43,039 nucleotides of DNA, taken from Gammaproteobacteria bacterium (lineage in GTDB: Bacteria; Pseudomonadota; Gammaproteobacteria; Burkholderiales; Sulfuricellaceae). The notes under the pieces were generated by a model. It did no database searches, was not told where the DNA came from, and saw nothing but the letters and a program-made list of their open reading frames with translations. The translations under genes were made by a program, and so were the position numbers. Of the stretch, positions 1 through 43,039 are shown piece after piece. The stretch is taken from NCBI GenBank assembly GCA_018824405.1, contig JAHJGO010000019.1, forward strand, positions 1 to 43,039, written 5' to 3'. How positions within the stretch are numbered: the first letter of the stretch is position 1; each line of letters begins with the position of its first letter.

Positions 1-600
1 GACAGCGATGCCGACAGTGACGCTGATAGTGACGCCGATAGTGACGCCGATAGTGACGCCGATAGCGATGCCGACAGCGATGCTGATAGTGACGCCGACA
101 GCGATGCCGACAGTGACGCTGATAGTGACGCCGATAGTGACGCCGATAGCGATGCCGATAGCGATGCCGATAGCGATGCTGATAGTGACGCAGACAGCGA
201 TGCTGACAGTGACGCTGACAGTGACGCAGACAGCGATGCCGATAGCGATGCTGATAGTGACGCTGATAGTGACGCCGACAGCGACGCAGATAGCGATGCC
301 GATAGCGATGCCGATAGCGATGCAGACAGCGATGCTGATAGTGACGCCGATAGTGACGCCGATAGTGACGCCGATAGCGACGCAGATAGCGATGCCGATA
401 GCGATGCCGATAGCGATGCCGATAGCGATGCAGACAGCGATGCTGATAGTGACGCCGACAGCGATGCTGACAGTGACGCTGACAGTGACGCAGACAGCGA
501 TGCCGATAGCGATGCCGATAGCGATGCTGATAGTGACGCTGATAGTGACGCAGACAGCGATGCTGACAGTGACGCTGACAGTGACGCAGACAGCGATGCC
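1..600 (+). repeat. 50 tandem 12-bp units encoding DSDA
   Basis: Every 12 bases encode Asp-Ser-Asp-Ala without one exception across 600 bases, while the DNA varies at synonymous sites (GAC/GAT, AGC/AGT, GCC/GCT/GCA). Blocks of several units recur with the same synonymous pattern, for example around 170-240 and 527-600, which suggests expansion by multi-unit duplication. The array continues beyond the left edge. Confidence 0.95.
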
Positions 601-1110
601 GATAATGAAGAAGGCGGTAGTGGAGGCAAAGGTAGTGGCGGAGGCCAGGCCGGTGGCAAAGGTGGCGAGGCCACGGACGAAGAAGGCGGCAAAGAGCCAG
701 AAGGCGGCAAAGAGCCAGAAGGCGGCAAAGAGCCAGAAGGTGGCAAAGAGCCAGAAGGCGGCAAAGAGCCAGAAGGCGGCAAAGAGCCAGAAGGCGGCAA
801 AGAGCCAGAAGGTGGCAAAGAGCCAGAAGGCGGCAAAGAGCCAGAAGGTGGCAAAGAGCCAGAAGGCGGCAAAGAGCCAGAAGGTGGCAAAGAGCCAGAA
901 GGCGGCAAAGAGCCAGAAGGCGGCAAAGAGCCAGAAGGTGGCAAAGAGCCAGGCGGTCGCGGAGGCGATAGCGATGGCCCAACTGAAGAAGATGTGTTTA
1001 CTGAAGGTGGTGGTGGGCACTCTTCCGGCGGAGGCGGCGATCCCGGGGCACCGTGGCCCGTTCCTCCAGACTTCTTCGACCAGGACCCTGATGTAGGGGG
1101 AGATAACTAA
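1..1110 (+). CDS. C-terminal part of a large repeat-rich surface protein (Lap-type adhesin candidate), 5' truncated by the window
   Basis: Frame 1 is open from the first base to TAA at 1108-1110. It encodes 50 consecutive DSDA units (residues 1-200 of the visible part), a Gly-rich linker, 14 GGKEPE units plus a final GGKEP, and a Gly/Pro/Asp-rich tail ending in DPDVGGDN. No catalytic domain, membrane anchor or sortase motif is visible, and I see no RTX nonapeptides in this part. A strong terminator follows, and lapE-, lapG- and lapD-like genes lie downstream. That context suggests the substrate of the Lap system, a giant type I-secreted adhesin held at the surface by an N-terminal retention module, but that module would lie outside the window, so the assignment is inferred from neighbours. 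The acidic DSDA tract could bind divalent cations. The unusual composition means the function cannot be read from this fragment alone. Confidence 0.75.
685..951 (+). repeat. 18-bp tandem units encoding GGKEPE (14 full plus one partial)
   Basis: Units alternate mainly between GGC and GGT in the first codon and are otherwise almost identical at DNA level, so this array looks younger than the DSDA array upstream. The 15th unit ends in GGKEPG, leading into the C-terminal tail. Confidence 0.95.
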
Positions 1111-1123
1111 GTAGGTGTGTTAC

Positions 1124-1167
1124 TGAGGCGCTGGAAAAGACTCCAATTTCCAGCGCCTCATTTTTTA
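1124..1167 (+). terminator. Rho-independent terminator after the repeat protein
   Basis: A 14-bp perfect stem (1124-1137 with 1147-1160, sequence TGAGGCGCTGGAAA and its complement) with a 9-base loop is followed at once by a T-run. It starts 14 bases after the stop codon, so it should separate adhesin transcription from lapE. Confidence 0.93.
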
Positions 1168-1318
1168 TTTATAGTGGTGTGGTTTTTCTGTGAAACCCAT
1201 GAATTAGCCCAACACGGATCGCGTTACTTTGAAAAACAAGCTTGAGCATATTCTCGATGCCGCCTGAGTAAAAATGGATTTATCGCACCATCGGTAACAG
1301 ATATACATACAGGCAGAG

Positions 1319-1660
1319 AATTCCCGGTTCAAGAAACCGTATATGGATCAGGGACTGGTACGCAACACCTTGCAGGATGTTGTTGGCCGGAAGCCGTAGC
1401 GCAAGGCGGATTGGCACAAGCCTTGATTGAGTATCACAACTTGTCGGAGCGCGGAGCCTGTCAGGCCGTTGTTCTCCAGCCGTACACAGATCCGTTGAAC
1501 GTGACGGCAGGTCGATCACGGTAGCCATGCAAGCTTCCCTGGAAGTTAATCCACGACACGACTTTGGCTCGCTGTTTGACAGCTTTCAATTCCAACAAAA
1601 TCCGAGTCCTCTATTTCTGGATGGAACAGAATCGCGAGGAGAAGCAAGCCTTGATAATAT
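1319..1660 (+). pseudogene. Decayed IS3-family transposase remnant (orfA end / orfB start)
   Basis: The 655-base gap between the terminator and lapE contains no intact gene. In short shifted frames it reads like pieces of IS3 transposases: 1319-1399 gives RFKKPYMDQ...LQDVVGRKP and a stop, like the end of OrfA (RLKKMYAELALE...LKDVLGKK). About 1425-1500 gives ALIEYHNLSERGACQAV, like the LSERRACRLVGLSRSTYRY region of OrfB. About 1544-1590 gives NPRHDFGSLFDSF, like the HPRRGFWKLY region. At least three frame changes are needed. No terminal repeats were found, so the boundaries are approximate. Confidence 0.5.
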
Positions 1661-1704
1661 TTGACCCAACAAAGACTTGAAATGTCAGTCAAAAAAAAGT
1701 AAGG

Positions 1705-1760
1705 TTGACATAGGGTTAGCTAACAAAACAGTTAATGTAGTTTAATTTCAACAAGGGGAT
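1705..1760 (+). promoter_or_regulatory. Probable lapE promoter region with a TTGACA box and a small palindrome
   Basis: TTGACA at 1705-1710 is followed by the perfect 10-bp palindrome GTTAGCTAAC (1715-1724) and AT-rich sequence up to the Shine-Dalgarno-like AAGGGGAT before ATG 1766. A -10 box at canonical spacing is not convincing (GTTAAT at 1731 needs a 20-base spacer). The strong upstream terminator makes a promoter in this gap necessary, but its exact position is open. Confidence 0.35.
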
Positions 1761-1765
1761 AAATC

Positions 1766-3097
1766 ATGAAACGAAAAAACATCACTGCACTGGCTTTGCT
1801 TCCCTGCTTGGGTTTGTTCATGCCCAACCAACTACAGGCTGAAACACTTAAGGAAGTGGTTGAAAATGTGCTCAAAACCAATCCGGACGTTCTCACCAAG
1901 ACAAATCACCGACGCTCTATCGATGAGGAATTAAAAGGTGCAAAAGGTGGTTATTTTCCCAAAGTCGACTTGACTCTGGGTTATGGGAAAGAGCGAACAG
2001 AAAGTCCCTCCATTCCCAGCAATCCGTCTCTTACTCGACGCGAAGCAGAAATAAAATTGGGTCAAATGCTGTTTGATGGCTTTGGTGTCAGCAGTGAAGT
2101 AAACAGGCAAAAAGCGCGTTTAAACTCATCCGCCTACCTGACTTACGGAACTGCCGAAGAAACCAGCCTTAGCGCAGTAGAAGCTTACATCGAAGTATTA
2201 CGTCAACAGGATCTCGTGGCACTGGCAAAAGCAAACATGGAAAATCACCAGCGAACCCATGATCAGATTCAGCTACGAAGCGAAAGCGGTGTAGGACGCA
2301 AGGCGGATCTTGAGCAGGCTCGGGGCAGACTATCGCTGGCCAAATCCAACTTACTCGCGGTCCAAAGCAATCTGATCGATGCAGAGACAAAATACTTCTA
2401 CGTAATAGGTAACAACCCAAAGGATCTGACAAAACCGCAGATTCAAGAACACCTGCTACCTAAAACCGAATCAGAAGCCATTGAGATTGCTGCAAACAAC
2501 CATCCGATCCTCAAATCCTCCCTTTCGGATGTAGAAAGTGCGCAGGCTCAACACCAAGCTGCAAAATCCCTGCTCTATCCTCGTCTGGATTTGGAACTTT
2601 CTGCAGCGAGGAATGATAATGTTTCAGGTATTGAAGGTAACAACAACAATACACAGGCCATGCTACGCTTGCGCTACAACCTGTTTAAGGGCAAATCAGA
2701 CAGTGCCCGGGTCGATCAAACATCACTGCTGACCCAGGAAGCAACCCAGGTTTCCAACCGCACTCGCCGCCAGGTCGAACAGTCAACAAAATTGTCCTGG
2801 AACGCATATACAACTGCTGGAGAACGACTCTCTCATTTGAAAGATTTTGCAACTGCCAGCGAGGCCACACGTGAGGCCTACAGCAAGCAGTTCAATCTTG
2901 GCCAGCGTACCTTGCTGGATTTGCTGGACAGCGAAAACGAATACTATACCGCCCACACATCCTATGTAACCGGACAGTACACACAGCTTTTCGCGTCTTA
3001 CAGGTTATTGCAAAGTGAAGGTCGCCTACTTGAATCTCTTGGCGTTCCATTGCCTGAAGAAGCCATTGCACCGGCCAGCGAAAAGAAATCGAATTAA
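1766..3097 (+). CDS. lapE: TolC-family type I secretion outer-membrane protein (LapE-like)
   Basis: A 443-residue protein with a signal peptide (cleavage expected after QLQA, near residue 25) and the two-fold helical repeat structure of outer-membrane efflux proteins. The stretch GQMLFDGFGVSSEV and, one repeat later, RLRYNLFKGKSDSARV are the paired beta-barrel signatures of this family, and the SEYYTA-like DSENEYYTAHTSY helix near the end is typical of TolC proteins of type I systems. It should form the outer-membrane exit duct for the upstream adhesin. No ABC transporter or membrane-fusion gene is visible in the window, so these partners must be elsewhere, possibly to the left. Start ATG 1766 has AAGGGGAT eight bases upstream. 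The next gene, lapG, is the periplasmic protease of the same system, which supports LapE over a multidrug TolC. Confidence 0.87.
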   Translation: MKRKNITALALLPCLGLFMPNQLQAETLKEVVENVLKTNPDVLTKTNHRRSIDEELKGAKGGYFPKVDLTLGYGKERTESPSIPSNPSLTRREAEIKLGQMLFDGFGVSSEVNRQKARLNSSAYLTYGTAEETSLSAVEAYIEVLRQQDLVALAKANMENHQRTHDQIQLRSESGVGRKADLEQARGRLSLAKSNLLAVQSNLIDAETKYFYVIGNNPKDLTKPQIQEHLLPKTESEAIEIAANNHPILKSSLSDVESAQAQHQAAKSLLYPRLDLELSAARNDNVSGIEGNNNNTQAMLRLRYNLFKGKSDSARVDQTSLLTQEATQVSNRTRRQVEQSTKLSWNAYTTAGERLSHLKDFATASEATREAYSKQFNLGQRTLLDLLDSENEYYTAHTSYVTGQYTQLFASYRLLQSEGRLLESLGVPLPEEAIAPASEKKSN

Positions 3098-3107
3098 TTC
3101 CGGAAAG

Positions 3108-3137
3108 CCGGAAACTGAAGAGCATTTCCGGATTTTC
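3108..3137 (+). terminator. Weak hairpin with short T-run between lapE and lapG
   Basis: CCGGAAA (3108-3114) pairs with TTTCCGG (3125-3131) and is followed by ATTTTCT. A 7-bp stem with a 10-base loop is weak, so it may attenuate rather than end transcription into lapG. Confidence 0.35.
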
Positions 3138-3184
3138 TAGGGTGCTCTTGAGTAACGCCACTCCGGACATTAATCAGTGAGGCG

Positions 3185-3961
3185 TTGCTTTTAACTATTA
3201 AACTTTTTTTGGCGAGGTTCGGTTGCAGCGTGCAGCGCTTCTTGATCCGATTCTTTGACAAAAGCTTGAGTTCAAGCCTTTTGCACATTTCGCCAAGAGC
3301 AAGGGTGCTCTTAATTTGGGTAGTTGCTTTTATTTTCATCGCTCCTGGCGTGGCAGATCGGCTAGACCTGTCCGACAAAGTGCTGGCGTTTGTTGAAAAA
3401 AAATACGGGGCTCCTGCCCTCAAACGCGTGACCGACTGGAAACGCCTGATGGAAAACAGTCGCAACAAGTCAGAATCAGAAAAACTGGAACTGGTTAATC
3501 AGTTTTTCAACCAGACACCATTTGTTTCAGACATGGAACACTGGGGCAAGGAAGATTACTGGGCCACACCGATTGAAATGTTGGCAACCAGTGGTGGTGA
3601 CTGCGAAGATTTTGCCATTGGCAAATATTTTACGCTGGTACAAATGGGCGTACCGATCAAGAAATTGCAGATCACTTACGTGAAGGCGATGAACTGGAAC
3701 CCAATCAACCAGGCGCATATGGTACTGGCCTACTATCAGACACCCGATGCCATCCCCAACATACTGGATAACCTGATCCCGGAAATCAAGCCTGCCACTC
3801 GACGCAAGGACCTTACCCCAGTTTACAGTTTCAATGGTGACGGACTGTGGTTGGCCAAGGAACGCGGCTTGGGGAAAAACGTTGGTGGGTCGAGCCGGAT
3901 CAAGTTGTGGACGGATCTTAGCAGCCGGATGGGGAAAGAAACTGATGACCAACATCCCTAA
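3185..3961 (+). CDS. lapG: LapG-type periplasmic cysteine protease (bacterial transglutaminase-like)
   Basis: A 258-residue protein with a membrane segment near residues 40-56 (VLLIWVVAFIFIAPG) acting as signal/anchor, then the bacterial transglutaminase-like cysteine protease fold. The catalytic triad is visible: Cys140 in SGGDCEDFAI, His178 in NQAHMVL and Asp195 in NILDNL. Known LapG enzymes cut the N-terminal retention module of LapA-type adhesins, releasing them from the outer membrane, and are inhibited by binding to LapD, encoded 51 bases downstream. The start is uncertain: TTG 3185 with GTGAGG just upstream gives an N-terminus longer than typical LapG, and no ATG is available before the membrane segment. 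Lies 87 bases behind lapE. Confidence 0.92.
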   Translation: MLLTIKLFLARFGCSVQRFLIRFFDKSLSSSLLHISPRARVLLIWVVAFIFIAPGVADRLDLSDKVLAFVEKKYGAPALKRVTDWKRLMENSRNKSESEKLELVNQFFNQTPFVSDMEHWGKEDYWATPIEMLATSGGDCEDFAIGKYFTLVQMGVPIKKLQITYVKAMNWNPINQAHMVLAYYQTPDAIPNILDNLIPEIKPATRRKDLTPVYSFNGDGLWLAKERGLGKNVGGSSRIKLWTDLSSRMGKETDDQHP

Positions 3962-4012
3962 TGCTCAGGCGCACAAGCTCTGGGTTGGAACTATATCGAT
4001 GAGGATACAATC

Positions 4013-5971
4013 ATGACCCTGTTTCGTCAGTTGATCATCATCATTACCACTTTATTCCTGGTGGTTTTTCTGGGGACCTTCATCGTCAGTGTCAATAACA
4101 CCCGAGTCTTTCTCTCCAGCCAGCTACAGTCTCACGCCCAGGACGCTGCTACCTCGCTGGGTCTGTCGATATCTCCCCATGCCGCCAGCAATGACCTGAT
4201 TACCATGAGATCCATGGTAGATGCCATGTTCGATAGCGGCTACTACCGTGAAATCATTGTCGTTGACATCAATGGCAATCCATTGGTTGAGCGCAAGCTT
4301 CCCGTCACCATTGAAGAGGTACCACAGTGGTTTATCAATTTAGTGCCTCTTGAAACCCCCTTGGGAGAGGCCTTGGTCATGGCCGGTTGGCAACAGGCTG
4401 GAATGGTTAATGTACGCAGCAATCCGGGCATCGCCTATGCCAAGTTATGGCGCGACAGCATTGGCATGTTCTGGTGGCTTTTTGGCGCCGCGATTATCAC
4501 ACTCGGCTTGGGCTGGATTATTCTGAAAATTGTGCTGCGCCCCCTGCGCAATCTGGAAATTCAGGCAGAAGCCATTTGCCGGCGAGAATATCCGGTACAA
4601 GAGAAAATGCCCTGGACTCGAGAACTGCGCAGTTTTGTTCAGGCTATGAACCGCATGGTAACCAAGGTCAAGGAGATGTTCGAAGAACAGGCCCGCGCCA
4701 TGGAAAAAATGCGGGCACATGCCTATATGGATTCGGTAACAGGTCTAGGCAACCGGCGTCACCTTGAGGCTCAATTGCAAAACCTGATCAACAACCCGGA
4801 ACAATTTGCTGGAGGTGCGCTGTTCCTGCTGGAACTCAGGGGCTTCAAGGAATATAACGACCGTCGTGGTTATCAGGCTGGCGATGATCTTCTGCGCCAG
4901 GCAACCGTTCTGCTATCCAATATCAGCAACCCGCACCCTGACAGCTTCTGCGCACGTCTTGGCGGCGCTGACTTTGCCATGGTCATTCCCAACATTGATG
5001 CCACCGAAGCAGAAACAATTGGAAAACAACTGTCCGAATCCTTGCACCATTTGTATGAAGGTGGCATGACAGATTCAAGGGAAGTCGGCAATATTGGAAT
5101 CGCGCTCTACCGTGGGCAAGATTCCGTTTTCAAGTACCTGAGTGAAGCCGATTTGGCACTGCGGACTGCCCAGGCACAGGGAGGCAATGCCTGGCACCTG
5201 GAAAAACCCGAACAAAGCGCGCAGACTGAAATAGCAGGCGCGCAAAACTGGTCCACATTCCTCAATGAAGTCATCGCCAAACGACGCATTACCCTGCTAT
5301 TTCAGCCTGTTAAATGCTGTGTTTCGGAAAAAATCCTGCACTACGAAGTCTTGCTGCGTCTCATGGGAAATAACGAACAACTATTGAGTGCAGGCGTGTT
5401 CATGCCTTACGTCAACCGACTCGGCCTGCATCGCGAAATGGACCGATTAGTGGTAAGCGAAGTGATTGAACGCATGAAGCTTGATCACACCAGAGACATC
5501 CCTGCCATTGCCATCAACCTCTCGCCGGAGTCCGCACATGACGCGGCATTTTCTGACTGGTTATACGGGGAACTCAAAAAAAACCCGGACATCGCCAGCA
5601 AGCTAATCTTTGAAGTGACTGAATATGGCGCCACAAAAAATCTTGATTCAATACGGAGCCTGATCGACACGGTAAGTCTTGCCGGCGCCAAGTTCTCCCT
5701 CGATCACTTCGGCCGCGGGTTTAGATCATTCGGCTACCTCAGCAGCCTGAAAATTCATTATCTGAAAGTGGACGGCAGCTACATTCATGGCATCGACCAG
5801 GACAAGGACGACCAATTTTTTGTCGACGCTGTGATCAAAATCGCTCACGGCCTGGATATCGAGGTCATAGCCGAGTCTGTGGAAACGCGCGAAGAATGGA
5901 AAATGCTACAGGAACTCAATGTTTACGGCCTGCAAGGATATCTGGTCGGCGAACCGGCGGATCTGTTGTAG
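4013..5971 (+). CDS. lapD: LapD-type inner-membrane c-di-GMP receptor with degenerate GGDEF and EAL domains
   Basis: A 652-residue protein: TM1 at about 7-26, periplasmic LapD/MoxY N-terminal domain (27-152) with Trp126 in GWQQAG matching the LapG-binding tryptophan of Pseudomonas LapD, TM2 at 153-175, HAMP, then GGDEF and EAL domains. The GGDEF signature is LGGADF (316-321) and the EAL signature is YEVLLRL (444-450). The diguanylate cyclase site is clearly broken and the phosphodiesterase site probably altered, as expected for a receptor that binds c-di-GMP through its EAL domain and passes the state outward to sequester LapG. ATG 4013 has GAGGATA upstream. It follows lapG in the same direction and is followed after 51 bases by the accessory cluster without any visible terminator, so the two may share transcripts. 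Confidence 0.93.
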   Translation: MTLFRQLIIIITTLFLVVFLGTFIVSVNNTRVFLSSQLQSHAQDAATSLGLSISPHAASNDLITMRSMVDAMFDSGYYREIIVVDINGNPLVERKLPVTIEEVPQWFINLVPLETPLGEALVMAGWQQAGMVNVRSNPGIAYAKLWRDSIGMFWWLFGAAIITLGLGWIILKIVLRPLRNLEIQAEAICRREYPVQEKMPWTRELRSFVQAMNRMVTKVKEMFEEQARAMEKMRAHAYMDSVTGLGNRRHLEAQLQNLINNPEQFAGGALFLLELRGFKEYNDRRGYQAGDDLLRQATVLLSNISNPHPDSFCARLGGADFAMVIPNIDATEAETIGKQLSESLHHLYEGGMTDSREVGNIGIALYRGQDSVFKYLSEADLALRTAQAQGGNAWHLEKPEQSAQTEIAGAQNWSTFLNEVIAKRRITLLFQPVKCCVSEKILHYEVLLRLMGNNEQLLSAGVFMPYVNRLGLHREMDRLVVSEVIERMKLDHTRDIPAIAINLSPESAHDAAFSDWLYGELKKNPDIASKLIFEVTEYGATKNLDSIRSLIDTVSLAGAKFSLDHFGRGFRSFGYLSSLKIHYLKVDGSYIHGIDQDKDDQFFVDAVIKIAHGLDIEVIAESVETREEWKMLQELNVYGLQGYLVGEPADLL

Positions 5972-6022
5972 CGCAAAGTTGGCCAAGAGCCAAACAGCAG
6001 CATTAGAGAAACTCAGGTCATC

Positions 6023-8458
6023 ATGGGTGTCATCAAGAAAATTCTGTATCGCGGCAACATCCTGGGCAGGCCTCGCCATCGGAACCTGTTCCTCGATATG
6101 GAAGAAAATATCCATATTCATTACCGCGATCTTCGCATCGAACTGAGCCGTGACGAGTTCGAGGAAATTGCGGGTGCTTTTCAAAAACAATCTCAGGAAC
6201 TACAGGCCATCATCCAGAAAAAAAACTATCAGGATGGAAAATTGCCAAATGCCAACCAGGAGGATGTACGGATCTGGACCGAATCGAGCCTCAAGCATGA
6301 GGTGAAATATCATCCCCAACGTTTTTCCATGGAGGAATGCGGAGACGGCTACCACTTCCACTACCGGAATCTCAAGATACTGATCGACCGAGCCGAATTC
6401 AGGCAAATTGCTCAAGCATTCAAATCAATGGACGTGGACGGCCCCTACGCGGCCAGTTACGACGAAGTGCTCACGTTGCTGGAGGCCAACGAGGTGGATT
6501 TTATCCTGGCTTCCGGAAATATACCCGGAGAGATATTAAGCATCAGCATCGCCCGGCATCATCTCCCAAAACTCAATAGCATTTTCGAATATATCGGATT
6601 CACGGCGGAAACGCAGGATAAGGAACGATATTATCGGGGATCACTGCTCACAGTAGTAGCCAGGGTGGAAAGCCATCTTGCGGCTCTGGATTTCAAGCGC
6701 ATTCGGGCTCAGAAAGAAATCAGGCAACTGGCGGAATACCTATCCCAGGAAGGAGCGGCACTCGACCCCAATGAACTGAACCACATCAAGTGCCAGGTAG
6801 TGGATTATTATTCCGCCATCAGATCAGGCCAGGTACGGAATTTCGAAACCGATCCGCAACTATGGCTTTATGCTCCAGCCAACAAGCAGGTCGTTTTCCC
6901 CTACAATGCATCCGGGCTAGCAGACAGAAGCGATGCAGAAAAGATGTACCGCACGTGGAGCATGCTGCTGTCCAGTCTAAAGCTGGGTTTCGTCAAACCT
7001 AGCAAGATCATATTCACAACGCCTGAGCAAAATCGATTACAGGAACAGATCGATGAAGTCTTACGCAAGGAGATCGCCAGCGTTAATGCGGTCGATCGAA
7101 TTTTCATCATGGGCTCTGCATCGCGACAGGCCATGGGGTGGTACAAGACACCCTTTGTACACGGAAAACTTGTCAAGCTCGGTTCGGACGTGGACATTCT
7201 GGTCGAGATCAATCAAGGGAGAGAAGGCGACATCCCTGACAGCTGGCATTGCATCAACCCTGTCGCCTCCAACCATTGCGCCGTCTACCATCTTGGCCAG
7301 ATCCCTCTATCCGGTGGAGCGGAAGCGTGGGCAAAGCAATATCCAAATGTGGAATTCACCCACCACCTGATCGACGCTTATGTTTTCTTCCCTTCCAGAG
7401 GTTATCAGGAGGAAAAGGACGCCTTCCTGCATAAATTTGGCGCTCGAATTTACTATGATCGCTTACGTGATGGCCTCATCCCGCGCGATGCGGAACTAGA
7501 AGAATTAACCGGCCAGATTGCACAGTTTTATCCACTTGAGCAGATTGCTGTTGAAAAAATGACGGTCTCCACGCAAAACGCCCTTTATCGTGTAGCAGCG
7601 GGTCAGGACAATTACGTTCTCAAGCTGTTCAAAGTCTCGGGCAATTACCGCCGAAAACGAATTGCAGCGCATGCCGAATACGAGGCCAAGCTGGTCATGC
7701 ACCTGCGACAACATAACATCCCCACTGCCGGCATCATTCCCACCCGCACAGGAAGCCTTGCGGAAATATCTGGCTTTCCGGCATTGCTCTTTGAACGCCT
7801 CACCGGCACCGTCTGCAGTCGCCCGGAATACCCGCTCGACCGGATAGGCGCGGCCTTGGCAGCCATCCACCGGGTACAGATGGAACACCCCCTGGATTTT
7901 GCAGACACTTTTTCGTTCGAAGACACCTGCGCCATCTGGCTGCCACACTTCTATGCTTACGCAAAAAATGAGCAGCTCAGCGCCATGCTCGCAAAGACAT
8001 TCGCTCAACTGAAGCCCCTCGCTGACCGATTCAAGCACCCGACTGATCGCACCACGCTACTCTCGCGCAGCATTTGCGTCCATAACCATGGCGACGTCAC
8101 CCCCAAGAATGTGATGATCGACACAAGCGGGGAAGTGCAATTTTTTGATTTTAATAACGCTTTTTTCGGCCCTCGACTGGCCGACGTGATGGACGGGGGA
8201 TTTGAGTTCTCCTTGGCCGAAAAATATATTGAAGCTGTGGATTTCAGTCGATTCGACCAATTTCTCAAGCAGTATTCCAGGTTCTACCCGTTCACTTCGG
8301 CTGAGTATGAAGATCTGCCTCACTGGATAGCATTCGTGGGAATTATTAAATTCACCAAGGAAGTAAGGGTGCTGCTTGAAAACAGCAGCGAGAGTCTGCG
8401 AGAGCGGCGAGCACTGGCTATCGCGAATTTCGTTCTGACGCGCTCCGAAATCCATTAA
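6023..8458 (+). CDS. Nucleotidyltransferase-fold / APH-type phosphotransferase fusion with duplicated N-terminal motif
   Basis: An 811-residue protein not recognised as a named family. Residues 31-53 and 111-133 hold two copies of one motif (HIHYRDLRIELSRDEF and HFHYRNLKILIDRAEF). Residues 355-460 look like a nucleotidyltransferase fold: MGSASRQA (363-370) followed by GSDVDILVEI (387-396), where Asp389 and Asp391 fit the metal-binding DxD, and a further acidic candidate at Asp451. Residues 510-760 are an aminoglycoside/choline-kinase-like phosphotransferase: Lys534 (YVLKLF), HGDVTPKN (689-696) and the DFG-equivalent FFDFNN (707-712). Both catalytic centres look intact. The protein has no signal peptide. 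It opens the cluster behind lapD, and the next gene starts 26 bases later. Substrates are unknown; transfer of nucleotidyl and phosphoryl groups to a small molecule, sugar or protein is inferred from the folds only. Confidence 0.8.
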   Translation: MGVIKKILYRGNILGRPRHRNLFLDMEENIHIHYRDLRIELSRDEFEEIAGAFQKQSQELQAIIQKKNYQDGKLPNANQEDVRIWTESSLKHEVKYHPQRFSMEECGDGYHFHYRNLKILIDRAEFRQIAQAFKSMDVDGPYAASYDEVLTLLEANEVDFILASGNIPGEILSISIARHHLPKLNSIFEYIGFTAETQDKERYYRGSLLTVVARVESHLAALDFKRIRAQKEIRQLAEYLSQEGAALDPNELNHIKCQVVDYYSAIRSGQVRNFETDPQLWLYAPANKQVVFPYNASGLADRSDAEKMYRTWSMLLSSLKLGFVKPSKIIFTTPEQNRLQEQIDEVLRKEIASVNAVDRIFIMGSASRQAMGWYKTPFVHGKLVKLGSDVDILVEINQGREGDIPDSWHCINPVASNHCAVYHLGQIPLSGGAEAWAKQYPNVEFTHHLIDAYVFFPSRGYQEEKDAFLHKFGARIYYDRLRDGLIPRDAELEELTGQIAQFYPLEQIAVEKMTVSTQNALYRVAAGQDNYVLKLFKVSGNYRRKRIAAHAEYEAKLVMHLRQHNIPTAGIIPTRTGSLAEISGFPALLFERLTGTVCSRPEYPLDRIGAALAAIHRVQMEHPLDFADTFSFEDTCAIWLPHFYAYAKNEQLSAMLAKTFAQLKPLADRFKHPTDRTTLLSRSICVHNHGDVTPKNVMIDTSGEVQFFDFNNAFFGPRLADVMDGGFEFSLAEKYIEAVDFSRFDQFLKQYSRFYPFTSAEYEDLPHWIAFVGIIKFTKEVRVLLENSSESLRERRALAIANFVLTRSEIH

Positions 8459-8484
8459 GTACCGCACGACTGCGGCTGGATATT

Positions 8485-10359
8485 ATGAAAAACAATTTCA
8501 TCTCGGCAGAAACATCTGCCATCAAGAGCGCGGATCAACAGCCATTCATGGCGCCGGAAAAACAAGAACCCGGTTATCAGCCCAACCCGCTCGACTATAG
8601 TTTTCTTCAGTCCGTATCGAAAGCCATCCGGAATTGCACCGAGACAATTTCAGACAGTGTGAAACTAGAACCTGATTTTGCACAAACGTCCTTCCCAAAG
8701 CATTTTGAACGCCTGACACTCGTGCTGTATGCGCCTGGCCACAAGCGCATTCTGGTCAGCCGCCAGACACACAGCTTTTCCGAGGTATTCGAGCGTTTAC
8801 TGTTGCACCCTCGTACACCTGCACTAGGCAGGGAACCCTTTCGCCTTCAAATGGATTTCATACTCGCGCCCCCCTCCCCTGCCGATTTCTACTCGGTGGG
8901 CACTGAACAAGAGGGCGAACGTCATTTCGAGATCGGCATCGACGGCCTGCTGATTCATGGGCCTGATAACATGGTGCATCTCTTCTTGCCCGGTGATGCC
9001 TATGTGCGCTCCATCATGGGCATGCGGCAGTTGCGTGACTATCTGACCAGAGCTTACGGTGAGGATTATCTGCGGCAAGCCGGATTCGAGCGCTTCCGCT
9101 CGGAAAGTTTCATATCCGGGGAAAAAGACTGGTTGCAACTGTACCGGGGATACCCGCTGGTGGGGCCTTTGACCAGGCAAAAAATCGAACAGGCCGTAGA
9201 ACTGGCCGTGGGCCACATCCTGCTGAACCAGGAAAAGAGTGGCAAATTTCTCTACTATTACGATGCCTCCCTTGATTCCCGTCGCGACCACGAGCATCCC
9301 ACGCGCGACCCGCTCACGAACCCTTATTACAACATCCTGCGCCATTCCGGAGGCGCCCTTACCTGTATTTACCACGAGAAATGCACCCATCGTGGCAACG
9401 CCCTGGATAGCATACGCAACGCCATCGGCTACCTGCTAAAACAGGCGCGGACCTATGACTGCAATGGGATCGAAGGCGCATACATCTACAGCGAAAGAAA
9501 AGCCAAACTGGGCGGCTCGGGTGTGGCGCTCTACCTGCTCGCGGAATACCAGCGCCTTACGGGCGACACGCAATATCAGGAATGGGCACACCGGCTCGCC
9601 CGGCATTTGCTAAGCCAGATCACTGCCAGCGGTGAATTCATCTATTACAGCATCTACCTCGACCAACCGGTCACCGAACAGGAAAATCACGAATACTTCT
9701 CTTTCTATTACCCAGGCGAAGCCATTTGCGGCCTGGCGAAATACTATCCTCTCGCCAGCGCCGAGGATCAGCGCATGATCACAGGAAAGCTCCACAAGGC
9801 ACTGGAATTCCTGATCGAGGTTCGACCTGTGACCCGCGCCCAGCACTACACTTCTCCGCCATCGGATGCATGGCTGATGATGGGTATCAAGGAATTATGG
9901 GACATCGAGGCAATGCGCAAGCCACAGTATGCCGAGTTCGTATTCTCCGATGCCCGCAAGATGGTCGACCACATGTACAAGGTCACCGATGCGCCCTGTC
10001 CGGACTATGCCGGCGCCTTCTACTACACATACGGCGACTACCCCTACGCGGATGGCGCCCGCTGCGAAGGACTGCTCGGCGCATATGAACTTGCCCTCAA
10101 AATCGGCGACCAAGACAAAGCACGCCAGATCTGGGATGCGCTTCGTTTGGCGGCATGGTCAGTGTTGCATTTGGTCAATACAGAAGATGCAATTTATTTT
10201 GCGCCCAACCCCAGAGTTGCCTTGGGAGGGATACGCTTCAAGTACACGCGCCAATGGTTCCGTATCGACACCATTCAGCATGTCGCCTCTTTTTTTGCAA
10301 AACTGCTGCCCTATTGGGAATCAGCCGAGGCAAATTCCGTTTCCACCGGGCGGAAGTGA
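8485..10359 (+). CDS. AMMECR1-like domain fused to an alpha-helical barrel (glycosidase/epimerase-like)
   Basis: A 624-residue protein without signal peptide. After a divergent N-terminus, residues about 75-215 resemble the AMMECR1 domain (EIGIDGLLIHGPDNMVHLF, then FLPGDAYV and AGFERFRSESF); this match is by eye and moderate. Residues about 230-610 have the rhythm of an (alpha/alpha) barrel like that of six-hairpin glycosidases and of the D-glucuronyl C5-epimerase C-terminal domain: GGSGVALYLLAEYQRLTGD, FSFYYPGEAICGLAKYY, RCEGLLGAYELALKIGD. Several conserved-looking Tyr, Glu and Asp residues line these segments, but I cannot name a catalytic pair. It lies 26 bases after the NTase/kinase gene and 7 bases before the Ser/Thr kinase gene, so the three are probably co-translated. 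A role in processing a carbohydrate or glycopeptide is possible but unproven. Confidence 0.72.
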   Translation: MKNNFISAETSAIKSADQQPFMAPEKQEPGYQPNPLDYSFLQSVSKAIRNCTETISDSVKLEPDFAQTSFPKHFERLTLVLYAPGHKRILVSRQTHSFSEVFERLLLHPRTPALGREPFRLQMDFILAPPSPADFYSVGTEQEGERHFEIGIDGLLIHGPDNMVHLFLPGDAYVRSIMGMRQLRDYLTRAYGEDYLRQAGFERFRSESFISGEKDWLQLYRGYPLVGPLTRQKIEQAVELAVGHILLNQEKSGKFLYYYDASLDSRRDHEHPTRDPLTNPYYNILRHSGGALTCIYHEKCTHRGNALDSIRNAIGYLLKQARTYDCNGIEGAYIYSERKAKLGGSGVALYLLAEYQRLTGDTQYQEWAHRLARHLLSQITASGEFIYYSIYLDQPVTEQENHEYFSFYYPGEAICGLAKYYPLASAEDQRMITGKLHKALEFLIEVRPVTRAQHYTSPPSDAWLMMGIKELWDIEAMRKPQYAEFVFSDARKMVDHMYKVTDAPCPDYAGAFYYTYGDYPYADGARCEGLLGAYELALKIGDQDKARQIWDALRLAAWSVLHLVNTEDAIYFAPNPRVALGGIRFKYTRQWFRIDTIQHVASFFAKLLPYWESAEANSVSTGRK

Positions 10360-10366
10360 GTCCGCG

Positions 10367-11770
10367 ATGATACGCGCGCTCGGGGCATGGCGATTTGACC
10401 CGGCTGAGCGCCTGGGTGGGGGTGGGTATGCGCAAGCCTATCTCTGCCGCAATCCGGCGCTGCATCCGGAACAATGTGCGATCAAGATATTCGACGATCC
10501 CTATTACGCCAACACTTTCGAACGCGAGCTTGCGGCACTGCAGGTCGTGCGTGGATGTCCCGGTACGCTGGCCATCGTGGATCATGGGCGTGACGCCACC
10601 GGGCGGCTATGCATTGTGACCGAACTTGTGCCCGGCACGCGCCTGGACAAGCTCATCAGAAAAAGCGGCGCAATTAACAAATTGCAGTTACGAATGATAC
10701 TGGAGCAATTGCTCCCGGTACTGCAGCATGCGCACAGCCACGGCTGGCTGCACAAGGACATCAAGGCGTCCAACATACTCTTCGACGGGTCCAGCGCCAC
10801 TCTCATTGACTGGGGCGTTGCCGAACCTGTGGGTGATGGTCGGGCAGAATCAATACGTGCCAAGCAGGACTATGTCGCACCAGAGTGTTTCGCCGGGCGC
10901 CACGGCATCGCAACCGATTTTTATTCGCTGGGATGGTTCATCGTCGAAGCGCTGACCGGGGCGCGCCCGTATCATTTCTCGACCAACCGCGAGCGTGACT
11001 ACAGGGTTTCCGCGCATTGCCTTGAACACCCGGAACTGCCTGAATCATTGCCTGATGCGTGGCGACCGCTGGTACTCGCTTGGATTGCCAGGAACCCTGC
11101 TCAGCGCCTCGTGGGTTATGAACTTGAAAACCTTCTTGCGCGCGCCGCAACACACGTGACGACAGACATTAACGACTCCGTCGCTCACAGCGACCTGGGG
11201 TGCCAGTATGGCTATCTGGAACAGGTAGCGCATGCCGGCGTGCCCTATGCGCAGCATAAAATGGCGTTGCGACAACTCGAGGCCGGGCATCATGCAGAGG
11301 CATTTCACTGGCTGGAATGTGCGGCTGCATCTGGATATGCAACGGCGGCGTTTCGCCTTGCCCGCATACTGAGCAAGGGAGAAATCTGCGCCGCTGCACC
11401 AGAGCGGGCGCAGCAGTTGCTGGAAGCTGCCGCCGGCGCCGGAAACTCTGCAGCTCGTTACCGGTTGGCCAGGCAGCTTTTCGAAACGGGGCAGGCGAAC
11501 GAGGCTCTGAGCTGGCTCAAACAGGCCGCGGACGCAGGTTATGCGCGAGCCCAGTATGAGTACGCACGGCGGGTTGAAACTGGCGCCGATGATCTTGCCG
11601 TGGTGGTTACCTATCTCGGCATGGCCGCCGATCGAGGCCATGCGAATGCGCAGGCGCACCTGATGCACCTCAAGTCGCACCACCCTGATCTGCCCGAATT
11701 ATTGTCCGTATGGCCCTTCTGGGAACATTTCGACCCCCCCCCCGCACCACTTGATCTGGAGGTCTCGTGA
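10367..11770 (+). CDS. Serine/threonine protein kinase with C-terminal Sel1-like repeats
   Basis: A 467-residue protein. The Hanks-type kinase domain (1 to about 255) is complete: GGGGYAQAYL glycine loop, Lys40 (CAIKIF), a Glu in the helix-C region (FERELAAL), HKDIKASN (129-136), metal-binding DWG at 148-150, APE at 171-173 and Asp184. The C-terminal half (about 275-430) is a series of Sel1/TPR-like helical pairs (AFHWLECAAASGYATAAF, ALSWLKQAADAGYARAQY), usually protein-protein interaction surfaces. No transmembrane helix is visible, so the kinase is likely cytosolic. I chose ATG 10367, seven bases after the preceding stop; the longer open frame from 9929 overlaps the previous gene by 430 bases and lacks kinase homology there. 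The stop overlaps the GTG of the next gene by 4 bases, indicating translational coupling to the ligase genes and hence a shared pathway. Confidence 0.88.
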   Translation: MIRALGAWRFDPAERLGGGGYAQAYLCRNPALHPEQCAIKIFDDPYYANTFERELAALQVVRGCPGTLAIVDHGRDATGRLCIVTELVPGTRLDKLIRKSGAINKLQLRMILEQLLPVLQHAHSHGWLHKDIKASNILFDGSSATLIDWGVAEPVGDGRAESIRAKQDYVAPECFAGRHGIATDFYSLGWFIVEALTGARPYHFSTNRERDYRVSAHCLEHPELPESLPDAWRPLVLAWIARNPAQRLVGYELENLLARAATHVTTDINDSVAHSDLGCQYGYLEQVAHAGVPYAQHKMALRQLEAGHHAEAFHWLECAAASGYATAAFRLARILSKGEICAAAPERAQQLLEAAAGAGNSAARYRLARQLFETGQANEALSWLKQAADAGYARAQYEYARRVETGADDLAVVVTYLGMAADRGHANAQAHLMHLKSHHPDLPELLSVWPFWEHFDPPPAPLDLEVS

Positions 11771-14205
11771 AGCTGCACGCACGCCAATACCTCAGTGGCC
11801 CAAACATAGGCGCCAGTTTTCGCGCCGTTCGCTGGGTGCTCGAAGATGCGCTCCTGCCCTTGCCTGACGCTGGCGAGATTGACTCACGCGCCCGCAATTT
11901 GTTTACCTCAGTGACAGGCACCCATCCTGAAATCGGCAGCGACATTTCGACAAATCAGGCTGTTCTGGCCATGAAATACGCCCTGGCATTGCAACTAGCC
12001 CACCACCACCCGGTCTCGAAAGCCAGGCTCCATCCGCTTGAGCAGGGACGCTGCGAGCTTGTCATAGAAGTCGCAAAAGCCGGTATCGCCACCGCGCTTC
12101 TCGATTGCACATTCGCGCTGATTGATGAAGTATGCGGCAGCGCCAAACCTGGCACGTTTGCGCATGTCTGCGAGAAGCATGCGCAGCGACTGCGCTTCGG
12201 CCTGACCCATACTTATCTGCATGACCGTCTGAAAGTTGCACGGCGTCTGGGTGTACCCGCGTGGTACGAGGGTGCGCGGCGCTTTATGTTTTTCGGCGAT
12301 GGTTGTTATGCTCGCCTGACTTCGGGCGGACATACCGACAAAACGTCAGTTCTGAGTACCCAGCTTGAGCATGACAAGGCACGTGCATCACGCCGCCTTG
12401 CTGCATGCGGATTACCGGCGGCACCGCAGAAACTGGTAAGCGATGCCGAAAGTGCGGTATCAGCGGCGCACCTCATTGGTTTTCCGGTTGTTCTCAAACC
12501 GCGCTGGGGCAAACAGGGACAGGGTGTAGCCGTCAATCTGGGGAGCGATAATCAGGTCCGTGCCGCTTACGCTGCGGCACGCGAATTCAACCGCGATGTC
12601 GTGGTCGAGCGCTTTCTGGCCGGAGACAGTTACCGGTTGCTGTCGATCAACGGGCGCTTTGTTGCAGCGGTCAAAACGCTGCCGCCACAGGTCTGCGGAG
12701 ATGGAACCCGAAGTTTGCGGATACTCATCGATGCTGCGAACCGAAATGAACGGCGCGACGGGGTTCTGCTCAATCCCATCGAAATCGATGCCGAACTGCG
12801 CCACTCGCTTGAAGCGCGCGGACTGGATCTCGACGCCATTCCCGGCACGGGCGAGATCGTCGTACTGCGTGGAACTGCAAATCAGGCCATAGGCGGCACC
12901 ACGGTCGATGTAACTGATGACGTACACCTCGATAACCAGGAAATGGCGGCGGCAGCGGCGCATGCGTGTATGCTTGATATTGCCGGGCTGGATTTTGTGA
13001 CGACCGACATCGGCCGCTCGTGGCGCGATGGAGTGGGAGGCATCGTCGAAGTGAATGGCGGACCGGCCTTCGATCTGCACATGTTGCCAACCGTGGGCAA
13101 GCCTCGTGACGTGTCCTGGCATTTGATCCGTGCAGTGCGGCCCGCGAGCAGTCCAGGCACGGTGCCGCGATTCATGGTCGCCGGTCGTTATGGCAAAAAG
13201 AGTGTTGCAGCCCGTCTCGTTGAGCTTTTGTCATGTGTGGGATTCACACCCGGGTTGTTGGCGAAGAAGGAGGTGACGGTCAAAGACACAACATCAGAGT
13301 TCGATGACGTGGACGATGCTGCCGAGGCGGTATTTACCCGTCCCGATGTCGACGCAGTGGTGGTCGAGCAGTCGCTTGGAGCGCTGTGCGAATCAGGCAG
13401 TCTGGTTGAGCGCTACGCAGTCGCAGTGCTGACCGATGCGGGTGGCGACACTACTGCGCTGGAAGTAGCGTTAGGCGACAGCACTGCTGGCGAACGAGTA
13501 GTGGAGCTGGCAGTTTGGCTTGCGAGTGTGGTCGTGATCGATGCGGCATATGCAGATCTGCATGCACGGGTGGCAGAGCTGCCACCACAGCAAAAGGGTT
13601 ATATATGGGTGGCAAAAGCAGATTCGGAACAGGTGGATGCTCACGTCGCCGCGGGAGGGTGGGCAGTAGTGCGCGCGCAGCGTGACGGCACTGGCTGGCT
13701 TGAGTGGCGTCAGAATGAGCAACGCGTGGCGTTGATGCCGATCATGGAGGATGGAGAAGCTCAAATTCGCGACGATGCATTTGCGGCGGCGGCGCTGATT
13801 GGAGCGGGACATCGACCCGAAGCGGTTGCGGCGGTGCTTGGGGGCGATCAGACCAATATGATCCAGCCGGTGTGGCCTGCGGATGAACTGGAATCGGTTT
13901 TTGTCGGGGCATGGATCAACCGCCCGGGTCCAGGCTGGCACCTTGGCAAAGTCGTATTAGGAGTCGATGCGGTGGTGCCGGGCTCGGTCTCCGTGATCGC
14001 CGGCCCGCCCGACGATCTTGCTGCATGCGCGCAACTCGAAGCAGAGGTGCGCGATGCGTTTGCACGCGGGGCAAGCGCCGTAATAGCGCCACTGGTGCCG
14101 GACGATCTGCCGCGCTGGCGACCGGTGCTGGTGTGCGACGATCCTGCCGCCGGCTATGCGCGACTGACGGCAGGCGTCGCCGAAGCTGTTGTATCGCTCG
14201 ATTGA
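11767..14205 (+). CDS. Cyanophycin-synthetase-like ATP-grasp ligase with degenerate Mur domain, copy 1
   Basis: An 812-residue protein built like CphA in its first half. Residues 1 to about 170 resemble the CphA N domain (YLSGPN near the start). Residues about 200-455 are an ATP-grasp domain with Lys244 in VVLKPRWGKQGQGV, GGTTVDVTDDVHLDN and the Mg-binding EVN (428-430). The following Mur-ligase-like part is broken: the P-loop GTNGKTT of CphA reads GRYGKKS (473-479), and the TN.GEDH motif reads TDAGGD. The last 100 residues resemble the N-terminal UDP-binding domain of MurE/MurF (VLGVDAVVPGS, FARGASAVIAP, PVLVCDDPAAGYARL), not the Mur C-terminal domain. So one ATP-dependent amide ligation should remain and the second is unlikely; the product is not expected to be cyanophycin. 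GTG 11767 overlaps the kinase stop. A paralogue follows at once. Confidence 0.83.
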   Translation: MKLHARQYLSGPNIGASFRAVRWVLEDALLPLPDAGEIDSRARNLFTSVTGTHPEIGSDISTNQAVLAMKYALALQLAHHHPVSKARLHPLEQGRCELVIEVAKAGIATALLDCTFALIDEVCGSAKPGTFAHVCEKHAQRLRFGLTHTYLHDRLKVARRLGVPAWYEGARRFMFFGDGCYARLTSGGHTDKTSVLSTQLEHDKARASRRLAACGLPAAPQKLVSDAESAVSAAHLIGFPVVLKPRWGKQGQGVAVNLGSDNQVRAAYAAAREFNRDVVVERFLAGDSYRLLSINGRFVAAVKTLPPQVCGDGTRSLRILIDAANRNERRDGVLLNPIEIDAELRHSLEARGLDLDAIPGTGEIVVLRGTANQAIGGTTVDVTDDVHLDNQEMAAAAAHACMLDIAGLDFVTTDIGRSWRDGVGGIVEVNGGPAFDLHMLPTVGKPRDVSWHLIRAVRPASSPGTVPRFMVAGRYGKKSVAARLVELLSCVGFTPGLLAKKEVTVKDTTSEFDDVDDAAEAVFTRPDVDAVVVEQSLGALCESGSLVERYAVAVLTDAGGDTTALEVALGDSTAGERVVELAVWLASVVVIDAAYADLHARVAELPPQQKGYIWVAKADSEQVDAHVAAGGWAVVRAQRDGTGWLEWRQNEQRVALMPIMEDGEAQIRDDAFAAAALIGAGHRPEAVAAVLGGDQTNMIQPVWPADELESVFVGAWINRPGPGWHLGKVVLGVDAVVPGSVSVIAGPPDDLAACAQLEAEVRDAFARGASAVIAPLVPDDLPRWRPVLVCDDPAAGYARLTAGVAEAVVSLD
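13995..14168 (+). repeat. 3' homogenised tract, copy 1 (pairs with 16471-16644)
   Basis: About 174 bases at the 3' end of the first ligase gene differ from 16471-16644 at only about seven positions by eye, five of them synonymous, whereas the bodies of the two genes are strongly diverged. Confidence 0.85.
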
Positions 14206-14215
14206 GGTGGTACAT

Positions 14216-16678
14216 ATGACTACAACAATACTTGCAGCAAACTACTACAGTGGCCCGAGCATTGTCGGAGCTTATCGGGCGGCGCGCTGGGTCGTTGCAA
14301 CCACGATCGAATCGCAGCATGACGTGAGCCGAACATACGCGCATGCACAAGCGCTTTTCACAGAGGTGGTAGGTATCGCGCCAGCCATGGGTGCCGAGCC
14401 GCCTGCTGGGGCGGGCGAGTTGGTGCTGAGCTTTGCGCTTGCCTTGCAGCATGCCCACTACCATCCCGTGTCAAAGGGGGAAGTTCGGCCACTTGATGGA
14501 GAGCAGTTTGAAGTCGGGGTCGAGGTGATCAAGGACGCCATCGTCACCCCGCTTGCCGAGTGCGTGTGTGCCCTGATCGATGAAGCATCAGAGTTTGTTC
14601 CAGAGGGCACGTTTTCCCGCGTCTGGAATGAACACCGGAATGATCTTGGTTTCGACCTCACCGATGTTTTCCTGCACGACCGCCGGACCGTGGCAAGGCG
14701 TATTGGCGTGCCGGTGTGGTACGACGGTGCGCGCCGTCAGTTCTTCGGAGATGGATGCAATGCCTGTCTAACTTCACCGGGCAAGACGGCTGCGACTTCG
14801 CGTCTGGGAAGCGACATGTCCGGCGACAAGCAGCGTACCTATCGGCGCCTTGCGGCGTGTGCACTTCCCGCACCGCGCCAGATCGACGCCGATGATGCCG
14901 ATGAAGCGGTTGCGGCGGCGCAGCGCATCGGCTATCCGGTGGTCCTCAAACCGCGCTGGGGCAAACAGGGGCGCGGGGTAACGACGAATCTGACAAACGA
15001 AACCGAAATACGCGCCGCCTATGCCGAAGCATCCAGGTTTGGAAGCAATGCGGTGGTCGAACAGTTTGTTGAGGGCGCGGATTATCGCCTGCTGGTCATC
15101 AACGGGCGTTTCGTTGCCGCGGTCAAACGCGTACCGGCACGCGTGACCGGCGATGGCTGCCAGAGTGTGCAGGCCCTTATCGATGAATCTAACCGCCGCG
15201 ACCGCCGCGACAGTGTGTGGCTGTTCCCCTTGCATGTTGATCAGGAAATGTTAGGCACTTTGGCGGCCCAGGGACTGGGGTTAGGCTATGTACCGCAAGC
15301 GGGCGAGACGGTGCAATTGCGACGGGTTGCAAACCAGTCGATAGGCGGCACGACAATCGACGTAACCGACGAGGTGCACCCCGATAACCGCATGATGGCG
15401 GTTGCCGCAGCACGCGCCTGTCTGCTCGATCTTGCCGGGCTGGATTTCATGACTACCGATATCAGCCGCTCATGGCGTGAGGGCGGCGCAGCGATTATCG
15501 AGATCAATTCCGGTCCGGGTATCGACCTGCACATGCTGACGACCAAGGGCAAACCACGCGATGTGTCCTGGCATCTCATCCGTACGGGTCGGCCCGCGCG
15601 TGCACCCGGTATCGTTCCGCGCTTCATGGTCACCGGAGAGGGTGCACGGCATGGGGTGAGTGTAAGGATTGCGGCCCTGATGCAGCGCCTCGGGTTCAAC
15701 ACTGGGGTGCTGAGCGGGCCGGGCTTCACGGTCGGGGAGCGCGAACTGATCATGGACAGCCCTGTGGAAGCGGCCGAGACCCTGTTCAGCCTGCCTGACG
15801 TGGATGCAGTGGTGGTCGAGCAGTCGCTCAGAGATCTGGCCGAGTCAGGCAGCCTAGTTGAGCGTTATACCGTCGCGGTGCTGACTGATGCGGGCGACGA
15901 CAGCTTGGCGCTTGAGAGCTTGCTGTGCGACAGCAATGCAGGCGAGCGAATCGGCGATCTGACGGTATGGCTTGCGAGTGTGACGGTAATCAATGCCGCG
16001 TATGCGGAACTGCGAAAACGGGTGGCGGCTTTGCCACCCCAGCAGGCGGGCTATGTGTGGCTGGATGAAGCGGATTTGGCCGAGGTGGATATGCACATCG
16101 CTGCGGGCGGTTGGGCGATGGTGCGTGTTCAGCGCGAAGGTGTCGACTGGCTTGAGTGGCGCCAGAATGAGCAGCGTGTGTCGCTGATGCCACTTGAGGA
16201 CAATGCTGAAAACAACGCGTTTGCAGCGGCGGCATTAATCGGTGCCGGGCATAGGCCTGAAACGGTGGCGATAGTGTTGCAGGGGAAAACCGTTGCGGTG
16301 CCTGTGACGCTGGCTGAGCGCGGACTGGACGGTACTGTGCAGCCGGCCTGGCCTGTGGATGAACTGGAATCGATTTTTGACGGGGCATGGATCAACCGCC
16401 CGGGGCCGGGCTGGCAAATTGGAAAAATTGTGTTCGGTATCAATGCGGTGGTGCAAGGGTCGGTCGCCGTGATCGCCGGTCCACCCGACGATCTTGCTGC
16501 ATGCGCGCAACTTGAAGCAGAGATGCGCGATGCATTTGCACGCGGGGCAAGCGCCGTAATAGCGCCACTGGTACCGGACAATCTGCCGCGCTGGCGACCG
16601 GTGCTGGTGTGCGACGATCCTGCCGCCGGCTATGCGCGACTGACAGGGAATGCTCTCTCCGTCGTGCAACAGGATTGA
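14216..16678 (+). CDS. Cyanophycin-synthetase-like ATP-grasp ligase with degenerate Mur domain, copy 2
   Basis: An 820-residue paralogue of the preceding protein with the same domain order. The ATP-grasp core is kept (VVLKPRWGKQGRGV, GGTTIDVTDEVHPDN, IIEINSGPGIDLHM), while the Mur P-loop position reads GEGARHG, even further from GTNGKTT than in copy 1, and the catalytic DH is absent (TDAGDD). The C-terminal MurE/F-N-like domain is almost identical in DNA to copy 1 although the rest is clearly diverged. ATG 14216 is preceded by GAGGTGG at good spacing; the open frame extends nine codons upstream to 14189 into the end of copy 1, which I reject as the start. Ten bases separate the genes. Two diverged copies suggest a heteromeric ligase or two successive additions with different amino acids, by analogy with tandem CphA and Mur enzymes; this is inference. 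Confidence 0.83.
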   Translation: MTTTILAANYYSGPSIVGAYRAARWVVATTIESQHDVSRTYAHAQALFTEVVGIAPAMGAEPPAGAGELVLSFALALQHAHYHPVSKGEVRPLDGEQFEVGVEVIKDAIVTPLAECVCALIDEASEFVPEGTFSRVWNEHRNDLGFDLTDVFLHDRRTVARRIGVPVWYDGARRQFFGDGCNACLTSPGKTAATSRLGSDMSGDKQRTYRRLAACALPAPRQIDADDADEAVAAAQRIGYPVVLKPRWGKQGRGVTTNLTNETEIRAAYAEASRFGSNAVVEQFVEGADYRLLVINGRFVAAVKRVPARVTGDGCQSVQALIDESNRRDRRDSVWLFPLHVDQEMLGTLAAQGLGLGYVPQAGETVQLRRVANQSIGGTTIDVTDEVHPDNRMMAVAAARACLLDLAGLDFMTTDISRSWREGGAAIIEINSGPGIDLHMLTTKGKPRDVSWHLIRTGRPARAPGIVPRFMVTGEGARHGVSVRIAALMQRLGFNTGVLSGPGFTVGERELIMDSPVEAAETLFSLPDVDAVVVEQSLRDLAESGSLVERYTVAVLTDAGDDSLALESLLCDSNAGERIGDLTVWLASVTVINAAYAELRKRVAALPPQQAGYVWLDEADLAEVDMHIAAGGWAMVRVQREGVDWLEWRQNEQRVSLMPLEDNAENNAFAAAALIGAGHRPETVAIVLQGKTVAVPVTLAERGLDGTVQPAWPVDELESIFDGAWINRPGPGWQIGKIVFGINAVVQGSVAVIAGPPDDLAACAQLEAEMRDAFARGASAVIAPLVPDNLPRWRPVLVCDDPAAGYARLTGNALSVVQQD
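16471..16644 (+). repeat. 3' homogenised tract, copy 2 (pairs with 13995-14168)
   Basis: Direct-repeat partner of the tract in the first ligase gene, offset by 2476 bases. It covers the MurE/F-N-like C-terminal domain and points to recent gene conversion or strong selection on this module. Confidence 0.85.
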
Positions 16679-16738
16679 ACCAAACCCGGCCTGATTGGCC
16701 GAAAAAGGACAATGGTTTTTGTCCGTTAGAGGTGTGTG

Positions 16739-17722
16739 ATGATATTCGGCTTGCAGCACAAGAGAACGCTGATCGGTCTGGCGATCGGTTTGCTGGTGTT
16801 CGCTTCGGGATCATCGGCGGACTGGAAGAGCGGGCGTGAAGCGCTCGACCAGCGCCATGTTCAGGGGATATTCAGGATGTACTACACCCTGCAAGGTGAG
16901 CATGCTCTCATTACCGGATCAAACGAGCGCCAAAAGAATCAGGATGGCGCAGCAGCACTGGTCGCGCAGATAGGCCAGAAGCTGCAGAACGCAGATTACT
17001 TCTATTCGCAAACGCTGGGGCTGACCCATCCCATGCAGTCTCTGCGCTATGCACCGTTGAATCTTCGCTATGTCGATGTGCACATGTTGCGTATGGAGGA
17101 CAAGAAGGGATCGACTGGCGACGAAGTGATCACCTACAAGTATCGAAGGTTCAAGGACTGGGCTCCGGCCATGACCATCAGCATTTCATCCGATTGGCGA
17201 CCACCCGGCCTGACACCCGAACACGAGGTATTCCACACTTATCAGTACAGCTACACTCACTTCAAGAACGCCTGGTACCTCGAAGGCATGGCACGTGCCA
17301 TGGAACCGGCGTTTAACGACCGGACCTACCAGACTGAAACTCTGCCCACCAAACCTGCGGAACTGGATAAACTGCTTACTCGCACCTACAGCGCTTCGCG
17401 ATTTTGGAGCCGCATGATGGCACTGTGCGATCCCGAATGTGTTGCCTCATGGGATGGCAAGTATTTCAAAAGCACGGGACAGATGTGCGGCGGCAGTTTC
17501 GTCAAGGCAGTGCTGGAGGAATTTCAGGCAGCGGATCCCCTCGCCGCGAAATCGCGTGGCATCGCCCCAAACGACTGGCCCGAAAGCGAGCAGTGGTCCA
17601 GCGGCAACAACACATGGATGCTGGGCAGTGTAGGACGTGCCATGGACAGGCAGTGCCCGGTTGTGAGCAACTCCGAGCTGGGACGTTTTCGTGCATTATT
17701 GACAACCGCTACCGGAAAGTAG
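16739..17722 (+). CDS. Secreted HExxH metallopeptidase-like protein
   Basis: A 327-residue protein with an N-terminal signal peptide (basic KR at 8-9, hydrophobic LIGLAIGLLVFASG, cleavage around SSA-DW at 27-28). The zinc motif HEVFH is at 162-166 and a probable third ligand, Glu182, lies in WYLEGMAR, the usual spacing type of gluzincins. Four cysteines in the C-terminal half could form disulfides (CDPEC, MCGGS). It is the last plus-strand gene of the cluster, 60 bases after the second ligase gene, with AGAGG upstream of ATG 16739 (an in-frame GTG lies one codon earlier). It would act in the periplasm or outside. A role in cutting a peptide-like product or a surface protein of the cluster is a guess from position. 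I cannot place it in a named peptidase family. Confidence 0.75.
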   Translation: MIFGLQHKRTLIGLAIGLLVFASGSSADWKSGREALDQRHVQGIFRMYYTLQGEHALITGSNERQKNQDGAAALVAQIGQKLQNADYFYSQTLGLTHPMQSLRYAPLNLRYVDVHMLRMEDKKGSTGDEVITYKYRRFKDWAPAMTISISSDWRPPGLTPEHEVFHTYQYSYTHFKNAWYLEGMARAMEPAFNDRTYQTETLPTKPAELDKLLTRTYSASRFWSRMMALCDPECVASWDGKYFKSTGQMCGGSFVKAVLEEFQAADPLAAKSRGIAPNDWPESEQWSSGNNTWMLGSVGRAMDRQCPVVSNSELGRFRALLTTATGK

Positions 17723-17795
17723 CATTGGCAGGTTATTCCAGTATCGTCTGCCACCCCGTCCACTTCCTTACCGGGGCAGGAACCAAACCGTAAAG

Positions 17796-19070
17796 TTATC
17801 GCTTCACATCAGCAACAAGAGCTGAAATAGTGGTTTCAGCCAAATTCAGGAAGTCATTGAGTATGACCTTTTCTCCACGCCGGACTTGAACGAGATTCCG
17901 TAATTTCTGCGACAGGGTGTCATCCCTCAGCAAAATATCGTCCTCAGCTTCCGACGTGTCAAATTCTTTCAAAGCGCTCCGACAGGCGACGCCAAGAGCC
18001 GTCATTGCAGAAAGCTCGTTTGTGTCATTGATCACACCCACCTGCCCGATGTCGGACCATGCATTGCCTGCGCCGATGTCGGATAGATGGGTAATGGCAC
18101 TCAGGCGTAGATAGGAAAAAAGCGCCCTGGAGTCAATTGCGTCAAAATCACGCGGCACCCTGAATGCTCGCATGCCATTCCGCTCTACCCCGAGATTTTT
18201 TGCATCTTCAAAACAGGGGTGATCAGGCCCCATAGGCGGTAGCGCTATCTCGGCCACATTATCCGGACAGCCTTCAAGGCAAAAACCAAAATAGGCCAAC
18301 GTATAGCCACTACATTTGCGCCAATAACTGATGGTCAATGCTTCGTTGATTTCAATATTCTTCACCGCACTGAAAAAAAACCCTCTTGACGATTCCGACC
18401 CCCAAAGCGCATTTGGACTGGCCGAGTGATCCAGCATGTCGGCAAGCGGGATTAATGCATTAGTTTTGACCCCAGAAATTTTTACCGTGAATGTGCGAGT
18501 GAAATAGATACACTTCCCCCACGCGTACTCCTCGCGCATAAAAATTTTTTCCTTCGGCAAACAGGATCTCAATTGCTCATATTCGTAGGCAAGTCGGTTT
18601 CTGCGTCTACGGATGATGCGCAGGACATAGGATCCTTTCAGGTATTCAAGGTCCGGTTCTGTCAAGAAATCCGGATGATCCGGAAAACTATTTGGCAGAA
18701 CATTGAGATAGGGATCCCAGAAACTGCTCTGACGCTTCATACCAGCCAAATGCGCTGCCATATAGCCGGCATCTGAAATGTCGCAATTTGAAGCAGCGAT
18801 CAAGCGGCCAATTTCTGACGCCTTGGCATCTTCCGTTGTAATGAATAAATGCTTAGGAATATGCATTATCAGAGAACCCGCCTTGATAGGTGCAGAAGCT
18901 CGCGCTTCACGCCACCCCGGTCCGGTTTCAATTTTTGCCGAGGGGAAAGTGGCGCCCTGCTCTTCCAGCCAGGCAATCAGATTCCGCATTTTGATTTTTT
19001 CCGAGTCAATGCTGGCGAGATCGCCGTCGTATGGAAAAGAATCGGCTGGAACCTGTATGTTTTCAGTCAT
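17796..19070 (-). CDS. SET-domain protein of the SETD3/SETD6/Rubisco-LSMT type
   Basis: A 424-residue protein. The SET core is recognised from ALIPLADMLDHSASPNALW (205-223), EALTISYWRKCSGYTLAYFGF (243-263) and an N-terminal half with an iSET-like helical insert; the C-terminal 150 residues fit the Rubisco-LSMT substrate-binding domain. Such enzymes methylate lysine or histidine in proteins. Some conserved positions differ: the usual DMLNHS reads DMLDHS (Asp214 for Asn), ISYG reads ISYW, and YGF reads FGF, while Tyr249 is kept. Activity may be altered or lost. ATG 19070 has AAGGAAAAAG upstream. It is transcribed toward the ligase cluster, and the convergent gap is 73 bases. The protein looks AT-richer in codon use than the ligase genes, suggesting separate acquisition. 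The target is unknown. Confidence 0.8.
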   Translation of the reverse strand: MTENIQVPADSFPYDGDLASIDSEKIKMRNLIAWLEEQGATFPSAKIETGPGWREARASAPIKAGSLIMHIPKHLFITTEDAKASEIGRLIAASNCDISDAGYMAAHLAGMKRQSSFWDPYLNVLPNSFPDHPDFLTEPDLEYLKGSYVLRIIRRRRNRLAYEYEQLRSCLPKEKIFMREEYAWGKCIYFTRTFTVKISGVKTNALIPLADMLDHSASPNALWGSESSRGFFFSAVKNIEINEALTISYWRKCSGYTLAYFGFCLEGCPDNVAEIALPPMGPDHPCFEDAKNLGVERNGMRAFRVPRDFDAIDSRALFSYLRLSAITHLSDIGAGNAWSDIGQVGVINDTNELSAMTALGVACRSALKEFDTSEAEDDILLRDDTLSQKLRNLVQVRRGEKVILNDFLNLAETTISALVADVKR

Positions 19071-19261
19071 CTTTTTCCTTATGAATCGGCCCGCTCCCCA
19101 ACTTGTGTTCCAGCAAGCAGTGACCAGCCCGTTGATAATTCAATGGATAGACTACCAAAAAATGCCGTGGTTAGGGCCACAGCCTCAGTATCAATCTGAA
19201 AAGCCCCCTGCCTCAACCGTCATTTACCGCCATCTGCTTAACGAAATCAGGCCACAAATCA

Positions 19262-21652
19262 TCAATCAGAAAAAACGATCCTGGCCACATCCTTGAATTG
19301 CCGGGCAAAATGTACTTTGACCCCCGCCTTGATGTGTTCCGGCAGCTCGTCGAAATCACGCCGGTTAGACTCTGGCATGATCAGCTCCATGATCTTGATG
19401 CGCCGTGCGGCGATGACTTTTTCGCGCACGCCGCCAATCGCCAGCACTTCGCCGGTAAGAGTCAGTTCGCCGGTCATGGCCAGGGGGCGGGCAATCTTCT
19501 GGTTGCGCGCCAGAGAAAGCAGCGCAGTCGCCATGGTGACGCCGGCACTGGGGCCATCCTTGGGCGTAGCGCCCTCGGGCAGGTGAAGATGAACGAAGGC
19601 CTCGTCGAAAAACTTCAGGTCGCCCTTGAACTCTTTGAGATGTGAGGAAACATAGCTGTAGGCGATTTCGGCGGATTCCTTCATCACGTCGCCGAGTTGT
19701 CCGGTCATCTTGAAGCCACGATTGCGGGTATGCACCCGGGTTGCCTCAATCGACAGCGTTGCGCCACCCATCGCGGTCCACGCCAGGCCAGTCACCACGC
19801 CAATGCCGCTGAGCGGCTTCTCGCGGGTGAACAGCGGCTTGCCGAGATAATCCTCGACCTGATCCAGGCCGATACGGGCCAGCGCCGCTTCGCTTTCGCC
19901 ACTCATGCGCTTCACCACGGTTTTCCTGACCAGCCTGCCGAGTTGTTTCTCCAGATTGCGCACCCCGGCTTCTCGGGCATAGCCGTCGATCACATGCTTT
20001 AGTGCCGCATCACTGATCGACAGTTCTCCGCGCTTGAGGCCGGTTTTTTCCAGTTGCTTTGGCCACAGGTGATGCTTGGCAATCGCCACTTTCTCGGCAG
20101 TGATGTAACCCGACAGGCGGATCACTTCCATGCGGTCGAGCAGCGGACCGGGGATGGTATCGAGCTGGTTGGCGGTACAGACGAACAAGACTTTAGACAA
20201 ATCAAAACGCACGTCGAGGTAATGGTCGAGGAAATCACTGTTCTGTTCCGGATCAAGCACTTCCAGCAGGGATGAAGCCGGGTCGCCGTGATAGGAGGCA
20301 CCGATCTTGTCCACTTCATCGAGCATGATGACCGGATTCTGGGTATCGCATTCCTTGATGGCCTGGATGAACTTGCCCGGCATGGCACCGATATAGGTGC
20401 GACGATGGCCCTTGATCTCCGCCTCGTCGCGCATGCCGCCAAGCGAGAAGCGGTAGAACTTGCGCCCCAGCGCATCGGCAATGGAATGCCCAATGGAGGT
20501 CTTGCCCACTCCGGGCGGACCCACCAGCAACACGATGGAACCGGCGATCTCGCCCTTCAGCGCGCCCACTGCGAGGAACTCGATAATGCGCTCCTTGACG
20601 TCTTCCAGACCGTCATGGTCGCGGTCGAGAATCTTGCGCGCACGCTTGAGGTCTAGCTTGTCCTTCGAATACTTGCCCCATGGCAGCTGGGTCAGCCAGT
20701 CGAGATAGTTGCGGGTGACGGCATATTCCGGCGAGCCGGTTTCGAGCAGGGACAACTTCTGCATTTCCTCGTCCACACGCTTCTGCGCTGCTTCGGTCAG
20801 CTTGAGCTTGCCCAGGCGTTCCTGAAAACGCTCGATCTCGGCGGTCTTGTCGTCCTTGGCGAGACCCAGTTCCTTCTGGATTGTTTTCAACTGCTCGCGC
20901 AGAAAAAACTCGCGCTGCTGCTTGGTCATTTTTTCATCCACCTGCTCGCGGATCTGTGATTGCAGGCGAGCGACATCCAGCTCCTTCTTGATCAGCACCA
21001 GCACTTTTTCCATGCGGCGGCGCAGGTTCAGGGCCTCCAGCACATCCTGCAATTTTTCCTTGGATGCCGTAGTGAGGGAAGCCGCGAAATCCGTCAGCAG
21101 TGAAGGTTCATTGGGGCTGAAGCGATTGAGGAAGAATTTGAGCTCTTCACTATACAAAGGGTTGAGCGGCAAGAGTTCCTTGATGGAATTGATGATCGCC
21201 ATGGCATAGGCTTTCACCTCATCGCTATTGGCGCCGCGGCTGTCGCTGATATATTCCACCTGCGCCAGGTAAGGCGCCTTTCTGGAGAGCCACTTGACGA
21301 TACGAAAGCGCCGCTGGCCTTCGGCGATGAACTGGATTTTTCCCTCGGTGCGTACCGGATGGTGCATGTGCACCGCAGTCCCGGTGGCATAAAAATCCTG
21401 GGGGGTGACGTCATCTGCGCTATTGGGCCGCACCAGCACCAGGCCGACCATCTTGTGGTCAGTATCGCCGATTTTCTCCACCGTCTCCAGCCACGGCCCC
21501 ATGTTCATCAGCAGGGGCAGGGTCTGAGCCGGGAAAAAGGGTCGTTCGGTGAGCGGCAACAGGTACAGGGTATCGGGCAATACCTGCTGTTGCAGCGCCA
21601 GTTCGGTAGATTCGATCACTTCACCTTCAATCGCTTCATTTGCTTCAGGCAT
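19262..21652 (-). CDS. lon: ATP-dependent Lon protease
   Basis: A 796-residue protein: N-terminal substrate-binding domain (LYLLPLTERPFFPAQTLPLL), central AAA+ module with Walker A GPPGVGKT and Walker B VIMLDEVDKI, and the C-terminal serine-lysine protease domain with PKDGPSAGVTMA (catalytic Ser) and the Lys in GGVREKVIAA. It degrades misfolded and regulatory proteins in the cytosol. The start ATG 21652 follows GGAAAAG at good spacing; the frame is open for 20 more codons upstream but those residues do not look like Lon. The N-terminus LTERPFFPAQ differs from the housekeeping E. coli pattern, so this may be a second Lon of the genome. It is divergent from the PLD nuclease gene with an 87-base gap. 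A 191-base gap to the SET gene shows nothing clear. Confidence 0.95.
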   Translation of the reverse strand: MPEANEAIEGEVIESTELALQQQVLPDTLYLLPLTERPFFPAQTLPLLMNMGPWLETVEKIGDTDHKMVGLVLVRPNSADDVTPQDFYATGTAVHMHHPVRTEGKIQFIAEGQRRFRIVKWLSRKAPYLAQVEYISDSRGANSDEVKAYAMAIINSIKELLPLNPLYSEELKFFLNRFSPNEPSLLTDFAASLTTASKEKLQDVLEALNLRRRMEKVLVLIKKELDVARLQSQIREQVDEKMTKQQREFFLREQLKTIQKELGLAKDDKTAEIERFQERLGKLKLTEAAQKRVDEEMQKLSLLETGSPEYAVTRNYLDWLTQLPWGKYSKDKLDLKRARKILDRDHDGLEDVKERIIEFLAVGALKGEIAGSIVLLVGPPGVGKTSIGHSIADALGRKFYRFSLGGMRDEAEIKGHRRTYIGAMPGKFIQAIKECDTQNPVIMLDEVDKIGASYHGDPASSLLEVLDPEQNSDFLDHYLDVRFDLSKVLFVCTANQLDTIPGPLLDRMEVIRLSGYITAEKVAIAKHHLWPKQLEKTGLKRGELSISDAALKHVIDGYAREAGVRNLEKQLGRLVRKTVVKRMSGESEAALARIGLDQVEDYLGKPLFTREKPLSGIGVVTGLAWTAMGGATLSIEATRVHTRNRGFKMTGQLGDVMKESAEIAYSYVSSHLKEFKGDLKFFDEAFVHLHLPEGATPKDGPSAGVTMATALLSLARNQKIARPLAMTGELTLTGEVLAIGGVREKVIAARRIKIMELIMPESNRRDFDELPEHIKAGVKVHFARQFKDVARIVFSD

Positions 21653-21739
21653 GTTGCTTTTCCAATTAGATATCCAGTGTTTAAAATTTGTGGCCGGACC
21701 GTGACAATTCAAGTCCGGACTTCACATACAATACGCCGC
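21653..21739. promoter_or_regulatory. Divergent intergenic region of lon and the PLD gene with a 12-bp palindrome
   Basis: AAGTCCGGACTT at 21711-21722 is a perfect palindrome, with a related GGCCGGACC at 21692-21700. TACAAT at 21727-21732 could be a -10 box for the plus-strand gene, though the GTGACA 20 bases upstream is too far for a canonical -35. It may be an operator; no regulator is identified. Confidence 0.35.
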
Positions 21740-22318
21740 ATGAAACAAATTTACTTGTTGCTGACGTTTCTCGCCGCGAGTGTCACTGCCTCGGCATTCG
21801 ACTTTCCGCAGAATTCGCGCACTTCACCGGTTTTAGCGGCAAGCGGCACCATCCAGCTTGCTTTCAGTCCTGAGGATGACGCCGGGGCGCTGGTGATCGC
21901 GGCCATCCATGGCGCCAGGAAGCAGGTTCTGGTGCAAACCTTCAGCTTTACCCACAGCAAGATCGCACAGGCACTGATCGAAGCCAAAAGGCGCGGACTT
22001 GATGTACAACTGATAGCCGATGAGGAACAGATTCGCAAAATGCAGCGCGGACTGGTGCCGGAAATTGCCGCCGCAGGGGTGCCGACTTTCGTGGACCGCG
22101 AGCACGCCAGCGCCCATAACAAGATCATGGTAATCGATGCCGGTTTGCCTCAGGCTGCCGTTATTACCGGGTCATTCAACTTCACCCATGCGGCGCAGTA
22201 CAGGAATGCAGAAAACCTGCTGATTTTCCGTGGAAATCCGCAACTAACCCAGGCTTATCTAAAAAACTGGCAGCATCACCGCGCTCATTCGCAGGTCTTC
22301 GATGCTCGCCGGTACTAG
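21740..22318 (+). CDS. Secreted phospholipase D-family nuclease (Nuc-like)
   Basis: A 192-residue protein with a signal peptide (MKQIYLLLTFLAASVTASA, cleavage near 19) and a single PLD/HKD motif: His126, Lys128 and Asp133 in HNKIMVID, followed by TGSFNFTHAAQYRNAEN, the pattern of the small Nuc/EDTA-resistant endonucleases that work as dimers. Predicted location is the periplasm or outside; predicted activity is non-specific phosphodiester hydrolysis of DNA. ATG 21740 is chosen because the open frame further upstream to 21359 runs through lon on the other strand and lacks homology. The MscS gene begins four bases after its stop, so they may be co-transcribed, although no functional link is evident. 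Confidence 0.87.
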   Translation: MKQIYLLLTFLAASVTASAFDFPQNSRTSPVLAASGTIQLAFSPEDDAGALVIAAIHGARKQVLVQTFSFTHSKIAQALIEAKRRGLDVQLIADEEQIRKMQRGLVPEIAAAGVPTFVDREHASAHNKIMVIDAGLPQAAVITGSFNFTHAAQYRNAENLLIFRGNPQLTQAYLKNWQHHRAHSQVFDARRY

Positions 22319-22321
22319 GAC

Positions 22322-23596
22322 GTGTTAACTCCAATGCAAAGCACTCAGGAAATCCACAACCTGCTCCTCGAATTGCTCAGAGACCTGGGCCAGACTGCAA
22401 TTCTTTGGCAGATTGCCACCCTTGTACTCGATCTGGGCCTGGCCTGGATGGTCACTCGACTGGTTCGCAAGCAGATTCCAGAACAGGAAGGTGCATGGAA
22501 ACTTGGTCTGGGCGGAGTGGATCGAATTATCTTCCCGCTGACCGCGCTACTGCTGGTTGTAGTAAGCAAAACGGTACTCAACCACTGGCATTCCATCAGC
22601 GGGCTGAATCTCGCCGTTCCGCTGCTGCTCTCCCTCGCCCTGGTGAGGCTGGCAGTCTACATGCTGCGGCACATTTTCGCGCCCAGCGGCTGGCTGCACA
22701 CCTCGGAGCGCTTTATCGCCATCCTGATCTGGGGTGGCGTAGCGCTGCACATTACCGGCTTCCTGCCGGAAATCCTGCAAGTCATGGAGGAACTCAGCTT
22801 TCATGTTGGCCGACAGAAAATATCTCTGCTAATGATCCTGAACGCCCTGCTTGCCGTGGCCGTTATGCTGCTGGTTGTGATGTGGCTCGCCTCGACGCTG
22901 GAAAAACAGCTCATGGCCGCAGACAAGCTGGACATGAGCCTTCGAGTGGTACTGGCCAAGATCCTGCGTGCCGGACTGGTGCTGTTTGGCATCCTGATCG
23001 CCCTGCCCCTGGCAGGCATCGACATCACTGCGCTTTCGGTGTTTGGTGGTGCGCTGGGCGTTGGCATCGGATTCGGCCTGCAGAAAATTGCCAGCAACTA
23101 CGTCAGCGGCTTCATCATCCTGCTGGATCGCTCCATTCGCATCGGCGATCTGGTCACGGTCGATAACCGCTACGGCACCGTCACCAGCATCACCTCGCGT
23201 TACGTGGTGGTCAAGGGTCTGGATGGCACTGAAGCCATCATTCCCAACGAAGCACTGATTACTTCTACCGTGCTCAATCATTCATACACGAATAATGAAG
23301 TGCGGATTTCGATCCCCATTCAGGTCAGCTACGACAGTCCGCTGGAAAAGGCCACGCAAATCATGCTCGAGGCCGCAATCAGCCAGCCTCGCGTACTGAG
23401 GGAACCGGAACCCAGGGCATACCTGAAAAGTTTTGGCGAAAGCGGCATTGACCTGGAAATGAGCATCTGGATTAATGATCCGGAAGAAGGCCAGCTCAAC
23501 CTGAGGTCCGACATCAACTGGGCAATCTGGCAGGAATTCCAGCAGGCCGGCATCGAAATCCCCTTCCCGCAACGTGTGGTTAAACTCCAGCAGTAG
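22322..23596 (+). CDS. MscS-family mechanosensitive ion channel
   Basis: A 424-residue inner-membrane protein with about five to six hydrophobic segments (for example PLTALLLVVVSKTV and LLMILNALLAVAVMLLVVMW) followed by the MscS core: the pore helix Gly/Ala-rich GALGVGIGFGLQKIASNYVSG, the beta domain DRSIRIGDLVTVDNRYGTV, and the alpha/beta C-terminal cage. It resembles the longer, MscK/YbdG-like members with extra N-terminal helices. It should protect against osmotic downshift. The start is ambiguous between GTG 22322 and ATG 22334; AGGA at 22317-22320 is too near the first and somewhat far from the second. It follows the nuclease gene by four bases and precedes the PilZ gene by six, so the three probably form one transcript. 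Confidence 0.9.
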   Translation: MLTPMQSTQEIHNLLLELLRDLGQTAILWQIATLVLDLGLAWMVTRLVRKQIPEQEGAWKLGLGGVDRIIFPLTALLLVVVSKTVLNHWHSISGLNLAVPLLLSLALVRLAVYMLRHIFAPSGWLHTSERFIAILIWGGVALHITGFLPEILQVMEELSFHVGRQKISLLMILNALLAVAVMLLVVMWLASTLEKQLMAADKLDMSLRVVLAKILRAGLVLFGILIALPLAGIDITALSVFGGALGVGIGFGLQKIASNYVSGFIILLDRSIRIGDLVTVDNRYGTVTSITSRYVVVKGLDGTEAIIPNEALITSTVLNHSYTNNEVRISIPIQVSYDSPLEKATQIMLEAAISQPRVLREPEPRAYLKSFGESGIDLEMSIWINDPEEGQLNLRSDINWAIWQEFQQAGIEIPFPQRVVKLQQ

Positions 23597-23602
23597 GCAA
23601 AC

Positions 23603-24304
23603 ATGGACCCACAATCAGCGATGCATAATGGTACCGGTATCTTCGAACAGCTCAAGCTGCAAGTGGGAGACCGGTTGCAGATCGAGCTTCCCACTCCTAA
23701 ACATGACCAGCGCTATTTCACCAGTCTGGTGGGCTATGTCAGCGGCCTTAGCATTTTGGTACGCAACCCGGTAATCAATGGATTTTCCCTGCCGATGCGG
23801 GACAACGAGCAACTGGTCGTTCGCGGGTTTTCAGGTCTTGAAACTTTCTCTTTCGAAACCTCGGTCGAGCGCGTTTGCTTATCCCCTTTCCCCTATTTGC
23901 ACCTGGTTTATCCTCATACCATCCGGACAGTTCCTGTGCGTAACGAAGTGCGCGTCAAAACCAGCATTCCCGTCAGAATCAATATCGGACAGGGAGGCAC
24001 TACCATTCAGGCCAGCATTTCGAACATGAGCTCCGGCGGCATCCTGATTGACTCCGCAGAGGAACTGGGAAATGCGCATGATGAAATCGGCGTTTCATTC
24101 CACATCACCGTACAGCCCAACAACTACGAAGCACAAATTGAGACCCAGGCGATTATCCAGAATGCCAGTATTCTTAGTAATCCAGAGGGTGGCATTCAGT
24201 TTCAGTATGGCGTCAAGCTACTGAATCTCCACAGCAGCCAGGCAATTCTGCTGCAGAACCTGATCTACCAGGCCCTGCTCGAAAACCATCACAATATCGC
24301 CTGA
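23603..24304 (+). CDS. YcgR-like PilZ-domain c-di-GMP-binding protein
   Basis: A 233-residue protein with an N-terminal YcgR-type domain (about 10-105) and a C-terminal PilZ domain. The c-di-GMP signature is present: RxxxR at Arg113 and Arg117 in VRNEVRV, and the (D/N)xSxxG motif at 141-146 in SNMSSGG. Known members bind c-di-GMP and brake the flagellar motor or tune exopolysaccharide or pilus functions; which applies here is not visible, as no flagellar gene is nearby. ATG 23603 lies six bases after the MscS stop. It is convergent with alaS (30-base gap). It adds a cytosolic c-di-GMP effector to the LapD, GGDEF-EAL and riboswitch elements of the window. Confidence 0.9.
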   Translation: MDPQSAMHNGTGIFEQLKLQVGDRLQIELPTPKHDQRYFTSLVGYVSGLSILVRNPVINGFSLPMRDNEQLVVRGFSGLETFSFETSVERVCLSPFPYLHLVYPHTIRTVPVRNEVRVKTSIPVRINIGQGGTTIQASISNMSSGGILIDSAEELGNAHDEIGVSFHITVQPNNYEAQIETQAIIQNASILSNPEGGIQFQYGVKLLNLHSSQAILLQNLIYQALLENHHNIA

Positions 24305-24334
24305 TGCGGGCCGGATTGCGGCGAGCCCTCCAGG

Positions 24335-26956
<2,622 letters not shown>

Positions 26957-27002
26957 GCGTACTTTCCAAAAATTATTCTGACATTACTGGCAAAAACCAT
27001 TA

Positions 27003-27089
27003 ACCGCAAAGGACGCAATGGTCCGCAAAAGAAGGCGACAACTCCAAACACCTTGTTTTATCTTTGCGTTCCTTCGCGTCCTTTGCGGT
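27003..27089. repeat. Palindromic intergenic repeat with 14-bp perfect inverted arms
   Basis: ACCGCAAAGGACGC (27003-27016) and its exact complement GCGTCCTTTGCGGT (27076-27089) bracket about 59 bases; related CGCAAA/TTTGCG motifs recur inside both arms. It lies between the lipoprotein gene and alaS and has the look of a dispersed short palindromic element rather than a terminator, as there is no T-run after the stem on the minus strand. Confidence 0.7.
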
Positions 27090-27112
27090 GAACAGCTTTC
27101 CCTTAAAATTTA

Positions 27113-27466
27113 CTAATTGCGCTGCATTTCCCTGATCCGCAGGCCGATCGACTGCCCGCCAATGATCGCAGCGCTTTCCACCACGCCTGTCACGTTGACG
27201 GTATCGTTCACTGCCGGCAGCTTGTCGTGTGCAATCACCGTCACCTCGCCGCTGCCATCGTCCACCACATACATGCTGAGATCGATGAGCGGAATCTTGG
27301 CGATATCCTTGACCTTGCCGCGAATGCGTACTTCCTTGCCTTCGAACTGAGCCGGTGCTTCCACAATTTCCTTCAGCGGCGTCTGGCCGAACGGCAAATA
27401 GTTGCAACCGGACAGCAACAGAAAACCAGCCAGCACCATGCCTGAAAATATTTTATTCATCTGCAT
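27113..27466 (-). CDS. Small OB-fold lipoprotein
   Basis: About 117 residues with a lipoprotein signal: MQMNKIFSGMVLAGF then LLLSGC (lipobox LSGC), so the mature protein starts at Cys and is anchored in a membrane facing the periplasm. The rest has the pattern of an OB-fold of the nucleic-acid-binding type: EGKEVRIRGKVKDI, MYVVDDGSGEVTVIA, DTVNVTGVVES. Function is unknown; similar small proteins are annotated only as OB-fold lipoproteins. Two starts are possible: ATG 27466, which overlaps the recX stop as TGATG, or ATG 27460 two codons later at better spacing from GGAG. The frame is open much further upstream but that part is the recX region in another frame. Translational coupling to recX is likely. 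Confidence 0.75.
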   Translation of the reverse strand: MQMNKIFSGMVLAGFLLLSGCNYLPFGQTPLKEIVEAPAQFEGKEVRIRGKVKDIAKIPLIDLSMYVVDDGSGEVTVIAHDKLPAVNDTVNVTGVVESAAIIGGQSIGLRIREMQRN

Positions 27467-27897
27467 CAATCTCCGCTTCCCTGCAACACTTTGCCGATAG
27501 TGCTCGAATTGAAACCACGGCTCATCATGAAACGCATCTGCTTCGCCCGTTCCCGGGCATCCTGCGGCAACACGCCAAACTTCTTTGCCCAAACCGCCCG
27601 TGCCGTTTCCAGCTCGCTTTCCCGCAAGTCGGGCAGAATCGCCTCTACCGCATCCGTGCTGACACCTTTTTCCTTCAGCTCATGAACAATGCGCTGAGCA
27701 CCGTATTTGCTGCGGCGCGCATGCACAATCTGTTCAGCAAACCGGGCTTCCGACAGCCATCCGCGAGTCGCAAAATCGTCCAGCAGAGATTCCACTTCAT
27801 GCTCGTCTTCGGCATGGGGCGCCAGCTTGCGTTTCAACTCAAGGCGCGAATATTCACGCCGCGAGAGAAATCCCAGCGCGCGCTCCCGAATGGTCAT
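27466..27897 (-). CDS. recX: RecX regulatory protein
   Basis: About 143 residues, the usual size of RecX, with three-helix repeats: TIRERALGFLSRREYSRLELKRKL, DDFATRGWLSEARFAEQIV, GAQRIVHELKEKGVS. RecX binds RecA filaments and limits their extension. The gene follows recA by 48 bases on the same strand, the typical arrangement. The first ATG in the frame is at 27918 (MVMPGNDMTIRE...), but I favour ATG 27897 since family members begin close to the IRERAL motif; neither has a strong ribosome-binding site. The stop overlaps the start of the lipoprotein gene by one base. Confidence 0.92.
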   Translation of the reverse strand: MTIRERALGFLSRREYSRLELKRKLAPHAEDEHEVESLLDDFATRGWLSEARFAEQIVHARRSKYGAQRIVHELKEKGVSTDAVEAILPDLRESELETARAVWAKKFGVLPQDARERAKQMRFMMSRGFNSSTIGKVLQGSGD

Positions 27898-27945
27898 ATC
27901 GTTACCCGGCATGACCATTCGCGCCGCTTTTCGATTGGGCTGGGC

Positions 27946-28977
27946 TCAGACATCCACGCTATCGGGATCAACGACTGTCGGCAGGCCACTTACACCGACC
28001 GCTTCGCGCACTTTGGCCTCGATCTCGGCGGCGATGTCCTTGTGCTCGCGCAGAAACTCGCGCGCATTGTCCTTGCCCTGGCCGATTTTCTCGCCCTTGT
28101 AGCTGTACCAGGCACCTGATTTCTCGACGAACTTGTGGTCCACGCCCATGTCGATGATCTCGCCTTCGCGCGAAATGCCTTCTCCGTAAAGAATGTCGAA
28201 TTCGGCCTGTTTGAAGGGCGGCGCCACCTTGTTTTTGACCACCTTGACGCGGGTTTCCGAACCGATCACTTCGTCGCCTTTCTTGATCGCGCCGGTGCGG
28301 CGGATGTCGAGGCGCACCGAAGCATAGAACTTGAGCGCGTTACCGCCGGTAGTGGTTTCCGGATTACCGAACATGACGCCGATCTTCATGCGGATCTGAT
28401 TGATGAAAATTACCAGGGTATTGGTGCGTTTGATGTTGGCAGTGAGTTTCCTGAGCGCCTGCGACATCAGGCGCGCTTGCAGGCCCATGTGGGAGTCGCC
28501 CATCTCACCCTCGATTTCGGCCTTGGGCGTTAGCGCGGCAACCGAGTCGATCACCACGATATCCACCGAGCCGGAACGCACCAGCATGTCGGCGATCTCC
28601 AGCGCCTGCTCGCCGGTATCCGGCTGTGAAATCAGCAGATCGGCGACTTTCACGCCAAGTTTCTGCGCATACTGCGGGTCGAGCGCATGCTCCGCGTCGA
28701 TGAAGGCAGCAGTGCCACCCAGCTTCTGCATTTCCGCAATAACCTGCAGGGTCAGCGTGGTTTTACCGGAGGATTCCGGGCCGTAGATTTCCACCACCCG
28801 CCCGCGCGGCAGGCCACCCACGCCGAGGGCGATATCCAGCCCCAGCGAACCGGTAGAGACCACCTGAATATCCTGCGACGCGGCGTGGTCGCCCAGGCGC
28901 ATGATGGAACCCTTGCCGAATTGCTTTTCAATCTGGCTCAGTGCTGCGGCAAGCGCCTTGCTTTTATTCTCATCCAT
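27946..28977 (-). CDS. recA: Recombinase RecA
   Basis: A 343-residue protein with all RecA hallmarks: Walker [30 protein letters not shown] (Walker B and following helix, read as two parts), loop L2 region [20 protein letters not shown], and the C-terminal domain ending in an acidic tail (DPDSVDV). It forms filaments on single-stranded DNA for recombination and triggers LexA cleavage. RBS AAGGAATT precedes ATG 28977. Only 32 bases separate it from pncC, and I saw no convincing CTGT-N8-ACAG LexA box there, so SOS control would have to act from further upstream or with a diverged operator. Confidence 0.98.
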
Positions 28978-29009
28978 AATAATTCCTTAAATTTAATCCG
29001 TGGATTATG

Positions 29010-29498
29010 TCACAGTTGCAGGAGTGCTAAAACACCTCGCAGGGCATGGAAAACTGCCTGCTGCCTGACGGCATGACGATCTCCGGCAAAGATGCGACGT
29101 TCACTTTTCAATGATACGTTTTTAATACACCAGGCGAAGCATACCGTACCCACTGGCTTATCAGGTGAGCCACCGGTTGGGCCTGCAATCCCGCTGATCG
29201 ACAGAGAAATGTGAGCCTGGCTATGCCGCAATACCCCAGCCGCCATTTCACGCACCGTTTCTTCGCTGACCGCACCATGCTGCGCCAGAGTTTCAGCCTG
29301 AACGCCGAGCATTTCCTGCTTGGACGCATTGGTGTAGGTAATGAAGCCGCGGTCGTACCAGACCGAACTGCCGGGCACCGCCGTCACAGCCTCGCCCACC
29401 CAGCCCCCGGTACAGGATTCTGCAGTGGCCAGCATCCAGCCACGCGCTTTCAGGGCCTGACCGGTTTCTTCGGCCAGACGAAACAATGACTCATCCAT
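29010..29498 (-). CDS. pncC: Nicotinamide-nucleotide amidase (CinA C-terminal family)
   Basis: A 162-residue stand-alone CinA C-terminal domain. The signature TAESCTGGWVGEAVTAVPGSS is split here as TAESCTGG and VPGSSVWYDRGFITY, followed by SISGIAGPTGG and PVGTVCFAW, all typical of the NMN deamidase PncC. The enzyme converts NMN to nicotinate mononucleotide in pyridine-nucleotide salvage. Start ATG 29498 begins MDESLFRLAEETGQ, the family norm. The gene overlaps the end of pgpA by 8 bases and lies just upstream of recA, a common order in Proteobacteria. Confidence 0.94.
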   Translation of the reverse strand: MDESLFRLAEETGQALKARGWMLATAESCTGGWVGEAVTAVPGSSVWYDRGFITYTNASKQEMLGVQAETLAQHGAVSEETVREMAAGVLRHSQAHISLSISGIAGPTGGSPDKPVGTVCFAWCIKNVSLKSERRIFAGDRHAVRQQAVFHALRGVLALLQL

Positions 29499-29985
29499 AA
29501 AAATGCTCCAGCAATTTGAGCGCAACGAGTGCATAGCCCGCTGCCAGCAGATCATCCAGCATCACCCCGAAGCCTCCTTTGACATGCTGATCGAAATAAC
29601 GGATGGGAAAGGGCTTCCAGATATCGAACAGACGGAACAGCAGGAAGGCGATGCCAAACCACTGCCAAGTCGGCGGCGTAAAAGCCAGGATCAGCCACAT
29701 GGCCACGATCTCGTCCCACACGATGCCACCATGGTCGGACACGCCCAGTGCCTTGCCGGTCACGCCGCAAAACCAGACTCCGCCCGCGAAGGAAACGCCC
29801 ACCACGGCCAGCAACGGCCACAGTGGCAGGAAATAAGCCAGAGCCAGAAAAAGGGGAATGGCCAGCAAGGACCCGGCCGTCCCCGGCGCAAAAGGCGACA
29901 GGCCGGAGCCGAAGCCCAGTGAGAAGAAATGGGCCGGGTGGGAAAAAAGCAGTTTCAAGTCCGGCCTGTTAGGCAAAATGGTCAA
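29491..29985 (-). CDS. pgpA: Phosphatidylglycerophosphatase A
   Basis: About 164 residues with the PgpA pattern: FGSGLSPFAPGTAGSLLAIP near the N-terminus, the metal-site motif DHGGIVWDEIVAMW, and DIWKPFPIRYFDQ followed by GFGVMLDDLLAAGYA. Four hydrophobic segments place it in the inner membrane, where it dephosphorylates phosphatidylglycerol phosphate. The start is most likely TTG 29985 (or TTG 29976), both inside the last codons of thiL; the frame stays open to 30054 but without homology. It overlaps thiL upstream and pncC downstream, so thiL-pgpA-pncC are probably translationally coupled. Confidence 0.92.
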   Translation of the reverse strand: MTILPNRPDLKLLFSHPAHFFSLGFGSGLSPFAPGTAGSLLAIPLFLALAYFLPLWPLLAVVGVSFAGGVWFCGVTGKALGVSDHGGIVWDEIVAMWLILAFTPPTWQWFGIAFLLFRLFDIWKPFPIRYFDQHVKGGFGVMLDDLLAAGYALVALKLLEHFYG

Positions 29986-30991
29986 ACCCCTTTGCAGCAA
30001 CCGGCATGAGACTGCCCTTCCCATCCAGCAATGCCAACCCTGCTTCGCTGACAATACGACCGATGCAGGTCAGCGGCAGCGCCAGTTTTTGCGCCAGGGC
30101 GAGCAACTCAGCATGGCGTGCAGCGGGCGCGGCAAAGCACAACTCATAATCATCGCCACCAGCCAGCACGCAATTTTTCGCAACTATTACCTGAGCCTCG
30201 CGTAGCGAGTCTGCGTCCCTCTCTCCTGCCCGAGGGAGAGAGCCAGGAGAGAGGGAGCCAATATGACGGCGCGTGACGTCATGCAGGGGCAAGGCCTCGA
30301 AATGGATCTCTGCACCAACTCCGGATTGCTCAAGAATATGCCCCAGATCGGCCAGCAGGCCGTCTGAAACATCGATTGCGGCCGAAGCAATGCCGCGCAG
30401 CGACAATCCCAGTTCCACGCGCGGCTGCGGCACATAAAGCGCGGGCAGGCAGGCGGCAGCTTCCATCTGTTCCAGTTCCACCCTACCCTGGCGAAAAGCC
30501 AGCGCCAGCGCGGCTGTCCCCAGCGCGCCGCTAACCCAGATTTCATCGCCGACTTTTGCGCCATCACGACGCAGCGCCTGTCCGGCCGGCACCTCGCCCA
30601 TGATCTGGATGCAGATATTGAGCGGCCCGCGCGTCGTATCGCCGCCGACCAAGTCGACGCCGAACTTGCCCGCCAGCCCGAAAAACCCGCCGGCAAAACC
30701 GCGCAGCCATTTTTCGTCGGCAGCCGGCAAGGCCAGCGCCAGCGTCGCCCAGCGCGGTTTTGCGCCCATTGCGGCCATGTCGGAGAGATTCACTGCAAGA
30801 GATTTGTGCCCCACTGTGCCGGGGCCATCCTGGGGCGCAAAATGCCGCCCTTCCACCAGCATGTCCACCGACACGGCCAGTTCCATGCCCGGCGAGACTT
30901 GCAGCAAGGCGGCATCGTCTCCCACACCCAGCAAGGCGCTCGGGGTGGGGCGCGTAAAATACTGGCGGATCAGATCGAATTCGGATGGCAT
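29969..30991 (-). CDS. thiL: Thiamine-monophosphate kinase, with an in-frame repeat insertion
   Basis: A 340-residue protein of the PurM/ThiL family: GVGDDAALLQV at the N-terminus, SVDMLVEGRHF, NLSDMAAMGAKPRWA, VGGDTTRGP and AIDVSDGLLADLGHI are ThiL signatures. It phosphorylates thiamine monophosphate to the diphosphate cofactor. A stretch of about 20 residues reading SLSPGSLPRAGERDADSLRE interrupts the region before VLAGGDDYELCF; its DNA contains a perfect 12-bp inverted repeat, so it appears to be a palindromic element that inserted without breaking the frame. The kinase motifs on both sides are intact, so the enzyme is probably functional. It is the first gene of the thiL-pgpA-pncC run, 31 bases behind the toxin gene. 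Confidence 0.95.
   Translation of the reverse strand: MPSEFDLIRQYFTRPTPSALLGVGDDAALLQVSPGMELAVSVDMLVEGRHFAPQDGPGTVGHKSLAVNLSDMAAMGAKPRWATLALALPAADEKWLRGFAGGFFGLAGKFGVDLVGGDTTRGPLNICIQIMGEVPAGQALRRDGAKVGDEIWVSGALGTAALALAFRQGRVELEQMEAAACLPALYVPQPRVELGLSLRGIASAAIDVSDGLLADLGHILEQSGVGAEIHFEALPLHDVTRRHIGSLSPGSLPRAGERDADSLREAQVIVAKNCVLAGGDDYELCFAAPAARHAELLALAQKLALPLTCIGRIVSEAGLALLDGKGSLMPVAAKGFDHFA
30217..30255. repeat. Palindromic element inside thiL
   Basis: CCCTCTCTCCTG (30217-30228) and its exact complement CAGGAGAGAGGG (30244-30255) flank a 15-base centre that itself contains GAGGGAGAGAG. The CT/GA-rich hairpin resembles the dispersed GGGAGAGG-type palindromes of many proteobacterial genomes. 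It is translated as part of ThiL. Confidence 0.8.
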
Positions 30992-31022
30992 GACGTGAGT
31001 TACGTTTTAGGGCGTGTTAACG

Positions 31023-31427
31023 CTATTCAAACGGGTTTACGACTGAAACACCCAGAGGCACAAAGTGGCGCACGTTCCGCGTTGCAACCTGCAAGCCGTG
31101 AATCAGGCCCGTTGCAGCAATAAGCAAGTCGGCACCATCGTAGCCGTGTTGCGCAGAAAGGCTGCCCCAGCGTCGGACGATAGCGGGTGTGACGGGTAAA
31201 ACACGATCTCCATAGAGACGCAGCAAATCCTCCAGCCAACGGGTCAGCGCAGCGGAAAAAGCCGGATCAGTGTGTCGCTTCTTCTCGATCCCTCGTTCGA
31301 TCTCGCCCAGACTGACCACGCTCAGAAACAGGTCGCTGTCCCGAAAACCTGTCAACCAGGTTATAACTTGGGATGAAGGGCGCGTTTTGCGTAATTCGGA
31401 AAGCACGACTGTGTCGAGCAGAATCAC
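31023..31427 (-). CDS. FitB/VapC-type PIN-domain toxin
   Basis: A 134-residue PIN-domain protein. It starts MILLDTVVLSELRK, has a central LSVVSLGEIERGIEKK with the conserved Glu, and ends with GYDGADLLIAATGLIHGLQVATRNVRHF, which carries the conserved acidic residues of the FitB subgroup. Such toxins are Mg-dependent ribonucleases. The position after the first Asp reads DTV where DTN is usual; whether this lowers activity is open. The start overlaps the end of the antitoxin gene by 4 bases, the normal toxin-antitoxin operon layout. It lies 31 bases upstream of thiL on the same strand. Confidence 0.9.
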   Translation of the reverse strand: MILLDTVVLSELRKTRPSSQVITWLTGFRDSDLFLSVVSLGEIERGIEKKRHTDPAFSAALTRWLEDLLRLYGDRVLPVTPAIVRRWGSLSAQHGYDGADLLIAATGLIHGLQVATRNVRHFVPLGVSVVNPFE

Positions 31428-31687
31428 GAGAAATCCACTTCTCGTGGCGTCAGGGAAAGCCGATCGAATGCCCCGTCATCCTTCGGCACAGCAAGCAGAT
31501 GGGCGACAAAGCCCGGCGCAGCGGCCTGCGCACTGTGTTGCAGCGCCTCGAAAGCCTGTTCCGAAAGAACTACCACTGCGTCTTTGCCACGGCGAGTGAT
31601 ATGTTGAGGTTCGCCGCGCATCGCAGCCTCCACAACCTCACTGAATCGGGCCTTGGCATCCTGAAGTTGCCACTGGGTTGAATGCAT
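31424..31687 (-). CDS. Phd/YefM-family antitoxin
   Basis: An 87-residue protein with the Phd/YefM N-terminal DNA-binding fold: WQLQDAKARFSEVVEAAMRG, PQHITRRGKDAVVVLSEQAF. The C-terminal tail (PKDDGAFDRLSLTPREVDFS) is the likely toxin-neutralising part. It should neutralise the downstream PIN toxin and repress its own promoter in complex with it. The gene precedes the toxin with a 4-base overlap (ATGA type). The upstream gap of 260 bases is mostly a MITE-like palindromic element. Confidence 0.92.
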   Translation of the reverse strand: MHSTQWQLQDAKARFSEVVEAAMRGEPQHITRRGKDAVVVLSEQAFEALQHSAQAAAPGFVAHLLAVPKDDGAFDRLSLTPREVDFS

Positions 31688-31770
31688 GACATCCTCGCAC
31701 CGAACTGGTTAGATAAACTGACCAGATTGTGCGCTGTCTTTACTCCATGCGTCAATAGCTAAAAGGTAAC

Positions 31771-31941
31771 GCTGATTTATCCGTCATTGCCCCACAAGGG
31801 GATTCCGATCCACTACGAACTGAAGTTCGTGTGGAATCGTATACGAGGAGCAAAGCGACGAAGCAATCTGTAACTTATTGATTTTCTAAAGCGAGATTGC
31901 TTCGCTACGCTCGCAATGACAGGACAAAGGAATAAATCAGC
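31771..31941. repeat. MITE-like element with terminal inverted repeats
   Basis: GCTGATTTAT (31771-31780) and ATAAATCAGC (31932-31941) form perfect 10-bp ends. Just inside, GTCATTGC (31783-31790) and GCAATGAC (31912-31919) are again exact complements. The inside also has CGACGAAGCAATCT against AGATTGCTTCG, and a small hairpin ACGAACT/AGTTCGT. The CGAAGCAATCTC motif is a well-known dispersed repeat motif in many proteobacteria. No open frame is inside. The element fills most of the gap between uup and the antitoxin gene. Confidence 0.72.
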
Positions 31942-31947
31942 GCTTCC

Positions 31948-33852
31948 CTAACCCCTCTGCTTCGCCTCCAGACTTTCCCAGCGCGCCAGCGCTGCAAGCA
32001 GTTCTTCCTCTATCACGCTGACCCGCTCCTGCAAACGCTTGGCCCCGGATGGATCACTGCGATAGATGTCGGCGTCGGCCAGCTTGATCCCGATTTGTTC
32101 CTGTTCCTGCTCCAGCGCTTCGATCTTGCCGGGCAAGGTTTCCAGCTCGCGGTTTTCATTAAAACTCAGTTTTACTCGCGCGGCAGGCTTGGCTGGCTTG
32201 GGCGCAGTTTTTTGCTGCGCCTCTGGCTTCACCTGTGCCTGGGCTTCACGCATCTTTTTTGTCCGCACGTAGTCGTCGTAACCACCCGCATATTCCTGCA
32301 AATGCCCATCGCCCTCAAAGGCGATTACCTGGGTCACCACGTTGTCGAGGAAAGTCCGGTCGTGGGAAACCAGCAGTACCGTGCCGTTGTACTCCTGCAA
32401 CAGCGATTCGAGCAACTCCAGGGTTTCGATGTCGAGATCGTTGGTCGGCTCGTCCAGCACCAGCACGTTAGCCGGGCGGGTAAACAGGCGCGCCAGCAAC
32501 AAGCGGTTGCGCTCGCCGCCGGACAGGGATTTCACCGGGGAACGGGCACGCTGCGGGGCAAAAAGAAAATCTTCCAGGTAGCTGATGACATGTTTGCGTT
32601 CGCCGCCAATTTCGATGAAATCGCTACCCTTGCTGATAGTGTCGGCCAGCGTGGCTTCCTCGTCGAGCTGGGTGCGGAACTGGTCGAAATAGGCTACGGC
32701 CATCTTGGTGCCCAGCTTGACCGTGCCGCTGTCCGGCTGCAATTCACCCAGAATGAGCTTGAGCAGGGTGCTTTTTCCCGCGCCGTTGGGGCCGACCAGA
32801 CCGATCTTGTCACCGCGAATCACGCGACCGGTAAAGTCCCGAATGATGGCTTTGTCGCCGTAGGATTTACTGACGTTTTCCAGTTCCGCCACCAGCTTGC
32901 CCGAGCGCTCGCCCTGATCGACGTTGAGGTTGACCGTGCCGCTACGCTCGCGGCGCGCGGCACGCTCGCGGCGCAAGGCCTCGAGTCGCAGCACGCGGCC
33001 TTCATTGCGGGTACGGCGTGCCTGGATACCTTTGCGAATCCAGACTTCTTCCTGGGCCAGCACCTTGTCGAATTTCTCGTTATGCACCGCTTCGATTTCG
33101 AGCAATTCCTGCTTCTTGATCTGGTAGGCAGAGAAATTGCCGTCGAAACCCACCAGCAAACCGCGATCCAGTTCGACGATGCGCGTCGCCACATTGTCGA
33201 GAAAGCGCCGGTCGTGGGTGATCAACAGCACGCTGCCGGTAAATTCGTTGAGCAGGCCTTCGAGCCATTCGATTGCGGACAGATCCAGGTGGTTGGTAGG
33301 CTCGTCCAGCAATAGCATGTCGGGCGCCATCACCAGTGCCTGCGCCAGCGCCACGCGTTTTTTCTGGCCACCGGACAAGGCGCCGATCTTGACATCTTCG
33401 GGCAGGGAAAGGCGGCTCATGGTGGCCTCCACCCGGGCCTTCATGTTCCAGCCATCGTGCGCTTCCAGCTCCACCTGCAAGTCGTGCATGCGCGCCAGCA
33501 GGGCATCCATGTCGGCATCCGGGTCACCCATGGCATGGGTGACCTCGTGATAGTCGAGCAAAAACTGATGCGCGGCACCCAGGCCCTCCGCCACGGCTTC
33601 GAACACCGTATGTTCGGGGTCGAGTTCAGGTTCCTGTGGAACGTAGGCCAGTCTCATCCCCGGTGCGCGCCACACCCGGCCATCATCAGGTTGCGCCGTA
33701 CCAGCGATGACCTTGAGCAGGCTGGATTTGCCGGTGCCGTTGCGACCGATCAGGCCGACCCGTTCACCGGGCTCCAGCACCAGATCGGCATGGTCGAGCA
33801 GGGGTACATGCCCGAAGGCGAGAGATATTTTATCGAGTTGGATTAATGGCAT
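31948..33852 (-). CDS. uup: ABC-F family ATPase, Uup type
   Basis: A 634-residue protein with two ABC ATPase domains and no membrane segments. Domain 1 has Walker A GRNGTGKSS, signature LSGGQKKRVALAQAL and Walker B LLLDEPTNHLD; domain 2 has GPNGAGKST, LSGGERNRLLLARL and LVLDEPTNDLD. The linker is charged and helical. The C-terminal 90 residues form a coiled coil (ELETLPGKIEALEQEQEQIG, then VSVIEEELLAALARWESLE), the extra domain that marks Uup among ABC-F proteins. Members act on ribosomes or on branched DNA; Uup affects precise transposon excision in E. coli. It lies two bases after the DksA-like gene, so they are probably co-expressed. Confidence 0.94.
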   Translation of the reverse strand: MPLIQLDKISLAFGHVPLLDHADLVLEPGERVGLIGRNGTGKSSLLKVIAGTAQPDDGRVWRAPGMRLAYVPQEPELDPEHTVFEAVAEGLGAAHQFLLDYHEVTHAMGDPDADMDALLARMHDLQVELEAHDGWNMKARVEATMSRLSLPEDVKIGALSGGQKKRVALAQALVMAPDMLLLDEPTNHLDLSAIEWLEGLLNEFTGSVLLITHDRRFLDNVATRIVELDRGLLVGFDGNFSAYQIKKQELLEIEAVHNEKFDKVLAQEEVWIRKGIQARRTRNEGRVLRLEALRRERAARRERSGTVNLNVDQGERSGKLVAELENVSKSYGDKAIIRDFTGRVIRGDKIGLVGPNGAGKSTLLKLILGELQPDSGTVKLGTKMAVAYFDQFRTQLDEEATLADTISKGSDFIEIGGERKHVISYLEDFLFAPQRARSPVKSLSGGERNRLLLARLFTRPANVLVLDEPTNDLDIETLELLESLLQEYNGTVLLVSHDRTFLDNVVTQVIAFEGDGHLQEYAGGYDDYVRTKKMREAQAQVKPEAQQKTAPKPAKPAARVKLSFNENRELETLPGKIEALEQEQEQIGIKLADADIYRSDPSGAKRLQERVSVIEEELLAALARWESLEAKQRG

Positions 33853-33854
33853 AT

Positions 33855-34250
33855 TTAGATCGAAGGGGTATTTTCGCTGGCGTGCGTTTTTTCATGCTTC
33901 TGCTGGCAACTGACGCAACGCACGGCTGTCGGATACGCCAGCAAGCGCTCGAAGCGGATATCTTCTTCGCAGTCGCCGCAAATACCATACTCGCCAGCCC
34001 TGATCTGCTTGCGTGCCGACTCGATGGCGCGCATTTCATTCACCTGCCGATCCACCCGTGCCGCAGCAATGTCCGCCAGCGCATCGGCAACCGACTCATC
34101 TCCCTGATCTGACCCCCCCGCTGCGGCAAAATCGGCAAAATGCTGCTCACCTTCCTGCCCGAGTTCCTGACGTACTTCATTGATCAATTGCTGATAACGT
34201 GTTTTCAGTGCTAGTTCGAGCTTTTTATTCTGTTCTGTTGATAAAGCCAT
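33855..34250 (-). CDS. DksA/TraR C4 zinc-finger family protein
   Basis: A 131-residue protein with an N-terminal coiled coil (KLELALKTRYQQLINEVRQE) carrying acidic residues at the turn and a C4 zinc finger: CGDCEEDIRFERLLAYPTA then RCVSCQ. The finger is complete. DksA-type proteins bind RNA polymerase through the secondary channel and, with ppGpp, change promoter choice. It is shorter than E. coli DksA (151 residues) and lacks its full N-terminus, so it may be a secondary DksA-like protein. ATG 34250 follows AAGGAAAGATC. Divergent to the substrate-binding gene, with a 122-base gap in which I see no clear operator. Confidence 0.88.
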   Translation of the reverse strand: MALSTEQNKKLELALKTRYQQLINEVRQELGQEGEQHFADFAAAGGSDQGDESVADALADIAAARVDRQVNEMRAIESARKQIRAGEYGICGDCEEDIRFERLLAYPTAVRCVSCQQKHEKTHASENTPSI

Positions 34251-34372
34251 GATCTTTCCTTAAAAAACCCCGAGACGCCTAAGCCCGTTGTCATTACAAT
34301 AACTGTAAGTTTAACATAGCCGCAGTTGTTCATTCCTCCGTCAACGGCGTGGATTAGCGCATTAGAGAAGCC

Positions 34373-35400
34373 ATGAACCCATCGCGCAGAAACGTCCTGA
34401 AAATACTATCAGCCCTGCCGCTGGCAACGCTGGGTGGAAGAGCCACAGCCAGTGACGCTCTAACACCGATACGCATCAACCTTCCCGGCCCCCGCTCGCT
34501 GCCATTTCTCCCACTGGAACTGATCCCCATTCTGGGTATTGATCGCAGCTTCAACGTACAAATGGTTACACGTTACTTTCCCAGCGGGGTACGCGCACTG
34601 GAAGACATGTTGGCTGGCAATGCGCATTTTTCTGCTCAAGCCTTCATGGTTCTGCATGCCTTTAATAACAAAGGGAAAAAGTCCAGGCCCTGGCCCCACT
34701 TAACGGTGAGGTCCCACCCTTTGGAATCATAGCGAGAAACGAATTAAGCCAACAAATCAAAAGCGTGTCCGACCTTAAGGGCCGCTCGATTGGCGTTTCA
34801 ATCGGTAACGCCACCAGTAAAACCTATCTGCAACATTTGATGGAGACATTTCTGACCGCCAATGGCATACAAGCTCATGAGGTGCGCTGGGTGCCCACGG
34901 CTCAAAACTGGGATGGGCAATTTGGTGCGCTTAGCAGCGGAACGGTTGACGCCGTATTTTGTGAAGAGCCATTCATGAGCGGCCTGACACGAAAAAAAGT
35001 CGGTTTTTTGCTCAGCGATTTTAGCGACCCCAAGGTAATGGCCAAGATTCCTGGCGCGGGACATTTGCGCGCATCACTCACCACCTCTGCCGAAAATCTG
35101 GCGCAAGACGCGCAACGCGCCGAGACCATGGTGCGCATGCTGAATCAGTCTCTACAATGGATGGCCAAGGCAGGCGCCAAGGAAATCATCAATCGCCTCG
35201 ACCTCCAGGACAAGGACGAAAAAAACGAGCTTATCAACGTACTGAGTCGACATCCCGGCATGTACGCAAGAGATGTCCGCTTCTCTCGCCGCCAGATCGA
35301 GGCTACGGCACTATTCATGCGCGCCGCAGGCATCCTCACAGAAGCCAGCTTCGACATTAACACCCTGATAGCCGCCCAGTTTTCGGGAGTCAAGCCATAG
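34373..35400 (+). pseudogene. Tat-exported ABC-type substrate-binding protein (NMT1/SsuA-like) split by a -1 frame change
   Basis: The first frame (34373-34732) starts with a twin-arginine signal (SRRNVLK, then hydrophobic ILSALPLATLGG) and the family pattern RINLPGPRSLPFLPLELIPI. It runs out at a stop at 34730. The second frame, one base back, reads on from about 34681 as KVQALAPLNGEVPPFGIIAR and continues through SDLKGRSIGVSIG to the stop at 35400. The two halves join exactly in GGGAAAAAGTCC, so either one A is missing from a homopolymer, or a -1 shift on A-AAG is used. Reconstructed, the protein is about 342 residues, normal for a periplasmic solute-binding protein of the nitrate/sulfonate/thiamine-precursor class. 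No permease or ATPase gene is nearby. It ends 65 bases before a GGDEF-EAL gene, which suggests a sensing rather than transport role. Confidence 0.8.
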
Positions 35401-35465
35401 TCCAGCTGATTTCGAAGTCCATTTCCAAGCTGCTACGGGGACGAGGCACTTTACGCGAGCAGGCA

Positions 35466-38126
35466 TTGGCACGTCTACTGCTGCTTGGTCTGTTTGTAGC
35501 GGTCGTCATCACCATTCTGGCCGCCAACAGCCATCGTTCCCAAGGTGAGCTGGAGATCATGCAGAAGCGCACCACCATCCACCAGTTCTATGAAAAGGAA
35601 CTGCCGCGGGTAGAAGAGCGCTGGCAGGGGGATGCCGTACAAATGAAAGAACGCATCGAGTTTTCGCGCATTCTGGAAGACAGAAATGAAGTGCGCTGGC
35701 CAAAATTCAATGCTTTCCTCAATGCCCAGTCGGAATTCACCCATTTTGCCAACCTGCTGATCCTGCATAATTCAGGCCAGACCCTGTTTCACTACGGCCC
35801 TGAAGCTCACAAGATACAAGACAACCCCATCCTGCCTTCCGCCAACTGGCATTATTCTGAGGAAGCCCGCGAGTTTTACCGTATTTATCGCCTCCCCATC
35901 TGGCTTGGCGCCGAGGGGCAAGGCGTGCTGCTGCTGCTAAAAACCGTTAACAATGCAGCCATGAGTGCCATGGCTGCACCTGAAACACATCTCCACCTTT
36001 ACTACCATGATCAGATTCTAGCCACGTCCAATGGCGACAATCCAAAATTGATCCAACCTGGAATTAAAGAAGCACATACGCCCTCGGGGCTGCTGCTGAT
36101 CCAGACCGATATTCCATGGCCCGGCAGCGGCATTCGGCCAACACTTATCGTGCAACGCGAGCTTCATGTTATCTACCCGTTGAAGGAGTTTTTGCTGCGC
36201 CAGCTTTTTTCTGTACTGATCATCACCAGCCTGATCTGGCTCGGCCTGGGCAGGTGGCTGACACGCACTATCAGGCGTGTGGAACATCTGGAAATGGCTG
36301 CCAAGGATTACACCCAGGCCGGCCTGGCTTCGCGGGTCAGTGAGCAACTCCACATAGCAGGCGCCCAACCGGACGAGATTTCCGATCTGGCAGATGCCAT
36401 GAAAAAGCTCATGCACGAGATTGAAAGCCGCAACCTCGAGCAGAAAGCCTATCTGGAAACTCTTTCCATGCTCGAAGAAGCCGTACTGGAACTGAGTTGT
36501 GACGGGGTAATTCTGCACGCCAGTGCAGGCTGGACAAAACTCTCCCACTCCGATGACGCGCCCGGAAAAAAACTTTACGAGTATATTCACAGTGATGACC
36601 GTGAACTCCTGCAAGCACAATGCCAGGCATTATCCAGCGGAGAGAAAAATTATGCCGAGCTGCGCCTGCGCCTGGATACGGAGAGCGGCCTCCATGAACC
36701 ATGGATGGAGTGCCGCTTTGTCTGCTTTCACGACGAGGCTGGCAAGGTAGCCGGCATACGCGGCGTACTGCGTGACATCACTCAAATCCACCAGCATGAA
36801 AAACAGATCACCCACATGGCATTGCACGATGCCCTCACTGGCCTGCCCAATCGAATGCTGCTGGAAGACCGCATCAAGGTTTCCTTGCGCCAAGCATCAC
36901 GCACTCAGCTAATAGTTGGCATCTGCTTCATCGATCTGGACCATTTCAAGAACGTCAATGACACGCTCGGCCATAATTCTGGGGACAAGCTTCTTCTGGC
37001 TATTGCCGAACGCCTCAAGCGCCAGTTGCGGGAAGGGGACACTGTGGCGCGCTGGGGTGGGGATGAGTTCGTGCTGCTGCTACCTGCCATGAACTCGGCA
37101 CAGGATGTCCGCGAAATCGCCTTGAAGGTCTGCGAAGCGGTGCAACCCCCCTTACAGCTTGAAGATACAGAGTTAACGGTGACATTCAGCATGGGCGTCG
37201 CCTTGTATCCCGATGATGGAGAAGATACCGAAACCCTGTTCTCTCAGGCTGATCGTGCCATGTTCTTTGCCAAGGCACAGGGACGCAATCAGATCTGTTT
37301 CTTCACCGATATGACCACCAAGGGGATCGACAAGCGAGAACTCTATATCCAGAACCGTCTCGCCAGCGCCATCAATTCCCGGCAGATACAGGCCTGGTTT
37401 CAGCCGGTCATCTCGGCGAACAGCGGGTGCTGCACCGGTGTGGAAGTGCTGGCGCGCTGGCATGACGACGAACAGGGCTGGATTAGCCCCGCCACCTTCA
37501 TCCCGATAGCCGAAAATCTTGGGCTGATCCACGAAATCGGGCATCAGATCCTGCTCGCAAGTCTCTCTGCCGCAAAACGCTGGAAGGAATCCGGCCTGAA
37601 CCTCACTATGGCGATCAATGTCTCAAAGCGCCAACTGTTTACCACCAACTTCAGCGAACGCCTCATTGAAGAGGTCGCAAAACACCAAATCTCGCCGGCA
37701 CAGATCATCCTTGAAATCACGGAAAGCCTTGCTCTGCTGGATGTAGATCAAGCTGCAACTCGTCTGCAGGATCTGAAACAGGCCGGTTTTCGCATTGCCA
37801 TTGATGATTTTGGCACCGGTTACTCATCCCTCTCTCAGCTCCACGAAATGCATGTGGACGAACTAAAGATCGACATTTCCTTTGTTCGGCGGCTGCACGA
37901 GGCAAATGGTCTCTCCATGACACAGGCCATCATCAACCTGGCTCGCGCACTTAATCTGGAAATTGTGGCCGAGGGGGTGGAAACAGCTGAAGCCGCCAGC
38001 AAACTGCGCGAACTGGGCGCAGATAGCCTGCAGGGAAATTATTTCGCCAGACCCATGCCGGCTGCGGAATTCGAGCAATGGCTGAAAAATCAGCCATATC
38101 AAGCCACCCGGACCAACACAGGCTAG
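35466..38126 (+). CDS. HAMP-PAS-GGDEF-EAL membrane protein (c-di-GMP turnover)
   Basis: An 886-residue protein: TM1 (LLLLGLFVAVVITILAA), a periplasmic domain of about 220 residues, TM2 (QLFSVLIITSLIWLGLG), HAMP, PAS (about 335-445), GGDEF with intact RWGGDEF (529-535), and EAL with EVLARW at 660 plus DDFGTGYSSL and EITESL. Both enzyme sites look potentially active. The start is unclear: TTG 35466 lies at the edge of TM1, while the same frame reads plausible coding sequence (VQLISKSISKLLRGRGTLRE) back to the end of the preceding gene without any standard start codon; ATA, CTG or ATT would be needed. It follows the substrate-binding gene at once, so the periplasmic domain probably senses the ligand-bound partner, as in NspS-MbaA-type pairs. 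Confidence 0.9.
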   Translation: MARLLLLGLFVAVVITILAANSHRSQGELEIMQKRTTIHQFYEKELPRVEERWQGDAVQMKERIEFSRILEDRNEVRWPKFNAFLNAQSEFTHFANLLILHNSGQTLFHYGPEAHKIQDNPILPSANWHYSEEAREFYRIYRLPIWLGAEGQGVLLLLKTVNNAAMSAMAAPETHLHLYYHDQILATSNGDNPKLIQPGIKEAHTPSGLLLIQTDIPWPGSGIRPTLIVQRELHVIYPLKEFLLRQLFSVLIITSLIWLGLGRWLTRTIRRVEHLEMAAKDYTQAGLASRVSEQLHIAGAQPDEISDLADAMKKLMHEIESRNLEQKAYLETLSMLEEAVLELSCDGVILHASAGWTKLSHSDDAPGKKLYEYIHSDDRELLQAQCQALSSGEKNYAELRLRLDTESGLHEPWMECRFVCFHDEAGKVAGIRGVLRDITQIHQHEKQITHMALHDALTGLPNRMLLEDRIKVSLRQASRTQLIVGICFIDLDHFKNVNDTLGHNSGDKLLLAIAERLKRQLREGDTVARWGGDEFVLLLPAMNSAQDVREIALKVCEAVQPPLQLEDTELTVTFSMGVALYPDDGEDTETLFSQADRAMFFAKAQGRNQICFFTDMTTKGIDKRELYIQNRLASAINSRQIQAWFQPVISANSGCCTGVEVLARWHDDEQGWISPATFIPIAENLGLIHEIGHQILLASLSAAKRWKESGLNLTMAINVSKRQLFTTNFSERLIEEVAKHQISPAQIILEITESLALLDVDQAATRLQDLKQAGFRIAIDDFGTGYSSLSQLHEMHVDELKIDISFVRRLHEANGLSMTQAIINLARALNLEIVAEGVETAEAASKLRELGADSLQGNYFARPMPAAEFEQWLKNQPYQATRTNTG

Positions 38127-38193
38127 CGCTGAAGCATATCGCAAATCCAGCCCTGCTTTCCCGCCTTGCTTTTGCCGCCCCTTCACCTGGCTT

Positions 38194-38222
38194 TTCCATG
38201 CGTCAGTTTTTTAGCGTAAAAT
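38194..38222 (+). promoter_or_regulatory. Candidate promoter of tRNA-Arg
   Basis: TAAAAT at 38217-38222 is a good -10 ten bases before the tRNA; the -35 at 17-base spacing (TTCCAT, 38194-38199) is weak. Confidence 0.35.
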
Positions 38223-38231
38223 CACGCCTTC

Positions 38232-38307
38232 GCCCCGGTAGCTCAGTGGATAGAGCAACCCCCTCCTAAGGGGTAGGTCGGACGTTCGATTCGTCTTCGG
38301 GGCGCCA
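38232..38307 (+). tRNA. tRNA-Arg (anticodon CCT)
   Basis: A full cloverleaf is visible: acceptor GCCCCGG with TCGGGGC, D stem GCTC/GAGC, anticodon stem ACCCC/GGGGT with loop CTCCTAA (anticodon CCT, reading AGG), T arm GGACG-TTCGATT-CGTCT, and an encoded CCA end after the discriminator G. Length is 76 bases. Confidence 0.96.
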
Positions 38308-38313
38308 GATTTT

Positions 38314-38574
38314 CTAGCGATAAAGGCGTTTGAGCACCAGCATGGTGAGTGCCAGCACCAGCGTCACAGCATTGGCGACCACAATCGGCGTGGCGCCGAT
38401 GGCTAGTCCGTACAGCAGCCACAGGAATACGCCACTGCTGAAAATCAGGAACATCCCGTAGGAAACATCCCCGGCAGATTTGGAGCGCCAGGTTTTTAGA
38501 ACTTGTGGCACAAAGGCTACGGTGGTCAGGGTTCCAGCAGCCATGCCAAGCAGATTGGCGTCAGTCATCAGCAT
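38314..38574 (-). CDS. SemiSWEET / PQ-loop sugar transporter
   Basis: An 86-residue membrane protein with three predicted helices, the size of bacterial SemiSWEETs that work as dimers. The PQ motif is visible in TVAFVPQVLKTWRSKSAGDV, followed by SYGMFLIFSSGVFLWLLYG. Members carry sugars by facilitated diffusion. ATG 38574 is followed by a second ATG two codons later. It stands alone on the minus strand, seven bases from the end of the tRNA gene, with the EAL-HDOD gene 21 bases upstream, so the two may share a transcript. The substrate is not evident. Confidence 0.88.
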   Translation of the reverse strand: MLMTDANLLGMAAGTLTTVAFVPQVLKTWRSKSAGDVSYGMFLIFSSGVFLWLLYGLAIGATPIVVANAVTLVLALTMLVLKRLYR

Positions 38575-38595
38575 TTTCTTTTTTCCATAATCCGT

Positions 38596-39996
38596 TCAGC
38601 CATCCACTTCCTCGCCCCAGATCAGGGCTTTGACATGGGTCACATTCACTTCTTCTGCAGCTAATTCGCATGCCGCAGCGTAACGCGCAATGGCATCCTG
38701 ATCAAAGTTTTCGCACGCAATGGCAAGTTTCAGATAGGGGGCGTAGATGCCGGTGCGGTGCTGCAGGGCCTCTACTACCGGGTCCGGCAAGTTGAGGCGG
38801 GATACAACCTGTGCCATCGGCACATTGAGCATCGCATCCAGAAGGGAAAAAATACCCACAATGAACAAGCCACCGCGCTCGGCGGGTTCGAATCGGCTTT
38901 GCCCCAGAGTCTCAGTAAAACGCGCCCTTACCAGTGCATTTTTGAACAAGGTCCGGCTGCGCGCGTCCATTGTTCCACTAGTAAACAGTAGCAGCGTCAG
39001 CCAGCGGTACAACTGGTCATAGCCAAGCAGGGTCAGCCCATGTCCGATAGAGCGGATGGTTTGTTGCAACCCATTCGCCGGTGAGTTGATATAGCTAAGC
39101 AATTTGAAAGAAAGCCCGGGGTCTCGCTTAACCTTGTCTTCCAGCACTGAAAGCTCGGCATGGTTCATAACCAGATTGAGCATTTCCATCACACGCATAC
39201 GGTCGTTATCGAGCCGTTGCGGGGCATCAGGCCTAAGACGAGAGAAATATGCGCCCTGAAAAAAATCGAATGCCAGTGCGCGATATGCTTCGAATGCATC
39301 ATCCGACTCGACATTCTGAGCGATAAGGCGTGGCTTGCCTGCACCCAGAATTGCGCTTATCTGCTGGCTGAGCGCCAGTGCATCATAACGCGCGGTATTC
39401 AGCTTCACCCAGGAACAGATGGCAAGAAAAGGGACGTATTCCGGTCGGCATTCGAAATCTTCCAGTGCCAGCGGAATGCCAAGTGCAACAAGCTCACTGC
39501 AACGCTGCAAGAGCAGATCGTTGCTTGCCTCTGTCAGGCGTATTCCAACCACCACTTTCTGTTTCGGCAAGGATTCAATGATCGGGTTATCCAGCATACC
39601 GGGGGACACCTGGATAAAAACCAGCCTGCTCCCAAGCGCCTTCTGGAAATCCAGATCTATCACGCTAACCACCAGCAATTCATCCTGCACCTGGCGAAGC
39701 GACTCATTGTCGCCAACATCGGAGAGGAAATTCCGATCCTGAAGTTTCAGTTCATAACCGATAAACTGGCCGGAGGCATCGAGTATGGGCTGGCGTCCAA
39801 GAAAAAGCTGCCATTTTTCCCCGGCAACACTGGACTGATCCTGGCCAGGCACGTCCTCCCTGCAGGAAACACTGCGGGAGGAAAAACTCTTAGGCGAATC
39901 TGGCACGACGGATAAATCAGACTCGGAGTCAGAGGCGCGACTTTCAGTCCCGGCATCCTGACCGGTTTTGAGAAATTTCAGATATTTTCCCAGCAT
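38596..39996 (-). CDS. EAL-HDOD signalling protein (YuxH family), degenerate EAL
   Basis: A 466-residue cytosolic protein. After a low-complexity Ser-rich N-terminus (about 1-60), an EAL-like domain begins at FLGRQPILDASGQFIGYELK, where the catalytic ELL/EAL position reads ELK and later acidic metal ligands are not kept; it probably does not cleave c-di-GMP. The second half is an HDOD domain: VKRDPGLSFKLLSYINSPA, IRSIGHGLTLLGYDQLYRW, GLFIVGIFSLLDAMLNVPM. This architecture is common in Beta- and Gammaproteobacteria as signalling or stress proteins of unknown mechanism. It lies between DUF1631 and SemiSWEET genes on the same strand, 85 bases after DUF1631. Confidence 0.88.
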   Translation of the reverse strand: MLGKYLKFLKTGQDAGTESRASDSESDLSVVPDSPKSFSSRSVSCREDVPGQDQSSVAGEKWQLFLGRQPILDASGQFIGYELKLQDRNFLSDVGDNESLRQVQDELLVVSVIDLDFQKALGSRLVFIQVSPGMLDNPIIESLPKQKVVVGIRLTEASNDLLLQRCSELVALGIPLALEDFECRPEYVPFLAICSWVKLNTARYDALALSQQISAILGAGKPRLIAQNVESDDAFEAYRALAFDFFQGAYFSRLRPDAPQRLDNDRMRVMEMLNLVMNHAELSVLEDKVKRDPGLSFKLLSYINSPANGLQQTIRSIGHGLTLLGYDQLYRWLTLLLFTSGTMDARSRTLFKNALVRARFTETLGQSRFEPAERGGLFIVGIFSLLDAMLNVPMAQVVSRLNLPDPVVEALQHRTGIYAPYLKLAIACENFDQDAIARYAAACELAAEEVNVTHVKALIWGEEVDG

Positions 39997-40021
39997 GAAC
40001 CCCTCACTTTTTGGCGGCTTC

Positions 40022-40041
40022 CGGGAGGCCTCGGCCTCCCG
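40022..40041. other. Perfect GC-rich hairpin between DUF1631 and EAL-HDOD genes
   Basis: CGGGAGGCC and GGCCTCCCG (9 bp) with a two-base centre. No T-run follows on either strand, so it is not a standard terminator; it may stabilise the upstream message or be a short palindromic repeat. Confidence 0.55.
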
Positions 40042-40081
40042 TCAAAGCATGCAGCAAACAGGGGGGATTGTAAACGCCAGC

Positions 40082-42490
40082 TCAGTCCGTCTCGACCGAG
40101 GTCTGCTTGAGACGTTCCATGAGGTTATTCACGGCACGGTCAACCAGCGCAATATCATCAATCACTTGCGCCATCCCGTTGCGGAATTTTTCGGCCAGCC
40201 CTTCAGGTGTGATGGAAACGGCCCTTTCGCCCAGGCGATTGGTAAACAGCAAAAGCCCCTTGAGAGGGCTGACCCAGGCCAGTTTGACGCGGGTGGAAGT
40301 CCCATTATCCTGCTCGATTTCAATCCATGTTCCGCGTTTGATGCGCTTGACCATAGCATCAAAATCATCGGATACCGCGGCAGGCTCACTTTGCCAATTC
40401 GCCCCCCCGATCGTGAAGGTTTGCCAGCCGGCTTCTGACTCGACATCGTCGACCAAGGTCTGCATGAATACAGGGTCGGGCTCGATGCGTTCCTGCGGCA
40501 GTGCAATTTCGGCAAAATCTACTGGCTCTGCGTTCTGACGTGCCAATTCAGCCGCTTCCTCTGCGGCAATTTCCTGCTCCACAAATTCAGCCTGATGCAG
40601 ATCCTCCTGCTCAACGGCATGCAGGCCTGCCTTGATCACCATGGCATGACAACTCACCAGGTGTGAAAAAAACTGGTCGCGCTCAGTTTCCAGCATGCCT
40701 GCCAGCGCCATGCCATCCTGCAAACGCTTAAGCAGGCCGGGCAACAGGGCAACCAGTTTCTTGCGGTCTTCCGGCACACATTTGGGCTCCACACTCCAGA
40801 CCAGTTCATCCATGGTGGCAATGGCCTGATTCCAGGAAGCGCCATCCTCCCCGGCTTTGGTGTAGGCTGCGGCAAGAACGGTTTCCCAGCATCCCACCAG
40901 AAAACTCCTGATCACTTCGGGCAAATGCGGAGTATGGATACGGCGCCGAGCTTCATCATGCGCCATGATGCGCGAAATCTCCTCCTGCTCCCGGTGATGG
41001 ACGACCTGGGCGCTCAACCCGGTGCGTTCGTCGGTGCGTTTTTTCTCCTCGGCGAGATAGGTTTCGAGATTCTCCAGAACCTCGGCAAAAATCCCGACTT
41101 TGTCATCAAATTCGTTCAGGATGCGCTGAATCAGTTCATCAACCGACTGATAAAGGCCACATTCGTGTCCCTCGGTTTCATCCCAGCCAATTGAGACCTC
41201 TGCCAACCGATCCAGCAGTTTCCTGCCAGGGTGGGATTTCTGTGAAAAAAAGGTCTTGTCCAGCATGGCCACTTTGAGCACCGGAATCTGAAGTCTGCCA
41301 ATAAGCGCCTTCATCGCATCCGGAATACGCCGGTCATCCAGGATATAGTCGAACAGCATGGCGACGATATCCAGGGTCATGGCATCCACATGCCCCATGG
41401 TGCCAGCCACCGGGCTGGCCTTGATTTCGTGCAGCACATTGACCTGTCCATTCGCCAGTGCCGCTGCGTTCAGCGTACTGCCAGTGCCAGCCATCCCCTC
41501 CAGGTTGCCATGTTGCAGTTGCGTCAGCGAACTTACCACGGCCATGCTTTGCGCTGGAACAGCGGTTTGCATCGCGCCACCACTCGCCAAGTGAGTTGCC
41601 GATGCGGCAGCCGTGCCAGCGTTAAGGCCGACGCCAGAATTTCCAGCAGCACCTTGGCCCGCACCCCCCATCCCGCGAGTCAGGAGTTGCTGCAGTGCCG
41701 CAAACAACCCGCCAGCACCGGTCGGAGATGGTGCTGACGCAACGTCGTCCTCAGCAACATCAGATTCAGCAGCCGCACTTGCAACGGTCTGCTTTTTCAT
41801 TCCCGCGCGAATCTTGGTCAACACGCCCTTATCCACCAGAAGCTGGTTGATTTCCTGATAAATCCCTTTTGCGTGACGCGGCATATGCCTGTTGAACAAA
41901 TTCACCAGCAGCAGCTTGACTTTGACTGTGCAATCTAGCGTCTTCAGTGATTTCATGAAGGCGTTGCCAACCACCTCCGGACCAAGCGGATTATTCGAAT
42001 GCAACAAATCCGGATCGTTCAGCAGCATTCCCATACGCTTCTCGATACCGAACAATTCCTCGGCGCAATCGCCATGAATACTGTTCGCAATATTGATCGA
42101 CGCCAGAGATTCCTCGAGATCGTCCGGTTCAACCAGGCTTAGTTCTGAGGAGTTAAGAGAAAGCTGCTGTGAGCGCTTTTCACGGCGCGTTTCCTGATTG
42201 AAGCCCTGTATAAAGGCCTGCTTGAATCCCGTCTCAATGGTGCCACGCTGCTCGCGAGCGACACTCATGGCTTCCATGTACAGATTGCGCATCTCATAGT
42301 GCGTCGTCTGTTCGGAAAGCTCGAAGAGTTCATCCACCGCCTTGTCCATCAACTTGGATAAGGCCTGCGCCAGTCGAGATGCAGCCATATCCCGGCAGTC
42401 GTTCAACACTGACATGGATGTGCCCGGCACCGCGCGGGGCCGGTCGAACTGGCTCATCATAACGACATTTTTTTGCGAGGCATTGTTCAT
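40082..42490 (-). CDS. DUF1631 family protein under a c-di-GMP riboswitch
   Basis: An 802-residue cytosolic protein matching the DUF1631 pattern: ASRLAQALSKLMDKAVDELF near the N-terminus, VEPDDLEESLAS, KVKLLLVNLFNRHMPRHAKG, then a low-complexity Ala/Gly-rich middle (about 260-370), and the conserved C-terminal half with VSIGWDETEGHECGLYQSVD, LLPGLLKRLQDGMALAG and KLAWVSPLKGLLLFTNRLGE, the last part resembling a small beta-barrel (PilZ-like by impression only). Function is unknown in the literature I know. ATG 42490 has AGGAGACGG upstream; the longer frame to 42562 has no homology. The 5' leader holds a GEMM-I riboswitch about 145 bases upstream, so expression should respond to c-di-GMP. Confidence 0.88.
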   Translation of the reverse strand: MNNASQKNVVMMSQFDRPRAVPGTSMSVLNDCRDMAASRLAQALSKLMDKAVDELFELSEQTTHYEMRNLYMEAMSVAREQRGTIETGFKQAFIQGFNQETRREKRSQQLSLNSSELSLVEPDDLEESLASINIANSIHGDCAEELFGIEKRMGMLLNDPDLLHSNNPLGPEVVGNAFMKSLKTLDCTVKVKLLLVNLFNRHMPRHAKGIYQEINQLLVDKGVLTKIRAGMKKQTVASAAAESDVAEDDVASAPSPTGAGGLFAALQQLLTRGMGGAGQGAAGNSGVGLNAGTAAASATHLASGGAMQTAVPAQSMAVVSSLTQLQHGNLEGMAGTGSTLNAAALANGQVNVLHEIKASPVAGTMGHVDAMTLDIVAMLFDYILDDRRIPDAMKALIGRLQIPVLKVAMLDKTFFSQKSHPGRKLLDRLAEVSIGWDETEGHECGLYQSVDELIQRILNEFDDKVGIFAEVLENLETYLAEEKKRTDERTGLSAQVVHHREQEEISRIMAHDEARRRIHTPHLPEVIRSFLVGCWETVLAAAYTKAGEDGASWNQAIATMDELVWSVEPKCVPEDRKKLVALLPGLLKRLQDGMALAGMLETERDQFFSHLVSCHAMVIKAGLHAVEQEDLHQAEFVEQEIAAEEAAELARQNAEPVDFAEIALPQERIEPDPVFMQTLVDDVESEAGWQTFTIGGANWQSEPAAVSDDFDAMVKRIKRGTWIEIEQDNGTSTRVKLAWVSPLKGLLLFTNRLGERAVSITPEGLAEKFRNGMAQVIDDIALVDRAVNNLMERLKQTSVETD

Positions 42491-42635
42491 TATTCCGTCT
42501 CCTGACAGAACGGGCAAACACCATTGCAAAACAGCCTGCAATTTGTCCTGCGTTGACGCCAAGCTGAAACGGTCGAATGGGGATGAAACGAGGAGAGGAT
42601 TGTGAAAGCGCAGCGCGACGCACCACGATTAATTC

Positions 42636-42725
42636 TCACCCAGCAACCCCGCTATCCTAGGACATCTGCCCCTTAGACCGGAAACTTTGCGTCCCCACCT
42701 TTCGATGGGTTTGCCCTTAAATTTT
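42636..42725 (-). promoter_or_regulatory. Cyclic di-GMP-I (GEMM-I) riboswitch
   Basis: Read on the minus strand, the segment has the GEMM-I hallmarks in order: AGGGCAAACC, a GAAA-type tetraloop (ATCGAAAGGTGGG), GACGCAAAG, CCGGTCTAA, a variable hairpin, then AGGATAGCGGGGTTGC. This fits the consensus GGCAAACC..GAAA..GGTGGGACGCAAAG..CCGGCCTAA..GGTAGCGGGGTTACC closely. It is in the 5' leader of the DUF1631 gene. I see no intrinsic terminator after it, so control of translation is likelier than termination. Confidence 0.92.
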
Positions 42726-42994
42726 AGGTGTTACCTGACCAGAACTTCTCTGACCAGCACGGTTTACTTTCTACCATAAATACACAGTTTTTTCAAGCCA
42801 TTTTATATTAGCCAGGATTCCTTTCCGAACTGCACAACGGTATCGAAAACACGCAAATCCATTTGGGGAAAACGCCTTGGGCATTCATAATCGAATACCG
42901 CGGATTCAAGTTTGAAGTGCAATTTTGATTAACGAGGAGATGGGTCAGAATGCGGAAGCATTTTGCTCATCAACCGCCAAGTCGAAGTTGCCCA

Positions 42995-43039
42995 ATGAAC
43001 TACACACATCTGACCCAAGACGAACGATACCAAATTTAC
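42995..43039 (+). CDS. IS30-family transposase, N-terminal fragment cut by the window
   Basis: The last 45 bases encode MNYTHLTQDERYQIY, the characteristic start of IS30-family transposases (MxYxxLTxEERYQIxxL). The rest lies beyond the right edge, so integrity cannot be judged. The left end of the element probably lies near 42902-42930, where TTTGAAGTGCAATTTTGATT resembles IS30-type termini, but the inverted-repeat partner is not in the window. Between the riboswitch and this point (42730-42900) I see only AT-rich sequence, which should hold the DUF1631 promoter on the minus strand. Confidence 0.8.
   Translation, partial: MNYTHLTQDERYQIY

Follow-up and report, generated by a model that had tools for sequence, protein, structure and literature searches.

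Six genes of a probable LapA-type adhesin locus as candidate modifiers of an alternating-aspartate repeat

What might six consecutive genes encoding ligase-, kinase- and sugar-enzyme-like proteins act on? The six genes of the window (the whole stretch of 43,039 nucleotides analysed here) all lie on the + strand, and an earlier note had given their spacings (26, 7, -4, 10 and 60 bases) exactly, reading them as a pathway and asking whether they recur apart from lap genes. This separateness did not survive: LapD, LapG and a TolC-type protein lie directly upstream, lap genes are part of the neighbourhoods of many related loci, and the idea of an independent cluster was dropped. The upstream limit of the run had in fact been misplaced: LapD, LapG and TolC are part of it, and it reaches back to where an adhesin gene ends. 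Both LapD, which ends 51 bases upstream of the gene 1 start, and a (DSDA)n tract at the contig start had been overlooked.

The contig start falls inside this tract (positions 1..606, + strand; 202 residues with 50 DSDA units), which is the proposed substrate, and the remainder of the adhesin C-terminal end (607..1110, +) is (GGKEPE)n-rich, followed by a Gly-rich tail and the stop. By eye, a terminator-like hairpin with a T run lies 3' of the adhesin gene (1122..1166, +); it is not listed by a hairpin scan whose loop limit was 8. There follow a TolC-type, LapE-like outer membrane protein (1766..3097, +), named through similarity to genes of related loci and not by a family scan, the periplasmic cysteine protease LapG (3185..3961, +) and the c-di-GMP receptor LapD (4013..5971, +). 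LapG and LapD exceed their Pfam cut-offs (Peptidase_C93, 57 vs 27 bits; LapD_MoxY_N, 158 vs 25 bits) and match NCBIfam LapG (E 2.8e-68) and LapD (E 6.7e-181) below the equivalog cut-offs (229 vs 320 and 603 vs 1020 bits). LapG acts outside the cytoplasm, and LapD couples adhesin retention to c-di-GMP. A candidate partner for the adhesin end was found at the end of another contig of the same genome (C19), where a LapA-like N-terminus follows a LapB-like ATPase and its reading is open at the contig end. The ATPase matches type I secretion systems (T1SS; best of eight ABC matches in this genome), TolC, adaptor and LapA-like N-terminus were recognised by eye, and the latter contains a TAAG stretch that we take to be the LapG site motif. 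The window's adhesin is truncated by the contig end, and its link to this N-terminus is only putative. Searching the genome with part of the adhesin N-terminus of a related genome (G578) found nothing, and a match on contig C24 was discarded as an adhesin, being by eye a coiled-coil-like protein. Membership in a LapA-type adhesin locus is the best explanation for the six genes. LapG, LapD, the TolC-type partner and the LapA-like N-terminus recall LapA-LapG-LapD retention; the enzyme set around the gene 2 barrel is an addition. A barrel match occurs in none of 40 other LapG loci examined (hand-picked from 96 LapG-positive genomes and spread over genera).

Domain names of the six proteins were checked against Pfam and NCBIfam, and neither collection placed a glycosyltransferase family among them. 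Gene 1 (6023..8458, +) combines an N-terminal region of no assigned family, a nucleotidyltransferase (NTase)-like stretch and an APH-type kinase. Of the NTase/APH fusion claimed earlier, the APH domain is supported (E 5.7e-18), whereas the NTase part has no profile match in Pfam or NCBIfam and shows only a GS...DxD-like stretch, presumably an NTase-type motif. Gene 1 is the least tied member of the six: its relatives in five other genomes adjoin a metallopeptidase, no repeat adhesin or barrel lies near them in the fetched stretches, and its standing as a core member is not supported. One of these five loci (L132) has T1SS-type genes a few kilobases off, and one gene 1 genome (G094) also has a barrel, on a different contig.

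Gene 2 (8485..10359, +) consists of an N-terminal region and an (alpha/alpha) barrel of the sugar epimerase/GH76 type and probably belongs to one family with GtfC. The earlier name, AMMECR1-barrel, is half borne out: the predicted structure contains the barrel at about residues 227-618, but no Pfam family matches at E 0.1, hence no AMMECR1 match, and the N-terminal part is mostly modelled at low confidence. Fold matches to sugar epimerases and GH76 span 227-617 and leave the N-terminal half outside, and gene 2 differs from the N-acylglucosamine 2-epimerase, cellobiose 2-epimerase and GH76 fold by this extra region and an identity of 10%. Gene 3 (10367..11770, +) is a Ser/Thr protein kinase (Pkinase, E 1.5e-31, Pfam), whose weak Sel1-like repeats, also part of its earlier name, stay under the cut-off (22.3 vs 30.7 bits). 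Gene 6 (16739..17722, +), previously called a secreted metallopeptidase, matches the MXAN_6640 HExxH family weakly and under the cut-off (E 7.2e-6) and starts, by eye, like a signal peptide; it is probably secreted.

The description of genes 4 (11767..14205, +) and 5 (14216..16678, +) as twin CphA-like ligases holds. They are 60% identical, share one architecture, in which a CphA-type ATP-grasp ligase is combined with a degenerate Mur-like domain and a MurF N-domain-like tail, and are cyanophycin-synthetase-like in NCBIfam (E 2.2e-105 and 6.9e-101), at scores (309 and 305 bits) far under the TIGR02068 equivalog cut-off of 850, the CphA1 threshold. Their ATP-grasp domain aligns well with cyanophycin synthetase (PDB 7lgn, 7lgm, 8fxh), whereas the Mur-type domain is degenerate: Pfam finds neither Mur_ligase_M nor Mur_ligase_C nor any other Mur domain, the P-loop region reads AGRYGKKSV and TGEGARHGV vs TGTNGKTTC in a solved homologue, unlike the intact Mur-type P-loop of CphA1, and the MurF N-domain-like tail replaces the absent Mur C-terminal domain. 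Keeping the ATP-grasp and losing the Mur site fits a CphA2-like single-site ligase; solved relatives include 8fxh and 7ta5, both presumably CphA2, which other cyanophycin synthase entries outscore. In cyanophycin (PMC9262961, PMC9427784), every side chain of a poly-Asp backbone carries Arg. In contrast to cyanophycin synthetase systems, the locus encodes a ribosomal Asp repeat protein, and a separate, ordinary-looking cphA pair lies elsewhere in the genome (contig C29).

The set recurs in part. Genes 2, 3 and 6 are found together in two genomes (G009 and G578), and G578 is laid out as the window, with MurF replacing CphA (DSDA adhesin, twin MurF ligases, barrel, kinase, metallopeptidase), the one other genome of this kind. 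Gene 3 is 53% identical to its G578 copy, and gene 6 is 48% identical in G578 and 32% in Variovorax. All six together were found in no second genome among those searched with gene 1 (397), gene 2 (61 and 300) and gene 5 (61).

Many barrel-family loci sit with LapG/LapD or T1SS genes and with adhesins bearing long alternating-Asp, (D-x)n, tracts; in the window, adhesin tract and barrel gene share one locus. Of 69 loci with a distant gene 2 relative, 35 have such a tract nearby, and they range between groups as far apart as Enterobacteriaceae and staphylococci (68 distinct loci, L041 and L098 being one; L010 is outside this count, and in a later comparison the barrel match was weak in L057 and absent in L058). 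They were absent from all 40 barrel-free LapG loci and from all 13 control regions, and present in all 17 fetched loci with both barrel and LapG, 16 of which are Enterobacteriaceae by record title. The association also holds in Staphylococcus, Agrobacterium, Variovorax, Ignatzschineria, Pseudoxanthomonas and the window's own order, with differing secretion types. The other 34 barrel loci show no tract in the stretches fetched. L092 and L102, which have TolC-T1SS-HlyD-barrel-GT4, and L007, which has a T1SS, belong here, as do many Variovorax fusions. The Variovorax barrel was the sole query of the contig scan, which therefore favours its relatives. One LapG control locus (L186) has Mur-type matches.

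Partner enzymes vary among the barrel loci: MurF-type ligases, GT4, GT2 and a GlcNAc-transferase. In several relatives MurF forms a fusion with a PGA_cap (CapA) domain, some PGA_cap domains scoring also with the peptide epimerase MslH. The P-loop pattern is missing in two Variovorax MurF domains (L046, L050) and in the short L006 copy. The partner tracks repeat composition: Ala predominates at x in 19 of 20 MurF loci vs 1 of 10 SdgA/B-type GT4 loci, and Ser in 9 of the 10 GT4 loci, the exceptions being L050 and L068. Some loci were classed by Pfam or NCBIfam, the others by their phmmer similarity to these. Four of the 30 loci, hand-picked from a list of relatives, were added once the rule had emerged, and all four agree. 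The test omits 10 of the 36 tract-bearing loci (the 35 and G578), which have no classed MurF or GT4 partner: L047, L055, L065, L079 (GT2), L085, L087, L088, L090 (YheCD ATP-grasp), L091 and the window. Phylogenetically independent contrasts with good branch support number four (median p of the sign test, 0.125), too few for the rule to be significant: fewer than six informative pairs cannot reach 0.05.

A precedent is provided by staphylococcal SD-repeat adhesins, which are modified by GtfC-GtfD (Pls) and SdgA-SdgB (PMC5230774, PMC7029136, PMC3794999, PMC8561734). GtfC, 538 residues long and encoded directly after pls, is required for full Pls glycosylation, and published mass spectra of Pls are reported to show HexNAc on Ser-containing peptides, Asp modification being unmentioned in the passages concerned. 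The L006 barrel has the place and length of GtfC and carries the label of its nearest relatives; GtfC is thus probably a gene 2 relative. In both systems an alternating-Asp repeat adhesin is then followed by a barrel-family gene and a partner enzyme, and the staphylococcal tract is known to be modified. The window differs in that CphA-type ligases, a kinase and the NTase/APH protein replace the glycosyltransferase (no SdgA/SdgB/GtfD-type GT4 was found), that sortase gives way to Lap control and, in all probability, to type I secretion, and that Ala occupies half of the x positions of its repeat.

Altogether, these results suggest that bacteria finish some surface proteins by a route not yet described, with related enzyme sets lying beside repeat adhesins in very different bacteria. 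What stands of the earlier pathway reading is a recurring set of ATP-dependent ligases, sugar-enzyme-like barrel and kinase, probably working on an exported protein. We infer the substrate, the chemistry and the order of all steps as follows, and consider it fairly likely that the genes modify the alternating-Asp repeat before or during type I export. The products of genes 2-5, perhaps also gene 1, would act on the tract in the cytoplasm, while gene 6 and LapG would work outside it and LapD would tie adhesin retention to c-di-GMP. The twin ligases (MurF-type elsewhere) would activate the Asp side-chain carboxylates for coupling to amino acids, the barrel would act on, or together with, a sugar on the repeat, and the kinase could phosphorylate Ser in DSD or serve regulation. 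A bolder version, which may be right but to which we give somewhat less than an even chance, is a ribosomally templated analogue of cyanophycin: MurF/CphA-type ligases would place amino acids by isopeptide bonds on every (or every second) Asp over hundreds of stalk residues. Their co-modifiers, be it PGA_cap/MslH-type epimerases, the sugar-fold barrel, kinases or glycosyltransferases, would be exchanged for one another to suit x.

The CphA-like ligases, the PGA_cap-MurF fusions and the C29 cphA pair could suggest that the product is a poly-amino-acid resembling cyanophycin or polyglutamate, either free or anchored, with the adhesin locus as mere neighbour or attachment site. We think this unlikely: the partner enzyme shifts with the composition of the adhesin repeat, PGA_cap domains that match MslH need not signify a polymer, and the C29 pair could already serve cyanophycin. 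The GtfC/GtfD and SdgA/B precedents, the epimerase and GH76 matches of the barrel and the GT4, GT2 and GlcNAc-transferase partners would suit a pathway of glycosylation, in which a sugar sits on Ser (or as an Asp ester) and the ligases amidate a uronic acid of the glycan instead of protein Asp. This too seems improbable, as the nearly pure Asp-Ala and Asp-Gly tracts have hardly any Ser for O-glycosylation and, lacking hydroxyls, leave Asp alone as a reactive side chain, and Asp-Ala tracts are usually paired with a MurF-type ligase, not a glycosyltransferase. That enzymes with other substrates merely share genomic islands with adhesins, by chance or phylogeny, could draw on the Enterobacteriaceae-dominated barrel-LapG loci and the tract-free barrel loci, but is very hard to reconcile with an association spanning distant genera and secretion types and with tract-free controls.

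If repeat modification is right, ligases of peptidoglycan and cyanophycin type have been repurposed as protein modifiers of giant adhesins, which would account for MurF-like, CphA-like and CapA-like proteins currently named after cell-wall or storage-polymer enzymes. Staphylococcal GtfC would gain relatives and a fold other than that of a glycosyltransferase, and the repeat letters would predict which modification each adhesin carries. In Ignatzschineria, 513 of 525 aligned barrel residues are identical between L077 and L099, yet partner and repeat differ.

The window is a complete contig (C28) of its genome, and the gene coordinates bear out both the positions proposed in the earlier note for a six-gene cluster (6023-17722, plus strand) and its intergenic gaps, which match exactly. 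The genes encode an NTase-like/APH protein (gene 1), an (alpha/alpha) barrel (gene 2), a kinase-Sel1 protein, two CphA-type ligases (genes 4 and 5) and a metallopeptidase. Upstream on the same strand lie a TolC-type gene (1766-3097), LapG (3185-3961) and LapD (4013-5971); the LapG-LapD and LapD-gene 1 gaps are 51 bases each. An open frame of 369 codons is already under way at the contig edge: a (DSDA)n run of 202 residues leads into a GGKEPE-rich part, a Gly-rich tail and a stop, with a hairpin and a T run 3' of it. Because this adhesin end and the LapD, LapG and TolC-type genes precede the six genes, the cluster is the downstream portion of an adhesin locus. Convergent with it is a gene for a SET-domain protein with a Rubisco LSMT substrate-binding domain (17796-19070, minus strand).

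Of 300 genomes from the order, two have a close gene 2: the window's own and one (G578) from a different family. In G578, type I secretion (T1SS) and adaptor genes are followed by an adhesin in which (DA)n gives way to (DSDA)n before an RTX-like end; next come two MurF-type ligases, the barrel (62% identical to that of the window), kinase-Sel1 (53%) and metallopeptidase (48%). The arrangement matches that of the window, except that twin MurF replace the twin CphA-like ligases and gene 1 is missing. A 4.8-kb contig of G009 carries barrel, kinase and metallopeptidase, and the run ends in a GlcNAc-transferase family protein (PF11397, E 3.3e-73; L010 3-1409, minus strand). In G011, inspection by eye shows an RTX-like adhesin end carrying different repeats, followed by a barrel, metallopeptidases, a PGA_cap-MurF protein and gene 1. 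Gene 1 itself occurs in 6 of 397 genomes including the window's own, the remaining five belonging to one genus; those homologues (L129-L133, 52-54% identical) each adjoin a pept3-type metallopeptidase, with T1SS-type genes nearby in L132, and neither barrel nor repeat adhesin was found beside gene 1 in the fetched stretches.

On plasmids, distant gene 2 homologues have Mur ligases and genes for adhesins or secretion as neighbours. Among 397 Pseudomonadota genomes, a 7-row barrel profile matched 16, the window's own being one of them; scanning genome contigs with a Variovorax barrel yielded 44 loci. An alternating-Asp tract of at least 12 units was present in 35 of the 69 loci examined, many tracts extending over several hundred residues; it was absent from all 13 control regions drawn from elsewhere in the profile-matched genomes and from all 40 LapG loci of genomes lacking a profile match, where even 6 units were absent. 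Every fetched locus with both barrel and LapG had the tract (17/17), for which the nominal p of 7e-15 overstates independence because 16 of these loci are from Enterobacteriaceae. The 34 loci in which no tract was found include many from Variovorax, some contig-edge fragments and some with T1SS genes. An open frame with almost pure poly-Asp stretches (L056 18318-19799, minus strand) lies close to a MurF/PGA_cap protein and three barrel genes.

Most classed barrels have a MurF-type ligase or a GT4 glycosyltransferase fused or adjacent. The GT4 partners of L068, L070, L077 and L082, the four that were scanned, had as their top NCBIfam models, far under cut-off, SdgA or SdgB, the serine-aspartate repeat O-glycosyltransferases. 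The residue between the Asps was mostly Ala in 16/17 MurF versus 1/9 GT4 loci (26 classed loci; p 4.9e-5), and in 13/14 versus 1/5 once collapsed by genus (p 0.006). Four loci fetched later (three Mur, one GT4) all agreed, giving 19 of 20 versus 1 of 10 over all 30 (p 6.7e-6); the exceptions are L050 (MurF, Ser) and L068 (GT4, Ala), and the MurF P-loop is degenerate in L050, as in L046. On the barrel tree partner and repeat each change five times, and independent contrasts on well supported branches (n=4) were concordant in three or four cases and opposite in none (sign test, median p 0.125). In an Ignatzschineria pair the barrels are identical at 513 of 525 aligned residues, yet partner and repeat both differ. 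A carboxylate-amine ligase is chemically sensible at near-pure (DA)n or (DG)n tracts, because these offer Asp as the sole side chains. In L048, L051 and L090 the barrel's partner or neighbour is of a third type, a YheC/D-like ATP-grasp domain.

Alongside the observed gene order, recurrence, folds and partner-repeat correlation, we think it fairly likely that the cluster enzymes modify the adhesin's alternating-Asp tract before or during type I export; our confidence is slightly lowered because L092, L102 and L007, which have T1SS genes but no tract, count against this. The tract would be the substrate, the ligases would load Asp carboxylates, and the barrel and kinase may work on sugar or Ser. 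Relatives provide further mechanistic hints: Variovorax loci carry an Asp/Asn beta-hydroxylase-like gene close to those for metallopeptidase and barrel (L008 4970-5728, PF05118, E 6e-6; L059-L062, by phmmer); PGA_cap (CapA) domains occur as fusions with a barrel, a MurF or an SdgA-like glycosyltransferase (L098 9860-14737, L063, L064, L077 and others), and the two proteins scanned, from L098 and L077, score with the lasso-peptide epimerase MslH (5e-21 and 9e-23; PMC10406935); and one Leclercia protein (L074 5588-9061, minus strand) joins MurF, D-Ala-D-Ala carboxypeptidase-type and PGA_cap domains.

The staphylococcal adhesin Pls offers an anchor. In PMC5230774, GtfC (538 aa, immediately 3' of pls) is not classed as a glycosyltransferase by CAZy prediction, complete PAS staining of Pls depends on GtfC and GtfD together, with the strain 1061 genes Pls does not stain at all without GtfC, and the closest GtfC relatives are labelled 'poly(glycerol-phosphate) alpha-glucosyltransferase'. 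The L006 barrel has the same length, also lies immediately 3' of a gene named pls and bears the same label; since length, place and label agree, GtfC likely belongs to the barrel family, a placement made through L006 rather than the GtfC sequence. Downstream of sdrF in S. epidermidis come a barrel gene and a glycosyltransferase gene in convergent orientation. In L006, the Mur ligase that neighbours pls (9207-10937) is a shorter copy showing no P-loop, which the longer copies in L200 and L202 do have.

Serine-aspartate repeat glycosylation and LapA control are already known. Searches of the open-licence PMC literature found no paper linking a Mur ligase with an adhesin, type I secretion or a serine-aspartate repeat, and none on the repeat string itself; among the papers that wider searches did find there, none described such a system, judged by title and abstract opening. 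The ligase branch, if confirmed, would amount to a new type of protein modification.

As to export and tract position, the tract starts 164-279 residues from the frame start in 12 of the 17 frames (taken stop to stop) lying whole within a locus. It lies ahead of the wall-anchor end in Pls, and in L055 ahead of the C-terminal end of an autotransporter-like protein; L050, L079 (broken frames or N runs) and L100 make up the rest. Lying on the C-terminal side of its adhesin, the tract of the window is an exception. Its genome has a T1SS ATPase match, and another contig, C19, shows by eye genes resembling TolC and an adaptor, together with the N-terminus of a LapA-like adhesin, open at the contig end, with a TAAG stretch that we take to be the LapG motif; plausibly, C19 and C28 flank a single adhesin gene. 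Adjoining the LapA-like locus of C19, also by eye, is a filamentous-haemagglutinin-like protein with a partner (L199 2865-7597).
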